Part shown: positions 1-64,000 of the stretch, piece after piece
Position numbering within the stretch: position 1 is the first letter of the stretch
Layout of the letters: each line of letters begins with the position of its first letter
IMG/VR virus record: IMGVR_UViG_3300020183_000008
Span: 62,001 to 126,000 of that record
DNA from: a virus
DNA: 64,000 bases
Reading direction: 5' to 3' (one strand)
The notes under the pieces: generated by a model
Databases searched by the model: none
Told to the model about the DNA's origin: nothing
Seen by the model: the letters and a program-made list of their open reading frames with translations, nothing else
Program-made: the position numbers and the translations under genes

Positions 1-618
1 TGGGACGAAAGCTGCATTTATTGGAGTACCATCAGGAGATTTTCTTTGACCCCCGAACGCAAAATTGACTATCTCTTTGATAATTTCTTTTGGATTTTTT
101 TTCTTAAAAACACCCACATACGGAACTGATGCAGCCCCCGTGTTTTCCATAGCCAAAACACTAGGACGTAAATTCATTTTTGTTATCTGCATCCAATAAA
201 GCATATCAACACACTGAATTGAAAGAGTGTGTGTTTCACCTGAATAACTTTCATTGACAGACCTAACTATACCATGAAACTGCTGATAAGGTGGGGGTAA
301 TTCAAGAACACCAGAAGAATTGACCGTGTGGAATCGACCTTTTAAGAAAATCTTAACTTCCATCATAGGTTTTATGATCGTTTGACCATCGGAAAAATAC
401 TTTGAATACTCGCTTCTAGGCACTGATATTTCAAAAGACGCTGATGCAGGTGGAGCATCCACGTTTCCATTGATAGATAAGTTTGTTATATCATCGTTGA
501 AATTTACACGCTCACCTTTTGAAGACTCAATATAACTTAACTGATTGATTAAAATGAAACCATCTGGCGCATATCTTTGCACTATCTTATGGGTATAAGT
601 TTGCTTCAGATGTTTCAT
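1..618 (-). CDS. Baseplate/tail-hub-like protein, C-terminus cut by window edge
   Basis: An open frame of 206 codons runs leftward off the window edge with no stop. Its ATG (616-618) overlaps the TGA of the upstream gene as ATGA, so the start is well supported by coupling. The protein begins MKHLKQTYTHKIVQRYAPDG and is beta-rich, with a segment SFEISVPRSEYSKYF that resembles the opening of phage tail-hub or baseplate proteins that define a coordinate-like interface. Its position downstream of tape-measure-like and baseplate-like genes supports a tail role. The exact family is not recognised; the assignment is by context. Confidence 0.6.
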   Translation of the reverse strand, partial: MKHLKQTYTHKIVQRYAPDGFILINQLSYIESSKGERVNFNDDITNLSINGNVDAPPASASFEISVPRSEYSKYFSDGQTIIKPMMEVKIFLKGRFHTVNSSGVLELPPPYQQFHGIVRSVNESYSGETHTLSIQCVDMLYWMQITKMNLRPSVLAMENTGAASVPYVGVFKKKNPKEIIKEIVNFAFGGQRKSPDGTPINAAFVP

Positions 619-1937
619 CCGTTTGACCTGCTCTTCTGTTTAGAGACAAAATCCAAAATGTAGCTCATCTTTGCGTTTTCATTTGAAGGAAGATTCGCGT
701 AAAACTGTTCGGCTTCTTCAGCATCACGAAAATCCACCTTGAGACTCGCTCTTGCGTTATTAGAACCACCAGCTTGATATATAAAAGGTTTGGTTGAATC
801 TCTTTTGCCTAAAGCTGAAACTAGAGTAGGAAACAGAGTCTCTTTTGGATTCTCGAAAACAGTTTTATTAGGTTCAGTGAATAGTGCATTTTGACTCGAT
901 TTTGGAGATTCCCCTGAAGCTCTGAGAGCGGCTTCTATCGCACTAAACTCATCGGCAACGTAATTTGATTGATCTGTCAAATTATTCGCTGATATTCCTG
1001 TATCTACTTCACGATGATTACTCGATGACACACCCATTAAATCAAAAAGACTTACAATCGAGCTACAGTTAAAAGTAAAGCTGTAGTTCAATGTAAAAGG
1101 ATTTTCAGCATCTTCTGTTATTTCAAAAGATTCAAAATTACCGATGAAAATATCCTCAGCGTAAATTATGATTATATGACCTACATCAAGTATTCTGTTT
1201 CTACTTGAGGGAACCACATCTTCACCGTAAGATGTACCTACAACACATCCGTTGTTTTTGTATATTTGGACAAGGTTCATGAAGTTTGTGTATGATGCGG
1301 CTTGCCATCGTTCTAATCGAGTCAAACCTGTCTCAGCAGTGTAAAAACCGCTAATAACACCGCTCGCTGAAATCTGCTCAAGGTCATCGCCCCAACGCTC
1401 GGTCTTTATACCATTTCTCGTCCAAATGTTTTGCTGAACTTTTGATACGCTTCGTGACCAAGAAGAGGGGTTAACGAAAAGCATCAAATCTTGTGGAGGT
1501 GTTTTTTTAGCTGTTGCTGGGAGCGCGACCTTAAAAACCATAGGGAAAATAGGTGCTTTTGATGCAAATACAGGGGTGAGTGATTTTGCTTTTCTGTCAG
1601 CCTGCCAAACATCTAAGGTGTCTAGCTGTGTAAAAATAGCATCATTAGAAAGAACTACAGGGATAGAATCTGTATTTCCATCGAAATTAGGATCGTAGGT
1701 TTTAGGTGGTTTGTTTCTTGGGTCTAAGTTATTTTTGTATTGGTTTATCAAATCACCATAATTACTTACAGTATCATTCGTGTAAATATCAGAAGCAAAA
1801 CTTTTTGCTTCACCGATTACATCCGAATTGAATTTACTTAACGACCCTTTTCGGTCATCTAAATATTTTTGAAGTTTGTTCGTTGAAGATTGAAGGTCAC
1901 TCGCTGAACTGACTAAAGATTGACTGATTTTACTCAT
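615..1937 (-). CDS. Baseplate/tail structural protein, longer paralogue
   Basis: A 440-residue protein. The central region (about residues 150-310) carries the pattern NPSSWS, TRNGIKTERWGDDLEQ, an IYKNNGCVV segment, and a final IGNFESFEITEDAENPF strand. The next gene upstream in the operon repeats the same series of motifs, so the two are paralogues sharing one fold. The N-terminal 90 residues are polar and helical. The start ATG overlaps the preceding stop by 4 bp. Such pairs are typical of the tail-baseplate junction of contractile phages, but I cannot name the T4 equivalent. The structural role is inferred from context and domain duplication. Confidence 0.65.
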   Translation of the reverse strand: MSKISQSLVSSASDLQSSTNKLQKYLDDRKGSLSKFNSDVIGEAKSFASDIYTNDTVSNYGDLINQYKNNLDPRNKPPKTYDPNFDGNTDSIPVVLSNDAIFTQLDTLDVWQADRKAKSLTPVFASKAPIFPMVFKVALPATAKKTPPQDLMLFVNPSSWSRSVSKVQQNIWTRNGIKTERWGDDLEQISASGVISGFYTAETGLTRLERWQAASYTNFMNLVQIYKNNGCVVGTSYGEDVVPSSRNRILDVGHIIIIYAEDIFIGNFESFEITEDAENPFTLNYSFTFNCSSIVSLFDLMGVSSSNHREVDTGISANNLTDQSNYVADEFSAIEAALRASGESPKSSQNALFTEPNKTVFENPKETLFPTLVSALGKRDSTKPFIYQAGGSNNARASLKVDFRDAEEAEQFYANLPSNENAKMSYILDFVSKQKSRSNG

Positions 1938-2464
1938 ACCTCAACCGTCGTCCTATGAACTTCGAAGTTAAAATTAAAGTTATAATTAAAAGGTTTTTCA
2001 GCTACTTCTTCCCAACTGAAATTTACAAATTGTCCAGTGAAAACATATTTATCCCAACTTATGCTTATAAAACCTTGAGAAATAACGATACCTTTGTCGT
2101 TGTAGACACAGGCGTTGTTTCTATAAAGAGACAGTATCTCTTGAAAATTTATCATCGCAAGAGTTTTGCTTCTTTGAGATATGTTGACTCCATTTATTAA
2201 ACTGAAAAAACCTCCAGTAGATGCATTTACCTGTAAAGTATCCAACTCATCTCCAAAATGCTCTTCTACAAAACCACCTCTAGTCCTAGAACGGGTGATG
2301 TTTTTTCTGTACGAAAAAGTCAAAGATGTAGGGCTAATATGAAGTTCTATCGTCGGTACGATAACTTCTTTACGGTCTAAAGGATTTATTACACCAGTCA
2401 TGCTGATCCGCATGGTAATCAATTTTGTTTGTGATGAAGGTCTCGCTGGTGTTCTTACCCTCAT
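1934..2464 (-). CDS. Baseplate/tail structural protein, short paralogue
   Basis: A 176-residue, almost entirely beta-rich protein. It matches the core of the downstream 440-residue protein motif by motif: ISPTSLTFSYRKN against NPSSWSRSVSKV, RGGFVEEHFGDELDTL against NGIKTERWGDDLEQI, LSLYRNNACVY against VQIYKNNGCVV, and FTGQFVNFSWEEVAEKPF against FIGNFESFEITEDAENPF. It is therefore the minimal version of that domain. ATGA overlaps on both sides place it in one translationally coupled tail operon with the tape-measure-like gene. Function is inferred from position. Confidence 0.65.
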   Translation of the reverse strand: MRVRTPARPSSQTKLITMRISMTGVINPLDRKEVIVPTIELHISPTSLTFSYRKNITRSRTRGGFVEEHFGDELDTLQVNASTGGFFSLINGVNISQRSKTLAMINFQEILSLYRNNACVYNDKGIVISQGFISISWDKYVFTGQFVNFSWEEVAEKPFNYNFNFNFEVHRTTVEV

Positions 2465-4995
2465 AATTTCTTACCTTGCTCATAAATGACTTTCTTAACT
2501 ATGAGCTCAAGCGGTTGATTGTTCGGAAGTTGTAAAACGGCACTCATATTTATTGTGGGTGAGGAAGTATTTTGAGCTGAGGGTTGATTGTCGGTAGCGG
2601 TCACTTTAGGTAATGTCGGTGCTCCACCTGCCATCGGTGAAGCAACGGGTGTCTGAGCACCCGCATTTGCTGTAGCGACCGGAGTAATTGTTTTATTTTT
2701 TGCTGTAACTTTTGCTCTTTTAGATGTTAATGTAGAACCTGTAATCTGAGCCATGTTTTTAGTCAGATTAGAGTATTGTTTCTCAGTGACAGCGCCGCTT
2801 AAATAATCTGATGCTCCTTTGGCTTCGGGATTCATCTGGGCTATTTCTTTTTTGAGCTCCTCTTGGGCAATCAAAGGTCCTTCATCCTTAAACCAATTCG
2901 CTGGGTTCACCGTGTTAACTAGCTTCTTACCAATTTCAACGAGAACATTGTAAGCCTTCTGCATCAAGTCAGCGATTTTATACAGAATCGAATTACCGAT
3001 GTCGGACATACCGCTCAATTTAGTAATTGTATTCGATGCTATTTCTTCTGCTTCTCTGCGGGCTTGTTCGGCTCCAACACGTTGCTGCAATTCTTTTCTG
3101 CTGTTTTGCAGAAGTTCAGCGAAATTCTGGTTGGTGCTCTCCATCATCGTGGATGTAGCTTCGAGAAAATCTCTGACATCGTTATCAGACATTCCTGTTT
3201 TTGCAGCAAGTAATTTTATCTTTTCAGCATCATTTCTCGCTGTACGCATATCTTTGAAAGTTTTGATGCCTTCTTTTTCTAGTACAGCACCGATCATCCC
3301 AAAGGAACCGAGAGCATCTTGAACAGCCGCACCTGCGTTCAAGCCGCCTTTCTTAACAACCTGTAGACTTTCCAGACGCCTTTGATCCTGATACCTCTCA
3401 GCTTCTGTGCCATAATTTCCCGCAGCTAATCTTTTTTGTATAATATCTTGCTCAATAGCAGCTTGTTTTTTTAACTCTGGACCGTACAAAGCCATCGCTT
3501 TGATACCTTCATCGACAGTCTTAGGTCCGAAATTAGCTAAAGCACTCGTCATCTTGTTCAACTGCTTGGTGGTTAAAGCACCACCTTGAGACATTTTTCT
3601 CAACGCACCTGAAAAATCTTTAGTTTGATCCATGAAAATATTGAATTGAGCAGAGACGGATTGAATAGTCGACAAAAATTGCGTTGTAGTCATACCTGAC
3701 ATTTTTATGTCTTTATTCAAAGTCGCAAAAACATCTTTGATGGTTTCAGACCCAGCCCCAAACGCTTGGAAATATTCTGCGACCATCGAACCAGCTTCGC
3801 TCATTTCAATACCGAAATTCCTGCTTGCCACTGCGGTGGTATCGATGATGCTTTGTAAACCATCAAACCCATTAGAAAGGGTTTTTAAACTTACCCCTCC
3901 GCTCATCAAAGCATTTGTGGATTCGATGATTTGGTCGCTTGTTAAGCGGAGTGTGCCTGACCCAAGAGAGCTTTCTCTCGTAGCCATGTTAACAATAGCA
4001 TTACCTATCTTTTGCATATCTCCTGATTTCATTCCGGCACTACCAAGATTCCGCGATAGTGCTTTGTTTACCTCTTTTTGACGCTCATCAGCTTCGATCG
4101 CCACCATGACAGCGGAAGCAAACCAACCTAGAAATCTCGTAGCGGTAGACACAGCAGCAGATAACTTACCGAAAATACTGGTCAATTTACCAGCAGCTTG
4201 AAGTATAGGCGAATTCGTGCTTGAAAGAGCTTTCCCTGCATCTTTCATAGCCCCACCGAATTTATTATTCGCTCCACGCAAGCCCTTTACCAACCCCTCG
4301 ACAGCATCACGGCTGTACCCACCTTTGAGAGTATCTACTGTCTTTAGAATACCCCTGCCACCAGCGGAAACAGCTCGACCCGCTTGATTCGCGAAGCGAA
4401 CCCCTTTTGTAGATGATGCAATATCCGAACTGTTTGCTCTTATCGCAGCGGTCTCTTTAGTCATTTCTTTTAGAGCTTTTAGATTTCCTCTGAGAGCTAC
4501 GGCTTCTTTTTTTCTAAGAACAACTGTATCCTCAATTTTTTCTAGCTCTTTCTGCAAAAAATCTTCACGCTCTTGATCATCTGAAATCAAATCTGATTTT
4601 ATTTTGACTTGTTGTCGTAAAGCATCACCGATAGCATCAGCGGCTATAACCAAATCACGAGTGCGTTTTATCTCGGATTCATTTTTTTGCAGTCTCTTAT
4701 ATTGCAATTTTAAGGCTGTTTTTTCACCATTGAGAGTATCATCCATCGCTGATTGAGTGGATTTCAAAGCATCTCGGTAACGGTTGGAATTTTTTCCGTA
4801 CTCATCGCCGATTTTTTTAACGCTCCGAATCAAAGAATCAACTACTTTTTTAGTTTCGCGATTTCCAAGAATAGAAGTTTTGGTTAATTCTTCGGATGTT
4901 TTTATCACATTCCTTAAAGAACGTGTGGCATCCTGCTCTTTGACTTGAAGCTCAAGTTCTAAAATTTCCTGAGTTTTTCTTTTATTATCAGCCAT
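2461..4995 (-). CDS. Putative tail tape measure protein
   Basis: An 844-residue protein. The N-terminal ~190 residues are charged heptad-like helices. An Ala/Gly-rich region follows with a short hydrophobic stretch FLGWFASAVMVAIEA at about residue 290. After this come long amphipathic helices and a low-complexity Ala/Pro/Thr/Val tail. This arrangement, and its place immediately before two baseplate-like genes, fits a tape measure protein, which sets tail length and travels into the host with DNA. It is short for a tape measure, so a tail-lysozyme carrier or chaperone-bound baseplate protein is an alternative. The start is preceded by GGTGGTTGA. Confidence 0.6.
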   Translation of the reverse strand: MADNKRKTQEILELELQVKEQDATRSLRNVIKTSEELTKTSILGNRETKKVVDSLIRSVKKIGDEYGKNSNRYRDALKSTQSAMDDTLNGEKTALKLQYKRLQKNESEIKRTRDLVIAADAIGDALRQQVKIKSDLISDDQEREDFLQKELEKIEDTVVLRKKEAVALRGNLKALKEMTKETAAIRANSSDIASSTKGVRFANQAGRAVSAGGRGILKTVDTLKGGYSRDAVEGLVKGLRGANNKFGGAMKDAGKALSSTNSPILQAAGKLTSIFGKLSAAVSTATRFLGWFASAVMVAIEADERQKEVNKALSRNLGSAGMKSGDMQKIGNAIVNMATRESSLGSGTLRLTSDQIIESTNALMSGGVSLKTLSNGFDGLQSIIDTTAVASRNFGIEMSEAGSMVAEYFQAFGAGSETIKDVFATLNKDIKMSGMTTTQFLSTIQSVSAQFNIFMDQTKDFSGALRKMSQGGALTTKQLNKMTSALANFGPKTVDEGIKAMALYGPELKKQAAIEQDIIQKRLAAGNYGTEAERYQDQRRLESLQVVKKGGLNAGAAVQDALGSFGMIGAVLEKEGIKTFKDMRTARNDAEKIKLLAAKTGMSDNDVRDFLEATSTMMESTNQNFAELLQNSRKELQQRVGAEQARREAEEIASNTITKLSGMSDIGNSILYKIADLMQKAYNVLVEIGKKLVNTVNPANWFKDEGPLIAQEELKKEIAQMNPEAKGASDYLSGAVTEKQYSNLTKNMAQITGSTLTSKRAKVTAKNKTITPVATANAGAQTPVASPMAGGAPTLPKVTATDNQPSAQNTSSPTINMSAVLQLPNNQPLELIVKKVIYEQGKKL

Positions 4996-5041
4996 TCAAC
5001 CACCGATTCTTGGAGTTCAAATGATAAATAAATTAGCCTTT

Positions 5042-5047
5042 TATAAT
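5042..5047 (+). promoter_or_regulatory. Candidate -10 element (TATAAT) for the lipoprotein gene
   Basis: A perfect TATAAT lies in the 104-bp gap upstream of the only rightward genes in the left arm. No good -35 hexamer is present at 16-18 bp. Downstream, GAGAG-AATCCA-CTCTC (5070-5085) forms a small hairpin, and TTTGAG (5058-5063) can alternatively pair with CTCAAA (5083-5088) next to the AAAGGAG ribosome site (5086-5092). Confidence 0.3.
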
Positions 5048-5099
5048 CAAATCATTTTTTGAGCCATTCGAGAGAATCCACTCTCAAAGGAGTATTTAT

Positions 5100-6215
5100 A
5101 TGCGGTTGCTTTCAGTTTTATCCATGATCCTAATTACAGGATGCGCTACACCACCGCTGTCTATGAAACCAGTTGATGCGCAAGTCCCTGAGTTGAAATT
5201 TTCTTATTACAAAAATGGTTTGTTCAAATCTGCATACGGGCATGCTGGAAATCATTTTAAAGAAGGTGAACCTAAGATTTTCAAAGTCAAAGTCAACAAA
5301 TTTGGAGGTTCCTGTAAATTAAGGTACATCGATGGTAACGATGATGTTACTAAAGATTGCACAGGTATGTCTGAAGTTACTTTAGACATGGGTACCCATT
5401 ACCAAGATCAACCTGAAGTGATTGGAATTTCTGTATCTCAAGAAAAATTAGGTATTCAACAAGGTTATTTCTACAGTTTGATGAGAAAAGAGCGTGAGGC
5501 TCTCCCCGTTGATTTTCGATGCCCGTACTCCGAGTCTTTAGGAGATTTAGCTGTTTGCACGAGACCATCTTCCTACGCGTTCAAAGTTAAAACAATCATA
5601 ACAAATGACTTGCAAGGTGATTTGTTACAGACGTTCGTTTGTAACGATGGTTCTAAATTCGAATCAATCACTCCGATTACAGGTGTAGGAGAAAAAAGTC
5701 TCGAATTTACTGTTAAAAACCCAACCTTTTGCACGGTTGGTTTAGGACTGAGGCAAGGTAAAAAACCCGATGGTTCACACACCATTCTTCAAGCAAAATC
5801 TATTTTTGTAAGATTCTATGACCCTCTTTACATTCCTCTAGGAGTACCCAATCTAATCATGGATGGTGGGGTTAGAAAAGTATGCACAGGAGATACCTAC
5901 GCAGCGTATACACTGTTCAACCAAGATGGTGCCTACGTGGAACCACAAACGTGTTTCAATGCACCGGGTTTTTTTGAATTTTTTGCGTGGGATTCGATAG
6001 GTAGATTTTCGTTTAAATCTAGTGATTCTTTTTCCTTATCTTTACAGAGACAAGAAGGCTGGGACTTTTACGAAAAAGCTAAACCTTGGATTAAAAAAAA
6101 TATGCCTAAATGCAAAACAGATGAATGCACCAAAAAAGAATATGCTAAACTCATAAAAAATCCCAAAATGGTCACAGCTATCGAAAACTGGGATTCTTCA
6201 GTTCTCTATAAATAA
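5100..6215 (+). CDS. Secreted cysteine-rich lipoprotein, function unknown
   Basis: A 371-residue protein with a classic lipoprotein signal: Arg2, a hydrophobic core, and lipobox LITGC with Cys15 as the lipidated residue. Ala follows at +2, so the outer membrane is the expected site in a Gram-negative host. The mature part contains many cysteines (KLRY-flanking Cys, DCTG, RCPY, VCTRP, VCNDG, FCTVG, VCTGD, TCFN, KCKTDEC), suggesting disulfides in the periplasm or outside. AAAGGAG sits 8 nt upstream of the ATG. It lies on the strand opposite its neighbours, together with a small membrane protein. Superinfection exclusion, receptor masking or lysis are possible roles; none is demonstrated by sequence. 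Confidence 0.8.
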   Translation: MRLLSVLSMILITGCATPPLSMKPVDAQVPELKFSYYKNGLFKSAYGHAGNHFKEGEPKIFKVKVNKFGGSCKLRYIDGNDDVTKDCTGMSEVTLDMGTHYQDQPEVIGISVSQEKLGIQQGYFYSLMRKEREALPVDFRCPYSESLGDLAVCTRPSSYAFKVKTIITNDLQGDLLQTFVCNDGSKFESITPITGVGEKSLEFTVKNPTFCTVGLGLRQGKKPDGSHTILQAKSIFVRFYDPLYIPLGVPNLIMDGGVRKVCTGDTYAAYTLFNQDGAYVEPQTCFNAPGFFEFFAWDSIGRFSFKSSDSFSLSLQRQEGWDFYEKAKPWIKKNMPKCKTDECTKKEYAKLIKNPKMVTAIENWDSSVLYK

Positions 6216-6224
6216 GGATATCTT

Positions 6225-6482
6225 ATGTCAGAAACTATGCTCGAAATTCTTCAGAGATATGCAGCTCAGTTGATAACTGTATTTGGTGGTATCAGCCCTG
6301 CACTCGGGGGTATCGCTACTTTAGTTATAGCGGCACTTATCGCATATTTCTCAGTGAAAGCCAAAAAAGAAAAGACTGAAGAGCAAAATAAAAAATCAGG
6401 TGAGACTATAGGGGATAGGACTGGTAAAGATCAAGATACTGTAGGGCAAGTTCAAGATAAACTCGATGACTTTTTAAAGTAG
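6225..6482 (+). CDS. Small single-span membrane protein, possibly holin-like
   Basis: An 85-residue protein. Residues about 14-44 form a hydrophobic span (LITVFGGISPALGGIATLVI, continuing to IAYFSV), followed by a Lys-rich juxtamembrane patch and a 40-residue charged tail. It starts 10 bp after the lipoprotein stop, with AAGGAT as ribosome site, so the two are probably co-expressed. One span, a basic boundary and small size fit a class III or pinholin-type holin, or a membrane anchor working with the lipoprotein. No endolysin is adjacent, so a lysis role is only a guess. The stop codon lies inside a 26-bp palindrome. Confidence 0.7.
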   Translation: MSETMLEILQRYAAQLITVFGGISPALGGIATLVIAALIAYFSVKAKKEKTEEQNKKSGETIGDRTGKDQDTVGQVQDKLDDFLK

Positions 6483-6503
6483 GATCGAATATTCGATCCT
6501 ACT
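6478..6503. terminator. 26-bp perfect palindrome between convergent genes
   Basis: AGTAGGATCGAAT is followed directly by its exact reverse complement. The palindrome contains the TAG of the upstream plus-strand gene (6480-6482) and the TAG of the minus-strand Hsp20 gene (6499-6501). The position between convergent genes suggests a bidirectional terminator or mRNA 3' end. Only a weak U-rich stretch (TGTATTTCT) follows on the plus side. Confidence 0.6.
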
Positions 6504-6834
6504 GTATTTCTACCTTCCGACCTATTTTTTTGAGTACCAAAGGAATAAAAATACTCAAAACACCATTCTCTAAAGTTGCTTTCAATTCATCTATCGAAAG
6601 TTTATTAGAGTCAAGATGATAGGTTTTAGTAAATTTAGTTTTTCTTAGACTTGGTTTGTTGTCTGATTTTCTTTCTGCTACAACAGTTAAAAAACTACCA
6701 TTCACCTCAATATTGATATCATCTTTACGGAAGCCCGCCATTTCAATTAAAATATGGCAACCATCCACAGCTTCAAAAATTTCATCTTGAGAAACAGGTC
6801 TATCAAAATTAAATTTTACAGCATCGTAAAACAT
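6499..6834 (-). CDS. Small heat-shock protein, Hsp20/alpha-crystallin family
   Basis: A 111-residue protein that is nearly all alpha-crystallin domain. Visible family features are IEMAGFRKDDINIEVNGSFL, an ERK loop, and the C-terminal signature ATLENGVLSIFIP. Small heat-shock proteins bind unfolding proteins without ATP. Phage copies are known and may assist virion or replication proteins. The N-terminal arm is short, and the C-terminal IxI-type tail is KVEIQ. The gene is the last of the leftward replication block and converges on the lipoprotein island. Confidence 0.88.
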   Translation of the reverse strand: MFYDAVKFNFDRPVSQDEIFEAVDGCHILIEMAGFRKDDINIEVNGSFLTVVAERKSDNKPSLRKTKFTKTYHLDSNKLSIDELKATLENGVLSIFIPLVLKKIGRKVEIQ

Positions 6835-6879
6835 AAACTTCCCTCCCTGTTTTTTAACATGGGTCTGAAATTTAAATTG

Positions 6880-7161
6880 TCAAATTACTTCTATTAAAAA
6901 AACCGAAGATACAGTGAATACCTGATAGTCCTTGTTTACTTGTTTAACTACCTGAACGGTATCTGCTGCAAATTGAAAAGGTTTTTCTGAGAATTTAGTC
7001 CCGCTTACTTTCAGTTGTAAACCTTTATATTTAACTTCATCGATTGTAATCTCTTTTCCGCTTGTATCAACAAGGATACCAGAAACCTTAAACCCAACTG
7101 GGATTAAACCTTGCTTATTTGGATTTAACGATTTTAATTTTGTAACTAAAACTTCAGGCAT
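6880..7161 (-). CDS. Hypothetical beta-rich protein
   Basis: A 93-residue protein with alternating hydrophobic and polar strands and no Cys, membrane span or known motif. Its start overlaps the end of the upstream gene by 8 bp, which supports it as a real coupled gene. I do not recognise the family. Confidence 0.55.
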   Translation of the reverse strand: MPEVLVTKLKSLNPNKQGLIPVGFKVSGILVDTSGKEITIDEVKYKGLQLKVSGTKFSEKPFQFAADTVQVVKQVNKDYQVFTVSSVFLIEVI

Positions 7162-7486
7162 TCCGACCTCGAAGATGTCTTACTATGTTGATGAGATTTG
7201 TTTGTAATTCTTCTTCTGTCGCAAAACCCCGTTGAACTAAAAGACCCTCTAACACAAGAATTGAACCCCGAATCACTTCAGATTCAGACATATTCATTTC
7301 TCTGATAGTTTCCTTCAAAATGTTTCTACGCTCTTCCCCTAGAATCACTTTGATGGTTTCTATACGTTCTTTTAGTTTGATTATTTTGACAGTATCATCA
7401 CCTGATGGGTTGGTCTTTGATTCCAATTCCGTCAGTTCTTTTTTCGTTTCGGATAAAACCGTTTTGATTCGAGTTTCTGTTAGCAC
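7154..7486 (-). CDS. Hypothetical small helical protein
   Basis: A 110-residue charged, alpha-helical protein. The N-terminal half looks like a coiled coil (ETKKELTELESK, KLKERIETIKVIL), and a second helical segment ends in a short basic tail. It lies 12 bp downstream of the PhoH-like gene and overlaps the next gene. I do not recognise the family. Confidence 0.6.
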   Translation of the reverse strand: MLTETRIKTVLSETKKELTELESKTNPSGDDTVKIIKLKERIETIKVILGEERRNILKETIREMNMSESEVIRGSILVLEGLLVQRGFATEEELQTNLINIVRHLRGRNA

Positions 7487-7497
7487 ATAGTATTATA

Positions 7498-8364
7498 TCA
7501 CTCTTCTTCAAAAATCCGAGTGAACAATTCAGCGACAGGTCCTCTTTCTACTTTCAACAAATGAATGTGACCAGTGATGGGTGATTTTTTGAAGAAATCG
7601 TTTTCAATCACCCGTAATAAACCAGGCTGAAATCCTTTGGTTTTCACATCAACCTGATTGTAGTCACCTGTGATAATCAAACGGCAACCTTCACCAACAC
7701 GCGTACCGAGAGTTTTCATAACGTGATCATCGATATTTTGAGCTTCATCAAGATAAACGATAGTGCGTTCACCAAAACTCACACCTCTCATGAGTTCGAG
7801 AGGCATAAATTCGATAACGCCTTTGGATTGCATGATCTCAAAATAACTTTTTCCTTTTTCTCCAGTCAATTTGTCAAAAAGATATTTGAAATTGATCAAG
7901 AAAGGTGAAAATTTTTGGTTTTCATCCCCAGGAACAGTGCCAAAATATTTTGAATTACCTACGATTTCCATCGGTTTTGATATAACAACCTTATCGACGT
8001 AGCCACCTGTAATAAGCTCTGTCAAATAAGCACCGATAATCAAGGATTTACCTGTACCTGCTTTCCCTGTTACAGTGACAACTTGAATACCTTCATCATT
8101 TAACAGATCAAACAACATGACCTGTTCTTTATTTTTAGGTCTGATGTCGAAAAAATTGGGATTTTGGTCTCTTAAAATTACGATACGGGAATTATCCGTT
8201 GAAACCTTAGCGAGGGCAGATGAATGAGAATCCGATTTTATAACTAAATATTGGTTTGGAAAAAATCCTTCTTTATCTTTTAAATCTACAAAACCATCCT
8301 GATACAATTTATCTAATTCAGGGAAATTCTCGACTACTCTAACTCCAGTATAGCGTTGACGCAT
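7498..8364 (-). CDS. PhoH-like P-loop ATPase
   Basis: A 288-residue protein with Walker A GKAGTGKS (residues 100-107), Walker B YLDEAQN (about 194-200) and the sensor-like LIITGDYNQVD typical of the PhoH family. The family is predicted to act as RNA/DNA helicases or RNase partners and is common in large phages. The ~95-residue N-terminal region shows no PIN-type acidic set, so this is the ATPase-only form rather than PhoH2. The start ATG follows AGGAAGGGA. It lies between the sigma-like gene and small unknown genes. Confidence 0.88.
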   Translation of the reverse strand: MRQRYTGVRVVENFPELDKLYQDGFVDLKDKEGFFPNQYLVIKSDSHSSALAKVSTDNSRIVILRDQNPNFFDIRPKNKEQVMLFDLLNDEGIQVVTVTGKAGTGKSLIIGAYLTELITGGYVDKVVISKPMEIVGNSKYFGTVPGDENQKFSPFLINFKYLFDKLTGEKGKSYFEIMQSKGVIEFMPLELMRGVSFGERTIVYLDEAQNIDDHVMKTLGTRVGEGCRLIITGDYNQVDVKTKGFQPGLLRVIENDFFKKSPITGHIHLLKVERGPVAELFTRIFEEE

Positions 8365-8420
8365 TTAATCCCTTCCTGACCGAAGATTGTTGATAGCTTC
8401 GATCTTCCAAGAAGAGCTTT

Positions 8421-9563
8421 TCAAAGGTCAATTATTTTCCTAATATCTTTGAGCATGGAATCACGTGCTTCATTCAGAACACCTGAGCTTATATTCAGGG
8501 TGGTTGTAATCTGTTTTTTCGTTTTTCCATTCAGTAACATTTGAAGCACCTTGTAATTTATATCTGATTTGGTGTTCAAATAATATGTACCTCGGTCAAA
8601 TTCAATAAACTCAGGATGCTGTTCACGCATCAAATGAATCATGTACCAAGCCAAATTTCTAGCAAAATTAAAACTCAAGTAGCTTTTTGTTATTGCGATG
8701 TAGTATTGATTATTTTTTCTACGTTCTTGATGAATAATTTCTTCGATGTACCCTTTTTCCAACAAAGAATTTATAACTTGATGGCTGAAGCCCTGAGATA
8801 TCATCTCCATATAAGACGGCTTCTCTTGCTTCAAAAAATTGTAAAGATTTAATTCATCTTTTGTCAGACTTTTTGTTTCAATCGTGACTTTTCTTACACC
8901 AGCCACGTTTGCCCAATTCGTAGTTTCTGAGCAGATAGGCAATTTAGTTTGCCAATTTTTCCAAAAACTATTCCACACGATGTGTTTGATGTCTTCTTTT
9001 TTAGCGTGGTACGGATTTTCCATCGAAAAAGAAAAATGCTGAGAAACGTACCTCTCAACATCATCTATAGTCCGAGGTTCAGAAAGCAATACCCACGCTT
9101 GATGTTCAAGTGTACCTAACTTATGTGGGTTGCTAACTTTGAAAACAAATTTATCTTTAACAAGATCCCTGATTTTATCATCTAGTTGAACATCACAAAA
9201 TGCATCAGTGGGTTTTTGATCATCAGAAGTGAAATCTTTGATTTCGATCAAACTAGCATCTGAGTCATCAAACATAGGTGTGTCGATACACATCGCGTAG
9301 GTCGTTGGATCTTTATCGTTCTTAACTTTTTTAGATTTCAGAAATTTGAACAGATATGTGTAGAGGTAAGTGGAGAATTTAGCTTTTGAAGGATCGTAGG
9401 TATCAAAAAATTTCTTTTCCAAAAGATGGGCGTAGACATCATTTTTGACTTCAGGTAGATCTTCGATGTTGATGTACTTACGAAAGGATTTACAGAGAAT
9501 CCTTTCCAAATCTTTGTCGTATTTTTTAACAAACTCTTCCAAAGTTTTACACGGTTTTAACAT
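8421..9563 (-). CDS. Putative sigma-70-like factor
   Basis: A 380-residue protein. Residues about 10-90 resemble sigma region 2: LPEVKNDVYAHLLEKKFF, then YDPSKAKFSTYLYTYLFKFL, matching the conserved 'fDpskgkFstWL' pattern. The C-terminus (about 330-378) looks like a region 4 helix-turn-helix: LQMLLNGKTKKQITTTLNIS followed by a recognition-like helix. The centre is long and diverged. Such proteins redirect host RNA polymerase to phage late promoters, as T4 gp55 does. It is encoded just before DNA polymerase. The call rests on pattern recognition, and a structural comparison would settle it. Confidence 0.55.
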   Translation of the reverse strand: MLKPCKTLEEFVKKYDKDLERILCKSFRKYINIEDLPEVKNDVYAHLLEKKFFDTYDPSKAKFSTYLYTYLFKFLKSKKVKNDKDPTTYAMCIDTPMFDDSDASLIEIKDFTSDDQKPTDAFCDVQLDDKIRDLVKDKFVFKVSNPHKLGTLEHQAWVLLSEPRTIDDVERYVSQHFSFSMENPYHAKKEDIKHIVWNSFWKNWQTKLPICSETTNWANVAGVRKVTIETKSLTKDELNLYNFLKQEKPSYMEMISQGFSHQVINSLLEKGYIEEIIHQERRKNNQYYIAITKSYLSFNFARNLAWYMIHLMREQHPEFIEFDRGTYYLNTKSDINYKVLQMLLNGKTKKQITTTLNISSGVLNEARDSMLKDIRKIIDL

Positions 9564-9623
9564 CCTTGTCCCTCGCTAAAACCTCGACCTTGAGGTTTGA
9601 TTTTGATGCCCTACTAAATTTTG

Positions 9624-12299
9624 CTATAGTTTGTAGTGTCTTGCAAGTATGTCAAAACGGATAGCATCAAGTTTTTTTCTAACGAGAGGTACACCATCAG
9701 GCTTGAGGATTACAGCCTCATTGTTTCCACCGGCAGATTCCTCTAAAATCATATTCAATAAAATAAGGTCTCGTTTAGTGATGACACGATTCAAAGTGTA
9801 CGAATAGGGTTTCCAACTCAAAGGAATCTTGGACAACTCGGAGAGCAGTTCCTCGGAATTTAGACTTTGAATCCCTTTTTCCGTGTAAACTTTAGGAGGA
9901 GAAAGTTTTAAATAAGTTTCTATAGCTTGTTTAATTGCATCTTCGCCACTGATACCGCTTTCAGATGCTATTTTAAAAACATCGTAAGCCTTGGAAACAC
10001 TAGCTTGCTCCGTGGTTACAAGCGGTGCAATATCATCAACTGAAACTTCAGAGATGGGGTCATCTTCAACGGGTTCAAATTTTTCAGTTTCGATGATTTT
10101 CGTATCTTCTTTTACCGATTCACTCTTTTGTTCATCTGATTTTGTCAGATTTTCAGGGTCTAACCCAAACTGACGCGCTTTCATTTTGCGCAAACTTGTA
10201 TTTAATTTTGAAAGAAGATGCGGATTTTTTTCAAAAAACTCATAGTCAACATCCCAAGAGTCACCCACCTCACAGTCCATAGACAGCGGAACTTGCCACT
10301 TCAGAGTCGATTGAAGAACTCCGGAAAGGGACATGATGTTCATCAAATTTGGAAGATGCACATCTAGTTTACTTTCAAGAACTTCAAAGACTACTTCATC
10401 GTGTACCGTGAGCAAAAGGCGGACTTCATCGTTCACCTGATCGGCATACTCTTGAGTCTTAATCATGGCGAGTTTCATAATATCACCACCCGATCCTTGA
10501 ATCGGAGTGTTCGTCGCTAATCTCTCTGCTTTAGCGATTTCAATTCTATTGTCTAGATCCTTGAAAAATCTCTCTACAGACCTGCGTCGACCAAAAGGGG
10601 TTTCACAATATTTATTCTTCTTAACTTCCTTTTTTACCTTGTCGATCCACTTTTGCAGGTTTTTTAACCCACCCATCATTTTTTGTTGGTATTCGCGTGC
10701 TTGATCACGCGAACACCCAACGGCACCTGCAATCGCTGAAGGTCCCCCGCCGTACAAGGTCTGGAAATTCAGGGATTTACTGATATCTCTTTGTTCAGGT
10801 TCAACTTTTTTGGTATTAAAAACCAGAGATGCTGTTTCAGTGTGAAGGTCTCCATCACCTTCATTGAATGATTTAATCCACACAGGTTCTTGGGATACGT
10901 TCGCAGCCACGCGCAATTCTTCACCTGAATAGTCTATCGCAACCATTTTATAACCAGATCGAGCTACGAAACATGACCTCAAAAAATAACCAGAACCATA
11001 GATGTCCATGATTTGTTCATCAGTCATCCCTTTAATTTTCTTTTTCTTGGCGGGTTTCGTCATCGCCTGAATATTAACACCAGCGAAACCCACATCAGGA
11101 TCTCCACCAGAACAAGAAAATCTACCTGTTTCTGTACCTAGCTGTCTAAAATCAAATTTCGTACAACTGTCTTTATCAACATTTTTGATCAAGTTATCAA
11201 CGTAGGTTCCAAGTGTTTTAACGATATCCCGTTGTTTTAAAATCAACGGAATTAAAGGACACCTGTCTTTAAACTTTGATAATGTTTTTTCGTCCGTGTG
11301 GATGGTCTCTCTACCATCTTCATCCACACCTTGCAGAGGAAGATGGTAATCTTCGATCAATATTTTTGCTACAGCTTTAGGGGAACTTAAATTTATAGGC
11401 TCACCAACTAAATCATTAGCCTCGGTTTCAACCTTTAAAAGAGCGTTAGCGAGAAAAGACCTTTTTTCCTGTAACAGCTCTGTGTTGACGGAAACTCTAT
11501 TCTTAGCCATCTCACGCACAACACGGATAGTTCTGCGCTCCATCCAATAAATAACCGGCTGTTCTTGCTCGATGTATTTCAATCTCTCAAACACATGCCA
11601 TGTGCACACGGCATCTGAACAGCCATAGTAAAGAGTATCTTTTTTATTGGGATCGAGAAGATAAAACTTGACCTCTGAACCGTGAAATAGGTCACGAATT
11701 TCTATCATCTCCATTCCAAGAAGATTCTTAGAAAGATCTTTTAAGCCGTGACCATGACTCGATGCATCCTTCAACTTCGAAAGAATAAAAGTATCGTGCC
11801 AAGGAATAGTTGGAGCATCAATTTTCTGACCAGTAGGAAAGGCTAAAGGTGATTTAGTTTCACCTATCTGGCGAATATTGAAACCCCAATTTTCAAGAAT
11901 CGCATGGTCGTACCCGCAGTTATGATAAATCGTAACACAGCTATCAAGTATTTCTTGAATTCGGATTTTTACATCATCAAAATTTAAATTCCACGTATCG
12001 GAACGGATGAATTCACCTTCATCTTCCATGCCGTGGTTTACGGGCACATAATAACCTGCAACTCCATCGTAGGACAAACAAAACCCTGCGATGAAAGTCT
12101 GAGGTTTGCCATCGATGACTCGAACATCTAAACCAGATGTTTCCAAGTCGATGACACAACAGCCTGATTTTTTGCTACCCTCAACAATTTCATCAAGTAC
12201 AGAGATATCCTTGACACACAAGAATTTCTTAGTGCGCATCCAAGGATACTTTTCCTCAAGAGGGCGATCCATCGTTTCCGAATCAAATAGTGAGTTCAT
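9624..12299 (-). CDS. DNA polymerase, family A, with 3'-5' exonuclease
   Basis: An 891-residue replicative polymerase. The proofreading domain has Exo I VIDLETSG (D51, E53), Exo II YHNCGYDHA and Exo III YYGCSDAV. The polymerase domain has motif A AIDYSGEELR (catalytic D456, with GE where QI is usual), motif B KSLNFQTLYGGG (about 508-519) and motif C TVHDEVVF (about 631-638). There is no 5'-3' exonuclease domain, as in T7-type enzymes. The ~200 residues after about 690 are an acidic linker followed by a helical domain not found in standard PolA. It is the phage replisome polymerase, encoded with helicase and primase parts. Confidence 0.95.
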   Translation of the reverse strand: MNSLFDSETMDRPLEEKYPWMRTKKFLCVKDISVLDEIVEGSKKSGCCVIDLETSGLDVRVIDGKPQTFIAGFCLSYDGVAGYYVPVNHGMEDEGEFIRSDTWNLNFDDVKIRIQEILDSCVTIYHNCGYDHAILENWGFNIRQIGETKSPLAFPTGQKIDAPTIPWHDTFILSKLKDASSHGHGLKDLSKNLLGMEMIEIRDLFHGSEVKFYLLDPNKKDTLYYGCSDAVCTWHVFERLKYIEQEQPVIYWMERRTIRVVREMAKNRVSVNTELLQEKRSFLANALLKVETEANDLVGEPINLSSPKAVAKILIEDYHLPLQGVDEDGRETIHTDEKTLSKFKDRCPLIPLILKQRDIVKTLGTYVDNLIKNVDKDSCTKFDFRQLGTETGRFSCSGGDPDVGFAGVNIQAMTKPAKKKKIKGMTDEQIMDIYGSGYFLRSCFVARSGYKMVAIDYSGEELRVAANVSQEPVWIKSFNEGDGDLHTETASLVFNTKKVEPEQRDISKSLNFQTLYGGGPSAIAGAVGCSRDQAREYQQKMMGGLKNLQKWIDKVKKEVKKNKYCETPFGRRRSVERFFKDLDNRIEIAKAERLATNTPIQGSGGDIMKLAMIKTQEYADQVNDEVRLLLTVHDEVVFEVLESKLDVHLPNLMNIMSLSGVLQSTLKWQVPLSMDCEVGDSWDVDYEFFEKNPHLLSKLNTSLRKMKARQFGLDPENLTKSDEQKSESVKEDTKIIETEKFEPVEDDPISEVSVDDIAPLVTTEQASVSKAYDVFKIASESGISGEDAIKQAIETYLKLSPPKVYTEKGIQSLNSEELLSELSKIPLSWKPYSYTLNRVITKRDLILLNMILEESAGGNNEAVILKPDGVPLVRKKLDAIRFDILARHYKL

Positions 12300-12330
12300 C
12301 CAAACAAGATAAATTCAAAAGTTGGAAAAA

Positions 12331-13014
12331 TCAAAGCGTTTCAAAACAACAAACCAAATCCGATTTTGTTTGATTTATGAGCATCGAGTGTTCAGACAGT
12401 CCTTGGTGAGCTACCCAAGTTGGGTTATCCCCTACGAGGTGCTTAATGTGAAAAGAAACAGCGAATTTCTTTCGAGCCTTAAATATCGGGTTAGGTATCT
12501 TGAAAGAATACCAACCATCAAGAAACTCGGAAAGATGGATATCGTACGTTCTCAGTAACTTACCACCAAAGTCGACATCAAAAATCGTCAAGGTAGCTAA
12601 ACCAGCACCACCTTTTTTCACGCGCATTCGCCATTCTGAAAAGGTATCTTGCTCATGCTTGAAAAGTATTGTAAACTTATGATTTTCTTGCATTTTAACA
12701 TCGGAAAAACCAACTGACTGGAAAGCTCCGAGAGATGATGACCTATGCAAAGAGTGCAGTATTTCAGCCGCTCTACCGTGACTATCATCCACCCATTCAA
12801 ATAACTTTGAATATTTTGCAGACAAAATAGTTATCTTATCAACCGTAGTTTTCGCGAATAAATTTTTTTGACCTACAAGCAGAACCTTGTCGTATCGATA
12901 GGCATCAATAGCAGAAGGATTTATGAATTTCTCGACTTGTATTCGAGAAGAGAGTTGCTTCTCAATCTCGCTCTCTTGGTCATACGGATAAATGACTGCA
13001 ACGAGTTTATTCAT
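12331..13014 (-). CDS. Hypothetical protein of the glycosylation cassette
   Basis: A 227-residue protein. The N-terminal half has a Rossmann-like opening (KLVAVIYPYDQ, YRYDKVLLVG), and HGRAAEILHSLHRSSSL recalls the next gene's FDGVAEILRSLHCLS. The C-terminal half is beta-rich (FDVDFGGKLLRTYDIHL, DGWYSFKIPNP), like a small jelly-roll that follows some glycosyltransferases. It overlaps the next gene by 8 bp. The context suggests a role in glycan or nucleotide-sugar work. The family is not recognised. Confidence 0.55.
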   Translation of the reverse strand: MNKLVAVIYPYDQESEIEKQLSSRIQVEKFINPSAIDAYRYDKVLLVGQKNLFAKTTVDKITILSAKYSKLFEWVDDSHGRAAEILHSLHRSSSLGAFQSVGFSDVKMQENHKFTILFKHEQDTFSEWRMRVKKGGAGLATLTIFDVDFGGKLLRTYDIHLSEFLDGWYSFKIPNPIFKARKKFAVSFHIKHLVGDNPTWVAHQGLSEHSMLINQTKSDLVCCFETL

Positions 13015-13699
13015 AAAGGGCTTTCAACCAAATATGTAAATTATTGTAATGAAGACGCTGAGATAAACAACGCAGCCTAGATCTTTCTAAGTCCCCAGAG
13101 ATGTCCATACCCATCCTCAAGATGTCTAAGCGGGTCAAAGCATCTGAAATCGTGGAAAAGGGTAACATCCAAGGACTGAGGCAATGTAAAGATCTAAGGA
13201 TTTCAGCGACACCATCGAAATCATGTACGAGAAAAGGCTGTTTTCTGATGATTGCATTTAAGAGTTGTTTTTTGCCAACATAGCCCGACTCCAGAATAAT
13301 ATGAATGCCTTGAGAGGGTGCTCGAATTTGCTCGACCGGAATCGATGGGTGAATAGCTTGTCTAACTTCGAGATAGGTCTCATCAAATACAGATAACATA
13401 CCTATTTCATTGAATAAACTTTCCCACCTTCGAATCAATCGAGATGGGGCTTCACAGATTGCGCGATCTAATCTGTAATTCTCTTCAGCCTTTTGATAGT
13501 CAACCGTGATTGGGTAGCTAAAACCAACTAATTTCTCTTTCTCAGGTTCAAATTCTATGTGTTTAACCCCTTTGATTTCAAAACCAACGGTCGCATCGTA
13601 GGGGACGAAAGGCTGTCTAAACTCAGCATCAACATCATGTAAACTGTTGAGAAAAGACAAAAAACTCTTATTGAAATGTGGAGCAACCCCGAGTTTCAT
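13007..13699 (-). CDS. Hypothetical protein of the glycosylation cassette
   Basis: About 230 residues. I place the start at 13699 rather than an upstream codon, because GGAGGT lies 7 nt before this ATG and the ATG overlaps the preceding TGA as ATGA. The sequence starts MKLGVAPHF and contains GVAEILRSLH, also seen in the downstream neighbour, so the two may share a domain. It sits between a GT-B glycosyltransferase and the polymerase, with unbroken coupling. Possibly a glycosyltransferase-like or accessory protein; no catalytic motif is evident. Confidence 0.55.
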   Translation of the reverse strand: MKLGVAPHFNKSFLSFLNSLHDVDAEFRQPFVPYDATVGFEIKGVKHIEFEPEKEKLVGFSYPITVDYQKAEENYRLDRAICEAPSRLIRRWESLFNEIGMLSVFDETYLEVRQAIHPSIPVEQIRAPSQGIHIILESGYVGKKQLLNAIIRKQPFLVHDFDGVAEILRSLHCLSPWMLPFSTISDALTRLDILRMGMDISGDLERSRLRCLSQRLHYNNLHIWLKALYE

Positions 13700-14700
13700 A
13701 GAATCGACCTCCATTTTTTTACAAAAGTTGAGAAAGGTCTTTTTTCCTCTACAGATCTTCTAGCTCTTTTCCCTAATCTTATTGAAACTTCTGGGTTTTT
13801 TATAAGAAACAAGAGATAATTTCGCACTTCCAAAAGATTCAGGGCACTGTAACCGGTGATTCCGTGAAGAATAAGGTCGCTATTCCAGATTCCATTCCCA
13901 ACAACAGGCACACCGCAACTCATCGATGTCAGAGTTGACAGTGATGTAGGGTAACCATCCTGCAAATCTAAACAAGCGTTGTATTGAGAAATGGTATCTA
14001 GTCCAGAATACCAAAAATGGTAGGCTGTCTTGTTTTCATCAGCTTGAATGTTCGGAAGAACACTTCGAAACTGATTTAATGAATCTTGCCCGTAGAGGTC
14101 TACAGGTAGATCCAAAGAAACTAAAGCGGAATAATGATAGCCACTCCCATGTGGATCAGATGGAGGTGCAGGGTGAATAATCAGAGATCTGTTTATTTTA
14201 TTTACGCTGAAAGGGAAATTTACTAATTCAAAAGAAGGCTCAATGACTACAGAATTTTCAAATCCCCACGCCTTTTGGCATGAGACCGATGGGACAACCA
14301 CTAAGCGATCACCGATGATCGTTTTTATGTTGGTAAATAGTTCATCGTCGAGCGGTAAGTCTTTTTGAAAAAAACTTTGCACGTTGAATCGGTCTTTCCG
14401 AGGGGGAGCACCGTGACAAACAAAAATGATTTTTTTAAATTTAGACTTAGCCAAATTTAAAAACTCAGCAGACATTTTGTCTTTAGCTTCACGGCTCAAA
14501 TGACCTAAGCCTAAACAATTATCATCAAAATGAAGAATGAGCGTTTCTTTACTCAATTCGCAGTCTTCGAAGTCTACGCTTCCTGCAAAATTATTAGGTC
14601 GCGCTTGATAGTCCCAATCTATCGATTTACAGAGAATCCAAAATTTGTCGATTTTATTTAATTCATATTGATATATCGGGTCGAATAGGTTTGTAAGCAT
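13696..14700 (-). CDS. Glycosyltransferase, GT-B fold (GT4-like)
   Basis: A 334-residue protein whose C-terminal half carries the family's nucleotide-sugar site: YNACLDLQDGYPTSLSTLTS, MSCGVPVVG, then GITGY. This equals the usual 'E.fg...lEAma.G.PVv....g' pattern. The N-terminal half has IIFVCHGAPP and a WILCKSIDWD opening. It transfers a sugar from an NDP donor to an unknown acceptor. It lies directly after the dTDP-sugar genes, so a dTDP-deoxyhexose is a likely donor. The acceptor could be phage DNA, the virion or host surface glycan; sequence does not say which. Confidence 0.75.
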   Translation of the reverse strand: MLTNLFDPIYQYELNKIDKFWILCKSIDWDYQARPNNFAGSVDFEDCELSKETLILHFDDNCLGLGHLSREAKDKMSAEFLNLAKSKFKKIIFVCHGAPPRKDRFNVQSFFQKDLPLDDELFTNIKTIIGDRLVVVPSVSCQKAWGFENSVVIEPSFELVNFPFSVNKINRSLIIHPAPPSDPHGSGYHYSALVSLDLPVDLYGQDSLNQFRSVLPNIQADENKTAYHFWYSGLDTISQYNACLDLQDGYPTSLSTLTSMSCGVPVVGNGIWNSDLILHGITGYSALNLLEVRNYLLFLIKNPEVSIRLGKRARRSVEEKRPFSTFVKKWRSIL

Positions 14701-14703
14701 GAT

Positions 14704-15531
14704 TTATTTTAGATATTCGTGCAGATGATCTTGCCAAGGATACAATCTCACACCATTTTGGATACTTTTATCGACATTCAGGACGCTGTTCTTAGGTCTC
14801 TTCGCAGGACGCACGAAGTCTTCTGATGAACAAGGCACCACTTTAACAGGATGATTTTTTAAAATATCTTTAGCAAAGTCGTACCAAGAGCAAAAATTAC
14901 TTGAAGCCACGTGCCATTTCCCTTCGGCACCTTGATCTAATAACCAAGAGACAGCTCGCGATACCATTTTCGTACTCGTAGGTCTTCCAAATTGGTCACT
15001 GACGACCTTAATCTCTTTATTATTCGCAGCAATATTTAACATCGTTTTAACAAAATTCGGACCATTGCGACCAAAAAGCCACTGTACTCGAATCAACAAA
15101 GATTTAGCTGAACAAGATTCAATAGCTGTTTCACCGAAAAGTTTACTTTTCCCGTAATTGTTAATCGGATTTCTTTCATCATCTTCTCGATAGAGTGATG
15201 TGGTATTTCCATCAAAAACATAATCTGTGGAAAAATGAACGATCTTTGAATTAACTTTTTCGCAGGCTGATGCGAGATGATAAACACCTAAACCATTAAC
15301 ATCATAACAAAGCGAGTTAATTTCACACTCATCAACTTTTGTAAAAGCGGCGCAATTCAAAACAATTTCAGGGCGAATGTTGAAAAGAGCGGATTCGACT
15401 TCTTTTTTATTTGTAATATCTAATTGTTTTTTTGAAAGGCTATAAGTTTGATATTTACCATTCAAAACAGGCAGCAAATCGAAAGCCAACATTCCATCTG
15501 CACCTGTGAGTAGTAGTTTAGGCTTACTCAT
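14704..15531 (-). CDS. rmlD: dTDP-4-dehydrorhamnose reductase-like enzyme
   Basis: A 275-residue short-chain dehydrogenase of the extended type. It has the NADPH-binding GADGMLAFDL at the N-terminus, the RmlD hallmarks NCAAFTKVDECE and STDYVFDG, and the catalytic NNYGKSKLFGE (YxxxK). Length matches the family (about 280-300). RmlD reduces dTDP-4-keto-6-deoxymannose to dTDP-rhamnose, and related enzymes make 6-deoxytalose. The start overlaps the rmlB stop by 8 bp. No epimerase (RmlC) is in the window, so the real product may differ from rhamnose or need the host enzyme. Confidence 0.87.
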   Translation of the reverse strand: MSKPKLLLTGADGMLAFDLLPVLNGKYQTYSLSKKQLDITNKKEVESALFNIRPEIVLNCAAFTKVDECEINSLCYDVNGLGVYHLASACEKVNSKIVHFSTDYVFDGNTTSLYREDDERNPINNYGKSKLFGETAIESCSAKSLLIRVQWLFGRNGPNFVKTMLNIAANNKEIKVVSDQFGRPTSTKMVSRAVSWLLDQGAEGKWHVASSNFCSWYDFAKDILKNHPVKVVPCSSEDFVRPAKRPKNSVLNVDKSIQNGVRLYPWQDHLHEYLK

Positions 15532-16495
15532 TTCTGCCCCAAAAATTTTCGTAGGTTTTTTCTAACCAATTTCGATTATCTTTGTACCAATTCAAGGTTT
15601 TTGATAACGCTTCATCAAGATCTGTACGCGGTGCCCAACCCAATTTTTTTAATTTTGTGCAATCGACTGAATATCGAAAATCATGTCCTTTTCGGTCTTC
15701 GATAAAATTAAGATGCAAATACAAACCAGATAATCTCTGAACAGCGTGCAAAATATCTAAGTTGGATCTCTCGTTATCTGAGCCGATGTTATAGGTTTCG
15801 CCTATTTCACCTTTTTCAGACAATAAAATAATTGCATCAGCTAAATCTTCAACAAAAAGCCATTCGCGAACATTCAACCCATTTCCATAAACAGGGACAG
15901 GTTTGCTGTTCATCATCAAATAAAGTGCTCGGGGTAAAAGTTTTTCAGGGAGCTGCCTCGGACCAAAACAATTCGAAGGGCACACGTTAATTACAGGTAG
16001 CTTGTGCGTTTCCCTAAAAGCATTAGCGAACAATAATTGAGATGCTTTACTCGCTGAATACAAATTCCTAGGTGCGATCGGAGTAGTTTCTGTGAAACAC
16101 CCATCATGAGTTGGGAGATGCCCAAAAATCTCATCGGTAGCAAAGTTGATGACCTTAGGTACTTCGGTCTCCCTACAAGCCTCAAATAGATAAGATGAAC
16201 CTAAAACATTTGTTGTAATAAAATCTTCAAAATTAGATATGGATTTATCCACTGAAGACTCAGCCGCAATGTGTACGACTAATTCATAAGGACCGAAGTT
16301 TGAAAAAACGTGTTCAATGTTGTCTTTTCTTCTAAGGTCAGCCTTAAAAAATTTTACATCTAACCCAGAAATATGCTCTTTGAACCCGCTGTAAGATAGA
16401 GTATCAAAAACATGAACTTCATACCCTTGATCCAAAAATCTTCGCACCACGGTGGAACCAATAAATCCGCAACCACCTGTAATCAAAACTTTCAT
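15524..16495 (-). CDS. rmlB: dTDP-glucose 4,6-dehydratase-like enzyme
   Basis: A 323-residue NAD-dependent dehydratase. Visible RmlB features are GGCGFIGSTVV, HIAAESSVDKSI, ATDEIFG (the Asp-Glu catalytic pair), LYSASKAS (YxxxK), GPRQLPEKLLPR, VREWLFVEDL and EDRKGHDFRYSVD. It converts dTDP-glucose to dTDP-4-keto-6-deoxyglucose, the branch point for most deoxysugars. It is slightly shorter than bacterial RmlB (about 350-360). It forms one operon with rmlA upstream and rmlD downstream. Confidence 0.9.
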   Translation of the reverse strand: MKVLITGGCGFIGSTVVRRFLDQGYEVHVFDTLSYSGFKEHISGLDVKFFKADLRRKDNIEHVFSNFGPYELVVHIAAESSVDKSISNFEDFITTNVLGSSYLFEACRETEVPKVINFATDEIFGHLPTHDGCFTETTPIAPRNLYSASKASQLLFANAFRETHKLPVINVCPSNCFGPRQLPEKLLPRALYLMMNSKPVPVYGNGLNVREWLFVEDLADAIILLSEKGEIGETYNIGSDNERSNLDILHAVQRLSGLYLHLNFIEDRKGHDFRYSVDCTKLKKLGWAPRTDLDEALSKTLNWYKDNRNWLEKTYENFWGRNE

Positions 16496-16849
16496 TCAAT
16501 CACCATCCCACACACCATCAGGTCTAATTTGAGCTAAAGCTAGCAAACCGTAAAGGGACTGTTTTGCATTACCTTCTGTCGGTTTCCAATAATCGACATC
16601 AGTATCATCTTTTAGTTGGGCTATAGCTTTTTTTATAACAGGCAAGCTCTCTGCCCCAGTCATCCCATAAATTGCTCTTATCCCTTTTTCTCCAAAAATT
16701 TTGTAAAAAAATGGCGCATAATTATAAGTGATGTTGAGATGAAGCCTGTCATTATTGATAGCATAGGCGCCACCTCTAATTTGATGAGGACTCTCTGAAT
16801 GTAAAACTTCTTTTGTCACAGGGTCTATGAGAGACAAGTCATAGCTCAT
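16496..16849 (-). CDS. Hypothetical conserved-looking protein between rmlA and rmlB
   Basis: A 117-residue protein beginning MSYDLSLIDPVTKEVLH and ending ALAQIRPDGVWDGD, with LNITYNYAPFF and IYGMTGAES in between. The acidic, aromatic-rich, cysteine-free sequence suggests a small soluble globular protein. It abuts rmlB without a gap, so the unit is co-translated with the sugar genes. I do not assign a function. It is too short and lacks the motifs for an RmlC-type epimerase. Confidence 0.65.
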   Translation of the reverse strand: MSYDLSLIDPVTKEVLHSESPHQIRGGAYAINNDRLHLNITYNYAPFFYKIFGEKGIRAIYGMTGAESLPVIKKAIAQLKDDTDVDYWKPTEGNAKQSLYGLLALAQIRPDGVWDGD

Positions 16850-16852
16850 AAA

Positions 16853-17722
16853 TTACCTTTGCCATTTTCTGAGAGTTTTTGAGTAGTAGCTCATTTCATG
16901 TAGAACCTGATCTTTGTTATTTCCGCTTTCTACACAATTTTGCCACTTCTCTATTGAACTAAGAGGAATTGAAAGACCATTATCGATAGAAAACAACTTC
17001 AATCGAGGTGGAGGGTTGTTTTTGATAAAATTAGCCGCTTCTAACAACGATTCTGGAGAACCCATGTCCGTCCAATACCCATGAACAGTTGTAGATTCGA
17101 GGCGACCTTGCTCAAGATAGGCTTGAATAATATCTGTTACTTCTAGCTCACCTCGACCTGAAGGCTTGATCTTCTCAATAATATCAAAAACATCAGAGTC
17201 AAAAATATAAGCACCGACGACTGCGAGATTTGACTCAGGTTGTTTTGGTTTTTCGATGACTTTTAAAACTTTTCCAGATTCGTCCACAGTCGCAACTCCG
17301 AACGCTTTTGGGTCATCCACAGGTTTTAAAAGAATCTTTCCACCACCTCGATAGGTAGAGACGAACTCTGCTAAAGAATCTTCAAAAAAGTTGTCGGCAA
17401 GAATAACGCAAACAGGACTATTACCAACGAAAGGTCGGGCACAGCGTAAAGCATCTGCGATACCACCCTCACGATGTTGATACCCGAAATTGACGCTGTT
17501 CAATCCAAATTCTTTACCATTACCAATATACTCAATGACTTTCCCTGAATTTCTTGATCCTACAACGGCAACGACATCTTTGATCCCAGCTTCAACTAAA
17601 TTAGATAGAGGATATTCAATCATGGCGCGATCAAAAACATAAATCATGTGTTTGTTTACAACACGGTGAGTGTAATACGACATTCGTGTACCTAATCCAC
17701 CTGCGAGAATAACACCTTTCAT
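16853..17722 (-). CDS. rmlA: Glucose-1-phosphate thymidylyltransferase-like enzyme
   Basis: About 289 residues, starting MKGVILAGGLGTRMS. I use ATG 17722 rather than a more upstream codon, because AGGGGGTC precedes it and it forms an ATGA overlap with the previous gene. Family features are GGLGTR (nucleotide loop), NKHMIYVFDRAMIEYPL, ILADNFFED (metal-binding Asp) and VIEKPKQP. The enzyme joins dTTP and glucose-1-phosphate to give dTDP-glucose, the first step for the rmlB and rmlD products encoded next. Confidence 0.9.
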   Translation of the reverse strand: MKGVILAGGLGTRMSYYTHRVVNKHMIYVFDRAMIEYPLSNLVEAGIKDVVAVVGSRNSGKVIEYIGNGKEFGLNSVNFGYQHREGGIADALRCARPFVGNSPVCVILADNFFEDSLAEFVSTYRGGGKILLKPVDDPKAFGVATVDESGKVLKVIEKPKQPESNLAVVGAYIFDSDVFDIIEKIKPSGRGELEVTDIIQAYLEQGRLESTTVHGYWTDMGSPESLLEAANFIKNNPPPRLKLFSIDNGLSIPLSSIEKWQNCVESGNNKDQVLHEMSYYSKTLRKWQR

Positions 17723-18852
17723 TTTTGACCCCCTAAAATTTCGGTATAAGTCTGTTCCCAAAGTTTGTAGTTTTTACTGATATCGTAATCAGCTTCAGCG
17801 GTTCTTCTACCGTTTTCAGAGATCATATTGTGAAGCAAAGGATCTCGAATTAAATCTTGGATATATTGATACCATTCAACGGCGATACCTCTCGAATCTT
17901 TTTCATCTGAAGCCAAAAATCCGTTCACACCATGAGTGATGGTTTTTGTATAGTTCTCAATATTGGATGCTACACAGGCAGCACCAAAGGAAAAAGACTC
18001 GATTACCTTCAAATTACTTTTTGCATAATTGAACGGCAAATTGACGATAGGGCAGACAGAAATCGTCGGTCCTAAACGGATAAGATATTGCAGACAGGCA
18101 TGAAAATAATGAACAGGTATAGGATCCAAAACATAAAGCTGATTTGGATAAGGCTTCATCATTTTGAGAAAGTCAGCGGTACAACAACCGACCTTAACGA
18201 AAGCCACATCAGGGTTTTTTTCAGCTAACTCGGCTAAAGTTTGATCGATAATCGCAAGGTCTTTACTATGCGTGGGAGACCCCCACCAAATCACTTTCGT
18301 TTTCCCTTTTAGTCGAGCGAACATGGATTCTTGTGAAAGCACCTGTTGATGAACAGAGCGTGAAATAGAATTAGGATCCTTGAAAACTAAGTATTGTAAC
18401 CAGCGATTATCAGGTTGCCTCATAGCTTCAAGAGCTTTTAAGTCCATCGAATTCGGCAAAACATAAATGTTCTTATTGATACCTAAATGAACTTTTCTCA
18501 AATAATCAGTAGAAACTGTACAAGCATCAACTAGACCAATAAAGTTTAAAATCTTTTGTTTTTTATCTTTATAAAAATCATGTGCTGCGTTCCATTCAGG
18601 GATTTCAGTCATAAGGTCATCGCACTCGAAAAAAACAGGCTTACCTAGAGATTGAGCGAGCTGAACATAAGGAACAACGGCATCTTGATATTGCTTCTGT
18701 ACAATAACCACATCAGCCCATCGGATTTCATCTTCATCGTAACGATGAGAAACCCTGACGAGGTGACCTGCTTTTGCTAGGTACTTAAATGGTAACTGGA
18801 TACGAAAAAGACCGCACCCATCGAATCCTGAAATATAAGCAAGAATTTTCAT
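17719..18852 (-). CDS. Glycosyltransferase, GT-B fold
   Basis: About 377 residues, starting MKILAYISGFDGCGLFR. In-frame GTG codons lie just upstream, but ATG 18852 is the more likely start. The pattern VPYVQLAQSLGKPVFFECDD and YVLPNSMD in the first half, with KSNLKVIESFSFGAACVAS, THGVNGFLA and NGRRTAEADYD in the second, is typical of GT-B enzymes with a C-terminal donor site. It is coupled to rmlA. Donor and acceptor are unknown; it is the second of two clear glycosyltransferases in the cassette. Confidence 0.78.
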   Translation of the reverse strand: MKILAYISGFDGCGLFRIQLPFKYLAKAGHLVRVSHRYDEDEIRWADVVIVQKQYQDAVVPYVQLAQSLGKPVFFECDDLMTEIPEWNAAHDFYKDKKQKILNFIGLVDACTVSTDYLRKVHLGINKNIYVLPNSMDLKALEAMRQPDNRWLQYLVFKDPNSISRSVHQQVLSQESMFARLKGKTKVIWWGSPTHSKDLAIIDQTLAELAEKNPDVAFVKVGCCTADFLKMMKPYPNQLYVLDPIPVHYFHACLQYLIRLGPTISVCPIVNLPFNYAKSNLKVIESFSFGAACVASNIENYTKTITHGVNGFLASDEKDSRGIAVEWYQYIQDLIRDPLLHNMISENGRRTAEADYDISKNYKLWEQTYTEILGGQK

Positions 18853-18887
18853 AATCACCACTATAACATGAGTTTTTCTGGATTCAA

Positions 18888-19544
18888 TCAGAACAGGACG
18901 CTTAACTTGTTGCCTCTTATATTTTCAACATAACCGCATCGGGAAATCAAAGTATAACGGGTCTTTTCGACCACCAAAGGACTTACTGAATGACAAAACG
19001 TAGGAACCACATTACAGATTGATACAAGCACTCCGTGTTCAGCTACAATCTCTTGCACTCTATCAATACTATCTTTGATTCCCCACCACGTTTTGTCTAG
19101 TTTCCACGAGCCACACAAAAGATTACCACCGTACTCAGAAATCCACTTTTCCGAAGTCAAAAATAAACAATTCGTGACGTGAAGACCCTCATGTACATCA
19201 TTGTGAAAGGGAAGGTGTACACCTTGTTTATGCTGGTGAAGTAGCGTGGTACGCTGCGAAAAGTCACCGTATAACAAACGCCAATAATCAAAATAAGGCT
19301 GTGAAAGTATTGAATCCCATATAGAAGTAATCTCAGATGGGGGTTTGTTATCCGATGTTTTTTTGCTGAAAGCACTGTCCCAGTCAGGTATTTGAGGATT
19401 AGACTTCTTAGTCTTCGACTCTTCTCTGAAATTTTGGCTTTCTGCAATTTTTAGAAATTCATCTGCAAAAGACTTTTTTAAACGGGTTGCAGTCCAACCT
19501 TTTGAAAAGAAATGGTCTGCATCAAATAATTCGTCTTGCAACAT
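18888..19544 (-). CDS. 2-oxoglutarate/Fe(II)-dependent oxygenase
   Basis: About 218 residues. The iron site is visible as PFHNDVHEGLHVT (HxD), a double-stranded beta-helix region EYGGNLLCG, the distal His in FCHSVSPL, and the 2OG-binding Arg in KTRYTLISR. This is the prolyl-hydroxylase-like branch, which hydroxylates protein or small-molecule substrates; other branches hydroxylate DNA bases. It lies between primase/helicase genes and the sugar cassette, so a role in preparing an acceptor for glycosylation is attractive but unproven. The start overlaps the primase gene by 23 bp. Confidence 0.75.
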   Translation of the reverse strand: MLQDELFDADHFFSKGWTATRLKKSFADEFLKIAESQNFREESKTKKSNPQIPDWDSAFSKKTSDNKPPSEITSIWDSILSQPYFDYWRLLYGDFSQRTTLLHQHKQGVHLPFHNDVHEGLHVTNCLFLTSEKWISEYGGNLLCGSWKLDKTWWGIKDSIDRVQEIVAEHGVLVSICNVVPTFCHSVSPLVVEKTRYTLISRCGYVENIRGNKLSVLF

Positions 19545-20055
19545 CACTTAAACCGATCTTAGACCGCAGCGTTTTTACCATATCCATGTTTTCAGTCTCT
19601 TCTGCTTTGTCCAGAACGTAAAAAGATTTCGCGTATTTCTCTAAGCCAAGGTCTTTCTTTTTTTCAATCAACTGCTTTTCAGTAATTCGCAAAAGATCAG
19701 CCAAAGATAAATCACGAATAGAAGGGGTTTGCTGCGGTCGAGATTCTCGGCTTACAGGAGAATCTTCGACACCATCCCACTTAACACCAAATTGTTTTTC
19801 TAACAGATAACAAGAATCTCTGAAATTTACTTTTTTGTATTCTGAATAAAAACCAATGATATCGTAGGCAACCCCGCAAGCAAAACATTTAAACAATTCG
19901 TTGCGGTAAATGCGAGCAGATGGTTTTGAATCTTGCCCGTGAAAAGGGCACCTCATTTGAAAATCACCATCCGCGCTCGATGGTAATAAATTCAATAAAG
20001 ATAAAACATCAGTCATGTGAACGTGATTTTTGATGTTCTTAACTCTATTTTTCAA
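19522..20055 (-). CDS. DNA primase CHC2-type zinc-binding domain protein
   Basis: A 177-residue protein with the primase zinc finger: CPFH (C36, H39) and CFAC (C57, C60), with GQDSKPSARIY between. This module recognises template trigger sequences in DnaG and T7 gp4. No TOPRIM or RNA polymerase domain follows, so the catalytic part must be a separate polypeptide, not seen in this window. The apparent start is TTG (20053-20055) after AGGGATAAC; an ATG 13 codons later is an alternative. It is 36 bp downstream of the helicase. Confidence 0.8.
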   Translation of the reverse strand: MKNRVKNIKNHVHMTDVLSLLNLLPSSADGDFQMRCPFHGQDSKPSARIYRNELFKCFACGVAYDIIGFYSEYKKVNFRDSCYLLEKQFGVKWDGVEDSPVSRESRPQQTPSIRDLSLADLLRITEKQLIEKKKDLGLEKYAKSFYVLDKAEETENMDMVKTLRSKIGLSDVARRII

Positions 20056-20091
20056 GGATGTTATCCCTATTCTAAAGAATATTTAAAAACT

Positions 20092-21627
20092 TCAAAGAGA
20101 TATCTCTTGCACTCCGGATGACAGAGGTATCTCATCTCCTTGATCACGATACATAATCTGACGACAAGCGAGTTTTGTATCACTAATGAAAGGTGAAAAA
20201 ATCTCACCATGACGGTTTTTGATACAACCTATGTGAATCTGGTTATTCTGCCTTAAATCATGATTCAAATAGGTATACAAAACAGCATCAGCCGAGCGTT
20301 CAGCTTCATTGGCATAAGAAAGGTGATACGTTGAATAAATAGGTCTATCGGTTTGAGCAACATCAATCCGAGCAGAGTCCGATTCCGATTTTTTAACGGC
20401 TTCTTTTTTACCTTCGCGGTTGATCTGAAAAGGGCTTATGATCGCTATCCCTCTATTGTCATCGAAGGTTTGAGCCACTCTTTTTAGTTTTTTCATGATT
20501 GAGTTCAAGTTATGACTTTCACTCATACCAGGTTTCCAGTCATCAGCGAACATCAAGCCTGGGTAGTCGATAACCATCAAATCGATGGGATCTTTTCTAT
20601 GAATAGCCATAGCTTTGGATGCCAATAAATTGGGTGTACAGTCCTGATTCGGTTCCCAGATATGAAGTTTTCCGTACAAATTATCCGGATCACGTCCCGA
20701 TTCTAAGCCGCGAGAGGACCAATCGCGGAGAGCAAACTTGTAAAGAGCCTCTCTTTGACCCCAAAGCATAGCCGATTTAATTTGATCATAGACAACATCA
20801 ACCTTCTTTTCACAATTCGCCTGAAGCTCAGGATTGTTCGCATGTAGGCAATAAAAAATATCCTGTACGTTTTCTTTACTCATTTCCAGAGAAACAAACA
20901 TACAAGAATAACCAGATGTTACAGCGTGATAAACCCAATTCATAGCAAGGGTTGTTTTACATTCACCTACGGCACCAGCGATAACCACTAATTGTTTTCG
21001 GTGTATGCCTTTAAGAGCATTGTCGAGGGGGGATAGACCTGAAACAATCCCCCACTGAGCCATTTTATTTTTATTCGCTAACTCGTAGCGTTTAATAGCC
21101 GATTCGACGCCTTCAGTCATCTCAACGTGAGTTATCTCATCACTCTCTGTTTGAAAAAACTGATCTGTACTATGAAGCAAAAACTCGACTGCATCTTTGA
21201 CACCTTTACGGGTTTTTTGACCTTTAGGTGCAACGTATTTGTCGTTTGCAATCTCAACAGCTTCTTGAATAGTTTTATTGAATATTCTTTGATGACATTC
21301 TTTTTGAACAACATCATGTAAATATCGAAAACCAGCGCCAATCTGAGCAGAATATTCATGGATGAGATTTAATTCATCCATCAATTCAATCGAAGTGCTC
21401 CCGCGAGTTTCGAAAGCTAAATTTAGAATTGAGAACGTCGGTAAATCGTTATTCTCTTGAACATAGTCAATTACAAATTTTAAAATCTGACCGTAATCTG
21501 GATTCAATACTTCTAATTTGGGAGTTGGGTATTCCAGAAGTTTTACATGATTTTCACCAAGATCTTCACGGTCATCTTTTTTGATGAGGCAGCGCAAGTA
21601 TTTACGCGATGAATCACTGATGCTCAT
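20092..21627 (-). CDS. Replicative DNA helicase, DnaB family
   Basis: A 511-residue hexameric-helicase-type protein. The N-terminal ~190 residues are helical, as in DnaB's primase-interacting domain. The RecA-like core begins at about 195 (GIVSGLSPLDNALKG) and has VVIAGAVGECKTTLA, SLEMSKEN, Walker B LMVIDYPGL and the C-terminal Arg-finger region IKNRHGE. The Walker A second glycine is replaced by Cys223 (GAVGECKT). It unwinds the fork ahead of the polymerase. The start ATG overlaps the previous stop. It is encoded between a possible loader and the primase zinc domain. Confidence 0.9.
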   Translation of the reverse strand: MSISDSSRKYLRCLIKKDDREDLGENHVKLLEYPTPKLEVLNPDYGQILKFVIDYVQENNDLPTFSILNLAFETRGSTSIELMDELNLIHEYSAQIGAGFRYLHDVVQKECHQRIFNKTIQEAVEIANDKYVAPKGQKTRKGVKDAVEFLLHSTDQFFQTESDEITHVEMTEGVESAIKRYELANKNKMAQWGIVSGLSPLDNALKGIHRKQLVVIAGAVGECKTTLAMNWVYHAVTSGYSCMFVSLEMSKENVQDIFYCLHANNPELQANCEKKVDVVYDQIKSAMLWGQREALYKFALRDWSSRGLESGRDPDNLYGKLHIWEPNQDCTPNLLASKAMAIHRKDPIDLMVIDYPGLMFADDWKPGMSESHNLNSIMKKLKRVAQTFDDNRGIAIISPFQINREGKKEAVKKSESDSARIDVAQTDRPIYSTYHLSYANEAERSADAVLYTYLNHDLRQNNQIHIGCIKNRHGEIFSPFISDTKLACRQIMYRDQGDEIPLSSGVQEISL

Positions 21628-22472
21628 GTTCGCGCTCCACTTCTCAACTGCTTACCACCCACCTGTTTCGCATTTCGAGCAGGTTTCTGCTTATCTAGAT
21701 TAGGTTCATCTTGTTTGTCTTCCGCAGGAACAATACAAGATACATCGCCAATCGTGATAGTTACAAAATTATCACTACCTATTTCTTTTATATTTTTGTC
21801 CCCGACGTTTGGATTTGTAACCCATCGAGTTGGATTCCAAAACCAAATGGGCAGCGATTTAGATTTTCTATGTAAAATCAATTCTTCGACGTGGGATTCA
21901 TCGGCTATGTTCGAATAGCCTTTTTTAGACAAGTCAAAAACAAGAAGATGCTTATCATCGAACATTCCAAAATCAGAACGACCGCTTTTTTCATCGAATT
22001 TTTTAGACCTCAACATGAGAACATCAATAAATTGTATGTTAAATTTTCGGACTTTGTTCTTAAAAACCAAAAACTCAGTAAACGCCTGTAAATGCGACAG
22101 AAACAACGCGTATTCTGCCACAATAAAAGCATTCTTTATTTTCCCTTTTTTCAAATGACCAAATTCATAAACTGAAAATAGTTTAGAAAGTTCAGTTTCA
22201 TCAGGTCTCTGAAAAATACAGGAGTTCATTTCAATCGTGAAATACTTTCTCAGATAGTATTCACGCTCTTCTTGGCAAGGTTGGTATTTCCCTTCGTAAG
22301 GATTACCGGAAACGTAGTCAAAATGCTCATACCTGTGTTTACCGCAATGTGGGCACAAAGACTGAGGTGATATAAGACTTTTCTCATCAGGAACGAAATC
22401 CGGATTGCTCTTGCGCTTTTCCGCAATCGCTCTCTCTTCATCTTTGGGTGTCCAAACGAAACCACGTTTCAT
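21624..22472 (-). CDS. Zinc-finger protein, possible degenerate helicase loader
   Basis: A 282-residue protein. The N-terminus has a zinc-finger-like set CPHCGKHRYEHF with a later C (YQPCQEE). The centre has a Walker B-like DDKHLLVFDLSKKG and SKSLPIWFWNPTRWV, which sits where AAA+ loaders have their sensor strand. No Walker A is present. Fully coupled (ATGA) between the SNF2 helicase and DnaB genes, it would suit a DnaC-like loader that has lost ATP binding. This is inference; fold prediction would test it. The C-terminal tail is basic and disordered. Confidence 0.5.
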   Translation of the reverse strand: MKRGFVWTPKDEERAIAEKRKSNPDFVPDEKSLISPQSLCPHCGKHRYEHFDYVSGNPYEGKYQPCQEEREYYLRKYFTIEMNSCIFQRPDETELSKLFSVYEFGHLKKGKIKNAFIVAEYALFLSHLQAFTEFLVFKNKVRKFNIQFIDVLMLRSKKFDEKSGRSDFGMFDDKHLLVFDLSKKGYSNIADESHVEELILHRKSKSLPIWFWNPTRWVTNPNVGDKNIKEIGSDNFVTITIGDVSCIVPAEDKQDEPNLDKQKPARNAKQVGGKQLRSGART

Positions 22473-24214
22473 AGTTTTTGCCTCGCAGCTTGAACCATCT
22501 CAGTAAACAAGCTGTCCGTAACATCGCCTTCAAAAGCTAGTTCACCTGTTTGAGTTTCCCCAAATACTGAAGCGACTAGCCCTTGCTTCTTTTTCAAAGT
22601 CTTCAAAACATATTCATCGATCGTTTTTCGATTGATCAAGTGTAAAACAAGAATGGATGTATGCCTAGAGCCGATACGTTGGGCTCGACCGACGAGCTGC
22701 AAGTAATCACCGTAAGACCACGGATTGTCGTAAAAAATGAAAGTTGAAGCGATCTGTAGATTTATCGACTCAGAACCAGCGCGGTTGATGAAAATAACAT
22801 TTACACCGCTATTTTCATCTTGAAAAATCTCTTTGTTTTTATTTCTTTGTTCCGCGCTTTCATCCCCTGTGATACGAGTCATCTTCAATTTTTTCTTAGC
22901 GAACAACTCTTCAAAACGGTCAATCATTTTTTTGAAGTTCGTGAAAACAATAACTTTTTCATCTATTAAGTCTTCTTCCAAAAGTCGAAATATCTCTTCT
23001 TCTTTCGAACTATCACCTGATATGCCAACAAGATTGGGTGAATTAGATATTTGCTGACAATAAATCAAAGCAGCGACTTTCTCGACTTTCTTCTCTTCAC
23101 CTGTATCTAGTACAAGTAGCCCCTCTAAAGCATCTTTGTAGGCTTTTACTTGACTTTCAGTCATGTCCAGAAGGACTTCTTTAGAAATCAGAACAGGTAA
23201 TTCTTTTGCAACATCTTCTTTTTTTCTACCCAAAAAATAAGGGTCAATTACTTGCCTGAATTGCACAAGATTCTTGTACCCTACAACTTTGGGGATTTTT
23301 CTACGTACACCACCTATGACCATAGGGAGCAAAACGACTTTGCAGTAGTCATCCTTGAATTTTGTAGCATTACCGAAAAGTTGGGGGATGATTGCCTTAT
23401 AAATTGCGTAGGCTTCTTCGAGACGATTTTTGATGATTGTTGCCGACAGTCCGTATGACCGCGAAGCCCTCTTACTCGTTTCAGCGACCGCTCTAAAAGT
23501 GAGCGTGTTTGTGCTCTTAAAATAGCTCGCTTCATCGAACACAACCATAAAATTACCAAGAGCAGCACTTAAATCATCAAACTCTTCAATCAGGGTGTTG
23601 TAATTTACAACAAACATATCGCAGTTTTTTTCAACCAAACGGTTAAGCTGAAACAGACGACTTGCTTTACCAGTTAAAGCGACGCATCTGAGATTACCAT
23701 CGCTATCTTTACCTTTCTTGAAGAAAGGCACGTTCGCTGATGCAGAGAAGTCTTTACTGAGGGCTGTCAAAGAAAGGTCTACAAGAACCTTGATGGGCTT
23801 CCCACCCTTGTCTCGTTTTTCAACCCCACCTGTTTTTATTTTGCTCCATTCATCGGAGTCCGCAGAAATCTGGATTTCCCCTGATGCGATCACACCTGTA
23901 TTTATATTTTGCAAGAATTTATCGCATTCGCTTGCCCACTGGTAGAGTGCGGATTTTGACGCCACAACAAGCAGCTTTAAATTTGGGTCTTTTTCTTTAA
24001 GGTAAGCGTAACCACTCAATATCTGTAAAGTTTTTCCAAGACCAGTTCCATCTCCGATCACCATACGAGGTAAGGAGAGAAGATGATAAACACCGATCGC
24101 TTGATAATTTCGCAGCTTCACTTCATCTTTAATGTAAATGCACGGCTTTAGCTGCAAGTTATCAGCTTGTCGAACCTGTTTAAGTCTGTCATAGTAATTC
24201 GGCGGAGGAATCAT
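22469..24214 (-). CDS. SNF2/SF2-family helicase
   Basis: A 581-residue protein. Motif I is GDGTGLGKT (residues 54-62), motif II VVFDEASYF, motif III GLSATIIKN, motif IV region IVFTNFKKMIDRF, motif V IFINRAGSESINLQ and motif VI LVGRAQRIGSRHT. The LxGRaqRiGq-type motif VI marks the SNF2 branch. Phage members such as T4 UvsW-like enzymes remodel forks and recombination intermediates. It is the first gene of the leftward replication operon and starts 5 bp from a divergent plus-strand gene. Confidence 0.9.
   Translation of the reverse strand: MIPPPNYYDRLKQVRQADNLQLKPCIYIKDEVKLRNYQAIGVYHLLSLPRMVIGDGTGLGKTLQILSGYAYLKEKDPNLKLLVVASKSALYQWASECDKFLQNINTGVIASGEIQISADSDEWSKIKTGGVEKRDKGGKPIKVLVDLSLTALSKDFSASANVPFFKKGKDSDGNLRCVALTGKASRLFQLNRLVEKNCDMFVVNYNTLIEEFDDLSAALGNFMVVFDEASYFKSTNTLTFRAVAETSKRASRSYGLSATIIKNRLEEAYAIYKAIIPQLFGNATKFKDDYCKVVLLPMVIGGVRRKIPKVVGYKNLVQFRQVIDPYFLGRKKEDVAKELPVLISKEVLLDMTESQVKAYKDALEGLLVLDTGEEKKVEKVAALIYCQQISNSPNLVGISGDSSKEEEIFRLLEEDLIDEKVIVFTNFKKMIDRFEELFAKKKLKMTRITGDESAEQRNKNKEIFQDENSGVNVIFINRAGSESINLQIASTFIFYDNPWSYGDYLQLVGRAQRIGSRHTSILVLHLINRKTIDEYVLKTLKKKQGLVASVFGETQTGELAFEGDVTDSLFTEMVQAARQKL
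24197..24206 (+). promoter_or_regulatory. Near match (9/10) to the TTTCGGCGGA element
   Basis: ATTCGGCGGA lies inside the first codons of the leftward helicase gene and just before the divergent rightward gene, where GGCGGAGGA could also serve as its ribosome site. It is the only near match I found in the left arm and may be coincidental. Confidence 0.25.
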
Positions 24215-24219
24215 AAGTC

Positions 24220-25188
24220 ATGAATAACGGAAGCGACAACAACTTACAAGAAGCTAATGTGGACAATCTTTACGATGGTAATGAAATCAGGGCTGTACAA
24301 AAAATAGCACAAGAATCCGTAAATAAAATTTCGGTAGATAAAAATCTGATTGGGGATAACCTTTACGAATTCTGGTTCTCCCCTGACTCTGAAAAAGATG
24401 TGCGTGAAATCTTAGCTGACTGTATCAGTAGAACAAAATGGGATTCGCTTCTTTCAAAATATAAAGATGGTTCGGTGAGTTCAGATGAGGTGATCGATGC
24501 CCTTTTGCTTTCACACCTGACCGTTTTAAATGAAGAGACTCAAAACCCGTTTGCGACCACAGAGGAAATCGTAGATCGGGCTTTAGAATCAAAAATCAAG
24601 GGCAAATTAGGCAGAAAATTGATCGCAAACACGATTGATACTCTAGCTGAGTCTAATCTGCTAAATGCGAATCCTGAGGCATTAAAGCTACTGGTAGACC
24701 AATCTCTGACAAAATCAGATGCACGTGTTGAAGAAAAACAGCTTTTAATTCCTGAGTTGAAAGAAGCGATGCCTGCTCTTGTGGACAACAGCTTCAATAA
24801 ATACTTAAACAGTATTGCTGTGGCTGATGTTATCAGAGATATCACATCGGAAGAACTAATCAGCCGCCTTTCGGATCAAGACGATTCATACTTTTCACCC
24901 GTGCACCATCTAGTTTTTGATTTAGGCTGGGAAGCACCATCTCGACTCAAAGCGGATGAAAAATGCCTATCTTTGTACGTTGCTGAATTAGACAGAGCTT
25001 GGGTAGATGAATCAGCATCAAACATCAAAACTTCGGACAGAAGAATCACAAGATACCTTGTAAGAGATGTGAAGCGTGGTGATGTAGATGTGTTAGGGAA
25101 AATAACAGATGCTCTAAACGAGGCTTACAGAAATCGATTGCTTGAAAAATCAAATTTTACAAAAGTTCTGTGGGAAAGAGGGCTTTAA
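24220..25188 (+). CDS. Hypothetical acidic helical protein
   Basis: A 322-residue, cysteine-poor, highly acidic, predominantly helical protein on the strand opposite its neighbours. It starts 5 bp from the divergent helicase gene, behind GGCGGAGGAATC. It contains no motif I recognise. Repeated helix-like segments (LLSHLTVLNEETQ, RKLIANTIDTLAES, LKLLVDQSLTKSD) suggest an all-alpha fold. Its end overlaps the convergent gene by 32 bp. It may be a virion or regulatory protein; no function is assigned. Confidence 0.65.
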   Translation: MNNGSDNNLQEANVDNLYDGNEIRAVQKIAQESVNKISVDKNLIGDNLYEFWFSPDSEKDVREILADCISRTKWDSLLSKYKDGSVSSDEVIDALLLSHLTVLNEETQNPFATTEEIVDRALESKIKGKLGRKLIANTIDTLAESNLLNANPEALKLLVDQSLTKSDARVEEKQLLIPELKEAMPALVDNSFNKYLNSIAVADVIRDITSEELISRLSDQDDSYFSPVHHLVFDLGWEAPSRLKADEKCLSLYVAELDRAWVDESASNIKTSDRRITRYLVRDVKRGDVDVLGKITDALNEAYRNRLLEKSNFTKVLWERGL

Positions 25189-25519
25189 GTCGAGGATCCT
25201 TACGGATTCGATCTTGCACAGTAAGAAGAGTTTGATGAAGTTCGGGGTAATGAACCCGAACTTTTTCCATATAGGGATCCTGATGCTGCGATTGAATTTC
25301 ACCTAACTTATTTTTTAAATCCTGAATTTCAGAATCAAGATCGCTCTGAACTTTCACTTTAGATGCTGTAGCTTTCTTGAGCCGCTTCTGATGATGTTTT
25401 ATATTTTCCAGAATTTGATAAAATTCGTGGTAAGAATCATGAACTTTGATGATGAAACTTTGAATGTTAGCAATACTCAATCGAAGAGGGCTTGAAATTA
25501 GCTCACAGCAAGCTAACAT
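25157..25519 (-). CDS. Hypothetical coiled-coil protein
   Basis: A 120-residue protein. Residues about 30-80 are a strong coiled coil (HHQKRLKKATASKVKVQ, DLDSEIQDLKNKLGEI). It overlaps the sigma-like gene upstream by 17 bp and converges on the plus-strand gene, sharing 32 bp of sequence with it. I do not recognise it. Confidence 0.55.
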   Translation of the reverse strand: MLACCELISSPLRLSIANIQSFIIKVHDSYHEFYQILENIKHHQKRLKKATASKVKVQSDLDSEIQDLKNKLGEIQSQHQDPYMEKVRVHYPELHQTLLTVQDRIRKDPRLKALFPTELL

Positions 25520-26483
25520 TCATAATTCTCCTAACAATAGACCTTGCAATCTTTGCCCTGAAAACTCTTCTCAAATCATCAGAATCTAATTCAAGATTCA
25601 AAACGATTCTTCTAAGTTCAGCGGTATATTTTTCCAAAAACTTTTTGGCAGCGTAACTTTCAAGTTTTAAATTTGTTTTTAAATTTTCCATGATTTCCGA
25701 TGATGAATCGGACTCTTTAATTATGTCAAATACTTTAACATAACGAGGATCTTCATTTTCTAGTTTTTCTAAAATTTGATTTTTCAAAAACTTATCATCA
25801 ACGGTAACATCATCAACAACATCTTGAATATGATGAGAATCACTTACGGTAGAACTTTGCTCATCACCTTTATCAAAGTTTCCGAATGACTTTGCATGGT
25901 CGATAAACTTATCTTTGTTTTCTTTGATAAAATTCTTTGCTTTATTTACAACAGAAGTTGTCCAGAAACTAATAAATTCAGGTTCATCTTTACCTTTAAA
26001 TTTATTAAAGATATTTGGACGAGGTTTATCACTAAGCATCTTGTCCAAATCGATGTCTTTTTTCATAGTTTTGAAAGGTTTTTTCTCACCTGTGAAACAC
26101 ATCTCGATGAATTTTGAATCAAAATCAAAATGATCTAAAATTTTTAGGATATTTTTATCTTGTTGAATTTTATCTAATGAAAAACCCTTAGATTTCATCT
26201 GAAGAACAATATTAGGAATCAGAGTCTCAGCAAGATATTTTCGATGATAATTTTCTAAAGGCTTGCCCGGTGATTTAACAATAAGTTGTTGAATCACACC
26301 TAGAACAAGGTCATCGATTGTCATACCACCTTTAAGGTTGGACAAATCAAATTTTTTCCTGATGGCACCAATCGCTAACTTGTATAGATCCGTAGAATCA
26401 GAAATCGGCAGCCCTAAACTTTGAGCTTCATTTTTCAAAGTTTCCGCGATTTTTTCCGCTTGAATTATGGCTGTCTTTTTCAT
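25503..26483 (-). CDS. Hypothetical helical protein, weak sigma-factor resemblance
   Basis: A 326-residue, Lys/Asp/Phe-rich helical protein with low-complexity stretches. Residues about 170-290 hold SFWTTSVVNKAKNFIKE, then an acidic linker, then LENEDPRYVKVFDIIKES, SSSEIMENLKTNL and YAAKKFLEKYTAELRRIV. This spacing resembles a compact region 2 / region 4 arrangement of a divergent sigma factor. The resemblance is weak and should be tested by profile search. The start overlaps the previous stop as ATGA. Confidence 0.5.
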   Translation of the reverse strand: MKKTAIIQAEKIAETLKNEAQSLGLPISDSTDLYKLAIGAIRKKFDLSNLKGGMTIDDLVLGVIQQLIVKSPGKPLENYHRKYLAETLIPNIVLQMKSKGFSLDKIQQDKNILKILDHFDFDSKFIEMCFTGEKKPFKTMKKDIDLDKMLSDKPRPNIFNKFKGKDEPEFISFWTTSVVNKAKNFIKENKDKFIDHAKSFGNFDKGDEQSSTVSDSHHIQDVVDDVTVDDKFLKNQILEKLENEDPRYVKVFDIIKESDSSSEIMENLKTNLKLESYAAKKFLEKYTAELRRIVLNLELDSDDLRRVFRAKIARSIVRRIMNVSLL

Positions 26484-29400
26484 AATTTTCCTAACAACCG
26501 ACCTCTGATTTTGAAAACATCAAACGAATTGTCAGCGGAGAAGTTTGAATTAGTAACTTCAACACTTTGACCTTCGCAGAATTTTGTTTCCACTTTCAAC
26601 AGATACTCACCTTTACGGAAATGACCTGTAGGATCTTCGATCACTTGCTCTAAGAAATATAAAACGGCTTGTTTTTTGGTCTCAGCGATGACATCAGCAC
26701 CCACCGAATAATAGTTAGACCCTTTAAAGGTACCCCTATCATTATTTACGTTATCTTTAGAAATATAATTCTCTCGACCCATAACGTGAGGCATACCAAA
26801 CTCAGGATCAAGATTAGATCCGGAAACGATAGAGATGTCAAAAGCATAAGCGCGGTCTTTAAGGAAATGAATGCCGAAACCATCGCTTATTGGTGCCATG
26901 CCTGAATTTGAAGTGAATCGCATCAGAAGTTTAGTGAATTCAGAATACCAAATATCGTTGTTAGAAATCTCTAAAGATGAATTAACATCTTCTAGGTAAG
27001 GATTAACAAACCCGACCCCTCTCAAAACATCAGAAGAACTTTGAAAGTTTAACTGTAAGTTAACTGAGTTTACAGTAGTTGATGTGGCTGTACCTGTCGT
27101 ACGTTGAGTGAATACAAGTCTGTTCCAACCCGTTGAGAGCTCATCACTCACTCTGTACACATGATCACCACCGCTAGTTTTGAGCAATAAAGACACGTTC
27201 AAAACTTTAGTCGGATCTGGCATATAGACCCAAAACACAAGTTGCTTGTTATTCAACAATGTACCTGATGAATCGATGACATCAGAGAAATCAGAAGATG
27301 CCAAAGACCCTCTTGTGATTTCACCGACAGCACTCGATGTTCCTGTTTTGCTGAATCGAATAGTGTCCGAATCGAACATCCTTCGAGTATTATCATTCAG
27401 GACTACGTTTGTCGTATTTGCGTTATCAGCCGTCCAGTTTTGACGAGATTCAAAACTACTTAGAGCAATATTCTGACTTAGTGTAAAGTCGGCGTTTAGG
27501 CTGATACCTTTATGCCAAGTGTAACTTTTCGCTCCAAGCGGATCATTTTTAAGATCTGAATCTTTATCAGCGAAGGCTTTTGGTAGTTTTGTGATAATAG
27601 GAGCGAATTTTTTCGGTATTGTTTCATTCGTACCGCTCGTGCCACTTGTATGCACAAAAAATCCATCGCAACGACTGACGATCTTAGTTTTGATGTAGCT
27701 ATTTGCGTTATTACCGAACGAAGTCAGGCTTGTAATACCTTGATACGGGTTGTAATCATAAAAAATCTGAAGTCTTTGGTTTATGGCTAGAGGGTAGGCA
27801 CGATTTACTACAACTTCAACCTTTGAGTTAGCACTGCTTCCAACGGGTGTACTCAAACTCAAAAGGACTGTCGAACCTTTGATTTCAGAAACACACTCCG
27901 TCTGAACACCATCGATAAAACAAACACTCGAAAAAAGATTCAACCCTGCTACTTCAGACTGTGTTGAAAAAACGATGTTCCCAGCGTTAAATCCAACCTG
28001 AGTTAAATTTGAACCCGCAACCACAGTTTTGCTTAAAATTTCTACAGTTGAAAACTCATCGATAGATTTATTTAATTCTTGAAATCTAACCGCGCTAGTA
28101 GCAAGACCTACTCCGATTAAAGCGGATGATCCTAAAGCGATAGCGTTGTTAAAAGTAATCGTAAACGTGTTATCAAAATTCCGTCTAATTTCGTTGATTG
28201 CTAGAGGAGAAGATGTGCGAGTGATCTGGACGTTGTTCACTTTCACCCAATGAACGTGGGTGATGGGTGTACCGCCATGTGTAGCGGAAATTGTGTAACT
28301 CTGAGAACCATCCCCTGACACTGTGATGAAGCCTAAAGTCGTAAAGGCATAATCCTCGCTGAACCCGATGATGTAATCATGCGCGGATGCAGAAGTAGTC
28401 AAAGATGAAGTCTTAATACCATCAGCATCATTCTTAGATACGAAGCTGAAATTTGTATTATCTCGGACTTCATAAACTTTATGAACTTCTTCTGGGACAA
28501 AAGATAATCCGTAACCCGCAGGGAAAGATATATCAAATTCAGCTACTAATTCTTGTGTTGTAACACCAGATGGAATCGATGAAACAGAACAAATCAAAGT
28601 TGAGTTGCCTAGAGGAACCGTAGAAACTGGAACCTCGACACGAGATTCTAAAGCACCTGAACGAACTAAAGCATAAAGTTTTAGGTCACGTCCACCAAAC
28701 ACGGTGCCCGCAGGGTTAGATGCGACTACGTTGATTACGAATTGGTCATTGACTGCCCAAGAATTCAATGAATTTACAACGGTTCGGTCGCTTAAATTGA
28801 TTTTTTGAGATGTAAATTGAAGATTTTCTGAATCAGAAATGATGCGACGTTGAGCGTTAGGTTGAGCTACATCCAAAACACCTGTCTGATCTACGGCTGA
28901 CATACCATCAATATGAAGACCTAACCCGTTGTAGTTCAAATCCGAACTCAAAGGGCTTTGAATCAAAGCAGTGTTGAGAGTACCTTCCAAAAGAGCCGTA
29001 AAATTGTTTTCGAGAAATTCATCAAATACTGGTTTAGTGACGATAAAATTTCTCATGTCCTGTAGGTCACGAGGCTCGATTTTATCACTAAAAAGATGGT
29101 CAGGGCGATCAGATGTTACATCTGCGATAACTCGACCTGCACCATTTAAATTCAAAAGGCTGAAAGGTGCAGCGTTTCTGCGATGGATTCTGAATAAAGG
29201 AACAGCGTAAACGTAACCATCAACTGTCCCTAGGGTGTTGCGGGATGCACTCGTCCCATCACCTGAAACAAAAATACCTGAATCTTCATCGTGCCGAGAA
29301 AATGCATAAGCCGTGGGATAAGCCATCGACCCTTGAGCAAACACGGTAGATGAATCAGTCACACCATCAGGGTGCGCTCCGAAATTGACCCCCTGAACTG

Positions 29401-29986
29401 TGCGAATTCTGTACTGAAGCTGAACACGCGAAGTTGTAGATGTGCCGATAGGAGAAAAATAAATATCATCTTCGAGGGGTGTGATGCCACTCTGTACATT
29501 ACCATAAGGATAAATTGTGTTCGTGCTAGGTTTACCTTGAGAAACTAAGGGTTCTAACTGCATGTACCACAATTCGAGAATAACCAAATCTTGCCGAGCA
29601 CCCGTGCCTGGAGCAGGTGGTAAGGTGATCACTAATTTCGAGGGATCATTGGTATTTGTCCCACCAATCTCAACAAAGTCACCGAGAAGATTGAACCTAA
29701 AAGGTTTATCCAAACTATTTTTAACGATGAATGTATTAGGTGTATTTGTAAAGTTCACCCCGTACTGCTCACCACTTTGGTCATAGCCAACACTAAAAGG
29801 ATTATTAGCTGGTAGGAACCCTGAAGGGTAAATAGAACTAAATGCATCTCTCGAAAGAGATGATGAGAGGTCCCCGAGGAAATTCAGTTCTGAGTCGAGC
29901 GGTGGTTTACTCGGTTTGAATATAACACTCCGATAGCTCGAATCGCCTTTTTCAAGTGTTCTTGTTGTTCCGTTGTAGTTTCTCAT
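26480..29986 (-). CDS. Large tail-fibre/virion structural protein, copy 1
   Basis: About 1168 residues, beta-rich, Ser/Thr/Asn-rich. The N-terminus carries FKPSKPPLDSELNFLGDLSS, closely matching the next gene and the gene at the right edge. Other shared blocks are GTVDGYVYAVPLFRIHRRN and RPDHLFSDKIEPRDLQDMR. This N-terminal module probably attaches the fibre to the baseplate or neck, and the diverse C-terminal part would face the host or bind glycan. I chose ATG 29984-29986, which overlaps the preceding TGA and has AAGGTTGA upstream, over a TTG one codon earlier. Confidence 0.75.
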   Translation of the reverse strand: MRNYNGTTRTLEKGDSSYRSVIFKPSKPPLDSELNFLGDLSSSLSRDAFSSIYPSGFLPANNPFSVGYDQSGEQYGVNFTNTPNTFIVKNSLDKPFRFNLLGDFVEIGGTNTNDPSKLVITLPPAPGTGARQDLVILELWYMQLEPLVSQGKPSTNTIYPYGNVQSGITPLEDDIYFSPIGTSTTSRVQLQYRIRTVQGVNFGAHPDGVTDSSTVFAQGSMAYPTAYAFSRHDEDSGIFVSGDGTSASRNTLGTVDGYVYAVPLFRIHRRNAAPFSLLNLNGAGRVIADVTSDRPDHLFSDKIEPRDLQDMRNFIVTKPVFDEFLENNFTALLEGTLNTALIQSPLSSDLNYNGLGLHIDGMSAVDQTGVLDVAQPNAQRRIISDSENLQFTSQKINLSDRTVVNSLNSWAVNDQFVINVVASNPAGTVFGGRDLKLYALVRSGALESRVEVPVSTVPLGNSTLICSVSSIPSGVTTQELVAEFDISFPAGYGLSFVPEEVHKVYEVRDNTNFSFVSKNDADGIKTSSLTTSASAHDYIIGFSEDYAFTTLGFITVSGDGSQSYTISATHGGTPITHVHWVKVNNVQITRTSSPLAINEIRRNFDNTFTITFNNAIALGSSALIGVGLATSAVRFQELNKSIDEFSTVEILSKTVVAGSNLTQVGFNAGNIVFSTQSEVAGLNLFSSVCFIDGVQTECVSEIKGSTVLLSLSTPVGSSANSKVEVVVNRAYPLAINQRLQIFYDYNPYQGITSLTSFGNNANSYIKTKIVSRCDGFFVHTSGTSGTNETIPKKFAPIITKLPKAFADKDSDLKNDPLGAKSYTWHKGISLNADFTLSQNIALSSFESRQNWTADNANTTNVVLNDNTRRMFDSDTIRFSKTGTSSAVGEITRGSLASSDFSDVIDSSGTLLNNKQLVFWVYMPDPTKVLNVSLLLKTSGGDHVYRVSDELSTGWNRLVFTQRTTGTATSTTVNSVNLQLNFQSSSDVLRGVGFVNPYLEDVNSSLEISNNDIWYSEFTKLLMRFTSNSGMAPISDGFGIHFLKDRAYAFDISIVSGSNLDPEFGMPHVMGRENYISKDNVNNDRGTFKGSNYYSVGADVIAETKKQAVLYFLEQVIEDPTGHFRKGEYLLKVETKFCEGQSVEVTNSNFSADNSFDVFKIRGRLLGKL

Positions 29987-32900
29987 CAATCAACCTTCGT
30001 TCTGACTTTGATAATACGATCAGTTGGATAAAAGAGTTCAGCCGCACCTAAAATTCGGTTCGCTTCATTCTTCTGCCCTGTAGTCGATACAACCACCGCA
30101 TTGTTGTTAATTATTAGGGAATTAGCTTTACCTTGTTTTAATAAATTAAATTCAGGGGTTGAAACCCACTCTGCGGATGCAGTGGATGTCAGGGTGAATA
30201 ACAACAATTCGTTTTTGTAAATCCCGCGACCTACTGCGATGCCATAAACTATGTTCATAGTATTTTGACCTGTGCGGTACATGATCTTCACTTCAGAAGA
30301 CACAGCAGGTGCGTTTTTCAAAATGATCGTGTTATCCCTACCTCTAATTTCATCAATACTCTCAGGATCTAATTCTACCCCATCAACAAATACTTTAAGG
30401 TCGGGCATGTATATTTCATAGCAATCAGTGATATTTGTTCCTGAAAAAGCTGTTTTCAAATTCAAAAAGCTATCACTCTGAACAGTATGAACAGTGTACC
30501 AAGTCGTTGTCCCGAAAGGTCTGATTTTCATCCCAGGTACAAGAACTCGCGTGAAAAAACTACCGACCCCATTCACGGTTCTTTGTCCATTTTGAAAAGT
30601 AGCCACTTCATCAGGAATAAAAAGTCTACTTAGACAATAAGTACCGTAAATGTTCAGTATAGGCTCGCGAGTAGTAAATATCTTATTTGTCCCTGTGGTC
30701 TGAACGCTAAGATCCTCTTCGATCAGATCTGAAAATTTTCCACCTTGAATACTTATTTTCGGTGAAATTAAAGCTAAACCACGTCTTGGATAATTAGGAG
30801 ATGAAGAACTTGAAATCTTTTTGAAAACAAGACGGTCACCTTCCTCCAAGGGTTTAGTTTCGGGAAAATAAGAAAACGTGTAGTGAAATTTATTGGTAGC
30901 ACCTTTGTTTTCGACAGCGAAAGATGACACGTTTCTACTTGTGAATTCATAATCGTAGTCGGTGGAATTGATTGGAAGGCGTATTGTTTTTCCAACCTCG
31001 TGGTCGTTTCGAACAACACCCCCTGTGCCATTCGATGTTACGATCACATCATTTGATAAATACACCAAGTCAGCTTCCAACTCTTCATCATCAGATAAGG
31101 TATTCGAAAGACCTTGGTAAGGAATTGATGAATAAAGAATTGAGTAAAGGTCTGTGCCTAAAGGAGCGTAACTGCCTAGAACAGGAATTCGAACGGTCTT
31201 TCCTGCGGGAGGGGCAGTTAGAAAACTAACCGTTAAACTTATTGTATTTAAACCTGTGATAGTATCGATTTCTAACCAGGCACCATCTGTAGTCAAAGAA
31301 TCAGAAATGAAACAACCATACTTATAGGTGTTTGGTGTATCCTGATAACCAGCCAAGGCGTATACATACTCCATCCTGTTACCAGTCGAGGTCGCTTGCC
31401 TGATTGTGTAGTTTTTTTGATCAGCTACGGTGGTGATAGTCAAATAAGTCGTTCGGACAAAGTTTACCAAACCTCTATTTGGTGTGATGACCTCACAGCC
31501 CGTACCACCTAGCAACAGAGTAATTTTTATTACATCCGTGCTCGCCGGAAAGTAGGATGCGAAATTCACCTCGTAACTACCATCTGATTTTCTGGTTATT
31601 TTTGCATTTTGACCGAAGCCGAGAGGCAAATCAGCAGCGGTGTCAGCCTTCTGTACTCGCATGACAGTCAACACAGCCATGTTATCGATGGTAGCAGGGA
31701 CGGTCACTTTTGAAGTCCCGTTACCTACAGTATGCCAAACCCGTTCTACCAAACCACCTTTAATATCTTCTCTTGCTGTAGTCGGATTGATGAAATTAGA
31801 GGCAGGTCGAATGAAAGCACTGTCCAAGTATCCGTTAATGGTTCTTGTTACAGCGAGATTTCTGATTTTTTGATCCCGAGACCATAAGACTTCTTTTGAG
31901 GTCAAATCATCACGAACAGAATAAAAATCCGTAGGTAAATAGGATAGACCAGAACCCGCAGGTAACACTAAATCATACTCAACAAGAAGGGGTTTGCCTA
32001 GAATATCGTTGTTGTTAAGTGGTTTAAACGTAACTTTATTTTTCTTTAGCCTATCCCCAAGATTAACCCAACCAGAAATGCCCACCGATGTGTCAGCCGA
32101 TATTTCCGAACCCGTCGTAGCGTTGGTTACTTTAGGAATCTTCTTTAACCCGATGAAGGGGTTGTAATCTTGGTAGTCATCTGAGTCAGCACTCGTATAA
32201 AAAACAGGAGGTTCAATCTCTAACCTACCGTTCACTAAACTACCCGCTGTAATGTACTGAACTACACGCTCAGTCATTTCGTTATCAGTGAAGGATCTAC
32301 GAATTCCATTTGGTTTTCGTAGCATATTGTCCGCAATACCTGATCTTTCAGTTGTGGAAATACCATCGACCTGAAGATTTTTTGCGGAAAATAATTCAGA
32401 TGTGCCACCAAGAGAAAGACGATTAGGTAACCCATCCAAGATATCTCTTAGAGATTTGTCAGCGAGTGAGGGGTAATTTATATTGAAGTCGACCACATGA
32501 CGAAGGTCCTCAATTTCATGGTCTGCGATTTCATCTACGAAAAGACCATCAGGACGATCGCTTACAAGGTCTTCAATTTTTTTATTTCCACCGTTCAAAT
32601 TTGTTGAACTGTACGCTAAACGATTTCTACGGTGAATCGCACAAACAGGTAATGCATAGACATACCCATCAACGGTACCTAATGCACTCGTATCTGTATT
32701 TGTGCCACCTCCAGCAATAAAATGACCTTGAGGTGTTTTAACAAAATTTTTACCGATGATAGGACTTGTTTTTGCTCCTTGCGCAAAAACAGCGGGATGG
32801 TCTACACCTTCTCGAAATGATAGAAAATCCACACCTTCGACTACACGGTAACGATACTTGATTTGAGTACGTTTCGTCGTTTCGCGACCGATGTTAGAAT

Positions 32901-33417
32901 CAACTAAATCATTTGCGATCGGAGTACCTGCGTACTGCGAGTTTCCATATTTTGGAATGTAGGAATCACTTGAAATAACCTCTTCCCACACCTCAAGGAA
33001 AACCAAATCTTCTCGACTGCCGATGGATGGACCATCACCGATGATGAAGAAACTTGAGTTCTCATCACCATTGCCCAACATCTGCCAAACATTCTGCGTC
33101 GCATTAGCTTGGAACTGATTAGTTCCCCCGCCAACGTGAAACACATGCCCGTTTATCAACACAGTAGGGTTAGGAATGGAAATCGTATGTTTCCACACAT
33201 TCGTTCCACTCGAAGGACGACCTGTAATTGGACCTTTGATAACGAAACCACTCGTCGTTATCGCGGATACCAAGTTTCGGAGATTTTCCACACCGATCGC
33301 CTGAACAAGGTTCCACTCACTGTCGAGAGGAGGACGAAGAGGTTGAAAAACGACTCCTGTAAAGGATCTGTCTTCCGCTGGAAGCACTCTACTGGTTTTG
33401 TTTCCTAAATTCCTCAA
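29986..33417 (-). CDS. Large tail-fibre/virion structural protein, copy 2
   Basis: A 1143-residue paralogue of the downstream gene. It shares VVFQPLRPPLDSEWNLVQA, GTVDGYVYALPVCAIHRRN, RPDGLFVDEIADHEIEDLRH and the domain order. The start codon is TTG (33415-33417), preceded by AAGGGAGAAAGAG. The first ~380 residues are conserved between copies; the rest is beta-strand repeats typical of fibres. Two adjacent full-length copies suggest a heteromeric appendage or alternative receptor-binding proteins. Confidence 0.75.
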   Translation of the reverse strand: MRNLGNKTSRVLPAEDRSFTGVVFQPLRPPLDSEWNLVQAIGVENLRNLVSAITTSGFVIKGPITGRPSSGTNVWKHTISIPNPTVLINGHVFHVGGGTNQFQANATQNVWQMLGNGDENSSFFIIGDGPSIGSREDLVFLEVWEEVISSDSYIPKYGNSQYAGTPIANDLVDSNIGRETTKRTQIKYRYRVVEGVDFLSFREGVDHPAVFAQGAKTSPIIGKNFVKTPQGHFIAGGGTNTDTSALGTVDGYVYALPVCAIHRRNRLAYSSTNLNGGNKKIEDLVSDRPDGLFVDEIADHEIEDLRHVVDFNINYPSLADKSLRDILDGLPNRLSLGGTSELFSAKNLQVDGISTTERSGIADNMLRKPNGIRRSFTDNEMTERVVQYITAGSLVNGRLEIEPPVFYTSADSDDYQDYNPFIGLKKIPKVTNATTGSEISADTSVGISGWVNLGDRLKKNKVTFKPLNNNDILGKPLLVEYDLVLPAGSGLSYLPTDFYSVRDDLTSKEVLWSRDQKIRNLAVTRTINGYLDSAFIRPASNFINPTTAREDIKGGLVERVWHTVGNGTSKVTVPATIDNMAVLTVMRVQKADTAADLPLGFGQNAKITRKSDGSYEVNFASYFPASTDVIKITLLLGGTGCEVITPNRGLVNFVRTTYLTITTVADQKNYTIRQATSTGNRMEYVYALAGYQDTPNTYKYGCFISDSLTTDGAWLEIDTITGLNTISLTVSFLTAPPAGKTVRIPVLGSYAPLGTDLYSILYSSIPYQGLSNTLSDDEELEADLVYLSNDVIVTSNGTGGVVRNDHEVGKTIRLPINSTDYDYEFTSRNVSSFAVENKGATNKFHYTFSYFPETKPLEEGDRLVFKKISSSSSPNYPRRGLALISPKISIQGGKFSDLIEEDLSVQTTGTNKIFTTREPILNIYGTYCLSRLFIPDEVATFQNGQRTVNGVGSFFTRVLVPGMKIRPFGTTTWYTVHTVQSDSFLNLKTAFSGTNITDCYEIYMPDLKVFVDGVELDPESIDEIRGRDNTIILKNAPAVSSEVKIMYRTGQNTMNIVYGIAVGRGIYKNELLLFTLTSTASAEWVSTPEFNLLKQGKANSLIINNNAVVVSTTGQKNEANRILGAAELFYPTDRIIKVRTKVD

Positions 33418-33517
33418 ACTCTTTCTCCCTTTACACTCTTACGCGATGCAATTATCAAAACTTTACGAGTTCAGGATTTCTGATCAACTAAGCATAGTTC
33501 TTAGAATTATTGCTTAA

Positions 33518-33796
33518 TTAGCAGAACACAGCTCCCGAATACCTTCCGTTCGATATATAAAGCGTAACTCCATAAAGGGTGAAATCCATTTTTTGCACAC
33601 ACTCAGGGCAAAGAAAAGCATCGAAATGCTCGAAGTCCCCAACGATGCCTTCACCGATAGGATCTCCATCTTTATAGACGTTCCCAACAACACCTAACCC
33701 CAAAGTATGTACTTCCACATCACCTTGGTAGGAGCATCTTGAGCACGACCATCCCTTACACACAAATACACTTGTTTTTATCTTCGGAAGTTCCAT
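33518..33796 (-). CDS. Small zinc-ribbon protein
   Basis: A 92-residue protein with two CxxC knuckles, CSRC at about residue 18 and CPEC at about residue 63, plus further cysteines at each end. The spacing fits a zinc ribbon. It is the first leftward gene after the 1.6-kb central region. Upstream on the minus strand is ACATC-TTTGTG-GATGT followed by TTTTG, a weak terminator-like hairpin, and an AT-rich stretch that may hold its promoter. Function unknown. Confidence 0.65.
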   Translation of the reverse strand: MELPKIKTSVFVCKGWSCSRCSYQGDVEVHTLGLGVVGNVYKDGDPIGEGIVGDFEHFDAFLCPECVQKMDFTLYGVTLYISNGRYSGAVFC

Positions 33797-33960
33797 CCTA
33801 AGATGATAGCAAATTTAATACAAACACAATTCTCATTTCAAAAACATCCACAAAGATGTCTGAAATAAATTTATGCTCATAAGAAACTACTCACTCTGGT
33901 CGCTCATATCAGAGAATTTCGACTCACCTCGTATCCCTTTTGGAGCTTGGCATCGAGTCT

Positions 33961-34020
33961 ACAGTTAAGAGGGTTTTCTAGCTTCAGGAGCTCAAGCATC
34001 CTGTCCTAACTGTTTGTTTT
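33961..34020 (+). terminator. Stem-loop with following T-rich tract
   Basis: ACAGTTA (33961-33967) pairs exactly with TAACTGT (34007-34013). Inside, CAGGA and TCCTG form a second stem. TTGTTTTT follows on the plus strand. It could terminate a short rightward transcript or be part of a structured RNA. No gene is upstream on that strand in the gap. Confidence 0.35.
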
Positions 34021-34077
34021 TACTGTTTCTTATAGATGTTTTTCTTCTTTTCCTATTTCAGTTTTTTGTCTTTGTTT
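34021..34077 (+). repeat. Partial copy of the 94-bp direct repeat
   Basis: By my alignment, 55 of 57 bases match the first part of the two full copies at 35002 and 35176. It lacks the CTTTGTTTC-AAA-GAAACAAAG hairpin half, and the sequence diverges after CTTTGTTT. Confidence 0.85.
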
Positions 34078-34442
34078 TTTTTCGAACTTTCGGGGCTTCA
34101 CTTTTCATCGTGTCCGTCCAACCACGAGGCTTTCACCTCGATTCTCCGAGCATCTCGACGAGCTTTCATTTCTAAAAGCGGGGCGAGTGTCTTCTCTGGT
34201 CCATCCGTTTCACAGGTAACTTCTTGGGTCGTCGACCCTTGTCGCTACGAGCTACCCACCGCAGACACCCAACTTAAACTATCGTTCGGTGACGCTACAG
34301 GAGATGATGTTATCGGCTGTGCCCTGACCTAGTTCAGATGATGCTGTAAAGATTGCACAGGGATGAAATAGTTCACCCCTTCGAACCAACAGCCTATGCT
34401 CCCACAAGACTGACCTACATGAAGACCATTACTTCAGAAAGT

Positions 34443-34805
34443 GATGGTAGTGAACATCACCCATTTCCATAAACCTTTTGCCCTTAACTTCTCAGGTAAA
34501 CAGTAGCGGAATTCAATCCATTCCCATAAACCTAGATACGCTTCTATGAAGACCATCAATCAAGAAGGTAACAGTAGCGGAATTCAACCCATTCCCATAA
34601 ACCTTTCCCACCAACTTCTCCAAGATAAACAGTAGCGGAATTCAATCCATTCCCATAAACCCTAGATACGCTCCTACGAAGACCATTAAAGACAAGAAGG
34701 TAACAGTAGCGGAATTCAATCCATTCCCATGAACCTTTGACTTAACTTCTCTGAAGGATTGCAGTAGCGGAATTCAATCCATTCCCACAAACCTTAGATA
34801 CGCTT
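34443..34805. repeat. Six-unit repeat array with alternating 58 and 71-74 bp spacing
   Basis: Five units carry a near-identical core from CAGTAGCGGAATTCAATCC to ATTCCCATAAACC, starting at 34501, 34572, 34630, 34704 and 34762; a degenerate sixth begins near 34443. Start-to-start distances alternate 58, 71, 58, 74, 58. Each core forms a hairpin GGAAT-TCAATCC-ATTCC. The two linker types also alternate: one holds TAGATACGC(T/C)(T/C)CTA and GAAGACCAT, the other AACTTCTC. It is not CRISPR, because the linkers are repeats themselves. Confidence 0.85.
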
Positions 34806-34815
34806 CTGCAAGTGT

Positions 34816-34845
34816 TACTTGCTTACAGAATGAACTCTGTCTTTC
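34816..34845. other. Nested hairpin closing the repeat array
   Basis: GCAAGT-GTT-ACTTGC forms a perfect stem inside an outer TTCTG/CAGAA pairing, directly after the last array unit. It supports an RNA or cruciform role for the array. There is no U-tract, so it is not a standard terminator. Confidence 0.4.
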
Positions 34846-34918
34846 GGTAAACTAACTATCAAGAATAGATACCTGTTCACACATTGTTCATCTGAACGAT
34901 TACATAATAGACAGACAA

Positions 34919-34928
34919 TTTCGGCGGA
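34919..34928 (+). promoter_or_regulatory. TTTCGGCGGA element, exact
   Basis: An exact copy in the central region between the repeat array and the 94-bp repeats. One of seven exact copies in the window. No -10-like hexamer sits at a fixed distance. Confidence 0.55.
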
Positions 34929-35001
34929 GTCAATAACTCATCTAAGATTTTCAAAATAAATATACTTGACTACTTTTGATGCATTTAATCGAGGGCAGTC
35001 T

Positions 35002-35095
35002 TACTGTTTCTTATAGATGTTTTTCTTCTCTTCCTATTACAGTTTTTTGTCTTTGTTTCAAAGAAACAAAGTAAGAGGGTAAGATCTATATCTAT
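35002..35095 (+). repeat. 94-bp direct repeat, copy A
   Basis: Identical by eye to 35176-35269. It contains the 9-bp stem CTTTGTTTC-AAA-GAAACAAAG and a 22-codon open frame (35017-35082, starting MFFFSSYYSF) without a ribosome site. The purine-rich complement (GGAAGAGAAG) is notable. The hairpin is not followed by a T-run on either strand. Confidence 0.9.
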
Positions 35096-35175
35096 TTATA
35101 TTTATATTTATAATGATCTAAAATATAGCATTTTATGTTTGATTACTTTTATAGCACTATGACATGATAGATACC
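35096..35175. other. AT-rich tract between the direct repeats
   Basis: A run of TTATATTTATATTTATAATG and similar sequence with very few G or C, exactly between the two 94-bp copies. Such a tract could be a duplex-unwinding element of an origin. No gene is visible. Confidence 0.45.
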
Positions 35176-35269
35176 TACTGTTTCTTATAGATGTTTTTCT
35201 TCTCTTCCTATTACAGTTTTTTGTCTTTGTTTCAAAGAAACAAAGTAAGAGGGTAAGATCTATATCTAT
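35176..35269 (+). repeat. 94-bp direct repeat, copy B
   Basis: Identical by eye to 35002-35095, with the same hairpin and the same 22-codon frame (35191-35256). The copies start 174 bp apart. The lack of divergence implies recent duplication or active maintenance by selection or recombination. Confidence 0.9.
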
Positions 35270-35314
35270 AAATATTGAGTAAAGGATAGTTCATAGGAGA
35301 AGAGAAGAGGATAG

Positions 35315-35362
35315 GGATACCTCATAGGATACCTCATAGGATACCTCATAGGATACCTCATA
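35315..35362 (+). repeat. Four tandem copies of a 12-bp unit
   Basis: GGATACCTCATA is repeated exactly four times. Imperfect relatives lie on both sides (GGATAGTTCATA at 35284 and GTAGCTCATAGG just after), along with AGAGAAGAG tracts. It is placed 70 bp upstream of the first rightward gene, where iterons or an operator array would act. Confidence 0.85.
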
Positions 35363-35431
35363 GAAGAGAAGAGTAGCTCATAGGGTGAGATAAATCGTTC
35401 ATCCTTTTCAACCTACGGATGGGGGTGAAAG

Positions 35432-35974
35432 GTGAGTGCTTTAAAGGCAGAACTCAAAAGAGTTGTGAAATTCGCTGAAAGCCTAGGACTCAAGGTGCAT
35501 TTCATAGATGCGTATAAGCGCGATTACCACGGTTGTTATATGCACCCTGAGAAATTCGAACCTGGCATAATCGAAGTTTGTAAAACCAGAAGAACCACCA
35601 TCACTTTTCAAATCATCACCTTGCTTCATGAGATAGGTCACCATCTTGACTTCATCGAATCAGGGAAGATGCCAGATTCCTATAATCTCATCGATTCCGA
35701 TGACTGTCCCGATTGGGCTAGGAAATCAATCTTTAAAGCGGAAAGGCGTGCCTGTAAGCACGCTGAAAAGCTGTACTGGACTTTGAGACTCCGAGTTCCT
35801 TTTTGGAAGGTCAAAATGGAATTGTCTTTGGATATTTTCCTGTACCGCATGTTCAAAAATACAGGGGACTATCCAACCACGAAACAGTATGAAAGTTTTC
35901 GGCGGAATTGGAAAAAGAGGTTTAAGGAAAGATATTCAAAAGATACACCCCCAAGGAGTAAACTGATTGATTGA
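35432..35974 (+). CDS. Putative zinc metallopeptidase (HExxH)
   Basis: A 180-residue protein starting at GTG behind GGGGGTGAAAG. The motif TLLHEIGHHLDFIESGK contains HEIGHH (HExxH), and AERRACKHAEKLY downstream offers a third acidic ligand, as in ImmA/IrrE-like (M78) proteases. The C-terminus is basic. It is the first gene of the rightward block. ImmA-type enzymes cleave repressors, so a regulatory or anti-defence role is possible. The family assignment is by motif only. Confidence 0.65.
   Translation: MSALKAELKRVVKFAESLGLKVHFIDAYKRDYHGCYMHPEKFEPGIIEVCKTRRTTITFQIITLLHEIGHHLDFIESGKMPDSYNLIDSDDCPDWARKSIFKAERRACKHAEKLYWTLRLRVPFWKVKMELSLDIFLYRMFKNTGDYPTTKQYESFRRNWKKRFKERYSKDTPPRSKLID
35897..35906 (+). 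promoter_or_regulatory. TTTCGGCGGA element, exact
   Basis: An exact copy inside the 3' end of the metallopeptidase-like gene, 113 bp upstream of the DksA-like start and 72 bp from a reverse-oriented near match. Confidence 0.45.
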
Positions 35975-35977
35975 CTT

Positions 35978-35987
35978 TCCGCCGATT
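35978..35987 (-). promoter_or_regulatory. Reverse-oriented TTTCGGCGGA-like element (9/10)
   Basis: CTTTCCGCCGATTT occupies the short gap between the metallopeptidase-like stop (35974) and the DksA-like start (36019). One mismatch from the consensus. Confidence 0.4.
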
Positions 35988-36018
35988 TGACCTTAGCCTT
36001 TTTAAAAGAGGTACAATC

Positions 36019-36558
36019 ATGTCAAAGCGTGTGAGTAAGAGCAGTCTAAAAACTGTTTCTAAAAATTCTGTAAAAAAACCATCTCAAGCAAAACCATCCG
36101 TGAAGGGTTCATCTGCACATCTCAGCAGCCCTAAAAAGGTATCAAACAAGCCCAAGGGTGAGGTTAAAAAAACTTCGAAGGTGGTTTCCCCTGTCACAGA
36201 CAAACAGGGGTATGTGCCAAAAGTAAAAGAATTAAAAAGTGAATTGAAACAACATCTGCTTAACGAAAAGGCTGATATTGAAAAAAGAATCTCCGCGATT
36301 CAATTCAGACCCTCTGAATCAACGGGTGATTTCGGGGATATTAGTTCAGCCCTCTCGGATGAGGGTCTTCTTTTGATCGAACGTGACCGGTTGATCGATC
36401 AGCTTGAAAAGGTTAAACAGGTTTTAAACAGACTAACGACAAACAAGTATTTTGCGAACTGCGATGATTGCGGGGAAGAGATCGAGTATAAACGTCTTAT
36501 CTTCATCCCGACAGCTCGTCGTTGCGTTCATTGTCAACAAAACGCAGAGAGAAAATGA
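36019..36558 (+). CDS. DksA/TraR-type C4 zinc-finger protein
   Basis: 179 residues from ATG 36019, chosen because AAAGAGGT precedes it; an upstream in-frame start lacks a ribosome site. The first ~85 residues are a Lys/Ser-rich basic tail. A coiled-coil segment (about 80-145) and the C-terminal zinc finger CDDCGEEIEYKRLIF, TARRCVHCQ follow. DksA proteins enter the RNA polymerase secondary channel and alter initiation, and phage homologues exist. The extra basic tail may bind DNA. The stop overlaps the next gene as ATGA. Confidence 0.78.
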   Translation: MSKRVSKSSLKTVSKNSVKKPSQAKPSVKGSSAHLSSPKKVSNKPKGEVKKTSKVVSPVTDKQGYVPKVKELKSELKQHLLNEKADIEKRISAIQFRPSESTGDFGDISSALSDEGLLLIERDRLIDQLEKVKQVLNRLTTNKYFANCDDCGEEIEYKRLIFIPTARRCVHCQQNAERK

Positions 36559-37196
36559 CGCCGATTCAAGCGATTTATGCAAGAATGCCTGTCAAACCCA
36601 AAAGTACATTACTTGTGGGTAATCGAAGCGCAGATGATTTCACAAAAACTTATTTTTCCGATGCAGATTCACTTTACATCGATCACTTGACTAGCGAGAA
36701 AGCTGAAGAAATGATCTACTTCTCATCTTTAGCCCCTCGGGGAGATCGAAGAGTTGTGGTAGTCAATAATCTTTGCCACTCCAGAAAAGACATTCAAGCG
36801 ACTTTGCTCAAAGCGATCGAAGATTCCCCTGAACGTAGTTTTTGGGTTTTATCCGTAAAAAACCGTAACCGCATCTTGGAGCCTATCATCTCTCGATCAT
36901 TTATCATGGATTGGGTTCAGTCATCCGCTGAAAACGCTCTTTTTACATCAGAACTCAAGCAACTAATTTCAAGTAAAAATTATCTTGACCTATTTAAACT
37001 TCATTTCAAAATATCTGAAATGGCTGGCAAAGATTTGGAACAAATTAAAAATTTACATCTATCTTGTTTAGCGGAATTGATGTTTTTAGTTCCCACTGAA
37101 ACAGCTAAAAAAATTCAGCATTTAAGGCAAGAAATTATAGCTCAAAATAGGACTGAAGTGAGTTTCAAATCAGCTTTGCTTGAGGTCTTGTCATGA
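36555..37196 (+). CDS. Clamp-loader delta-prime-like protein
   Basis: About 213 residues. I start at ATG 36555, an ATGA overlap, rather than an upstream ATG in the same frame. The region RRVVVVNNLCHSRKDIQATL, LLKAIEDSPERSFWVLSV and ILEPIISRSFIMDW matches the delta-prime/gamma pattern 'vviIdna..l...aqnaLLKtlEePp....fiLit...~lp.I.SR'. There is no P-loop, as expected for delta-prime. It would help load a sliding clamp. Clamp and gamma subunits are not in this window. It is coupled to a delta-like gene. Confidence 0.65.
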   Translation: MTPIQAIYARMPVKPKSTLLVGNRSADDFTKTYFSDADSLYIDHLTSEKAEEMIYFSSLAPRGDRRVVVVNNLCHSRKDIQATLLKAIEDSPERSFWVLSVKNRNRILEPIISRSFIMDWVQSSAENALFTSELKQLISSKNYLDLFKLHFKISEMAGKDLEQIKNLHLSCLAELMFLVPTETAKKIQHLRQEIIAQNRTEVSFKSALLEVLS

Positions 37197-38155
37197 AAAT
37201 AAACGATGCTCTTGGTAATATTCCTCAAGCATCGGTATTTCTAAGCTACGGTACAAATTTATTTGCAAAATGGCAGTTAAGAAAAAAACTTGAAAAGATT
37301 CACAGTGCGCTTCCGCGCTCAGTAATTTTCGGAGATGATCCTAACTTATTCGAAAAGGCTGAATGTGGTGGTCTAATCCCTGAGCCAAAGTTGGTAATTA
37401 TTGAAGATTTTTCAGAGATAAAAAATAAAAAATTATTTTTCGATCTCATCGAAAGATCGGCTGAAGGTTCTATTTTTTTACTTCAAAGCGCAAAAAAAGA
37501 AAAAATTGCAACAACTAAGAGCGTTGTAGAGATTGAATGCTCAGACTCGAAGCAAAACGAACGAGAATTTGTTCAGACAGTGAGAGACTGGTTAAAAAGT
37601 TCTAGTTTCACTTTAAATGACAACGCTTTGAAAAAAATCTTCTCTCTGACGAATGGGGATTTGTTCCACGCTTTCAACGAAATACAAAAGGTTGCAATTT
37701 ACGCCCACGCTACAAATTCAGCTCACATTTCTTTAGATGAACTTCGTTGTTTGATGGGTCCTCGTTTTGATACAGACCCTTTTGCCTTTTCAACTTTTTA
37801 TCTGCAAAAAAATTCGAAAATGGCTCTTAACGAATTACACACTTGGAAAATCACTGATGTGCAGCTTCAGCTTCACAGCCAATTCAAAGCTATTGAAAAA
37901 GCCTTGCTCGCTTTGGTCTGTAAGAAAAAGAATATGAAAATAGAAAAAATCACAGCGGAAACAGGCATTCCTTTTTGGTATTTCAAATACTCCTTTCCCG
38001 AGATTGAATCAAAATGGTCGGAGAAAGAATTGATCGGTGCTCTCAAAGACTGTACCATCGCAATTCATAAATCTAAAAAGATTGTGAATATTGCTGTACC
38101 GATAATGATGGAGAGCGTTCTGCGAAGATGTAAATTCGGCGGAACAGTGGAGTAA
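37193..38155 (+). CDS. Clamp-loader delta-like protein
   Basis: A 320-residue protein with the overall HolA layout. The N-terminal Rossmann-like part (VFLSYGTNLFAKWQLRKKL, LVIIEDFSEIKN) is followed by a lid (FVQTVRDWLKSSSFTLN, LTNGDLFHAFNEIQKVAIYA) and a helical collar (LHSQFKAIEKALLALVCKK). Delta binds and opens the clamp. Similarity is in pattern, not identity, so confidence is moderate, but the coupled delta-prime-like gene strengthens it. ATTCGGCGGA, a regulatory-motif near match, lies in its last codons. Confidence 0.6.
   Translation: MKINDALGNIPQASVFLSYGTNLFAKWQLRKKLEKIHSALPRSVIFGDDPNLFEKAECGGLIPEPKLVIIEDFSEIKNKKLFFDLIERSAEGSIFLLQSAKKEKIATTKSVVEIECSDSKQNEREFVQTVRDWLKSSSFTLNDNALKKIFSLTNGDLFHAFNEIQKVAIYAHATNSAHISLDELRCLMGPRFDTDPFAFSTFYLQKNSKMALNELHTWKITDVQLQLHSQFKAIEKALLALVCKKKNMKIEKITAETGIPFWYFKYSFPEIESKWSEKELIGALKDCTIAIHKSKKIVNIAVPIMMESVLRRCKFGGTVE
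38134..38143 (+). promoter_or_regulatory. Near match (9/10) to the TTTCGGCGGA element
   Basis: ATTCGGCGGA lies at the end of the delta-like gene, 25 bp before the next start. It may be regulatory or only coding sequence. Confidence 0.3.
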
Positions 38156-38158
38156 AAA

Positions 38159-38845
38159 ATGGAAATTTCTAAAGATTTTTTTGTAGGTGGGGGTTGGCAC
38201 CCTTCAAATGACCTACTCGACTCCGACTTCCCTGAATGGTTTTATAAGGAAACAGTTTTTCAAACTGAAAAGAAAAAACAAGTTTATCTTGATGGGCATA
38301 CTTTCAATTTGCCTTTAGAAAGTCATTCCTACGTTTTTCGATGGATCATGCCCCAAAAACCAAACATCTATAAGCCTGATTGGGAAATCCCAAATGATTA
38401 CAGGATGGCTTCTGTCCTAAGATTTACTGTAGGTGAGTGGTTTGGATTGACGGAACAAGACTTAAACGAAGTGCGCGAAGGTCGAGCTAACCTATCAAGA
38501 GATAAACTCGCGCACATTTCGAAAGTGCTTGAAAACTCGTTTCTGTTTAATGGGTTGAAAATACCCTACATCGAAGTTCGGTGTGATTGGGTGTCAGACA
38601 AAGAACTACAAAATTTTATCGATTTCCATCAAGGGAAAACTGCTGAACAAGCGTTCTTAATTACAAAAAACGTAAAAGAGTCACAAATTAAACAAAAACG
38701 TGAGTTATTACGAAGTGTCACAGACACCTTACGTTCCAAACCCAATTTCCTTTCAATTTTGAGGGATGTGGTGGGTGAAAAAATCTCGGTCGAAGATGCA
38801 GTCGAGATGACAGGTAACTCAGGTATTTTTCAAAAGGGTGTGTGA
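38159..38845 (+). CDS. Hypothetical protein upstream of nrdA
   Basis: A 228-residue protein rich in aromatic residues in the first half (SDFPEWFYKETVF, SYVFRWIMPQKPN), with a charged helical second half. I do not recognise the family. Its TGA overlaps the nrdA ATG (TGATG), so it is co-translated with ribonucleotide reductase and sits 3 bp after the delta-like gene, in a DNA-synthesis operon. Confidence 0.65.
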   Translation: MEISKDFFVGGGWHPSNDLLDSDFPEWFYKETVFQTEKKKQVYLDGHTFNLPLESHSYVFRWIMPQKPNIYKPDWEIPNDYRMASVLRFTVGEWFGLTEQDLNEVREGRANLSRDKLAHISKVLENSFLFNGLKIPYIEVRCDWVSDKELQNFIDFHQGKTAEQAFLITKNVKESQIKQKRELLRSVTDTLRSKPNFLSILRDVVGEKISVEDAVEMTGNSGIFQKGV

Positions 38846-41160
38846 TGCAGATTGTAAAACGTAATGGAAAAAAAGAAGACGTTAAGTTCGACAAAATCCT
38901 GCAACGAGTGAAAAATCTTTCGGATGGTTTGAAAGTTGAGCCTGTAGCTGTTTCTCAAAAAGTTGTAGCTGGTCTTGTTGATGGTATTTCATCGACCAAG
39001 ATTGATGAGTTGTTGGCAGAAACCGCAGCCGTGCTCACAACCGAGCACCCTGACTACGCTTGTTTGGCTGCAAGAATTTCAGTATCCGCCTTACATAAGG
39101 TCACAGCTTCGTCGTTCTACCAAACGATGAAACAGCTTTATAAAGAAGGTGTCCTTTCAGATCAGTTCATCGAATTTTTGCGCGGAAATGGGCAAAAGAT
39201 TGATGCCATGCTCGATTATGAGCGTGACTTTAATTTTGAATACTTTGGTTACAAAACACTAGAAAAAGGCTACCTGCAAAAGATCAATGGGAAGATTGTT
39301 GAGAGACCTCAACATCTATTTATGCGCGTTGCCGTTGGTGTCGCCGGTTTGGGTGGTGGCACTCTGGATGATGTGAAAGAACTGTACGAAATGATTTCGA
39401 ACGGTTTGTACACTCACGCGACACCTACGCTGTTCAATGCGGGTACAAAAAGACCTCAACTTTCGAGTTGTTTCCTTACATCCATGAAATCTGACAGCAT
39501 CGAAGGCATATATGACACTCTTAAAGAGTGCGCTTTAATTTCAAAAAATGCAGGTGGTATCGGTCTTCATGTTCACAATATTCGTGCTACAGGCAGCCCT
39601 ATCCGTGGAATCAACGGCACGAGCGATGGTATCATCCCGATGCTCAAAAACTTCAATGAGACTGCACGATATGTAAATCAAGGTGGTCGTCGTAAGGGAT
39701 CATTTGCAATTTATCTCGAACCTTGGCACGCGGATGTCGAGGCTTACCTTGACCTAAAAAAGAATACAGGGAAAGAAGAAATGCGGGCGAGAGACCTCTA
39801 TCTTGCTCTGTGGATTCCAGATCTTTTCATGAAGCGTGTCAGAGAAGATGGAAACTGGACTTTGATGTGCCCTGATGAATGCCCTAACTTGCCTGATGTT
39901 TGGGGTGATGAGTTTGAGAAACTCTACACCAAGTATGAATCTGAAAATCGCGGTCGCAAAACCATCAAAGCGCGAGAATTGATGGCGAAAATCATCGAAG
40001 CTCAGATTGAAACAGGTGTACCTTATATTTTGTTCAAAGATGCAGCGAACGCTAAGTCAAACCAACAAAATCTTGGCACCATCAAGTCATCGAATTTGTG
40101 CTGCGAAATTATTGAATACTCAGATCCAACAGAAACCGCTGTTTGTAACTTGGCAAGCATCTGTTTGCCTAAGTTTGTCAAAAATGGGGCATTTGATCAT
40201 GAGGCTCTCGGCAAAGTCGTGCGTGTTGCGACTCGGAATTTGAACCGTGTTATCGACATCAACTATTATCCGACACCCGCTACTAAAAAATCGAATGATA
40301 GGCATCGCCCGATTGGATTGGGTGTGCAAGGTCTGGCTGATGTTTTCTTTATGTTAGGTCTGCCATTCGAATCTGTAAAAGCACAAGAGTTGAATCAGCA
40401 AATTGCTGAAACGATTTATTTTCACGCTGTCACTGAATCGGTTGAACTTGCGAAAGAACAGGGAGCCTACGCGACCTTCCAAGGGTCACCTGCATCTCAA
40501 GGAAAACTTCAGTATCATCTTTGGGGTGTAACTCCCACGATGAAATACGACTGGAAAGGTCTTGAGAAAAATGTTGTTGAATTTGGACTGAGAAACTCTC
40601 TCTTGGTCGCACCCATGCCTACAGCTTCAACCGCTTCTATTTTTGGCAACATCGAGTGTTTCGAAGCTATTACCTCAAACCTCTATAAGAGAATGGTTTT
40701 GGCAGGGGAGTTTGTTCTGGTAAACAAATATCTTGTAGCCGACCTTGAAAAGCTGAATCTCTGGAACAAAGAGATGCGGGATCAAATCATCGCTGAAGGT
40801 GGTTCAATCGCAGGTGTCTTCGAAATCCCCGATGAAATCAAACAAGTGTATAAAACTGTTTGGGAAATTAAAAACCGAACAATCATCGACATGGCTGCGG
40901 CACGTGGTCCTTTTGTTTGCCAAAGTCAGTCTATGAATCTCTGGTTTGCAAAACCGACGTTTGGGGCAATCAACTCCGCGTTGTTCTATTCATGGGAGCG
41001 TGGATTAAAGACAGGTAGCTACTATATCCGAACGAAACCCGCTCTTGAAGCAGTAAAAGTCACGACAAACACTAAAACAGATAAACCTGAATATACGGCT
41101 CAAGAAGCTATCGTATGTTCTCTCGACAACCCAGAAGACTGTGTTGCTTGCTCTTCATAA
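38845..41160 (+). CDS. nrdA: Ribonucleotide reductase class I, large subunit
   Basis: About 771 residues from ATG 38845; an adjacent upstream GTG is less likely. The N-terminal ATP-cone begins MQIVKRNGKKEDVKFDK. Catalytic features are PQLSSCFL (first redox Cys), SSNLCCEI (radical Cys and Glu), ETAVCNLAS (second redox Cys), PMPTASTASIFGN, and the C-terminal shuttle pair CVACSS. It reduces NDPs to dNDPs with NrdB. Length is normal. The intact ATP-cone implies dATP feedback control. It supplies dNTPs for phage replication. Confidence 0.96.
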   Translation: MQIVKRNGKKEDVKFDKILQRVKNLSDGLKVEPVAVSQKVVAGLVDGISSTKIDELLAETAAVLTTEHPDYACLAARISVSALHKVTASSFYQTMKQLYKEGVLSDQFIEFLRGNGQKIDAMLDYERDFNFEYFGYKTLEKGYLQKINGKIVERPQHLFMRVAVGVAGLGGGTLDDVKELYEMISNGLYTHATPTLFNAGTKRPQLSSCFLTSMKSDSIEGIYDTLKECALISKNAGGIGLHVHNIRATGSPIRGINGTSDGIIPMLKNFNETARYVNQGGRRKGSFAIYLEPWHADVEAYLDLKKNTGKEEMRARDLYLALWIPDLFMKRVREDGNWTLMCPDECPNLPDVWGDEFEKLYTKYESENRGRKTIKARELMAKIIEAQIETGVPYILFKDAANAKSNQQNLGTIKSSNLCCEIIEYSDPTETAVCNLASICLPKFVKNGAFDHEALGKVVRVATRNLNRVIDINYYPTPATKKSNDRHRPIGLGVQGLADVFFMLGLPFESVKAQELNQQIAETIYFHAVTESVELAKEQGAYATFQGSPASQGKLQYHLWGVTPTMKYDWKGLEKNVVEFGLRNSLLVAPMPTASTASIFGNIECFEAITSNLYKRMVLAGEFVLVNKYLVADLEKLNLWNKEMRDQIIAEGGSIAGVFEIPDEIKQVYKTVWEIKNRTIIDMAAARGPFVCQSQSMNLWFAKPTFGAINSALFYSWERGLKTGSYYIRTKPALEAVKVTTNTKTDKPEYTAQEAIVCSLDNPEDCVACSS

Positions 41161-41168
41161 GGTGATTT

Positions 41169-42095
41169 ATGACAGATAATAGATATTCTATTTTTCCAAT
41201 CAAGCATTCAAATTTGTGGGAAGCCTTCAAAGTTCATCAGCGTGCGATCTGGACTCTTGAAGAGCTAGATTTTGCGAGAGACCTACAAGATCTTCCAAAA
41301 CTCACAGCGGGTGAATTACATTTTGTTACTTGGGTGCTAGCATTTTTTGCTCAATCAGATGGAATTGTGAATGAAAATTTGGCAATCCGTTTCTATAAAG
41401 ATGTAGAAATTCCAGAAGCTCGCGCCTTCTACACAATGCAAATGCTCATCGAGACTGTACATGCTGAAACGTATGGCAAGTTGATCGAGACTTATGTTTC
41501 TGACTCTCAAGAGCGGAATAAGTTGTTCAACGCGATCGAAAATATCCCAACTATCGCCGAAAAAGCGAAATGGGCGATGAAGTGGATTGATTCACAAGAA
41601 AACTTTGCAAAACGATTAGTCGCATTCGCTGTTGTTGAAGGCATTTTTTTCAGTGGGAGTTTTTGCGCGATTTTTTGGTTTAGAAAGCGGGGCTTACTTC
41701 CAGGTTTAGCGAGTGCCAACAATTTGATTGCTCGTGATGAAGGTTTGCATTGGGTTTTTGCAGCCGAACTTTTCAAAGAGATGGGCTTGAAACTAAGTGT
41801 TGAAGATTTCAGAACGATCGTGACCGAAGCGGTCGAAATCGAACGTCATTTCATCACCGATGCTTTGCCTGTCAGCCTGATTGGAATGAATGCAACTCTC
41901 ATGGCACAATATATTGAGTACACAGCGGACAGATTGTGCGAAAAATTTGGTTACGAGAAAATTTACAAAGTAGAAAACCCATTTGATTTCATGGCTTTAT
42001 CTGATTTAGAGCTTAAAGGTAATTTCTTCGAAGTGAGGACTACGGAGTACCAAAAGCCTTTATCGAGGTCTCTTGATTTCGACTCTGATTTTTAA
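41169..42095 (+). CDS. nrdB: Ribonucleotide reductase class I, small subunit
   Basis: A 308-residue ferritin-like protein. The first iron ligands and radical tyrosine appear in LIETVHAETYGKLIETY (ExxH and Tyr), and the second set in VEGIFFSGSFCAIF and ARDEGLHWVFA (ExxH). It generates the tyrosyl radical for NrdA. It lies 8 bp after nrdA with AAGGTG as ribosome site. The C-terminal LDFDSDF resembles the tail that docks to NrdA. A strong terminator follows. Confidence 0.95.
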   Translation: MTDNRYSIFPIKHSNLWEAFKVHQRAIWTLEELDFARDLQDLPKLTAGELHFVTWVLAFFAQSDGIVNENLAIRFYKDVEIPEARAFYTMQMLIETVHAETYGKLIETYVSDSQERNKLFNAIENIPTIAEKAKWAMKWIDSQENFAKRLVAFAVVEGIFFSGSFCAIFWFRKRGLLPGLASANNLIARDEGLHWVFAAELFKEMGLKLSVEDFRTIVTEAVEIERHFITDALPVSLIGMNATLMAQYIEYTADRLCEKFGYEKIYKVENPFDFMALSDLELKGNFFEVRTTEYQKPLSRSLDFDSDF

Positions 42096-42111
42096 GTCGA
42101 GTTTAATTTTA

Positions 42112-42143
42112 GGGTGTTTTTCATCCTGAAAAACACCCTTTTT
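42112..42143 (+). terminator. Intrinsic terminator after nrdB
   Basis: A perfect 11-bp stem, GGGTGTTTTTC-ATCCT-GAAAAACACCC, is followed by TTTTT. It lies 16 bp past the nrdB stop. It should end the metallopeptidase-to-nrdB operon. Confidence 0.9.
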
Positions 42144-42156
42144 AATAGGTAATCTT

Positions 42157-42903
42157 ATGAAAAGTGCTGAGAACTACATAGAGATTCTGAGAAGGTATAA
42201 CAGCTCTTACTACACTTCGAGAGAACCTGAAGTATCAGATCAAGAGTACAATGCTATCAAAAATGAATTTAGACAGCACTACCCAGACCACCCTTTTCTT
42301 CGCGGGGTAGGGGTCACATCAACCCAAACCGAGGCATCAACTTCGGTTTCTGCAAATCACTCCATCGCGATGGTTTCTCTGAAATCTATTTCAGAAGAGG
42401 GTGAGTTTCGCTCTTGGGCGAACGATGTATCTAACGATGGGATTTTCTGTGTGTCGGAGAAAATCATAGGTCAGTCATTCAGTGTTTCTTATTTACAAGG
42501 GAAATTCTACCAAGCTATTACTAAAGGTGATGGTAAAACGGGTATCGATATTTCTAAAGATTTGCGACAAAAATTGCCATTTGGTTTGCCTGTATCGATA
42601 TCAGTAGTCCTTCAAGGGGTCACTTCACCCCAAGGTCTTTATTTTTTTGATTTGCTTGGAAGTATGGTGTTTCATGTGGAACATCAAAAATTTGATTACA
42701 TAAAAAACATTTTGAAACTACAGACTCCGTTTTACAAGAAAGCAGCGTTAGAGGAAGTTGTTTCTATTTATAAGAGCTACAAAAAAAACAGACCCTCATT
42801 CTTGGATGGAATCATCATCACAGTCGATTCAAAGATACAGCAAGAAATGTTAGGTATTGATAAAGATCCACCCGATTATAAAGTGAATTTTAAACTTAGC
42901 TAA
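42157..42903 (+). CDS. NAD-dependent DNA ligase-like protein, adenylation region only
   Basis: A 248-residue protein resembling the N-terminal part of LigA. The Ia-like start has RRYNSSYYTSREPEVSDQEY and PFLRGVG. SIAMVSLKSI equals 'PMlSL'. The nucleotidyltransferase strand SEKIIGQSFSVSYLQGKFY leads to ITKGDGKTGIDIS, matching 'TRGDG..GEDVT'. The catalytic-lysine motif KxDG reads KIIG, so Lys is kept and Asp is lost. OB, zinc, HhH and BRCT domains are missing. It could be one subunit of a split ligase, or a non-ligase derivative. Confidence 0.7.
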   Translation: MKSAENYIEILRRYNSSYYTSREPEVSDQEYNAIKNEFRQHYPDHPFLRGVGVTSTQTEASTSVSANHSIAMVSLKSISEEGEFRSWANDVSNDGIFCVSEKIIGQSFSVSYLQGKFYQAITKGDGKTGIDISKDLRQKLPFGLPVSISVVLQGVTSPQGLYFFDLLGSMVFHVEHQKFDYIKNILKLQTPFYKKAALEEVVSIYKSYKKNRPSFLDGIIITVDSKIQQEMLGIDKDPPDYKVNFKLS

Positions 42904-42913
42904 TTTCGGCGGA
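42904..42913 (+). promoter_or_regulatory. TTTCGGCGGA element, exact, with TATAAG downstream
   Basis: It begins at the base after the ligase-like stop, in the 48-bp gap before the RecD-like helicase. TATAAG (42922-42927) follows, 30 bp upstream of the helicase ATG. An operator or promoter role is likely by position. Confidence 0.6.
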
Positions 42914-42951
42914 TACTTGTTTATAAGAGCTTCATGTGAGATAAAAATTAC

Positions 42952-44607
42952 ATGAACGACATAGAAATTCATGAAAAAGTCCAAGCAATTCTTCATGAGC
43001 ATGGAAGTGAAAGCGACCGTGCTATTCTTAAATTTGAGCAGAACATAAGCACTTTTATAACGAATGTTTACATCAATTACCCTTCAGGTCTGTCATGGAA
43101 CGCTACCCATGCTTTGGGTCAAGAGTTTGCAAAATCGACTGAGGTAGAAGGGCATTTGCTTTTCTTTTTGAACAACAAAATCGCATCCGAAGGGCATACC
43201 TGCTACCCCTTGAGTTTGCTTTTCGGAGCCATGAAATACAACTTTCCGTATCTGAAAAACGAAAAAGTTGATTTAGAGAATGCGCTTAGAAAACTTATAG
43301 ACCTAGGGAAAGTTGTAATAAAAAACAAAACCGTGTGGATACAACATTCCTACTCCGATGAATCCAAAATTCTCAGTGGTTTAAGAGATGTAGTGAGTCG
43401 ACCTTCAGATGTAGAAGTTCCTTTGGATGCCTTCACAGCGGGTTTGACTGAAATGCAAGCATCGGTCATCCGCTCACTCAGTAAATCAAGAATGGTAATT
43501 TTGGATGGTTACCCTGGTACCGGAAAAACCTACTTGTCTGCGAAAATTTCTCAGGTTCTTGAAGCCGATGGATTTCAGGTAACTCTGCTTGCTCCAACGG
43601 GTCTCGCTGCAAAAAATCTAAAAGACCGCTGCAATAAACACGCATCAACCATCCATTCTTTTGTCCTATCTCAAAAAAATAAAGAAAAATCTTTGCAAGG
43701 TAGACACGCATTTCTCATCGATGAGTTTTCGATGGTTGACACGCGTATCTTCTCAGATTTTTTTGAAGTCATACAAGATTGTGAACCGTTTTTAGTTCTT
43801 GTCGGTGATACGAATCAACTTCCATCTGTAGGTGGTGGAAACCTTCTTTCTGAAATCATATCTTTGAAACAAATACTAAATTTCTCTTATACTCAGCTAA
43901 CTGAAATCATTCGTCAAAAAACTGGTAGTGAGATTGCTCAAAATGCAGCTTTGATTAGGTCGGGTAAAACAAATTTAATCAACGCTTCTGAATTTAAGTT
44001 TTACGAAATGAATGAACGAGAAATACCTAATTTGATTTTGAAGTCAGCGCAAAAACTGATGGCTGAGAAGAGAAATTTTGTAGTTCTATCACCTGTGAAA
44101 AAAGGCTCATGTGGTGTAGATTTTTTGAATATCAAGTTGAAAGAGATATTCAATCCACCTGCAATAGAAAAAAGAGAATTAAACTCTTGGCGTGAAGGTG
44201 ATCGAATCCTGGTCAATAGAAACTTTTACGATTTAGGTTTGGTTAATGGTGATATCGGTCACATAAAAGAAATTCTAGCGAACAATAATATGATTATTTC
44301 GGTCGCAGGAAAAGAGTTTCAAATAAACAACGAAGTGATCGTAAATTTGAAATTATCCTACGCAATCACGGTTCATAAATCGCAAGGGTTGGAATTCGAG
44401 ACAGTAATAATGCCTTTCGTAGATGCGTTTGGAACCATGTTAAAAAACAGGCTACTTTACACTGCTATCACACGAGCTAAACAAAAATGTGTTGTATTTG
44501 GTTCATCTTCAGCATTGTCGAAAGCAATTCGAAACACCAAAGATCAAGATAGATTTACAGGACTGCGTTTGCTTGAGACTGGGAAGCCTTCGTGGAGTAA
44601 GACATGA
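42952..44607 (+). CDS. RecD-like SF1B helicase
   Basis: A 551-residue protein. The ~165-residue N-terminal region precedes the helicase core: motif I LDGYPGTGKTYLS, motif II FLIDEFSMVD, motif III VGDTNQLPSVGGG, the SH3-like segment WREGDRILVNRNFYDLG, motif V YAITVHKSQGLEF and motif VI YTAITRAKQK. This is the RecD2/Dda branch, a 5'-3' helicase that helps fork restart or recombination. The weak ribosome site (GTGAGAT) is far from the ATG. Its end overlaps the next gene as ATGA. Confidence 0.9.
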   Translation: MNDIEIHEKVQAILHEHGSESDRAILKFEQNISTFITNVYINYPSGLSWNATHALGQEFAKSTEVEGHLLFFLNNKIASEGHTCYPLSLLFGAMKYNFPYLKNEKVDLENALRKLIDLGKVVIKNKTVWIQHSYSDESKILSGLRDVVSRPSDVEVPLDAFTAGLTEMQASVIRSLSKSRMVILDGYPGTGKTYLSAKISQVLEADGFQVTLLAPTGLAAKNLKDRCNKHASTIHSFVLSQKNKEKSLQGRHAFLIDEFSMVDTRIFSDFFEVIQDCEPFLVLVGDTNQLPSVGGGNLLSEIISLKQILNFSYTQLTEIIRQKTGSEIAQNAALIRSGKTNLINASEFKFYEMNEREIPNLILKSAQKLMAEKRNFVVLSPVKKGSCGVDFLNIKLKEIFNPPAIEKRELNSWREGDRILVNRNFYDLGLVNGDIGHIKEILANNNMIISVAGKEFQINNEVIVNLKLSYAITVHKSQGLEFETVIMPFVDAFGTMLKNRLLYTAITRAKQKCVVFGSSSALSKAIRNTKDQDRFTGLRLLETGKPSWSKT

Positions 44608-45170
44608 ATGAAAGTCGAATGAATGAGATAATCTTAGATATAACAAAAATGCAGATTGATTTATCAGGGAATCAAGCTGACATCACTCGTTATTATTTGA
44701 CTCAAATTCTTGCAGTTGGGAATGCTCATCTGAACAGATGTTCTGAGTTTCTTAATGAAGCCGTAGATTCTATTCGAAAGCTAGAACCTGTTTTAGACAA
44801 TTCTGAAGATCAGCTTTCTCTATCTGAAGATGACCTTTATTTAAACGACAATCAGGTTCAACAACTTTCGAGTCAAAGATTGAAAGATGCTTTTGTTCGA
44901 CAAAAAACTAAAGATCTTCGTCACCGTGTTATTGAGTTAAGGTCTAAAAAGAAGAGCCTCACCAATTTAGTAAAGATTATTGAAAACCGTATGAAATCTA
45001 TTCAGAACACGATTGTTTCTGTAAAGAAACAATTCGAAAGTACGATGATGACCGCGAAATATCTTAACTTTGATCCCACGGCAGTCGAAACACCGATAAA
45101 TACAATTCATTCCGACCCTGCGCTCATCGATCCTATCGAGGATCCAGCTCTATCTGATTTGTTAGGCTAA
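44604..45170 (+). CDS. Hypothetical coiled-coil protein
   Basis: A 188-residue protein, all helical except an acidic, proline-containing tail (DPALIDPIEDPALSDLLG). Helices at residues 10-65 and 90-150 flank an acidic loop. The order of helices, and its place between a helicase and recombination genes, are reminiscent of recombination mediators such as T4 UvsY, but I see no diagnostic motif. The acidic C-terminus could contact partner proteins as SSB tails do. Confidence 0.6.
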   Translation: MNESRMNEIILDITKMQIDLSGNQADITRYYLTQILAVGNAHLNRCSEFLNEAVDSIRKLEPVLDNSEDQLSLSEDDLYLNDNQVQQLSSQRLKDAFVRQKTKDLRHRVIELRSKKKSLTNLVKIIENRMKSIQNTIVSVKKQFESTMMTAKYLNFDPTAVETPINTIHSDPALIDPIEDPALSDLLG

Positions 45171-45204
45171 TGACGTAATAAGTACAAGTGGTTCCGGTAT
45201 TGAC

Positions 45205-45210
45205 TATAAT
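45205..45210 (+). promoter_or_regulatory. Candidate -10 (TATAAT) for the HU-like gene
   Basis: TATAAT lies 29 bp upstream of the ATG in a 63-bp gap. No consensus -35 is seen at the usual spacing. Similar TATA elements occur 29-31 bp upstream of the genes at 42952, 58963 and 63297. Confidence 0.4.
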
Positions 45211-45233
45211 CAAGTAAGTAGAGGGAACCATAA

Positions 45234-45707
45234 ATGGAACTTACTAAGAAAAAAAAGGAAAAGAGGGCTGAAGGTGAGCACACCGAGGGTTACTTGCGAA
45301 TCCTCGAAAGACGCAAACGTGAAGCTAGTTATAAATTGTATAAAAAGATGGAGATCGTAGACTTGCTTACAGGAGTCTGTGATTTACCAAAAGCAAAAAT
45401 TGGAAATGTTTTTGATGCTTTCTGTGATTTACTTGTGGAAATTTCACACACAGAAAGCATCATCCAATTTCCAAAATTCGGTCGAATCATCTTTGAACCT
45501 AAGTTTCAAAGACGCATTTTTAATCCAAAGCTAGATCGCACTGTTATTTACCAGAACCCTCGCATCACTCTTCGATTGTCAGCGAGGTTGAGAACTTTGC
45601 TTCGAAAGCAATTCCGGAGAAACTGTTATCAGCTCTATGAGTTGAACGGTTTAACTCCAAGTGTTTATGTTAGATCTGAAAGAAAAAAGAAGGGCGCTGA
45701 TGAATAA
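45234..45707 (+). CDS. HU/IHF-family DNA-binding protein
   Basis: A 157-residue protein: a basic N-terminal extension (about 40 residues), then the HU fold. KMEIVDLLTGVCDLPKAKIG is the first helical hairpin, QFPKFGRIIFEPKFQRRIFN the strand pair, and FNPKLDRTVIYQNPRITLR the DNA-binding arm, with NPK in place of NPR/NPx. A basic C-terminus (LRKQFRRN) follows. It probably bends or packages phage DNA. The ribosome site is AGAGGGAACC. Its last codons overlap the lon start by 8 bp. Confidence 0.75.
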   Translation: MELTKKKKEKRAEGEHTEGYLRILERRKREASYKLYKKMEIVDLLTGVCDLPKAKIGNVFDAFCDLLVEISHTESIIQFPKFGRIIFEPKFQRRIFNPKLDRTVIYQNPRITLRLSARLRTLLRKQFRRNCYQLYELNGLTPSVYVRSERKKKGADE

Positions 45708-48036
45708 AGATCAGATCAAGTTTGAAGAGGAATTGCCTTTGATGCCTATTAGGGATGTAGTCATGTTTCCGAACATGATTATACCTTTTTTCGTAGGCAG
45801 AGAAGAATCCATCCGTTCTATCAACTTCGCCTTGCAGCACACCCACCGAGTTGTGATTTGCGCGTCGCAAAAAGATATCTTGAATGATAAACCGTCTCCT
45901 TCAGACATCTATGAAATCGGTACTGCTTGTTTAATCGTCCGCACCAAAAATGTACCTGATGGACGGGTTAAAATTTTGGTTCAAGGGCTAGGTAAAGTAA
46001 AAATAACCGAGTTTGTGTCATCCAATCCTTATGTAGTTAAATATGAAAGGATAGATGAACCCGCCGATTCTCAAGAGGATCCTGAAACAATCGCTATCGT
46101 ACAGCTCGTGAAAGATAACATCACTCAGCTTATCGATCTCGGGAAGTTTATTACTGCCGAGGCTCCAGCTATCCTTGAAGAAACAGATGCAGGTAAACTT
46201 GCAGATTTACTTGCGGTAAATCTAACCCTCAAGGTCTCTGAAAGCTACGCTCTTCTTGAAGAAATTTCCCCTAAGAAACGACTAGATATCATTAACAAGC
46301 ATCTTGTAGCTGATATTGAAATCCACAAAATTCAGCAAAAAATAAAAAACACTACAAAAGAAGAGATGACTAAAACTCAACGCGAGTATTATTTGCGTGA
46401 GCAACTCCAATCTATTCGCAAAGAGCTAGGCGAAGTAGAAGACAAGGAAGGTTATTCGAAAAAAATCAAAGATGCGAAAATGCCTCCTGAAGCTGAAAAA
46501 GAAGCTCTGAAACAAGCTAAGAGGTTGGATTCTTTAAGCCCTGATTCTTCCGAAAGCGGCTTGATTAAACATTATCTTGATTGGATGGTCGAGGTTCCTT
46601 GGTCAATCTCTACTGAAGATGATACAAGCATTTTGCATAGCCGAGAAATCTTGAACGAAGACCATTTCGGTCTTGAAGATGTGAAAGAAAGAATTCTTGA
46701 ATTCTTATCAGTAAGAAAACTTAAAGCTGATAGTAAAGGTCCTATCTTATGTTTTGTTGGACCCCCTGGTGTTGGTAAAACTAGCATCGGTCGATCTATC
46801 GCTAAATCTCTCGGACGCAAGTATATTCGCTGTTCTTTAGGTGGTGTCCGTGATGAGGCTGAAATTAGAGGTCATCGTCGAACCTATATTGGTTCCATGC
46901 CAGGAAAAATCATTCAAAGCCTAAAACAAGCAGGTAGCAATAACCCTGTTTTTATCTTGGATGAGATTGATAAGATGGGGCGTGACTTTAGAGGTGATCC
47001 ATCAGCGGCTTTGCTCGAAGTTCTTGACCCTGAGCAAAACAGAGAATTTAAAGACCATTATCTAAATGTACCTTTTGATGTAAGCCAAGTTTTTTTCATC
47101 GCCACAGCAAACTCGTTGGATACGATTCCAGGACCTTTGCTAGACCGCATGGAAGTCATCAAGGTATCAGGTTATACTGATCGTGAAAAACTTGAAATCT
47201 GTAAACAATACCTTTTGCCTAAACAGCAAACAGAAAACGGTTTGAGCGATAAAGTTATTGAATTTACAGAATCAGCGATTCAAAAGATTATTCGAGGTTA
47301 TACGCGAGAAAACGGTTTGCGTAATCTTGAAAGGCTTGCCTCTAAAATTTATCGTAAAATTGCCCTGAAAGTCGCTGAAGATGGTGTTGATGGTAATTTC
47401 AAGATCGATGCTGAGGATATTCCGACCTACTTAGGTAGTGTGAAGTATCTCGATGATGACTTGGCTGAAAAAGATTTGGTAGGGGTTGTCACAGGTCTGG
47501 CTTGGACAAGCGTTGGTGGTGAAACTCTGGAAATGGAAGCTATTAAAGTTCCAGACACTACCTTCAACATCAAGGTCACAGGTCAGCTTGGTAGCGTTAT
47601 GAAAGAATCATCAGAGATATCTTTCAGTGTTGTCAAAAGCAAACTCTCTGAATTAGGTGTGAACATCGAGGATCACAAAAACACTTCCATCCACGTTCAT
47701 GCCCTTGATGGAGCCGTGCCAAAAGATGGACCTTCGGCGGGAATCACGATGGCTGTCGCTATAGCGAGTGTCTTGTCTGATCGTCCGATCAGCAGGGATG
47801 TAGCCATGACGGGTGAGCTCTCGTTAACAGGAAGGGTTATGATCATCGGTGGGGTGAAGGAAAAACTAATCGCCGCCGCAAGGAAAGGCTGCAAGAAAGT
47901 CCTCATCCCTAAAGATAACTTCAAAGACTTGGAAGATGTTCCCAAAGAGGTTCTCTCAGCTTTAGAGGTGGTTCCTGTGAGTACGATAGATGAAGTATTC
48001 AGCCACTCTCTGAGCAAAAAAAAGAAAAAGGGGTGA
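45700..48036 (+). CDS. lon: ATP-dependent Lon protease
   Basis: About 778 residues from ATG 45700, chosen over an in-frame upstream ATG because family proteins start just before LPLMPIRDVVMFPNMIIPFF and GAAGGG precedes it. Domains in order are the LON substrate domain, a coiled coil, and an AAA+ core (Walker A GPPGVGKTS, Walker B VFILDEIDKM). The S16 protease follows, with catalytic Ser in KDGPSAGITMA and Lys in GGVKEKLIAAARKG. It appears complete and active. Full-length Lon in a phage is uncommon. It may degrade host regulators or phage proteins. Confidence 0.96.
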   Translation: MNKDQIKFEEELPLMPIRDVVMFPNMIIPFFVGREESIRSINFALQHTHRVVICASQKDILNDKPSPSDIYEIGTACLIVRTKNVPDGRVKILVQGLGKVKITEFVSSNPYVVKYERIDEPADSQEDPETIAIVQLVKDNITQLIDLGKFITAEAPAILEETDAGKLADLLAVNLTLKVSESYALLEEISPKKRLDIINKHLVADIEIHKIQQKIKNTTKEEMTKTQREYYLREQLQSIRKELGEVEDKEGYSKKIKDAKMPPEAEKEALKQAKRLDSLSPDSSESGLIKHYLDWMVEVPWSISTEDDTSILHSREILNEDHFGLEDVKERILEFLSVRKLKADSKGPILCFVGPPGVGKTSIGRSIAKSLGRKYIRCSLGGVRDEAEIRGHRRTYIGSMPGKIIQSLKQAGSNNPVFILDEIDKMGRDFRGDPSAALLEVLDPEQNREFKDHYLNVPFDVSQVFFIATANSLDTIPGPLLDRMEVIKVSGYTDREKLEICKQYLLPKQQTENGLSDKVIEFTESAIQKIIRGYTRENGLRNLERLASKIYRKIALKVAEDGVDGNFKIDAEDIPTYLGSVKYLDDDLAEKDLVGVVTGLAWTSVGGETLEMEAIKVPDTTFNIKVTGQLGSVMKESSEISFSVVKSKLSELGVNIEDHKNTSIHVHALDGAVPKDGPSAGITMAVAIASVLSDRPISRDVAMTGELSLTGRVMIIGGVKEKLIAAARKGCKKVLIPKDNFKDLEDVPKEVLSALEVVPVSTIDEVFSHSLSKKKKKG

Positions 48037-48039
48037 TTT

Positions 48040-48885
48040 GTGGCGGAGATTTACAGGGATAATGAAGGTGTAGTTCTCAAAAAACTCGGCAAACCTGTTC
48101 GCAGAACTATTGTGGACAAAAATACACGAGTTTCTGATGATTTTGACCTGACTACCCCTGAAGAAGAATCGACTCGACCTGTCGGCAAAAGGACTTTGAT
48201 TGCAAACGAAGGTCCTTCCTCAGATGGAAAGATAGATTTCAAAGTTAATCCTGACTGTTTTGACTATCTTTTGCAGTACCACGAATCCTATAAACACCCT
48301 AATGATGCTGAAGGTTACAAGGCGACATCTGAAAAAGTCTGTAATAGTTTCAATAAAATTTTCAAAAGTCAGATGACTCCACCTGAACTAGCTTCTGAAC
48401 TTAATTCGCGTCTTGGGGTATCTGTAGGTGGAACAACACCACCGACAGTCTTAGGGGCAGAAGCCATTAAAAATAGACAAGTCGGTCAGCGATTAAAGCC
48501 ACAAGAAGAACCGAGGCAAGAGCAGCAAAAATCGGAATCTTCCGATGATATTCTTTTTACACCGTTGAAAGTCGAGCGGCTGAGTACCGTTTCGGGTGGT
48601 AAAGTTTTATTGTCAGGTGAACGCTATGAAATTTGTAAAATTTTGAATTGTCCCCATATCTGTGTTGTTTCTCGAAACAAAGGTAAGCTGACTCAAAACG
48701 GTCTGATGCACGCAGCTTGCTCGAATTCAGAGCAAGGGGAAATCGACAAAAAAACTTGCCCGCAAGAAGCACCCCGAAACGACAAAGAAGAATTGGCTTA
48801 TCAACTATTCTTTCAAACATTTGGTGATGAAATGAAAGCTCGAAAGATGCTTTTCATATCTAAAGAGGTATTTTCACCAAAGTAA
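48040..48885 (+). CDS. Hypothetical protein with C-terminal cysteines
   Basis: A 281-residue protein with a GTG start behind AAGGGG, 3 bp after lon. The N-terminal 75 residues are polar. A helical region (DCFDYLLQYHESYKHPND) and a Pro/Gln-rich linker follow. The C-terminal part has CKILNCPHICVVSR and later CS and CP residues that might bind metal. Tight linkage to lon suggests an adaptor or substrate, but this is only contextual. I do not recognise the family. Confidence 0.65.
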   Translation: MAEIYRDNEGVVLKKLGKPVRRTIVDKNTRVSDDFDLTTPEEESTRPVGKRTLIANEGPSSDGKIDFKVNPDCFDYLLQYHESYKHPNDAEGYKATSEKVCNSFNKIFKSQMTPPELASELNSRLGVSVGGTTPPTVLGAEAIKNRQVGQRLKPQEEPRQEQQKSESSDDILFTPLKVERLSTVSGGKVLLSGERYEICKILNCPHICVVSRNKGKLTQNGLMHAACSNSEQGEIDKKTCPQEAPRNDKEELAYQLFFQTFGDEMKARKMLFISKEVFSPK

Positions 48886-48888
48886 CTT

Positions 48889-48898
48889 TCCGCCGAAA
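48889..48898 (-). promoter_or_regulatory. TTTCGGCGGA element, exact, reverse orientation
   Basis: Plus-strand TTTCCGCCGAAA (48887-48898), the near-palindromic 12-bp form, begins right after the upstream stop. A second identical copy lies 36 bp away. Confidence 0.6.
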
Positions 48899-48924
48899 TT
48901 TATTTTTGGTGAGGTATTGATTTT

Positions 48925-48934
48925 TCCGCCGAAA
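48925..48934 (-). promoter_or_regulatory. TTTCGGCGGA element, exact, reverse orientation
   Basis: Plus-strand TTTCCGCCGAAA (48923-48934), identical to the copy 36 bp upstream. The pair precedes the SSB candidate. Two identical sites spaced by a multiple near the helical repeat suggest cooperative protein binding. Confidence 0.6.
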
Positions 48935-48997
48935 TCACGGACGATAAAAAAGGTAAGGGAATTGCCAAGGTCGAAGAGTGATGATCTTTGACTAAAC

Positions 48998-49016
48998 TCA
49001 CTATGACCAAGTGAGA
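48998..49016. other. Hairpin in the leader of the SSB candidate
   Basis: CTCACT-ATGACCA-AGTGAG forms a 6-bp stem with a 7-nt loop about 40 bp before the ATG. There is no T-run, so an mRNA leader structure or a translational operator is more likely than a terminator. Confidence 0.4.
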
Positions 49017-49056
49017 TTCCGACAAAGACTAACGGTCAAAAGTCAAGAGGTGAATC

Positions 49057-49716
49057 ATGTCATCATCAGTTCAGGAAATGTCGTTCGATGATAGCTCTCT
49101 AGCATCTGCACAGGTAGACCGCTTTAAGGGCACTAAAGATGTTACGGATCGTATCGCTTTTGTTCATCTGAACCCGCAGAAAAAACCGGTCATCAAATCA
49201 GCGAATGTGGTATACATCGAAGGTGCTGGTTACTGCATCGCAAATGAAGCGACTGAAAAATTGGGTTATACGAGCGCATCTCAGCGGTTTGTGGCGATTA
49301 TTGCGCACTATACAACTGATCGTCTCGGAAAGCTCAAAACCCCGTTCACGGAAAACAGCGTGAACTTGAAATACTACATCTTCTCTAAGGCGAAGGCTGA
49401 ACGCCTTAGTGCTATCAACTCCGAGTTCCCTCTTTCGGAACACGATCTTTTGGCAAAATGCACGGAAGCTACTTACCAGAAGATTGACTTTACGCCTTGT
49501 AAAGAGGCTGCGTGGAAACTCAAGCCTGAGATCAAGAAATTGGTCGAGGAGCAAGTCGCTGTTCTTGCCAAGAACATGGACCGCGAGCTTGGGCGTACAT
49601 GGACGGTTGAGGAGTTGAAAGCTAAGTTAGGACAAGCCTCGGAATCTGAAGAACCTGATTCTGCTTCAACAGTTAATCAGAGTTCAGCAGCAGACGATAT
49701 CCTAGCTTCCCTTTAA
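49057..49716 (+). CDS. Candidate single-stranded DNA-binding protein
   Basis: A 219-residue protein. The first half is beta-strand-rich (RIAFVHLNPQKKPVIKSANV, VVYIEGAGYCIAN), compatible with an OB-like fold. The C-terminus is an acidic linker ending SSAADDILASL, like the acidic tip of SSB and gp32 proteins. It directly precedes RuvC, RecA and Rad50/Mre11-type genes, has the most elaborate leader on the right arm, AAGAGGTGA as ribosome site, and its own terminator. These point to an abundant DNA-binding protein. No sequence motif proves it. Confidence 0.5.
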   Translation: MSSSVQEMSFDDSSLASAQVDRFKGTKDVTDRIAFVHLNPQKKPVIKSANVVYIEGAGYCIANEATEKLGYTSASQRFVAIIAHYTTDRLGKLKTPFTENSVNLKYYIFSKAKAERLSAINSEFPLSEHDLLAKCTEATYQKIDFTPCKEAAWKLKPEIKKLVEEQVAVLAKNMDRELGRTWTVEELKAKLGQASESEEPDSASTVNQSSAADDILASL

Positions 49717-49728
49717 ACCAAGGATGGG

Positions 49729-49765
49729 GATGGGTGCTCTGAAAGGAGCACCCATCAGGGGTTTT
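49729..49765 (+). terminator. Stem-loop terminator after the SSB candidate
   Basis: A perfect 11-bp stem, GATGGGTGCTC-TGAAAG-GAGCACCCATC, is followed after five bases by TTTT. It ends 1-10 bp before the RuvC-like start. It may attenuate rather than fully stop, letting SSB be made in excess of the recombination proteins. Confidence 0.75.
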
Positions 49766-49766
49766 C

Positions 49767-50429
49767 ATGCGAGTTATTGGCGTTGACCCATCACTAACCA
49801 ATCTTGGTTATTGTGTCTTAGATTCCAAAGATGGATTGCTTGAAAAAGGTAAATTTCAGACATCACCGGAAGATGGTCTGAACATACAGCGGTATTTCTT
49901 ACAAGCGAAACGCATGTCTGAACTTATTCGCAAGTATGATATCAAGTATCTAGCATCCGAATCACCAATCATGCGTGATTTTTCAACCGAAATATTGTTT
50001 GGATTACAAAGTTTTCTTCAAGGTGTTTATTGGGCTCACGGCTTGAAAGTTGTGTTTTTAGCACCAACTCAAGTGAAAAGTTACGCTTGCCCTAACACCA
50101 AAGGAAAAGTTTTCAAATCCGACATGGTAAAAGCCGCTCGGTTGGATCTAGGGATGGCTGATAATGCTCGCCTTGCTAACGATGTCGCTGATGCCTTCTG
50201 GATAAGTAAGATAGGATTTCGTTTTTGGTCTTACATGGAAGGTGAAATCAAAGAATCCGATTTAACCAAGAAGGAACATGACATGTTTCTTCAACAACAT
50301 GAGTATACACGGGGTAAGAAAAAAGGTTTTGTCGAAAAGAAGGGGATTGTTTTCCGCCGAAATGAGATCTACTATCTTTTCGATGAAATTCCCTACCCTG
50401 ATGCAGACTTTCTAAGGAGAAACCGATGA
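49767..50429 (+). CDS. RuvC-like Holliday junction resolvase
   Basis: A 220-residue protein. The RNase H-like acidic set matches RuvC closely: D7 in MRVIGVDPSLTNLGY, E65 in YLASESPIMRD, and D139/D142 in LANDVADAFW. A ~70-residue basic extension follows the core. It should cut four-way junctions during recombination or packaging. The ribosome site is AGGGGTTTTC at the terminator base. Its stop overlaps the RecA start. The last part contains an exact regulatory element 73 bp before recA. Confidence 0.85.
   Translation: MRVIGVDPSLTNLGYCVLDSKDGLLEKGKFQTSPEDGLNIQRYFLQAKRMSELIRKYDIKYLASESPIMRDFSTEILFGLQSFLQGVYWAHGLKVVFLAPTQVKSYACPNTKGKVFKSDMVKAARLDLGMADNARLANDVADAFWISKIGFRFWSYMEGEIKESDLTKKEHDMFLQQHEYTRGKKKGFVEKKGIVFRRNEIYYLFDEIPYPDADFLRRNR
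50353..50362 (-). promoter_or_regulatory. TTTCGGCGGA element, exact, reverse orientation
   Basis: Plus-strand TTTCCGCCGAAA (50351-50362), the same 12-bp form as the two copies before the SSB candidate. It is inside the ruvC-like gene and 64 bp upstream of the recA start. Confidence 0.5.
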
Positions 50430-51625
50430 GCAGCAAGAAAAAAGGCATGTCTGATGTTATTGCAGGTTTGACCAAGGAATTTGGGTCAAGCGTATTGGTG
50501 GATTTTAACGAGAAACTTGATTTTATTTATACGGGTTCGATCATCCTGAATAAAATTTTGGGCATCCCTGGTTACCCAAAAAAAAGAATCTCAGAAATTT
50601 ACGGACCTGAATCATCGGGTAAATCAACTTTGGCGATGATTGCAGCCGCAAACGTATTAAATGAAGGTGGCAACGTCGTTTATCTTGATTATGAAGGTTC
50701 TTTTGTAGTCGAGTATGCGCAGACGTTAGGATTCCCTGTAGATCTTATAAATGACCACGACCGTTTTATTCTTGTAAATCCGGAAGACCTTGAAAAAGGT
50801 TGGCAGGTGGTACGCACCCTTTTGGAAAGTGCTGCGAAGATTGACCTGATTATCATCGACTCTCTTGCTGCAATGACACCAAGGGCTTTGCTCGAAGGTG
50901 ATCCAGAGAAAACTCCTCAAGTCGGTCTTCAGGCTCGTAAGATTGGAATGTTCCTCGCTGAAATCAGCAAAACCATTATCGATACCAACACTGCTTTGCT
51001 GATCGTGAATCAAATTCGTAACAGAATTAAATCGAGTCCTATGGACTTCGGACCCGACACTGACAGTCCAGGTGGAAGGGCTCTAAAATTTTATGCCACG
51101 CTGCGTCTTGAATTGTCCCCTGGACGCAAGGAATCGCGTGAGGCTATTAACCCTGTGACTGGTATTAAAGATGATGTTCCTTTCGGGACTTTCGTCAATG
51201 CCGTGTGCCGTAAGAACAAGTTAGCTACTCCCTTCCGTAAGGGCTCGTTCTTCCTTGAATATGGAATCGGAGTGGATAATTTACGTAGTTTGGTTGACCT
51301 TGCGGAAAATCTTAAAATCATCACTCGCAAAGGTTCATACTACTTCCTCGATCCAAGTTTCCCTTTGGTCATGGACAGCAATTTGATGGCAGGTGATGAA
51401 CCTAAATTTCAAGGTTCAGAGAAGCTATACCAATACTTTGCGACTCACTCAGACATGCGTGAGAAACTAGCAGACCGCGTTCTGTTAGATCCAGATGAAA
51501 ACGTGAAACGGGAGACGTTGGCTGAAGATAAAAAACACAGCTACACACAAGCTGAAGTCGCCCACGATCAAGAAAACGTAAAGTCTGTAAAACGTAAATC
51601 AAAAGATGCGGCTAAAGAAGCATGA
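50426..51625 (+). CDS. recA: RecA/UvsX recombinase
   Basis: A 399-residue protein. Walker A is GPESSGKST (residues 60-68), identical in form to bacterial RecA. VYLDYEGSF follows, then Walker B LIIIDSLAAMTPRALLEG and the L1/L2 region NQIRNRIKSSPMDFGPD with SPGGRALKFYATLRLEL. The C-terminus is a long charged tail. It forms filaments on ssDNA and exchanges strands. It is coupled by ATGA overlaps to RuvC-like and Rad50-N genes, so resection and strand exchange are co-expressed. Confidence 0.94.
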   Translation: MSSKKKGMSDVIAGLTKEFGSSVLVDFNEKLDFIYTGSIILNKILGIPGYPKKRISEIYGPESSGKSTLAMIAAANVLNEGGNVVYLDYEGSFVVEYAQTLGFPVDLINDHDRFILVNPEDLEKGWQVVRTLLESAAKIDLIIIDSLAAMTPRALLEGDPEKTPQVGLQARKIGMFLAEISKTIIDTNTALLIVNQIRNRIKSSPMDFGPDTDSPGGRALKFYATLRLELSPGRKESREAINPVTGIKDDVPFGTFVNAVCRKNKLATPFRKGSFFLEYGIGVDNLRSLVDLAENLKIITRKGSYYFLDPSFPLVMDSNLMAGDEPKFQGSEKLYQYFATHSDMREKLADRVLLDPDENVKRETLAEDKKHSYTQAEVAHDQENVKSVKRKSKDAAKEA

Positions 51626-52902
51626 AAGATGTTTTAAAGGTAGAGTTGGAAAACATCCAAGCGGTGAAAAAAGCCTCGATTGAAATCGAAGGCTTCACCG
51701 CTGTGGTTGGGCGTAGTAACTCTGGTAAATCATCATTGATTCGAGGTATGCACGCAGCCTTAACAAATAAGAGCCCCAAAACTCTGTTTCGCACAGGTAC
51801 AAACCAAAGCTCGGTAAAAATCGAGGATGTTGCTAAAAATATTTCCATCGAATGGAAAAAAGGCGACAAGATAAACGCATACCTAATCAATGGCAAAGAA
51901 TTTACCAAAGTTGGCAAAGATGTTCCAAAAGATGTAGAAGAATTTGGATTTAAAGATATCCGTGTAAATGATGAACCTCTTGAAGTTCAATTTGCAAGGC
52001 AGCACGAATACATTTTCTTATTAAATAGATCCGGTGGGTTCATCGCTGATTTTATATCAAAAATCACCAAAGCTGATGTACTAACTGGTGCTGTGAAAGA
52101 TTGCGAATCTGATATAAGAAAATGTAATGAAAATATTAAATCTTCTCAAAAAGAAAAGGATCGTTTAGACCTACAACTCCAACGATTCATTTCTGTTGAC
52201 AAGATAGATACTGATTTAGATGAAACAATCAAAGATATAAAAAAGTCAATAACTTTACATGAAGATGTAATTTTCTTAGATGCATCCCTTCGATCTTTTG
52301 AAGATTTTCAAAACCAAATTAAAAAACTTAAAAATCTACCTGAAATTTTGTTTGTCGATTTTGACATCAACGCTATTGAAAACATCGATTGCTATATTCA
52401 AGGTAGAGATGATTTGAAGGCTGAACTCTCTGTTCTGTCAAAAATACCTGATGTGCCAAAAGCTGAATTTAACCTTCAGTCGCTTCTCAGTATTGAGTCT
52501 TGGGTACTCGAAAGAGATATTCAAAAAAATAAATATGTACCGCTAAAAACTTTAAATGATTTTTCTGTTCCAAGTCTTGATTTTAAATTAGCAGATCTGG
52601 AATTGATCGAGATCACTTATAAATCTTTGAAATCAAGAATTCCGAATCTGCCTGATGTACCTGAATTAGAAACAGTCTCCGAAAAAATATCAGACATCAA
52701 TAACATCGAGTTATTCAGAAAAGATTACACCTCAGTCGAAGCGGACATAATTTCTATCCAAAAACAGTTGAAAGATACATCAGACCAAATCAAAAACTTC
52801 TTTGATCAAAAGAAAAAGATGCAAAAAGATTTAGGTGACTGCCCAACCTGTGGAAGAGGTTTCGATGGTGAAGAAAAAGACTGTTCTACTCACAGTGGGT
52901 GA
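51622..52902 (+). CDS. Rad50/SbcC-like N-terminal half ending at a zinc hook
   Basis: A 426-residue protein. Walker A is GRSNSGKSS (residues 30-38), preceded by an SMC-type IEIEGFTAVV strand. A Q-loop-like VQFARQHEYIFLL follows. Residues ~150-400 are coiled coil. The chain ends soon after CPTCGRGF (C407, C410), a Rad50 zinc-hook CxxC. Walker B and signature are absent here and are found in a separate gene at 54950. This half would bind ATP only with that partner. It overlaps the Mre11-like gene by 38 bp. Confidence 0.8.
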   Translation: MKDVLKVELENIQAVKKASIEIEGFTAVVGRSNSGKSSLIRGMHAALTNKSPKTLFRTGTNQSSVKIEDVAKNISIEWKKGDKINAYLINGKEFTKVGKDVPKDVEEFGFKDIRVNDEPLEVQFARQHEYIFLLNRSGGFIADFISKITKADVLTGAVKDCESDIRKCNENIKSSQKEKDRLDLQLQRFISVDKIDTDLDETIKDIKKSITLHEDVIFLDASLRSFEDFQNQIKKLKNLPEILFVDFDINAIENIDCYIQGRDDLKAELSVLSKIPDVPKAEFNLQSLLSIESWVLERDIQKNKYVPLKTLNDFSVPSLDFKLADLELIEITYKSLKSRIPNLPDVPELETVSEKISDINNIELFRKDYTSVEADIISIQKQLKDTSDQIKNFFDQKKKMQKDLGDCPTCGRGFDGEEKDCSTHSG

Positions 52903-53827
52903 TGTTCATCTCGCAGATCGGACACCTGCATCCAGAAAAGATGATTACAAAGCAGAAACATTTAATGAACTTAGAATGATAGCTAGGGTTGCAGCCAAGC
53001 AAAATGCATCGGCTGTGTTGTTTACTGGTGACATTTTCCACGAGAAAAGTGCCAAAATGAACAGCCATTCTCTTGTTCGAGAAGCCATGTCCGTTTTTTC
53101 TTCGTTTCCTTGCCCATGCTATTCTATCGTAGGAAATCACGACATCTCCTACAACCGTATGGAGACCCTTGAAAAACAACCCCTTGGTGTCTTATTTGAG
53201 AGCGGTGCTTTGAAAAGGCTAACTCGCGAGCAAATAGGTGAATTCGAGGTCGTCGGTGTCGATTTTGATGAAAATGTTACTTATGAAACTTTGAAACCCA
53301 AGAAAACAGACCCAGAGCGCAAGTTAGTTACGGTGTGTCATGTATACGCTGAACCCACGGAAAGAGATCTTTTCGGTGAACCCATTTATGGTTATGATAA
53401 AATATCTGAAAATACTGATGTGGATGTCTATGTTTTTGGTCATTACCACCACGACCAAGGTATTGTGAAAATAGGTGATAAATCTTTTGTAAACATCGGA
53501 GCCCTATCGAGAGGATCTTTAAATAAAGAGAATCTAGATCGTGATGTGAAAATAGGAAAAATAAGCATCACAAATGGAAAAGTTATTTGTGAAGAGATAA
53601 ACCTTCCTGTTAAGTCCGGTGTTGAAATATTCGATGTCGAAAAGAAAAAATCCATAGAAGAAAAAGAGAACGAAATAGAGCAATTCGTTTCTTCTCTAGG
53701 TAAAGCGAATTTATTCGAGTCTTTATCATCTTTAGAAAATACGATAAAATCTATGGAGCTTGAAAAGAACGTAAAAAATCGCGTTGAGCAATACTTAAAC
53801 AATCGCGGTGCAGGCATCAATTTATGA
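52865..53827 (+). CDS. Mre11/SbcD-like nuclease
   Basis: About 320 residues from ATG 52865, chosen because AAGAGGT precedes it. Metallophosphoesterase motifs are VGDVHLADR, FTGDIFHEKS, IVGNHDISY (GNHD), VCHVYAEP and VFGHYHHDQ (GHxH). The C-terminal ~90 residues are helical and would bind the Rad50-type coiled coil. It resects or nicks DNA ends with its ATPase partner, as T4 gp47 does with gp46. It lies between the two Rad50-like halves. Confidence 0.9.
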   Translation: MVKKKTVLLTVGDVHLADRTPASRKDDYKAETFNELRMIARVAAKQNASAVLFTGDIFHEKSAKMNSHSLVREAMSVFSSFPCPCYSIVGNHDISYNRMETLEKQPLGVLFESGALKRLTREQIGEFEVVGVDFDENVTYETLKPKKTDPERKLVTVCHVYAEPTERDLFGEPIYGYDKISENTDVDVYVFGHYHHDQGIVKIGDKSFVNIGALSRGSLNKENLDRDVKIGKISITNGKVICEEINLPVKSGVEIFDVEKKKSIEEKENEIEQFVSSLGKANLFESLSSLENTIKSMELEKNVKNRVEQYLNNRGAGINL

Positions 53828-54645
53828 AAAAAATGTATCTCACTTATAGTCGTATGAAAGACTACAGTGAATGCCCTAAACGCTACAAATTTAGGTACAT
53901 TGATAAATTGAAAATACCTGAGGATCTGTACTACGCTTGCTCAGGAACGATCAAGCAAAAGATAGTTGAGCTACTGTATAATGAAGACTGGTTTTTTCGA
54001 GAACAACCTCAAATCATTAAAAACCACTTTAAAAAAAGCGTCCCTAATTTATTCAATGACTGGCTCAAAAGTGTTGAAAAAGAGGGGAATCATGTTGATT
54101 TTAAAAGATATGATAGAAGCCCTGATGCTTTGATATCTGAAATCACAAATGGTGTTGACCAAATATTTAACATCATAAAATCAGCCAAACTTTTAGTATC
54201 TCCTGCGGAAAACAACCGATCAGAGGTTGATGGGGTATTCGAAGGGAAAAATTTTACTTTGAAAGGTCGTATCGACCTTGTAATCGGCGACAGAAGAAAC
54301 AGCCCTGTTATCATCGATGGGAAAGATACGATCCTAGAAAAAGGTGAAGATTACAACGATCCGGATCAACTCTACGCGTATGCCTTGATGAACGAGTACC
54401 AATACGGTGTTTTACCAAGCAAATTAGGTTTCATGATGTTTCGGTTCAACAAAATGCGTTGGATCGACCCCAGAGTGGGATTAAAAACATTCGAAGAAAA
54501 AGCGGAAAAAATAGCCGAAAGGATGCTCAATAATGACTTTCAGGCTTCTGTAGGTGATGCTTGCTTGTGGTGTAAATTTAAGCCAAAATGTAAAGAATAT
54601 CAAACTTGGATGTCATCACAAGGAATCAAAGAAGACACTTTATAA
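53824..54645 (+). CDS. Cas4/RecB-like PD-(D/E)XK nuclease with Fe-S cysteines
   Basis: A 273-residue protein. The N-terminus LTYSRMKDYSECPKRYKFRY is the standard RecB-type opening with the first cysteine. The nuclease core has GRIDLVIGDRR and VIIDGKDT (D...DxK), then QLYAYALMN with the typical Q-x3-Y helix. The C-terminus has CLWCKFKPKC, completing a four-cysteine 4Fe-4S cluster as in AddB and Cas4. It probably makes 3' overhangs for RecA. It is coupled to the Mre11-like gene. No CRISPR array or cas1/cas2 is visible, so adaptation is not implied. Confidence 0.85.
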   Translation: MKKMYLTYSRMKDYSECPKRYKFRYIDKLKIPEDLYYACSGTIKQKIVELLYNEDWFFREQPQIIKNHFKKSVPNLFNDWLKSVEKEGNHVDFKRYDRSPDALISEITNGVDQIFNIIKSAKLLVSPAENNRSEVDGVFEGKNFTLKGRIDLVIGDRRNSPVIIDGKDTILEKGEDYNDPDQLYAYALMNEYQYGVLPSKLGFMMFRFNKMRWIDPRVGLKTFEEKAEKIAERMLNNDFQASVGDACLWCKFKPKCKEYQTWMSSQGIKEDTL

Positions 54646-54654
54646 GGTGGAATT

Positions 54655-54942
54655 ATGCAGACTGTAAAAGAACTTTCCGAAAAATATCAAAGTCTATTGA
54701 AAAATATTGAACAAGCGAATGAAATGAAGGTTAGGCTTGAAGAGCGTAAAAAAGCGGCTGAAAAAAACCTTCGTGCTTTAGTTCAGAAAGTCACCGAAGC
54801 TGGATATGATATTAAGAATTTAGATAAGATTAGGGAAGAGAAAATCGCTGAATTAAAAAATCTAGTTGAAACGAAAGAAAAAGAGATCACTGAAGTGATG
54901 TCCCGACTCAACTCGATCTCAGCGGAAACATCAGCGGAATGA
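54655..54942 (+). CDS. Coiled-coil protein between Rad50-like halves
   Basis: A 95-residue protein that is almost wholly a coiled coil with heptads across the whole length (EKYQSLLKNIEQANEMKVRL, EERKKAAEKNL). It follows AAGGTGG. Placed between the two Rad50-like genes, it could be the detached part of the coiled-coil arm of the same complex. That is inference; no catalytic motif is present. Confidence 0.6.
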   Translation: MQTVKELSEKYQSLLKNIEQANEMKVRLEERKKAAEKNLRALVQKVTEAGYDIKNLDKIREEKIAELKNLVETKEKEITEVMSRLNSISAETSAE

Positions 54943-54949
54943 GGTGAGT

Positions 54950-55606
54950 ATGCTTGAGTCGTTGAAAATCAACCCATCGGAACTTTTGAAACAGACTCAA
55001 GATGCCAAGTTAGCCTTAGCTCGTATAAAAGGTGATAGGGATTCTATTCTTAGAAGACAAAATTTAGCTGAATCGGAAATCGAAACTCTCAAAAAAGAGC
55101 AGGTTGAATTATTAAAAGCCAAAGCAGTTTTGGATGACCTTGTAAAGAGTTTTATAGGTTTTCAGCTAGAACGTATCAAAGAGTATGTCGGTTTCGGTCT
55201 GAAAACTGTAATACCCGACCAAGAGTTAGATTTTGAATGCGAGGTATCTACCAAGATGAACAAACCTTGGGTGGAATTCCTCACAATAAATTCTGATGGT
55301 ATCTCAGCGAATGCCTTAGATGGTTTCGGCGGTTCAGTAGCTCAGATTGAGTCTCTGATTTTGAGAGTTCTCGCTATACTACAACTCAAACTATACCCTC
55401 TGATTGTATTGGACGAGAGTTTGAATGCGGTTAGCGAGGAATACCTTCCAAACCTTTCACATCTTTTGAGAGAATTATCAAAACAACTAGGTGTGAAAAT
55501 TTTACTCGTGACCCATAATAAAGAGATCCTTTACTCAGCAACAAGAATATACAAGGCGAGTGAAAAACACGGTAGTCTTCACATTGAAGAGGTACATGAA
55601 AGGTGA
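54950..55606 (+). CDS. Rad50/SbcC-like C-terminal half
   Basis: About 218 residues. I use ATG 54950, with GAGGTGA ahead of it, over GTG 54944. Residues ~1-75 are coiled coil. The ABC-type C-terminal lobe follows: signature-like DGFGGSVAQIESLILR (in place of LSGGE), Walker B YPLIVLDESL, D-loop NAVSEE and switch-His LLVTHNKE. Walker A is absent, so this half must pair with the product at 51622 to make the ATP site. Together they form an unusually split Rad50. Confidence 0.82.
   Translation: MLESLKINPSELLKQTQDAKLALARIKGDRDSILRRQNLAESEIETLKKEQVELLKAKAVLDDLVKSFIGFQLERIKEYVGFGLKTVIPDQELDFECEVSTKMNKPWVEFLTINSDGISANALDGFGGSVAQIESLILRVLAILQLKLYPLIVLDESLNAVSEEYLPNLSHLLRELSKQLGVKILLVTHNKEILYSATRIYKASEKHGSLHIEEVHER
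55324..55333 (+). promoter_or_regulatory. Near match (9/10) to the TTTCGGCGGA element
   Basis: TTTCGGCGGT occurs inside the Rad50-C gene, where it encodes part of the signature motif. It is likely coding coincidence. Confidence 0.15.
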
Positions 55607-56049
55607 AAACACCATCGGAAATTTCATCAAAAATAAAACAGGTAAGATTTGAATACCTAAAAGCCGCTTACCAAATTGAATTAACACGGCATCCTTGTAA
55701 CTGTATTTACAACCGAAAGGTCACGCTTCACGGTGAAGGTGAAGTTGTGACTCGACTTTGTGGTTTTTATTCTGATGATAAAAACTACATCGTTTGTGAT
55801 ACCGAGGATAGTGCTCGGAATTGCGATGCTTTCGTGTGCAAGAAATCTAAAAAGCAAGTTCGAGAGCAACTTGAAAAAGACATGATTGAAAACTCGCACA
55901 AGTACCCTGAATTATTGGCTCTTGAGTGGGTTTTAGAAAAGAAAAGCCCTATATTTTTGATTACTAAATTTGATGTTATAGTGAGCGAAATTAAAAGGCT
56001 GTTCGTAAATACAAAAGCTAAAATTCAAAAATTCTGGAGAAAAAAATGA
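55603..56049 (+). CDS. Hypothetical cysteine-containing protein
   Basis: A 148-residue protein with a GTG start in a GTGA overlap. The first half has HPCNCIYN, RLCGF, VCDT, NCDAFVC, a spacing that could bind zinc or an Fe-S cluster. The second half is helical and basic (RLFVNTKAKIQKFWRKK). It is directly coupled to the Rad50-C gene. I do not recognise the family. Confidence 0.6.
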   Translation: MKTPSEISSKIKQVRFEYLKAAYQIELTRHPCNCIYNRKVTLHGEGEVVTRLCGFYSDDKNYIVCDTEDSARNCDAFVCKKSKKQVREQLEKDMIENSHKYPELLALEWVLEKKSPIFLITKFDVIVSEIKRLFVNTKAKIQKFWRKK

Positions 56050-56579
56050 ATCTAAATAGACAGCAAAGGCGGGCAGCTAACTCCAAAGGTGTTATGCCAA
56101 ATTTTCAACCACCAGCCGATTTATCCTTGAAATTGGGTGGTATCGTTGAACAACTTCAAGCCTTGCATAAACAAAACCTAAAAATAACTGAATTTAATCG
56201 CAAACTGTTCGGGAGTTTTACCAAGCTCAAAGAATCTCTCGAAAGAAAAGGTGTTATTACTCAACAAGACTTTGATGAAGTCGAGTCTCTGTATTTGAAC
56301 ATGCTCCCTCGTCGAGAGGCTAAAATCAGAGAAATTAACGCTTCAGAAATGACAGATGACATGAAAATTAAATTCTGCATCGATGATTTTAATTCGCGTG
56401 TTCACGGTTACGATAAATACAACATCATTCCTGTTAGAGATTTGAATATTGCACCAGGTCTTGTGGTCGAATATCTAACAACCAACGGGTACATCTCCGA
56501 CAATTTAAAAGTAATGGCTGTGAGTATGGGTGTTCCTGAAATGATGATCTCTAGGAAAGAAGAAGCGCGACAGACATGA
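56046..56579 (+). CDS. Hypothetical protein
   Basis: A 177-residue protein starting MNLNRQQRRAANSKG, a basic tip often seen in small phage proteins. A helical segment (LGGIVEQLQALHKQNLKITE) and a mixed C-terminal domain follow. ATGA overlaps on both sides support expression. No function is assigned. Confidence 0.6.
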   Translation: MNLNRQQRRAANSKGVMPNFQPPADLSLKLGGIVEQLQALHKQNLKITEFNRKLFGSFTKLKESLERKGVITQQDFDEVESLYLNMLPRREAKIREINASEMTDDMKIKFCIDDFNSRVHGYDKYNIIPVRDLNIAPGLVVEYLTTNGYISDNLKVMAVSMGVPEMMISRKEEARQT

Positions 56580-56809
56580 AATACAATTTGACGATCGTTG
56601 ATAAAAACCCTGATATAAAAAATTTTATTTATGCTGGTGTTTCTGAATCTTGTTTATTGCAAGTGAAAGAAGATTTCAAAAACAAAAATCCAGTTCTTCA
56701 TTTTAAGTACGATGAGGGTGAAGTTTTAGTATCGGTATCTGAAATTCACTCGTTGGTTATCTCTGACTACTCAAATGATCTGGATGACACCTTGGAAGGC
56801 GAAATTTGA
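56576..56809 (+). CDS. Hypothetical small acidic protein
   Basis: A 77-residue protein, acidic C-terminus (DYSNDLDDTLEGEI), mixed alpha/beta pattern. Coupled by overlaps on both sides in the run of small genes after the Rad50-C gene. I do not recognise it. Confidence 0.55.
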   Translation: MKYNLTIVDKNPDIKNFIYAGVSESCLLQVKEDFKNKNPVLHFKYDEGEVLVSVSEIHSLVISDYSNDLDDTLEGEI

Positions 56810-57072
56810 TGGATATTTCCGCAATAAGAAACAGGGTGCTCGCTATTCAAGAAGACCTTCATTATTTCGATGAAATCCTAAAAAGTAAAGCTAGGTATGA
56901 AGTTAATCTTTGGGGAATTCGCGAGCAGAAACAATTCCCTGATGAAAATATTGAAGAATTAAATCAAGCTGAAGTGGAGCTTTCTCGCAGAATTGCTAAT
57001 TGTCAGTCTCTATTAGAGAAGACACGAGAAAAACTATTAAAAGCTCTTGGCGTGAGAAGTGAAAAAGGATGA
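56809..57072 (+). CDS. Hypothetical coiled-coil protein
   Basis: About 87 residues from ATG 56809, preceded by AAGGCGAA; a TTG directly upstream is less likely. The sequence is two amphipathic helices with basic and acidic faces, probably a helical hairpin (RNRVLAIQEDLHYFDEILK, ELNQAEVELSRRIANC). Its end overlaps the next gene by 14 bp. Not recognised. Confidence 0.55.
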   Translation: MDISAIRNRVLAIQEDLHYFDEILKSKARYEVNLWGIREQKQFPDENIEELNQAEVELSRRIANCQSLLEKTREKLLKALGVRSEKG

Positions 57073-57262
57073 AGTGCTAAAATTTGTTGAGAAGTGTAAG
57101 CACTGTGAGAAATGTGCGAAACCCACCCTATTTCTTGAATACGATGGTTTAGTCATCTCTGGGTGTGATGATCACATGGTCGAACTGGGTGAGTTGTTAA
57201 GAGAAACTGGGTATTATGACAAGTATCTTAATATTGACACAATACCAGAGTCGGATAACTGA
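57059..57262 (+). CDS. Small zinc-finger-like protein
   Basis: A 67-residue protein with a GTG start overlapping the previous gene. CKHCEKC in the first 20 residues and a later GCDDH could bind one zinc. The rest is acidic. Not recognised. Confidence 0.5.
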   Translation: MKKDEVLKFVEKCKHCEKCAKPTLFLEYDGLVISGCDDHMVELGELLRETGYYDKYLNIDTIPESDN

Positions 57263-57271
57263 GGTGTCGTT

Positions 57272-57622
57272 TTGAAAATTTTGATCCTATCAAGAGATAA
57301 AATTAGTCAGAATCTATTCAGGTCTAGGATTAAAAATATTTCAAACTACCAATTAGTTGGAACGAACAGCAATCAAACCGCAGAAGACATCAAGCAAAGA
57401 CTAGACTTAGCAAAAAACGATGTGATTTTTTTTCACGCACTTAAAAAATCTTTTTTTGTGACCGAACCTGATTGGTTGCCCGAACCTGTAGCGGACTACC
57501 CGAAAATTCTATGGGGTCAGTGTGATTTGATACTGTACACAAAAACTCTGTTTCAGGGTGGTGGTTACGCGGTGTTGAAAGGTTCAATTCAGGAATCAGG
57601 TTTAGTCATCGAAGAAGAATGA
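57272..57622 (+). CDS. Hypothetical protein
   Basis: A 116-residue protein with a TTG start behind GAGGTGT. The opening MKILILSRDKISQNLFRSRI resembles a Rossmann-like strand-helix. The rest includes NDVIFFHALKKSFFV and GGGYAVLKGS. Not recognised. Its stop overlaps the next start. Confidence 0.5.
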   Translation: MKILILSRDKISQNLFRSRIKNISNYQLVGTNSNQTAEDIKQRLDLAKNDVIFFHALKKSFFVTEPDWLPEPVADYPKILWGQCDLILYTKTLFQGGGYAVLKGSIQESGLVIEEE

Positions 57623-57807
57623 CTCAATACATCAAAATCAAAGACTTTTTAACAAATTACCCCTTTAGACTTGACCTAGGCTTGCCTTCGAGCCATTCTA
57701 ATCCCAATCTACGCACGGTTAAAATAAGCTGCAAGATCGAGCATTTATTTCAAATGTCTTATTCATTCAGCGTTGCAGAATCGAGACCTGTGAAAGGTAG
57801 GAAATGA
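57619..57807 (+). CDS. Hypothetical small protein
   Basis: A 62-residue protein coupled to the previous gene by ATGA. It is basic, with no visible motif or membrane span. It is supported mainly by position and overlap. Confidence 0.4.
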   Translation: MTQYIKIKDFLTNYPFRLDLGLPSSHSNPNLRTVKISCKIEHLFQMSYSFSVAESRPVKGRK

Positions 57808-57843
57808 TCTTACCATATTACAGCATATTGAAAGGGGTAATGA

Positions 57844-58401
57844 ATGTTATTCGAAACTCAGGTCGATGTGATTCTATTAAGAATGTCTGTGCTAAGAGAT
57901 GAAGATGGGGATCCCGTTGTGGAAAGAGGTCGCCCCAAAACAGAAATTAAAGTGATGCTGTACGATACCGGTGATGGTTATATGTTACCAGGTAGCGCGA
58001 TACCTGAAATCCCACCAGAGGAATGCGAAGGTTGTGACCCTTTTGATGACAATGCTCCGTGCGAAGCTGTAGCGATGGCTTTAGTCGAACAGTTGTCTGG
58101 TTTAAGTCCTCTCTACATTGAGGACAATGCTTTTCATCAGTTCACATGGAAAAATTGCACAGATTACAGCACAAAACCAGTTTCAGGCAAGGCTGTTCTT
58201 TACTATTACGGATTTGTTCAAGAAGAAACCGAGAGTGAATATAGTGCCGTGGAAGCTGTGCTTGCTGAAAAAGGTTCATCGATCCGATTTTTTTCAGAAG
58301 ATGAGTTGAAAAAACCTCATTTTCCTTGGTCGGGTGGTGACAAAGATGAAGAGACCATTCAAGAAATTCTAAGGTTATTCAAGCCTCATCTTGAACACTA
58401 G
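57844..58401 (+). CDS. Nudix-like protein lacking the catalytic box
   Basis: A 185-residue protein with Nudix-like order: an early strand QVDVILLRMSVLRDEDGDP, then YDTGDGYMLPGSAIPE, a helix EAVAMALVEQLSGLSP and late SIRFFSEDELKKPHFPW. In active Nudix enzymes the helix reads REx2EExGx; here the Glu residues are absent (ALVEQLSGL). If homologous, it is a catalytically dead fold with a binding role. AAAGGGG precedes the ATG. The similarity is pattern-level. Confidence 0.5.
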   Translation: MLFETQVDVILLRMSVLRDEDGDPVVERGRPKTEIKVMLYDTGDGYMLPGSAIPEIPPEECEGCDPFDDNAPCEAVAMALVEQLSGLSPLYIEDNAFHQFTWKNCTDYSTKPVSGKAVLYYYGFVQEETESEYSAVEAVLAEKGSSIRFFSEDELKKPHFPWSGGDKDEETIQEILRLFKPHLEH

Positions 58402-58410
58402 GATCCTCTT

Positions 58411-58923
58411 GTGCCTAGCAAAAAAGAAATACACTACACAATTAGCCCTAAGAATGTCGATGAAATAGACTTCAGGTCTATCATCGAAACTCTTGCAACA
58501 CGTTTGCGAATGAAAAGAAACGGTGCTCTTGTATCTCTTTTGAGAAATACAGAATTCGATGGTCGATTTTTCCGTTTCATTTATTTTGAGGCTGATACTT
58601 GGAAGGTTTATGTTCTTTGTCCAAAATGTAGAGAGAAAAAACTAAAATTATACAAACTCGACGATGAATATGCTTGCGAAACTTGTCATCACCTTTCTCG
58701 ACCTACCCGAAGAAGCCCACCAAGAATATCGCAAATTTATTCTAAATATGTACGACCACTAAGACTTTTGAAAGAAATAGAATCAAAACTCTTGGATCCT
58801 CAAGTGGTTCTTAGTGACAGGCAGCGTTCGATACTTGAAAACAAAGCTGCAAAAATTAGAAAAACGATGCCTGAATACATTCAAGCGTTACGGGAAGAAA
58901 TACTTGATAAATTAAGTGATTAA
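58411..58923 (+). CDS. Zinc-ribbon protein
   Basis: A 170-residue protein with a GTG start. CPKC (about 70) and CETC (about 90) form a zinc ribbon in the middle, followed by a basic segment (RPTRRSPPRISQIYSKY) and a long helix. It may bind nucleic acid. GGATCC precedes the start weakly. Not recognised. Confidence 0.6.
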   Translation: MPSKKEIHYTISPKNVDEIDFRSIIETLATRLRMKRNGALVSLLRNTEFDGRFFRFIYFEADTWKVYVLCPKCREKKLKLYKLDDEYACETCHHLSRPTRRSPPRISQIYSKYVRPLRLLKEIESKLLDPQVVLSDRQRSILENKAAKIRKTMPEYIQALREEILDKLSD

Positions 58924-58933
58924 ACAACTAATC

Positions 58934-58939
58934 TATAAT
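58934..58939 (+). promoter_or_regulatory. Candidate -10 (TATAAT)
   Basis: TATAAT lies 29 bp upstream of the next ATG, in the 39-bp gap after the zinc-ribbon gene. There is no consensus -35, as for the elements at 45205 and 42922. Confidence 0.4.
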
Positions 58940-58962
58940 TTTTATGGTTGCGTGAGAGGTGA

Positions 58963-59238
58963 ATGACCATGAAAATAAAGCGAGTGGCTTACAAAGTCGC
59001 TGTGAAATATCTGAGCGAAATATCAGAAATGATTGATCCTTCAGACAGTTTAAAAAAAGATGAATCAGCGAAACCCTCTGATTTGATCATGCAAAAAGAT
59101 AAGGTTCTATATCACCATCTCAAAGGTGGGGGTGATACAGAAGACTTTGAAAAAACTCCTCAGTTCGATAAAATCAATTACCTTGTTAGATACTACATCG
59201 ATAATGAAGGAAAAAAACGCAAAAAGGATTCTTTCTGA
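58963..59238 (+). CDS. Hypothetical small protein
   Basis: A 91-residue, highly charged protein. Two ATGs (58963 and 58969) compete; GAGAGGTGA fits the second better by spacing. N-terminal amphipathic helix, basic tail KKRKKDSF. Its stop overlaps the next start (TGATG). Not recognised; possibly virion-associated, given the neighbour. Confidence 0.5.
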   Translation: MTMKIKRVAYKVAVKYLSEISEMIDPSDSLKKDESAKPSDLIMQKDKVLYHHLKGGGDTEDFEKTPQFDKINYLVRYYIDNEGKKRKKDSF

Positions 59239-59798
59239 TGGCTTTATCAAACCTCGCTATGCGCGATTACATCCACTTGAAAAAAGGTGATACGCTCACT
59301 TGTGTGGCTGATCAGCTATTGCTTGATCAAGGTTGGAAGGGTGGAACTTTTCTGTCCTTTGCAAACGCTCTTATCGTAGATGGTAAAGCTGTACCTACAG
59401 TAACAGTATCCGATGGTATTTATGGTGGACCTTTAGCTCTTTGGGGTAGCGATGAACCTGAAGACAGGCAGACATCCTACACTGAGCAATATAAGCGATA
59501 CCGTTATGTGCAATGCACCTACGGTAATCAGATTTTCTTAACAAGAAATTTTGAGACCGTTTCTTTTTTTGAGCGAACAGGGTTATCTGTTTTAACAGAC
59601 AAGTATGGGCAAACGCACTCAGCCTTGAACACCACATCTTACGATTTGGAATATAAAGCAGGGCAGCTTTTATACGTGTCTGATAGAGGTTACCTGACAG
59701 CCGAAAAAATATGCGAAGGGTCGGTTCAATGGGGTATCGTTTTCGCAGAGCCGAATGAAGAAAATTCATATTTTCTAGGTGTGGCAAACACTAATTGA
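59238..59798 (+). CDS. Hypothetical beta-rich, possibly virion, protein
   Basis: A 186-residue beta-rich protein with many Tyr, Thr and Gly (YRYVQCTYGNQIFLTRNFE, YEYKAG-type strands). No signal or span. Composition and placement next to a virion-like gene on the opposite strand suggest a decoration or stabilising protein. The inference is weak. It converges on the minus-strand structural gene 23 bp away. Confidence 0.5.
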   Translation: MALSNLAMRDYIHLKKGDTLTCVADQLLLDQGWKGGTFLSFANALIVDGKAVPTVTVSDGIYGGPLALWGSDEPEDRQTSYTEQYKRYRYVQCTYGNQIFLTRNFETVSFFERTGLSVLTDKYGQTHSALNTTSYDLEYKAGQLLYVSDRGYLTAEKICEGSVQWGIVFAEPNEENSYFLGVANTN

Positions 59799-59821
59799 AC
59801 TTTCAGTGAAGAATCCTCAGA

Positions 59822-61162
59822 TTACGCCATTATGTCCTCAAAAGTCACCGTTCTCCCCTTCTCAGCAGGGTAATTTCGATCTGAGGGTTTTTCTGATGGT
59901 ATCAGAGGTGATACCTGAGAGGGTCTTTCTGTTCTCGTATTGAACGGTGGTGCAGGTTCTAATGCTTTCAATCCAACTTTATATGCGGTGTCTCCGAAAT
60001 CTAATTGTTGGAGTTGGAACATCTGCTGAAAAATAGCCCCGCGTTGACCTACATAATTTATAGATCCAACCGAAAACCTTTCACCTGTTGCTCGAACAAC
60101 GATATCCCTTTTGTTGAGCATCGGAGAAGGTCCTGTCCACGAATCGAAGGTATAATTCACTCGGAGACCTATCTCAGTCAATTCAATGTTTTTCTCAGCA
60201 TCAGGTGGAGCTATGATAATCTCAAAAGGACCTTCGTAACCACCTACGATGTTAGTACCGAAACAGATGGGGCAATCATGTGGTGAGTTTTCGTGAGTTT
60301 CAGAATACTCAGCGCAATTTTGACCGTTCCATTTTCTAATATAAACCTGAACACGCTCACCGCTTTGCTCAAGTATCCAACGGTTTCTACGTATAGACTC
60401 TTTCCAGATCCAATCGGTTTTTTCTTGTTGGAACAAGGTAACTGCTTTACACGAATTCAACTCGGACTCTAGTATTTGACCTTCGGTATCAAGAGCTACC
60501 GTTGTCAGCTTATAGAATATGCGATTGTGCAGAGATGTTGAAACTTTATTCGAATTGACTTTGTAGCTGATGGTCAAAGATCCTGAGATCGCAGTTGGTA
60601 GTCTTGGCGGTAAAACTTTTTGTGTTTGTGGATCCAAAATACCAGTGCTGATTAAGATAACATCACCTGTTCTAGGTTCAATTCGCAGAATCGGTACCTC
60701 TAGTAAACCTAAACCATCACCGTTATCGACTTTAACAATTACATCTCTAGTTGTAGCGTAGGGGGCATCCAAATTATCCGAAACGATTGGGTAGAAACGT
60801 GTTTTGAATCTCCATTCCCCTTGAGCATTTAAACCAGGGTCTAAATTCACAACGGACTCATCTTGAATGACTGTGTTTGTAGTGTGGTCGCGGTAGACAC
60901 CAACACCCAAAGGATCGCTGTTCAATTTTTGATATGGTCCTGCTTCAGAATCAAAACTGCGATAAATATTTACCCCGAGGATCGCACTGAAGATGGTGTT
61001 TTCAGGAATGAGTTTGGGGTCATCCCATCTAACATCGAGAACACCGTTGATATAAGGTGATAAAACAAACACATTCATAGGCGGCAAAGGGAGAGATGCG
61101 GAGGGCTTAGGCTCCGTTCTGTCAAATGGTTTGTTTGTCTTGTAGACCTCGTTGAATCGCAT
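59822..61162 (-). CDS. Virion structural protein with CxxC knuckle
   Basis: A 446-residue protein. The N-terminal 150 residues resemble a fibronectin-III-like domain (PPMNVFVLSPYINGVLDVRW, GVNIYRSFDSEAGPY). The second half includes RVQVYIRKWNGQNC and HDCPICFGTNIVGGYEG, whose CPxC plus an upstream Cys could hold a metal ion; similar 'C..C.GTG..GGY' segments occur in tail or neck proteins of large phages. The C-terminus is Pro-rich. Its start overlaps the membrane-protein gene by 41 bp. Confidence 0.6.
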   Translation of the reverse strand: MRFNEVYKTNKPFDRTEPKPSASLPLPPMNVFVLSPYINGVLDVRWDDPKLIPENTIFSAILGVNIYRSFDSEAGPYQKLNSDPLGVGVYRDHTTNTVIQDESVVNLDPGLNAQGEWRFKTRFYPIVSDNLDAPYATTRDVIVKVDNGDGLGLLEVPILRIEPRTGDVILISTGILDPQTQKVLPPRLPTAISGSLTISYKVNSNKVSTSLHNRIFYKLTTVALDTEGQILESELNSCKAVTLFQQEKTDWIWKESIRRNRWILEQSGERVQVYIRKWNGQNCAEYSETHENSPHDCPICFGTNIVGGYEGPFEIIIAPPDAEKNIELTEIGLRVNYTFDSWTGPSPMLNKRDIVVRATGERFSVGSINYVGQRGAIFQQMFQLQQLDFGDTAYKVGLKALEPAPPFNTRTERPSQVSPLIPSEKPSDRNYPAEKGRTVTFEDIMA

Positions 61163-61487
61163 TTAATTTCCTTGCAAGTTCTTCACACTCGTCAATTTTA
61201 TTTGCTAAGTATTCAAAAACCGAATTCACTTCTTCCGGAGTAGCTTTACGGTTCAGCATCTCTTTTTCGTAAATTCTGTCTTTATAGAAAAATCCAATTT
61301 GCGAGTTAGCGCAAAGAAATGAAGAATTTTCTTCAAATTCGACTTTTTCTACGAAAAATCCACATGTCAAAGCAGAAAATTTATCTAAATCAACAATAAC
61401 TTTGTCTTTTCCTTGTTGTCGGATAACTTGAGCCATCCAGAATACGAATGAGCTAATCGACATCAAAAGGTACGAGATGGTATTCAT
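61122..61487 (-). CDS. Membrane-anchored hypothetical protein
   Basis: A 121-residue protein. Residues 1-20 (MNTISYLLMSISSFVFWMAQ) form a likely membrane anchor or uncleaved signal. A basic patch and a soluble domain with two cysteines and a helical tail (EYLANKIDECEELARKLNAI) follow. It lies between a helicase gene and a virion-like gene, overlapping both. Not recognised. Confidence 0.55.
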   Translation of the reverse strand: MNTISYLLMSISSFVFWMAQVIRQQGKDKVIVDLDKFSALTCGFFVEKVEFEENSSFLCANSQIGFFYKDRIYEKEMLNRKATPEEVNSVFEYLANKIDECEELARKLNAIQRGLQDKQTI

Positions 61488-63193
61488 GAAGTTATGATAT
61501 CCAAAAAAGTATTTTTTGCAGGTATACCTTTGAAAGTCGTTTTAGGAAAAGATATAAATAAACGTGTCCTAGCTCTGGTGATCGCAACGTAATACAAACG
61601 GAGTTCTTCCTCTTGGTCTACTCGATGAAACTCAAAGCGATCGTTTCTCAGAGATGGGAAAAGACCATCGTAAACCCCGATGATGAAAACATTGTCCCAT
61701 TCAAGACCTTTGCTTGAATGAATTGTGGTGAGGGTGACACCTTCAGATGTTTTTTCATCGACCGAAAACATGATATCAGTCACGAATTTTTCTAAATCTT
61801 TTTGAGATGATGCGTATTCAAGAAATCTTTCTACCGCAAGGTCTCTCGGTTGGTCTGGGTATTTTTCTTTCACGTAGGGAATGTAAAATTTCTTTACTTC
61901 TTTAAGAAAAGTGCTTGTATCCCTATCAGAAAAAACATTTTGCAATTCTTTAATTGCCTCGTTTTTTACATTTTTAATTCCTGACTTAACGATTTCATCA
62001 GCAATTTGACTGCCTTTTACTTTTCCAATTTTCGGCAACATCCTAGCAATTCTAGTCCAAGCTATCGTATCTTTTGGGTTTGCATAACATCTCAAAAAAC
62101 AAATCACGTCTTGGATATGGTTTGCTGTAAGAAGGCTCTGTCCGCTCCAAACCGAAAAAGGGACTTGTTGAGATGTGAGTCTTAGCTGCATTTGCTGAGA
62201 TGCGTGATGCGACCTATACAGGATCGCCATCGAATCCCAACTGTGACCTTCGCGACGCAATTCAGCCATTTTGTTGTAAACCCAAGCTGATTCATCACCG
62301 CTATTGTCAGGTCTAGCTACGATTATTTTCGGAGCATCAGGTTCATTCCGTATAGGTACAAGTTCTACCTTTTCGGTCGATGTGAGTTTCCGAACCACCA
62401 AATTTGCGACCCTACAGACCTCTTGAGTCGACCTGTAATTTACTGACAAAGGGTAGTCGATGCACCCCTCGTTCGACCAATCTTGGAATGACTCCAGCGA
62501 TGCTCCGCGCCAACTATACAGACATTGCGCTGCATCACCGACAATAAAAAGATTGCGTTTAGGGTTTATCAAAGCCTTGGTAATCTCAGATTGAATAACC
62601 GAGTTATCCTGAGCTTCATCGACTAGAACTAATTCGAGATTTAACTTGATAACATCTTTGCGCAAAAGAAGTAAGAAGTCTTCAAGCAGGTCATCATAAT
62701 CTTTTAGATTTTTATCAATTTTATACGCTTTAAATTCAGTAGCTAATTTGGCAAGATCAGGATCTTTTATAGCCTCGTTCTTGTTTCTCGATGAACTAAT
62801 CAGAGCTACCAACTCAGAATTTTTACCTTCCCAACCCATGCGTTCAGCTAATTCACCGACAACATCGTGAACATCATTTTCAGACATCAGTGTATATTTA
62901 AATAATTTTTTCAGGTAATTGTGCGCAAAAGAGTGGAAGGTACCAGAGTAAACTTTTTCAGCGGAGTCACCTATGATTTTTTTGAGTCGAGTTTTTAACT
63001 CAGACCCCGCTTTTTTGGTAAAAGTTAAAGCGACTATTTTCGATGGATTTACACCCCTTTTAATTTCGTATGCTATTTTTGCAGTAAGCAAGGTTGTCTT
63101 ACCTGACCCTGCTCCCGCAATAACGCGCACGACACCAGAAGGGGCTTTTACAGCCGCTAATTGTTGAGAATTTAATTTTGAGAAAATACTCAT
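61484..63193 (-). CDS. UvrD/Rep-family SF1A helicase
   Basis: A 569-residue protein. Motifs are: I AGAGSGKTT (about 26-34), Ia VALTFTKKAG, II LVLVDEAQDN, III VGDAAQCLYSWRGA, IV SVNYRSTQEV, V LTTIHSSKGLEWDNVF and VI YVAITRARTRL. It is shorter than bacterial UvrD (about 720), lacking the C-terminal extension. It unwinds DNA 3'-5' in repair or replication. It starts 104 bp from a divergent fibre-like gene. Confidence 0.92.
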   Translation of the reverse strand: MSIFSKLNSQQLAAVKAPSGVVRVIAGAGSGKTTLLTAKIAYEIKRGVNPSKIVALTFTKKAGSELKTRLKKIIGDSAEKVYSGTFHSFAHNYLKKLFKYTLMSENDVHDVVGELAERMGWEGKNSELVALISSSRNKNEAIKDPDLAKLATEFKAYKIDKNLKDYDDLLEDFLLLLRKDVIKLNLELVLVDEAQDNSVIQSEITKALINPKRNLFIVGDAAQCLYSWRGASLESFQDWSNEGCIDYPLSVNYRSTQEVCRVANLVVRKLTSTEKVELVPIRNEPDAPKIIVARPDNSGDESAWVYNKMAELRREGHSWDSMAILYRSHHASQQMQLRLTSQQVPFSVWSGQSLLTANHIQDVICFLRCYANPKDTIAWTRIARMLPKIGKVKGSQIADEIVKSGIKNVKNEAIKELQNVFSDRDTSTFLKEVKKFYIPYVKEKYPDQPRDLAVERFLEYASSQKDLEKFVTDIMFSVDEKTSEGVTLTTIHSSKGLEWDNVFIIGVYDGLFPSLRNDRFEFHRVDQEEELRLYYVAITRARTRLFISFPKTTFKGIPAKNTFLDIITS

Positions 63194-63237
63194 AGTCTTA
63201 CTGTAATAATATGAAATAGTAGAAGTAGCAAATCCGA

Positions 63238-63247
63238 TTTCGGCGGA
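63238..63247 (+). promoter_or_regulatory. TTTCGGCGGA element, exact, in a divergent gap
   Basis: It lies in the 103-bp gap between the leftward UvrD-type gene and the rightward fibre-like gene, 49 bp before the latter's ATG. A TATAGA (63266-63271) follows 31 bp upstream of that ATG. Confidence 0.6.
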
Positions 63248-63296
63248 ACCGATATTACTCTAATTTATAGATTTCTCAGGTTCCAAAGGGGAAAAA

Positions 63297-64000
63297 ATGA
63301 GCGTATCAAGAGAATCATTTGACATATCAAAAGGCTACCTCGAAGTTCAGTTCAATCAGGATGTTCCTCTTTTGGACTCAGAACTGAATGAAGCGCAAAA
63401 GATTATCCGTTCTTCTATTGAAGATACTAGAAGAGCTGGGTTCGGTACAGCATACGCAGGTGATGAATGGCGTGTTGTCGTAAGCCCTGACACGAACAGT
63501 ATTGTTGTAAAAAAAGGCACTTTTTTCCATAATGGCTACGCTGTCCGTTTGCTCCAAGATGTGACAATCGGATTTCTTACGACACCTGTGACAGATCGTG
63601 TCGATACAGTTTTCTGTGAATATTATTTTGGTACAGTTGATGCGACTCTCGATTCAGACATGCTTGATCCCGCTGTAGGGCTAGAAACATCACAGCGAAT
63701 CAAACTCTTCTTTTCTATCCGCGTAGGTGAAGGTGTTGCTTTCCCTGTACCTCAAGGTAACAGGTTTTATTTTCAGCTTGCAACACTAAGACGTGAAGCC
63801 GCAAATCCTAATATCACTGAATCTATGATTGTCGATGACCGATACAGAACAGTTCATACCTATGTTGTTAATGGAGCTGAAGTGAAATCCGCAGGTGGAC
63901 TTGCGGTTTCGGTGACATCAGGTCAAGTACGTGTAGCGGGAAACGATTACTTTGTAGAATCGAACCAACCTACGATTTCTCTGCCGGGAAATTCGACACG
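63297..64000 (+). CDS. Fibre-like virion protein, truncated by window edge
   Basis: An open frame of 234 codons from ATG 63297, running off the right edge. AAAGGGGAAA precedes the start. The N-terminus YLEVQFNQDVPLLDSELNEA matches the PLDSE-containing N-termini of the giant proteins at 26480 and 29986. VFCEYYFGTVDA and FYFQLATLRREAANPNI follow, also comparable to their sequence. It is the third member of this family in the window and probably shares the attachment role. Confidence 0.72.
   Translation, partial: MSVSRESFDISKGYLEVQFNQDVPLLDSELNEAQKIIRSSIEDTRRAGFGTAYAGDEWRVVVSPDTNSIVVKKGTFFHNGYAVRLLQDVTIGFLTTPVTDRVDTVFCEYYFGTVDATLDSDMLDPAVGLETSQRIKLFFSIRVGEGVAFPVPQGNRFYFQLATLRREAANPNITESMIVDDRYRTVHTYVVNGAEVKSAGGLAVSVTSGQVRVAGNDYFVESNQPTISLPGNST

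Follow-up and report, generated by a model that had tools for sequence, protein, structure and literature searches.

Genomic Context of the Array

A divergent noncoding gap of 1635 bp is located at positions 33797-35431 of the window, the stretch of 64,000 nucleotides analysed here, which corresponds to positions 62001-126000 of the 155270-base virus record IMGVR_UViG_3300020183_000008. The gap is the largest clearly noncoding stretch outside a giant collagen-like gene, and it coincides with a strand switch, where leftward tail genes are opposed to a rightward operon encoding, in order, a metalloprotease-like protein, a DksA-like protein, the clamp-loader protein delta' (PF13177), a delta-like protein, an unknown protein, and the large and small subunits of RNR. 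With an ORF cut-off of at least 60 aa, the segment 34333-35431 is likewise the largest gap outside the giant gene, and the ORF at 34036-34332 is judged to be spurious. Elsewhere the record holds few long noncoding stretches.

The gap contains an array of interspersed direct repeats at 34445-34793, together with three further repeat families. Two copies of a 101-bp direct repeat are found on the plus strand at 35002-35102 and 35176-35276, which are 98% identical and each carry a perfect 21-bp palindrome, CTTTGTTTCAAAGAAACAAAG, located at 35051-35071 in the first copy; the first 58 bp of this repeat recur at 34020-34077 with 97% identity. A 12-bp tandem repeat, GGATACCTCATA, follows in 4.1 copies at 35315-35363 (plus strand). 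The 101-bp repeats flank 35081-35180, which according to nearest-neighbour energies is the least stable 100-bp window of the whole 155-kb record and lies in the same gap, 0.3 kb from the array, as a candidate DNA-unwinding element.

The record encodes portal, large terminase, maturation protease, major capsid protein, clamp and clamp loader, A-family polymerase, DnaB-like helicase, UvsX, RuvC-like and SbcCD-like proteins. Its major capsid protein is 74% identical to that of the uncultured phage LR745208 (485 kb), 50% identical to that of the Tunturiibacter phage Tunturi_5 (308 kb) and 37% identical to that of Bacillus phage G. These relationships make it probable that the record is part of the genome of a huge tailed phage. 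Relatives of the capsid protein are encoded by at least 507 stretches in IMG/VR. One close relative, a 56-kb viral contig with a 93% identical capsid protein, is devoid of the array core, and it may not cover the junction.

Several other features of the record were observed in passing. On the minus strand, positions 2-19780 of the record form one open frame of at least 6593 aa that is cut by the record end, whose 18-bp period yields collagen-like G-X-Y repeats and whose GC content is 54%, versus 39% elsewhere in the record. A 791-aa Lon-like protease, 42% identical to phage proteins annotated as lon, is encoded at 45661-48036 of the window. The RNR pair at 38842-42095 is about 54% identical to that of many unrelated-looking viral contigs, which have no other gene in common with the window; this distribution suggests transfer of the pair, and since only the RNR pair is shared, these contigs are of no help for synteny. 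Scans for relatives with the metalloprotease and tail proteins found none.

Architecture of the Repeats

The array consists of six cores in the same orientation, five of which are near-identical 32-bp copies of CAGTAGCGGAATTCAAYCCATTCCCAYRAACC at 34501-34532, 34572-34603, 34630-34661, 34704-34735 and 34762-34793, while the first (34445-34475) is degenerate and one base shorter, being only 61% alike over the 46-nt repeat and lacking both the GGAAT and the ATTCC arm in register. The original prediction had described six units with a core of about 34 bp, each containing GGAAT-TCAATCC-ATTCC, at distances of 58, 71, 58, 74 and 58 bp. The six direct repeats are indeed present, with a core of 32 bp across the five good copies, and the last four distances are exact, while the first amounts to 56 bp. 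The 17-mer itself occurs four times exactly and once with one mismatch, which is explained by the degeneration of the first copy and by the loop TCAACCC of the third (34572-34603).

Tandem Repeats Finder reports the array with a period of 132 and a score of 488, which puts the repeat itself well outside chance expectation. The linkers alternate between long and short and fall into two classes, the members of which are related within each class. The long linkers of class A (34533-34571 and 34662-34703) are 88% alike over their first 32 nt, and the short linkers of class B (34476-34500, 34604-34629 and 34736-34761) are more diverged, with ACTTCTC in common. Alignment confirmed the predicted pair period of 129 and then 132 bp as well as the relatedness of the alternating linkers, and pair units two and three can be matched over their full length, which supports the proposal that the array grew by duplication of a two-part unit. 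Between these two units the cores differ in 3 of 64 columns (5%) and the linkers in 24 of 69 (35%), a large contrast for which the Fisher test gives p = 1e-5, a value that is overstated since the boundaries of the core were drawn from these very copies and the test is thereby biased toward core conservation.

Within the core, the arms GGAAT and ATTCC form a 17-bp dyad around seven nucleotides (GGAAT-n7-ATTCC), and the conserved block reaches well past this dyad. No further copy of the core, even a weak one, was detected elsewhere in the record, and the exact core was absent from all viral contigs and relatives' records searched; nucleotide searches of phages and plasmids returned nothing useful. 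The array region contains no ORF of 100 aa or more, and the core falls in alternating frames.

Hairpins, Folding and Promoter-like Matches

The cores had been predicted to be hairpins, which the folding analyses did not bear out: a 5-bp stem with a loop of 3-8 nt arises in 8.7% of shuffled cores, the 481-nt array region gains no fold stability over its shuffled versions, with z = +0.61 for one strand and -0.18 for the other, and no compensatory changes were found in the core stems. Sliding-window folding and pair counts likewise gave no sign of structure in the array. The array is thus unsupported as a structured RNA by folding or covariation, and this option of the original prediction was abandoned. 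No match in the array was obtained with Rfam at gathering and permissive thresholds, with the tRNA scan or in the tmRNA search, which, together with the relatedness of the linkers, agrees with the earlier view that the locus is not a CRISPR, rRNA or tRNA.

At its left edge the array is bordered by a 10-bp hairpin, ACCATTACTT-CAGA-AAGTGATGGT, at 34425-34448, and at its right edge by nested and adjacent hairpins at 34804-34840 (GCAAGT-GTT-ACTTGC inside TTCTG...CAGAA, and ACAGA-ATGAAC-TCTGT), all read on the plus strand. The latter correspond to the closing nested hairpin that had been placed at 34816-34845, its actual location being about 34804-34840. These edge hairpins are visible in the sequence and unremarkable in the fold statistics. 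Elsewhere in the gap, the minus strand of positions 33800-33899 folds far more stably than its shuffles (z = -5.5, 40 shuffles); this segment is situated in the leader of a leftward 92-aa gene.

A sigma-70-like promoter match, TTGACT-18-TATTAT, is located on the minus strand at 34904-34933, from where transcription would run leftwards through the array. Such matches are no commoner in this region than chance predicts, with three found versus 4.9 expected in shuffles.

The Corresponding Junction in Relatives

Several relatives possess a noncoding gap at the syntenic position, and none of them has this array sequence, so that the absence of any array from the relatives' gap, which the original prediction had named as grounds for refutation, applies in part. 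In LR745208, where gene content and order on either side of the gap are partly in common with the record, a low-GC, hairpin-rich noncoding stretch at 434967-436206 contains both of the two least stable windows of that genome and is followed by delta', a methylase, delta and RNR. In Tunturi_5, a divergent gap of 444 bp at the tail/RNR junction lies directly before a gene annotated as replication initiation protein, followed by a DnaC-like helicase loader and RNR, likewise according to the annotations; Pfam supports an AAA ATPase for the loader, whereas for the initiator its sole signal is an RP-C hint below threshold. In a third relative (G016), a noncoding, AT-rich gap lies about 4-5 kb upstream of delta'/delta/RNR-like genes and includes a 24-bp tandem repeat. 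This gap (L209:6400-7540) has the lowest stability of its stretch.

The core 9-mer TTCAATCCA is present in the gaps of both Tunturi_5 and LR745208. Random segment pairs showed the same sharing in 2 of 20000 cases and shuffled pairs in 4 of 3000, figures to be read with the fact that the length of nine was chosen after the match had been noticed. Since, moreover, the orientation differs between the two gaps and five further relatives have neither the array nor TTCAATCCA upstream of RNR, the shared 9-mer is treated as a lead only.

LR745208 also carries five exact GTGGATTGAAAC elements genome-wide, versus about 0.06 expected, each of which follows a hairpin, with the hairpin sequences differing. 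Two of them lie in the syntenic noncoding stretch (L088:35230-35370) and the others at 117124, 123100 and 481756, and three are directly before or near gene starts. The hairpin-GTGGATTGAAAC elements look like what we take to be type I-C CRISPR repeat ends, and they may equally represent a 5'-UTR motif of that phage.

A Candidate Replication Origin

The array is real and unusual, and the reading that suits it best is that of a candidate origin or control array in a huge phage. More specifically, we favour, at a little under an even chance, a role as iteron-like sites for protein binding, set in a region of the huge tailed phage that would combine a replication origin with divergent control. Multiple direct repeats with a conserved core are found in noncoding DNA, AT-rich and easily unwound DNA (35081-35180) adjoins them, several repeat families share the gap, replication genes lie downstream, and the matching gap of the cultured Tunturi_5 is followed by an annotated initiator. 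Among the four options that had been raised, namely an origin, a structured RNA, an RNA sponge and a recombination site, the origin is accordingly the best supported, given its position in the largest noncoding strand-switch gap; for the recombination site, no site-specific integrase or recombinase was recognised among the scanned proteins, and this option is without support.

Protein binding, the identity of the protein, unwinding and the start of replication at the array are all steps that we infer. A DNA-binding protein, most simply a phage initiator that went unrecognised in the 155-kb record, would occupy the 32-bp core as a dimer, whose two halves would fit half-sites of the GGAAT-n7-ATTCC dyad spaced by about 12 bp. 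Its binding would favour opening of the AT-rich segment 35081-35180, where helicase and replisome could be loaded, and might also influence both divergent operons, the leftward tail genes and the rightward clamp-loader/RNR genes. No initiator gene was recognised beside the gap or elsewhere among the scanned record proteins, and AT-rich DNA also marks promoters, which counts against the origin. So do the departures of the core and its spacing from textbook iterons, the lack of an array or common motif upstream of RNR in most relatives, and the confinement of the exact core to this record among those searched.

The cumulative GC-skew minimum of the record is located at the gap. As an origin sign it was rejected: at fourfold sites the sense strand has a similar GC skew in every group that contains enough genes, and the same skew on both sides of the gap, so the minimum is explained by gene orientation. 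In Tunturi_5, moreover, the turn of the skew at this junction is in the opposite direction. A strand-composition switch caused by replication, a supportive rather than strictly defining mark of an origin, was therefore not found here. Huge phages with a skew suggesting bidirectional replication have been reported (PMC7162821).

Alternative Explanations

The cores might instead be operators for a phage transcription regulator of both divergent operons, with no direct part in replication, a reading that we consider rather unlikely. It accounts for the position between two divergent operons and for the dyad as well as an origin does, the 17-bp dyad resembles a phage dimer operator in size, and the gap holds several repeat families and promoter-like matches. 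Those matches, however, do not exceed chance, the conservation of the core extends well past the dyad, and the restriction of the core to the array implies that such a regulator would serve this gap alone; the unstable DNA and the annotated initiator of Tunturi_5 would also be left unexplained. Nonfunctional tandem duplication, the null hypothesis, in which slippage or recombination copied a two-part unit that has been drifting since, with the cores kept alike by gene conversion or chance, appears quite improbable. The absence of the array from every relative searched and the alternating linkers, as expected from simple duplication of a pair, are in its favor. Plain duplication does not predict, on the other hand, that the cores differ far less than linkers of the same age, and a long noncoding stretch is exceptional in this record.

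A noncoding RNA is also conceivable and, in our estimation, unlikely: a leftward transcript from the promoter-like match at 34933-34904 would act as a multi-copy decoy, aimed for instance at an RNA-binding protein of the host or, as an RNA anti-CRISPR, at the processing of CRISPR RNA. On the minus strand each core can alternatively fold into a G-U-rich hairpin of 7 bp that is capped by a GNRA loop. The core also contains, on that strand, TGGATTGAA, which we take to resemble the 3' end of some CRISPR repeats of type I-C. The 7-bp stem survives each of the three substitutions by which the five good cores differ; in the degenerate copy, 6 of the 7 pairs and a GNRA loop remain. This survival argues little for an RNA, since a G-U-rich stem tolerates most transitions, and random ones spare it about half the time. 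The two hairpin-GTGGATTGAAAC elements in the syntenic stretch of LR745208, which are like type I-C repeats, count in favour of a decoy. Against it stand the lack of excess fold stability on either strand and of compensatory change, the lack of a stem upstream of the TGGATTGAA tag, and a conserved block that continues 3' of the supposed tag into sequence that a CRISPR mimic would have no need to conserve. An exact 20-mer scan of bacterial genomes with the core gave a match in one genome only, inside an amino-acid permease gene; this match is attributed to chance, as it lies on a Planctomycetota contig, encodes GGIQSIPKG of an amino-acid ABC permease, and is accompanied by neither an array nor a shared gene. 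A CsrA sponge was considered separately, as the minus-strand loop GGATTGA looks GGA-like, and was rejected because the record holds no CsrA gene and folding lends no support. Broader still, the junction before the clamp-loader/RNR operon could be a noncoding hub of the clade, whose TTCAATCCA-bearing elements, the repeat-like hairpins of LR745208 and the six-copy array of this record, would titrate, as RNA, a host factor such as the CRISPR RNA machinery, besides or instead of an origin; we assign this only a slight probability.

Significance

To our knowledge, the replication origins of huge phages have seldom been pinpointed, and for genomes from metagenomes most assignments are guesses based on GC skew. 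The gap described here offers a concrete, testable origin candidate with defined putative binding sites, in a clade that, judging from the capsid relatives retrieved in one scan, is very common in metagenomes, and it illustrates how GC skew alone would mislead. If the RNA decoy were true, the array would constitute a multi-copy form of a phage counter-defence RNA.

Comparison with Known Systems

With a repeat of about 32 bp and an average unit of about 65 bp, the array superficially resembles a CRISPR array. It departs from one in that the "spacers" are related and alternate, the repeats are imperfect and the linker length is set by class; no cas genes were recognised among the neighbouring phage proteins scanned. 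The minus-strand core contains TGGATTGAA, which is repeat-end-like with respect to what we take to be the type I-C consensus. Like the solitary repeat units of RNA anti-CRISPRs (PMC10651486), the array lies in noncoding phage DNA and has a promoter-like match no more than 250 bp away; unlike them, it comprises six clustered copies, matches no host repeat that was found, is conserved in sequence past the tag and has no stem before TGGATTGAA. In LR745208 such stems do precede the GTGGATTGAAAC elements, which in this respect resemble the solitary repeat units (PMC10651486). With phage operator arrays the locus shares several dyad-bearing sites between divergent operons, and it differs from them in having neither an identified regulator nor copies elsewhere in the genome.

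Compared with textbook iterons, the array has a longer core, of about 32 bp rather than about 20, and a wider, more irregular spacing that alternates between 58 and 71-74 bp. The array also differs from iteron origins in that no initiator gene was recognised, and its function as an origin is putative. The likenesses to the origins of lambda, P1 and the PLE satellite (PMC7145576) are direct repeats with an internal dyad in noncoding DNA, more than one repeat family, AT-rich unstable DNA nearby, and replication genes that adjoin the repeats or lie at the relatives' gap. The PLE satellite of phage ICP1 likewise possesses a noncoding origin with several classes of repeats, one of which is the iteron of its initiator (PMC7145576).
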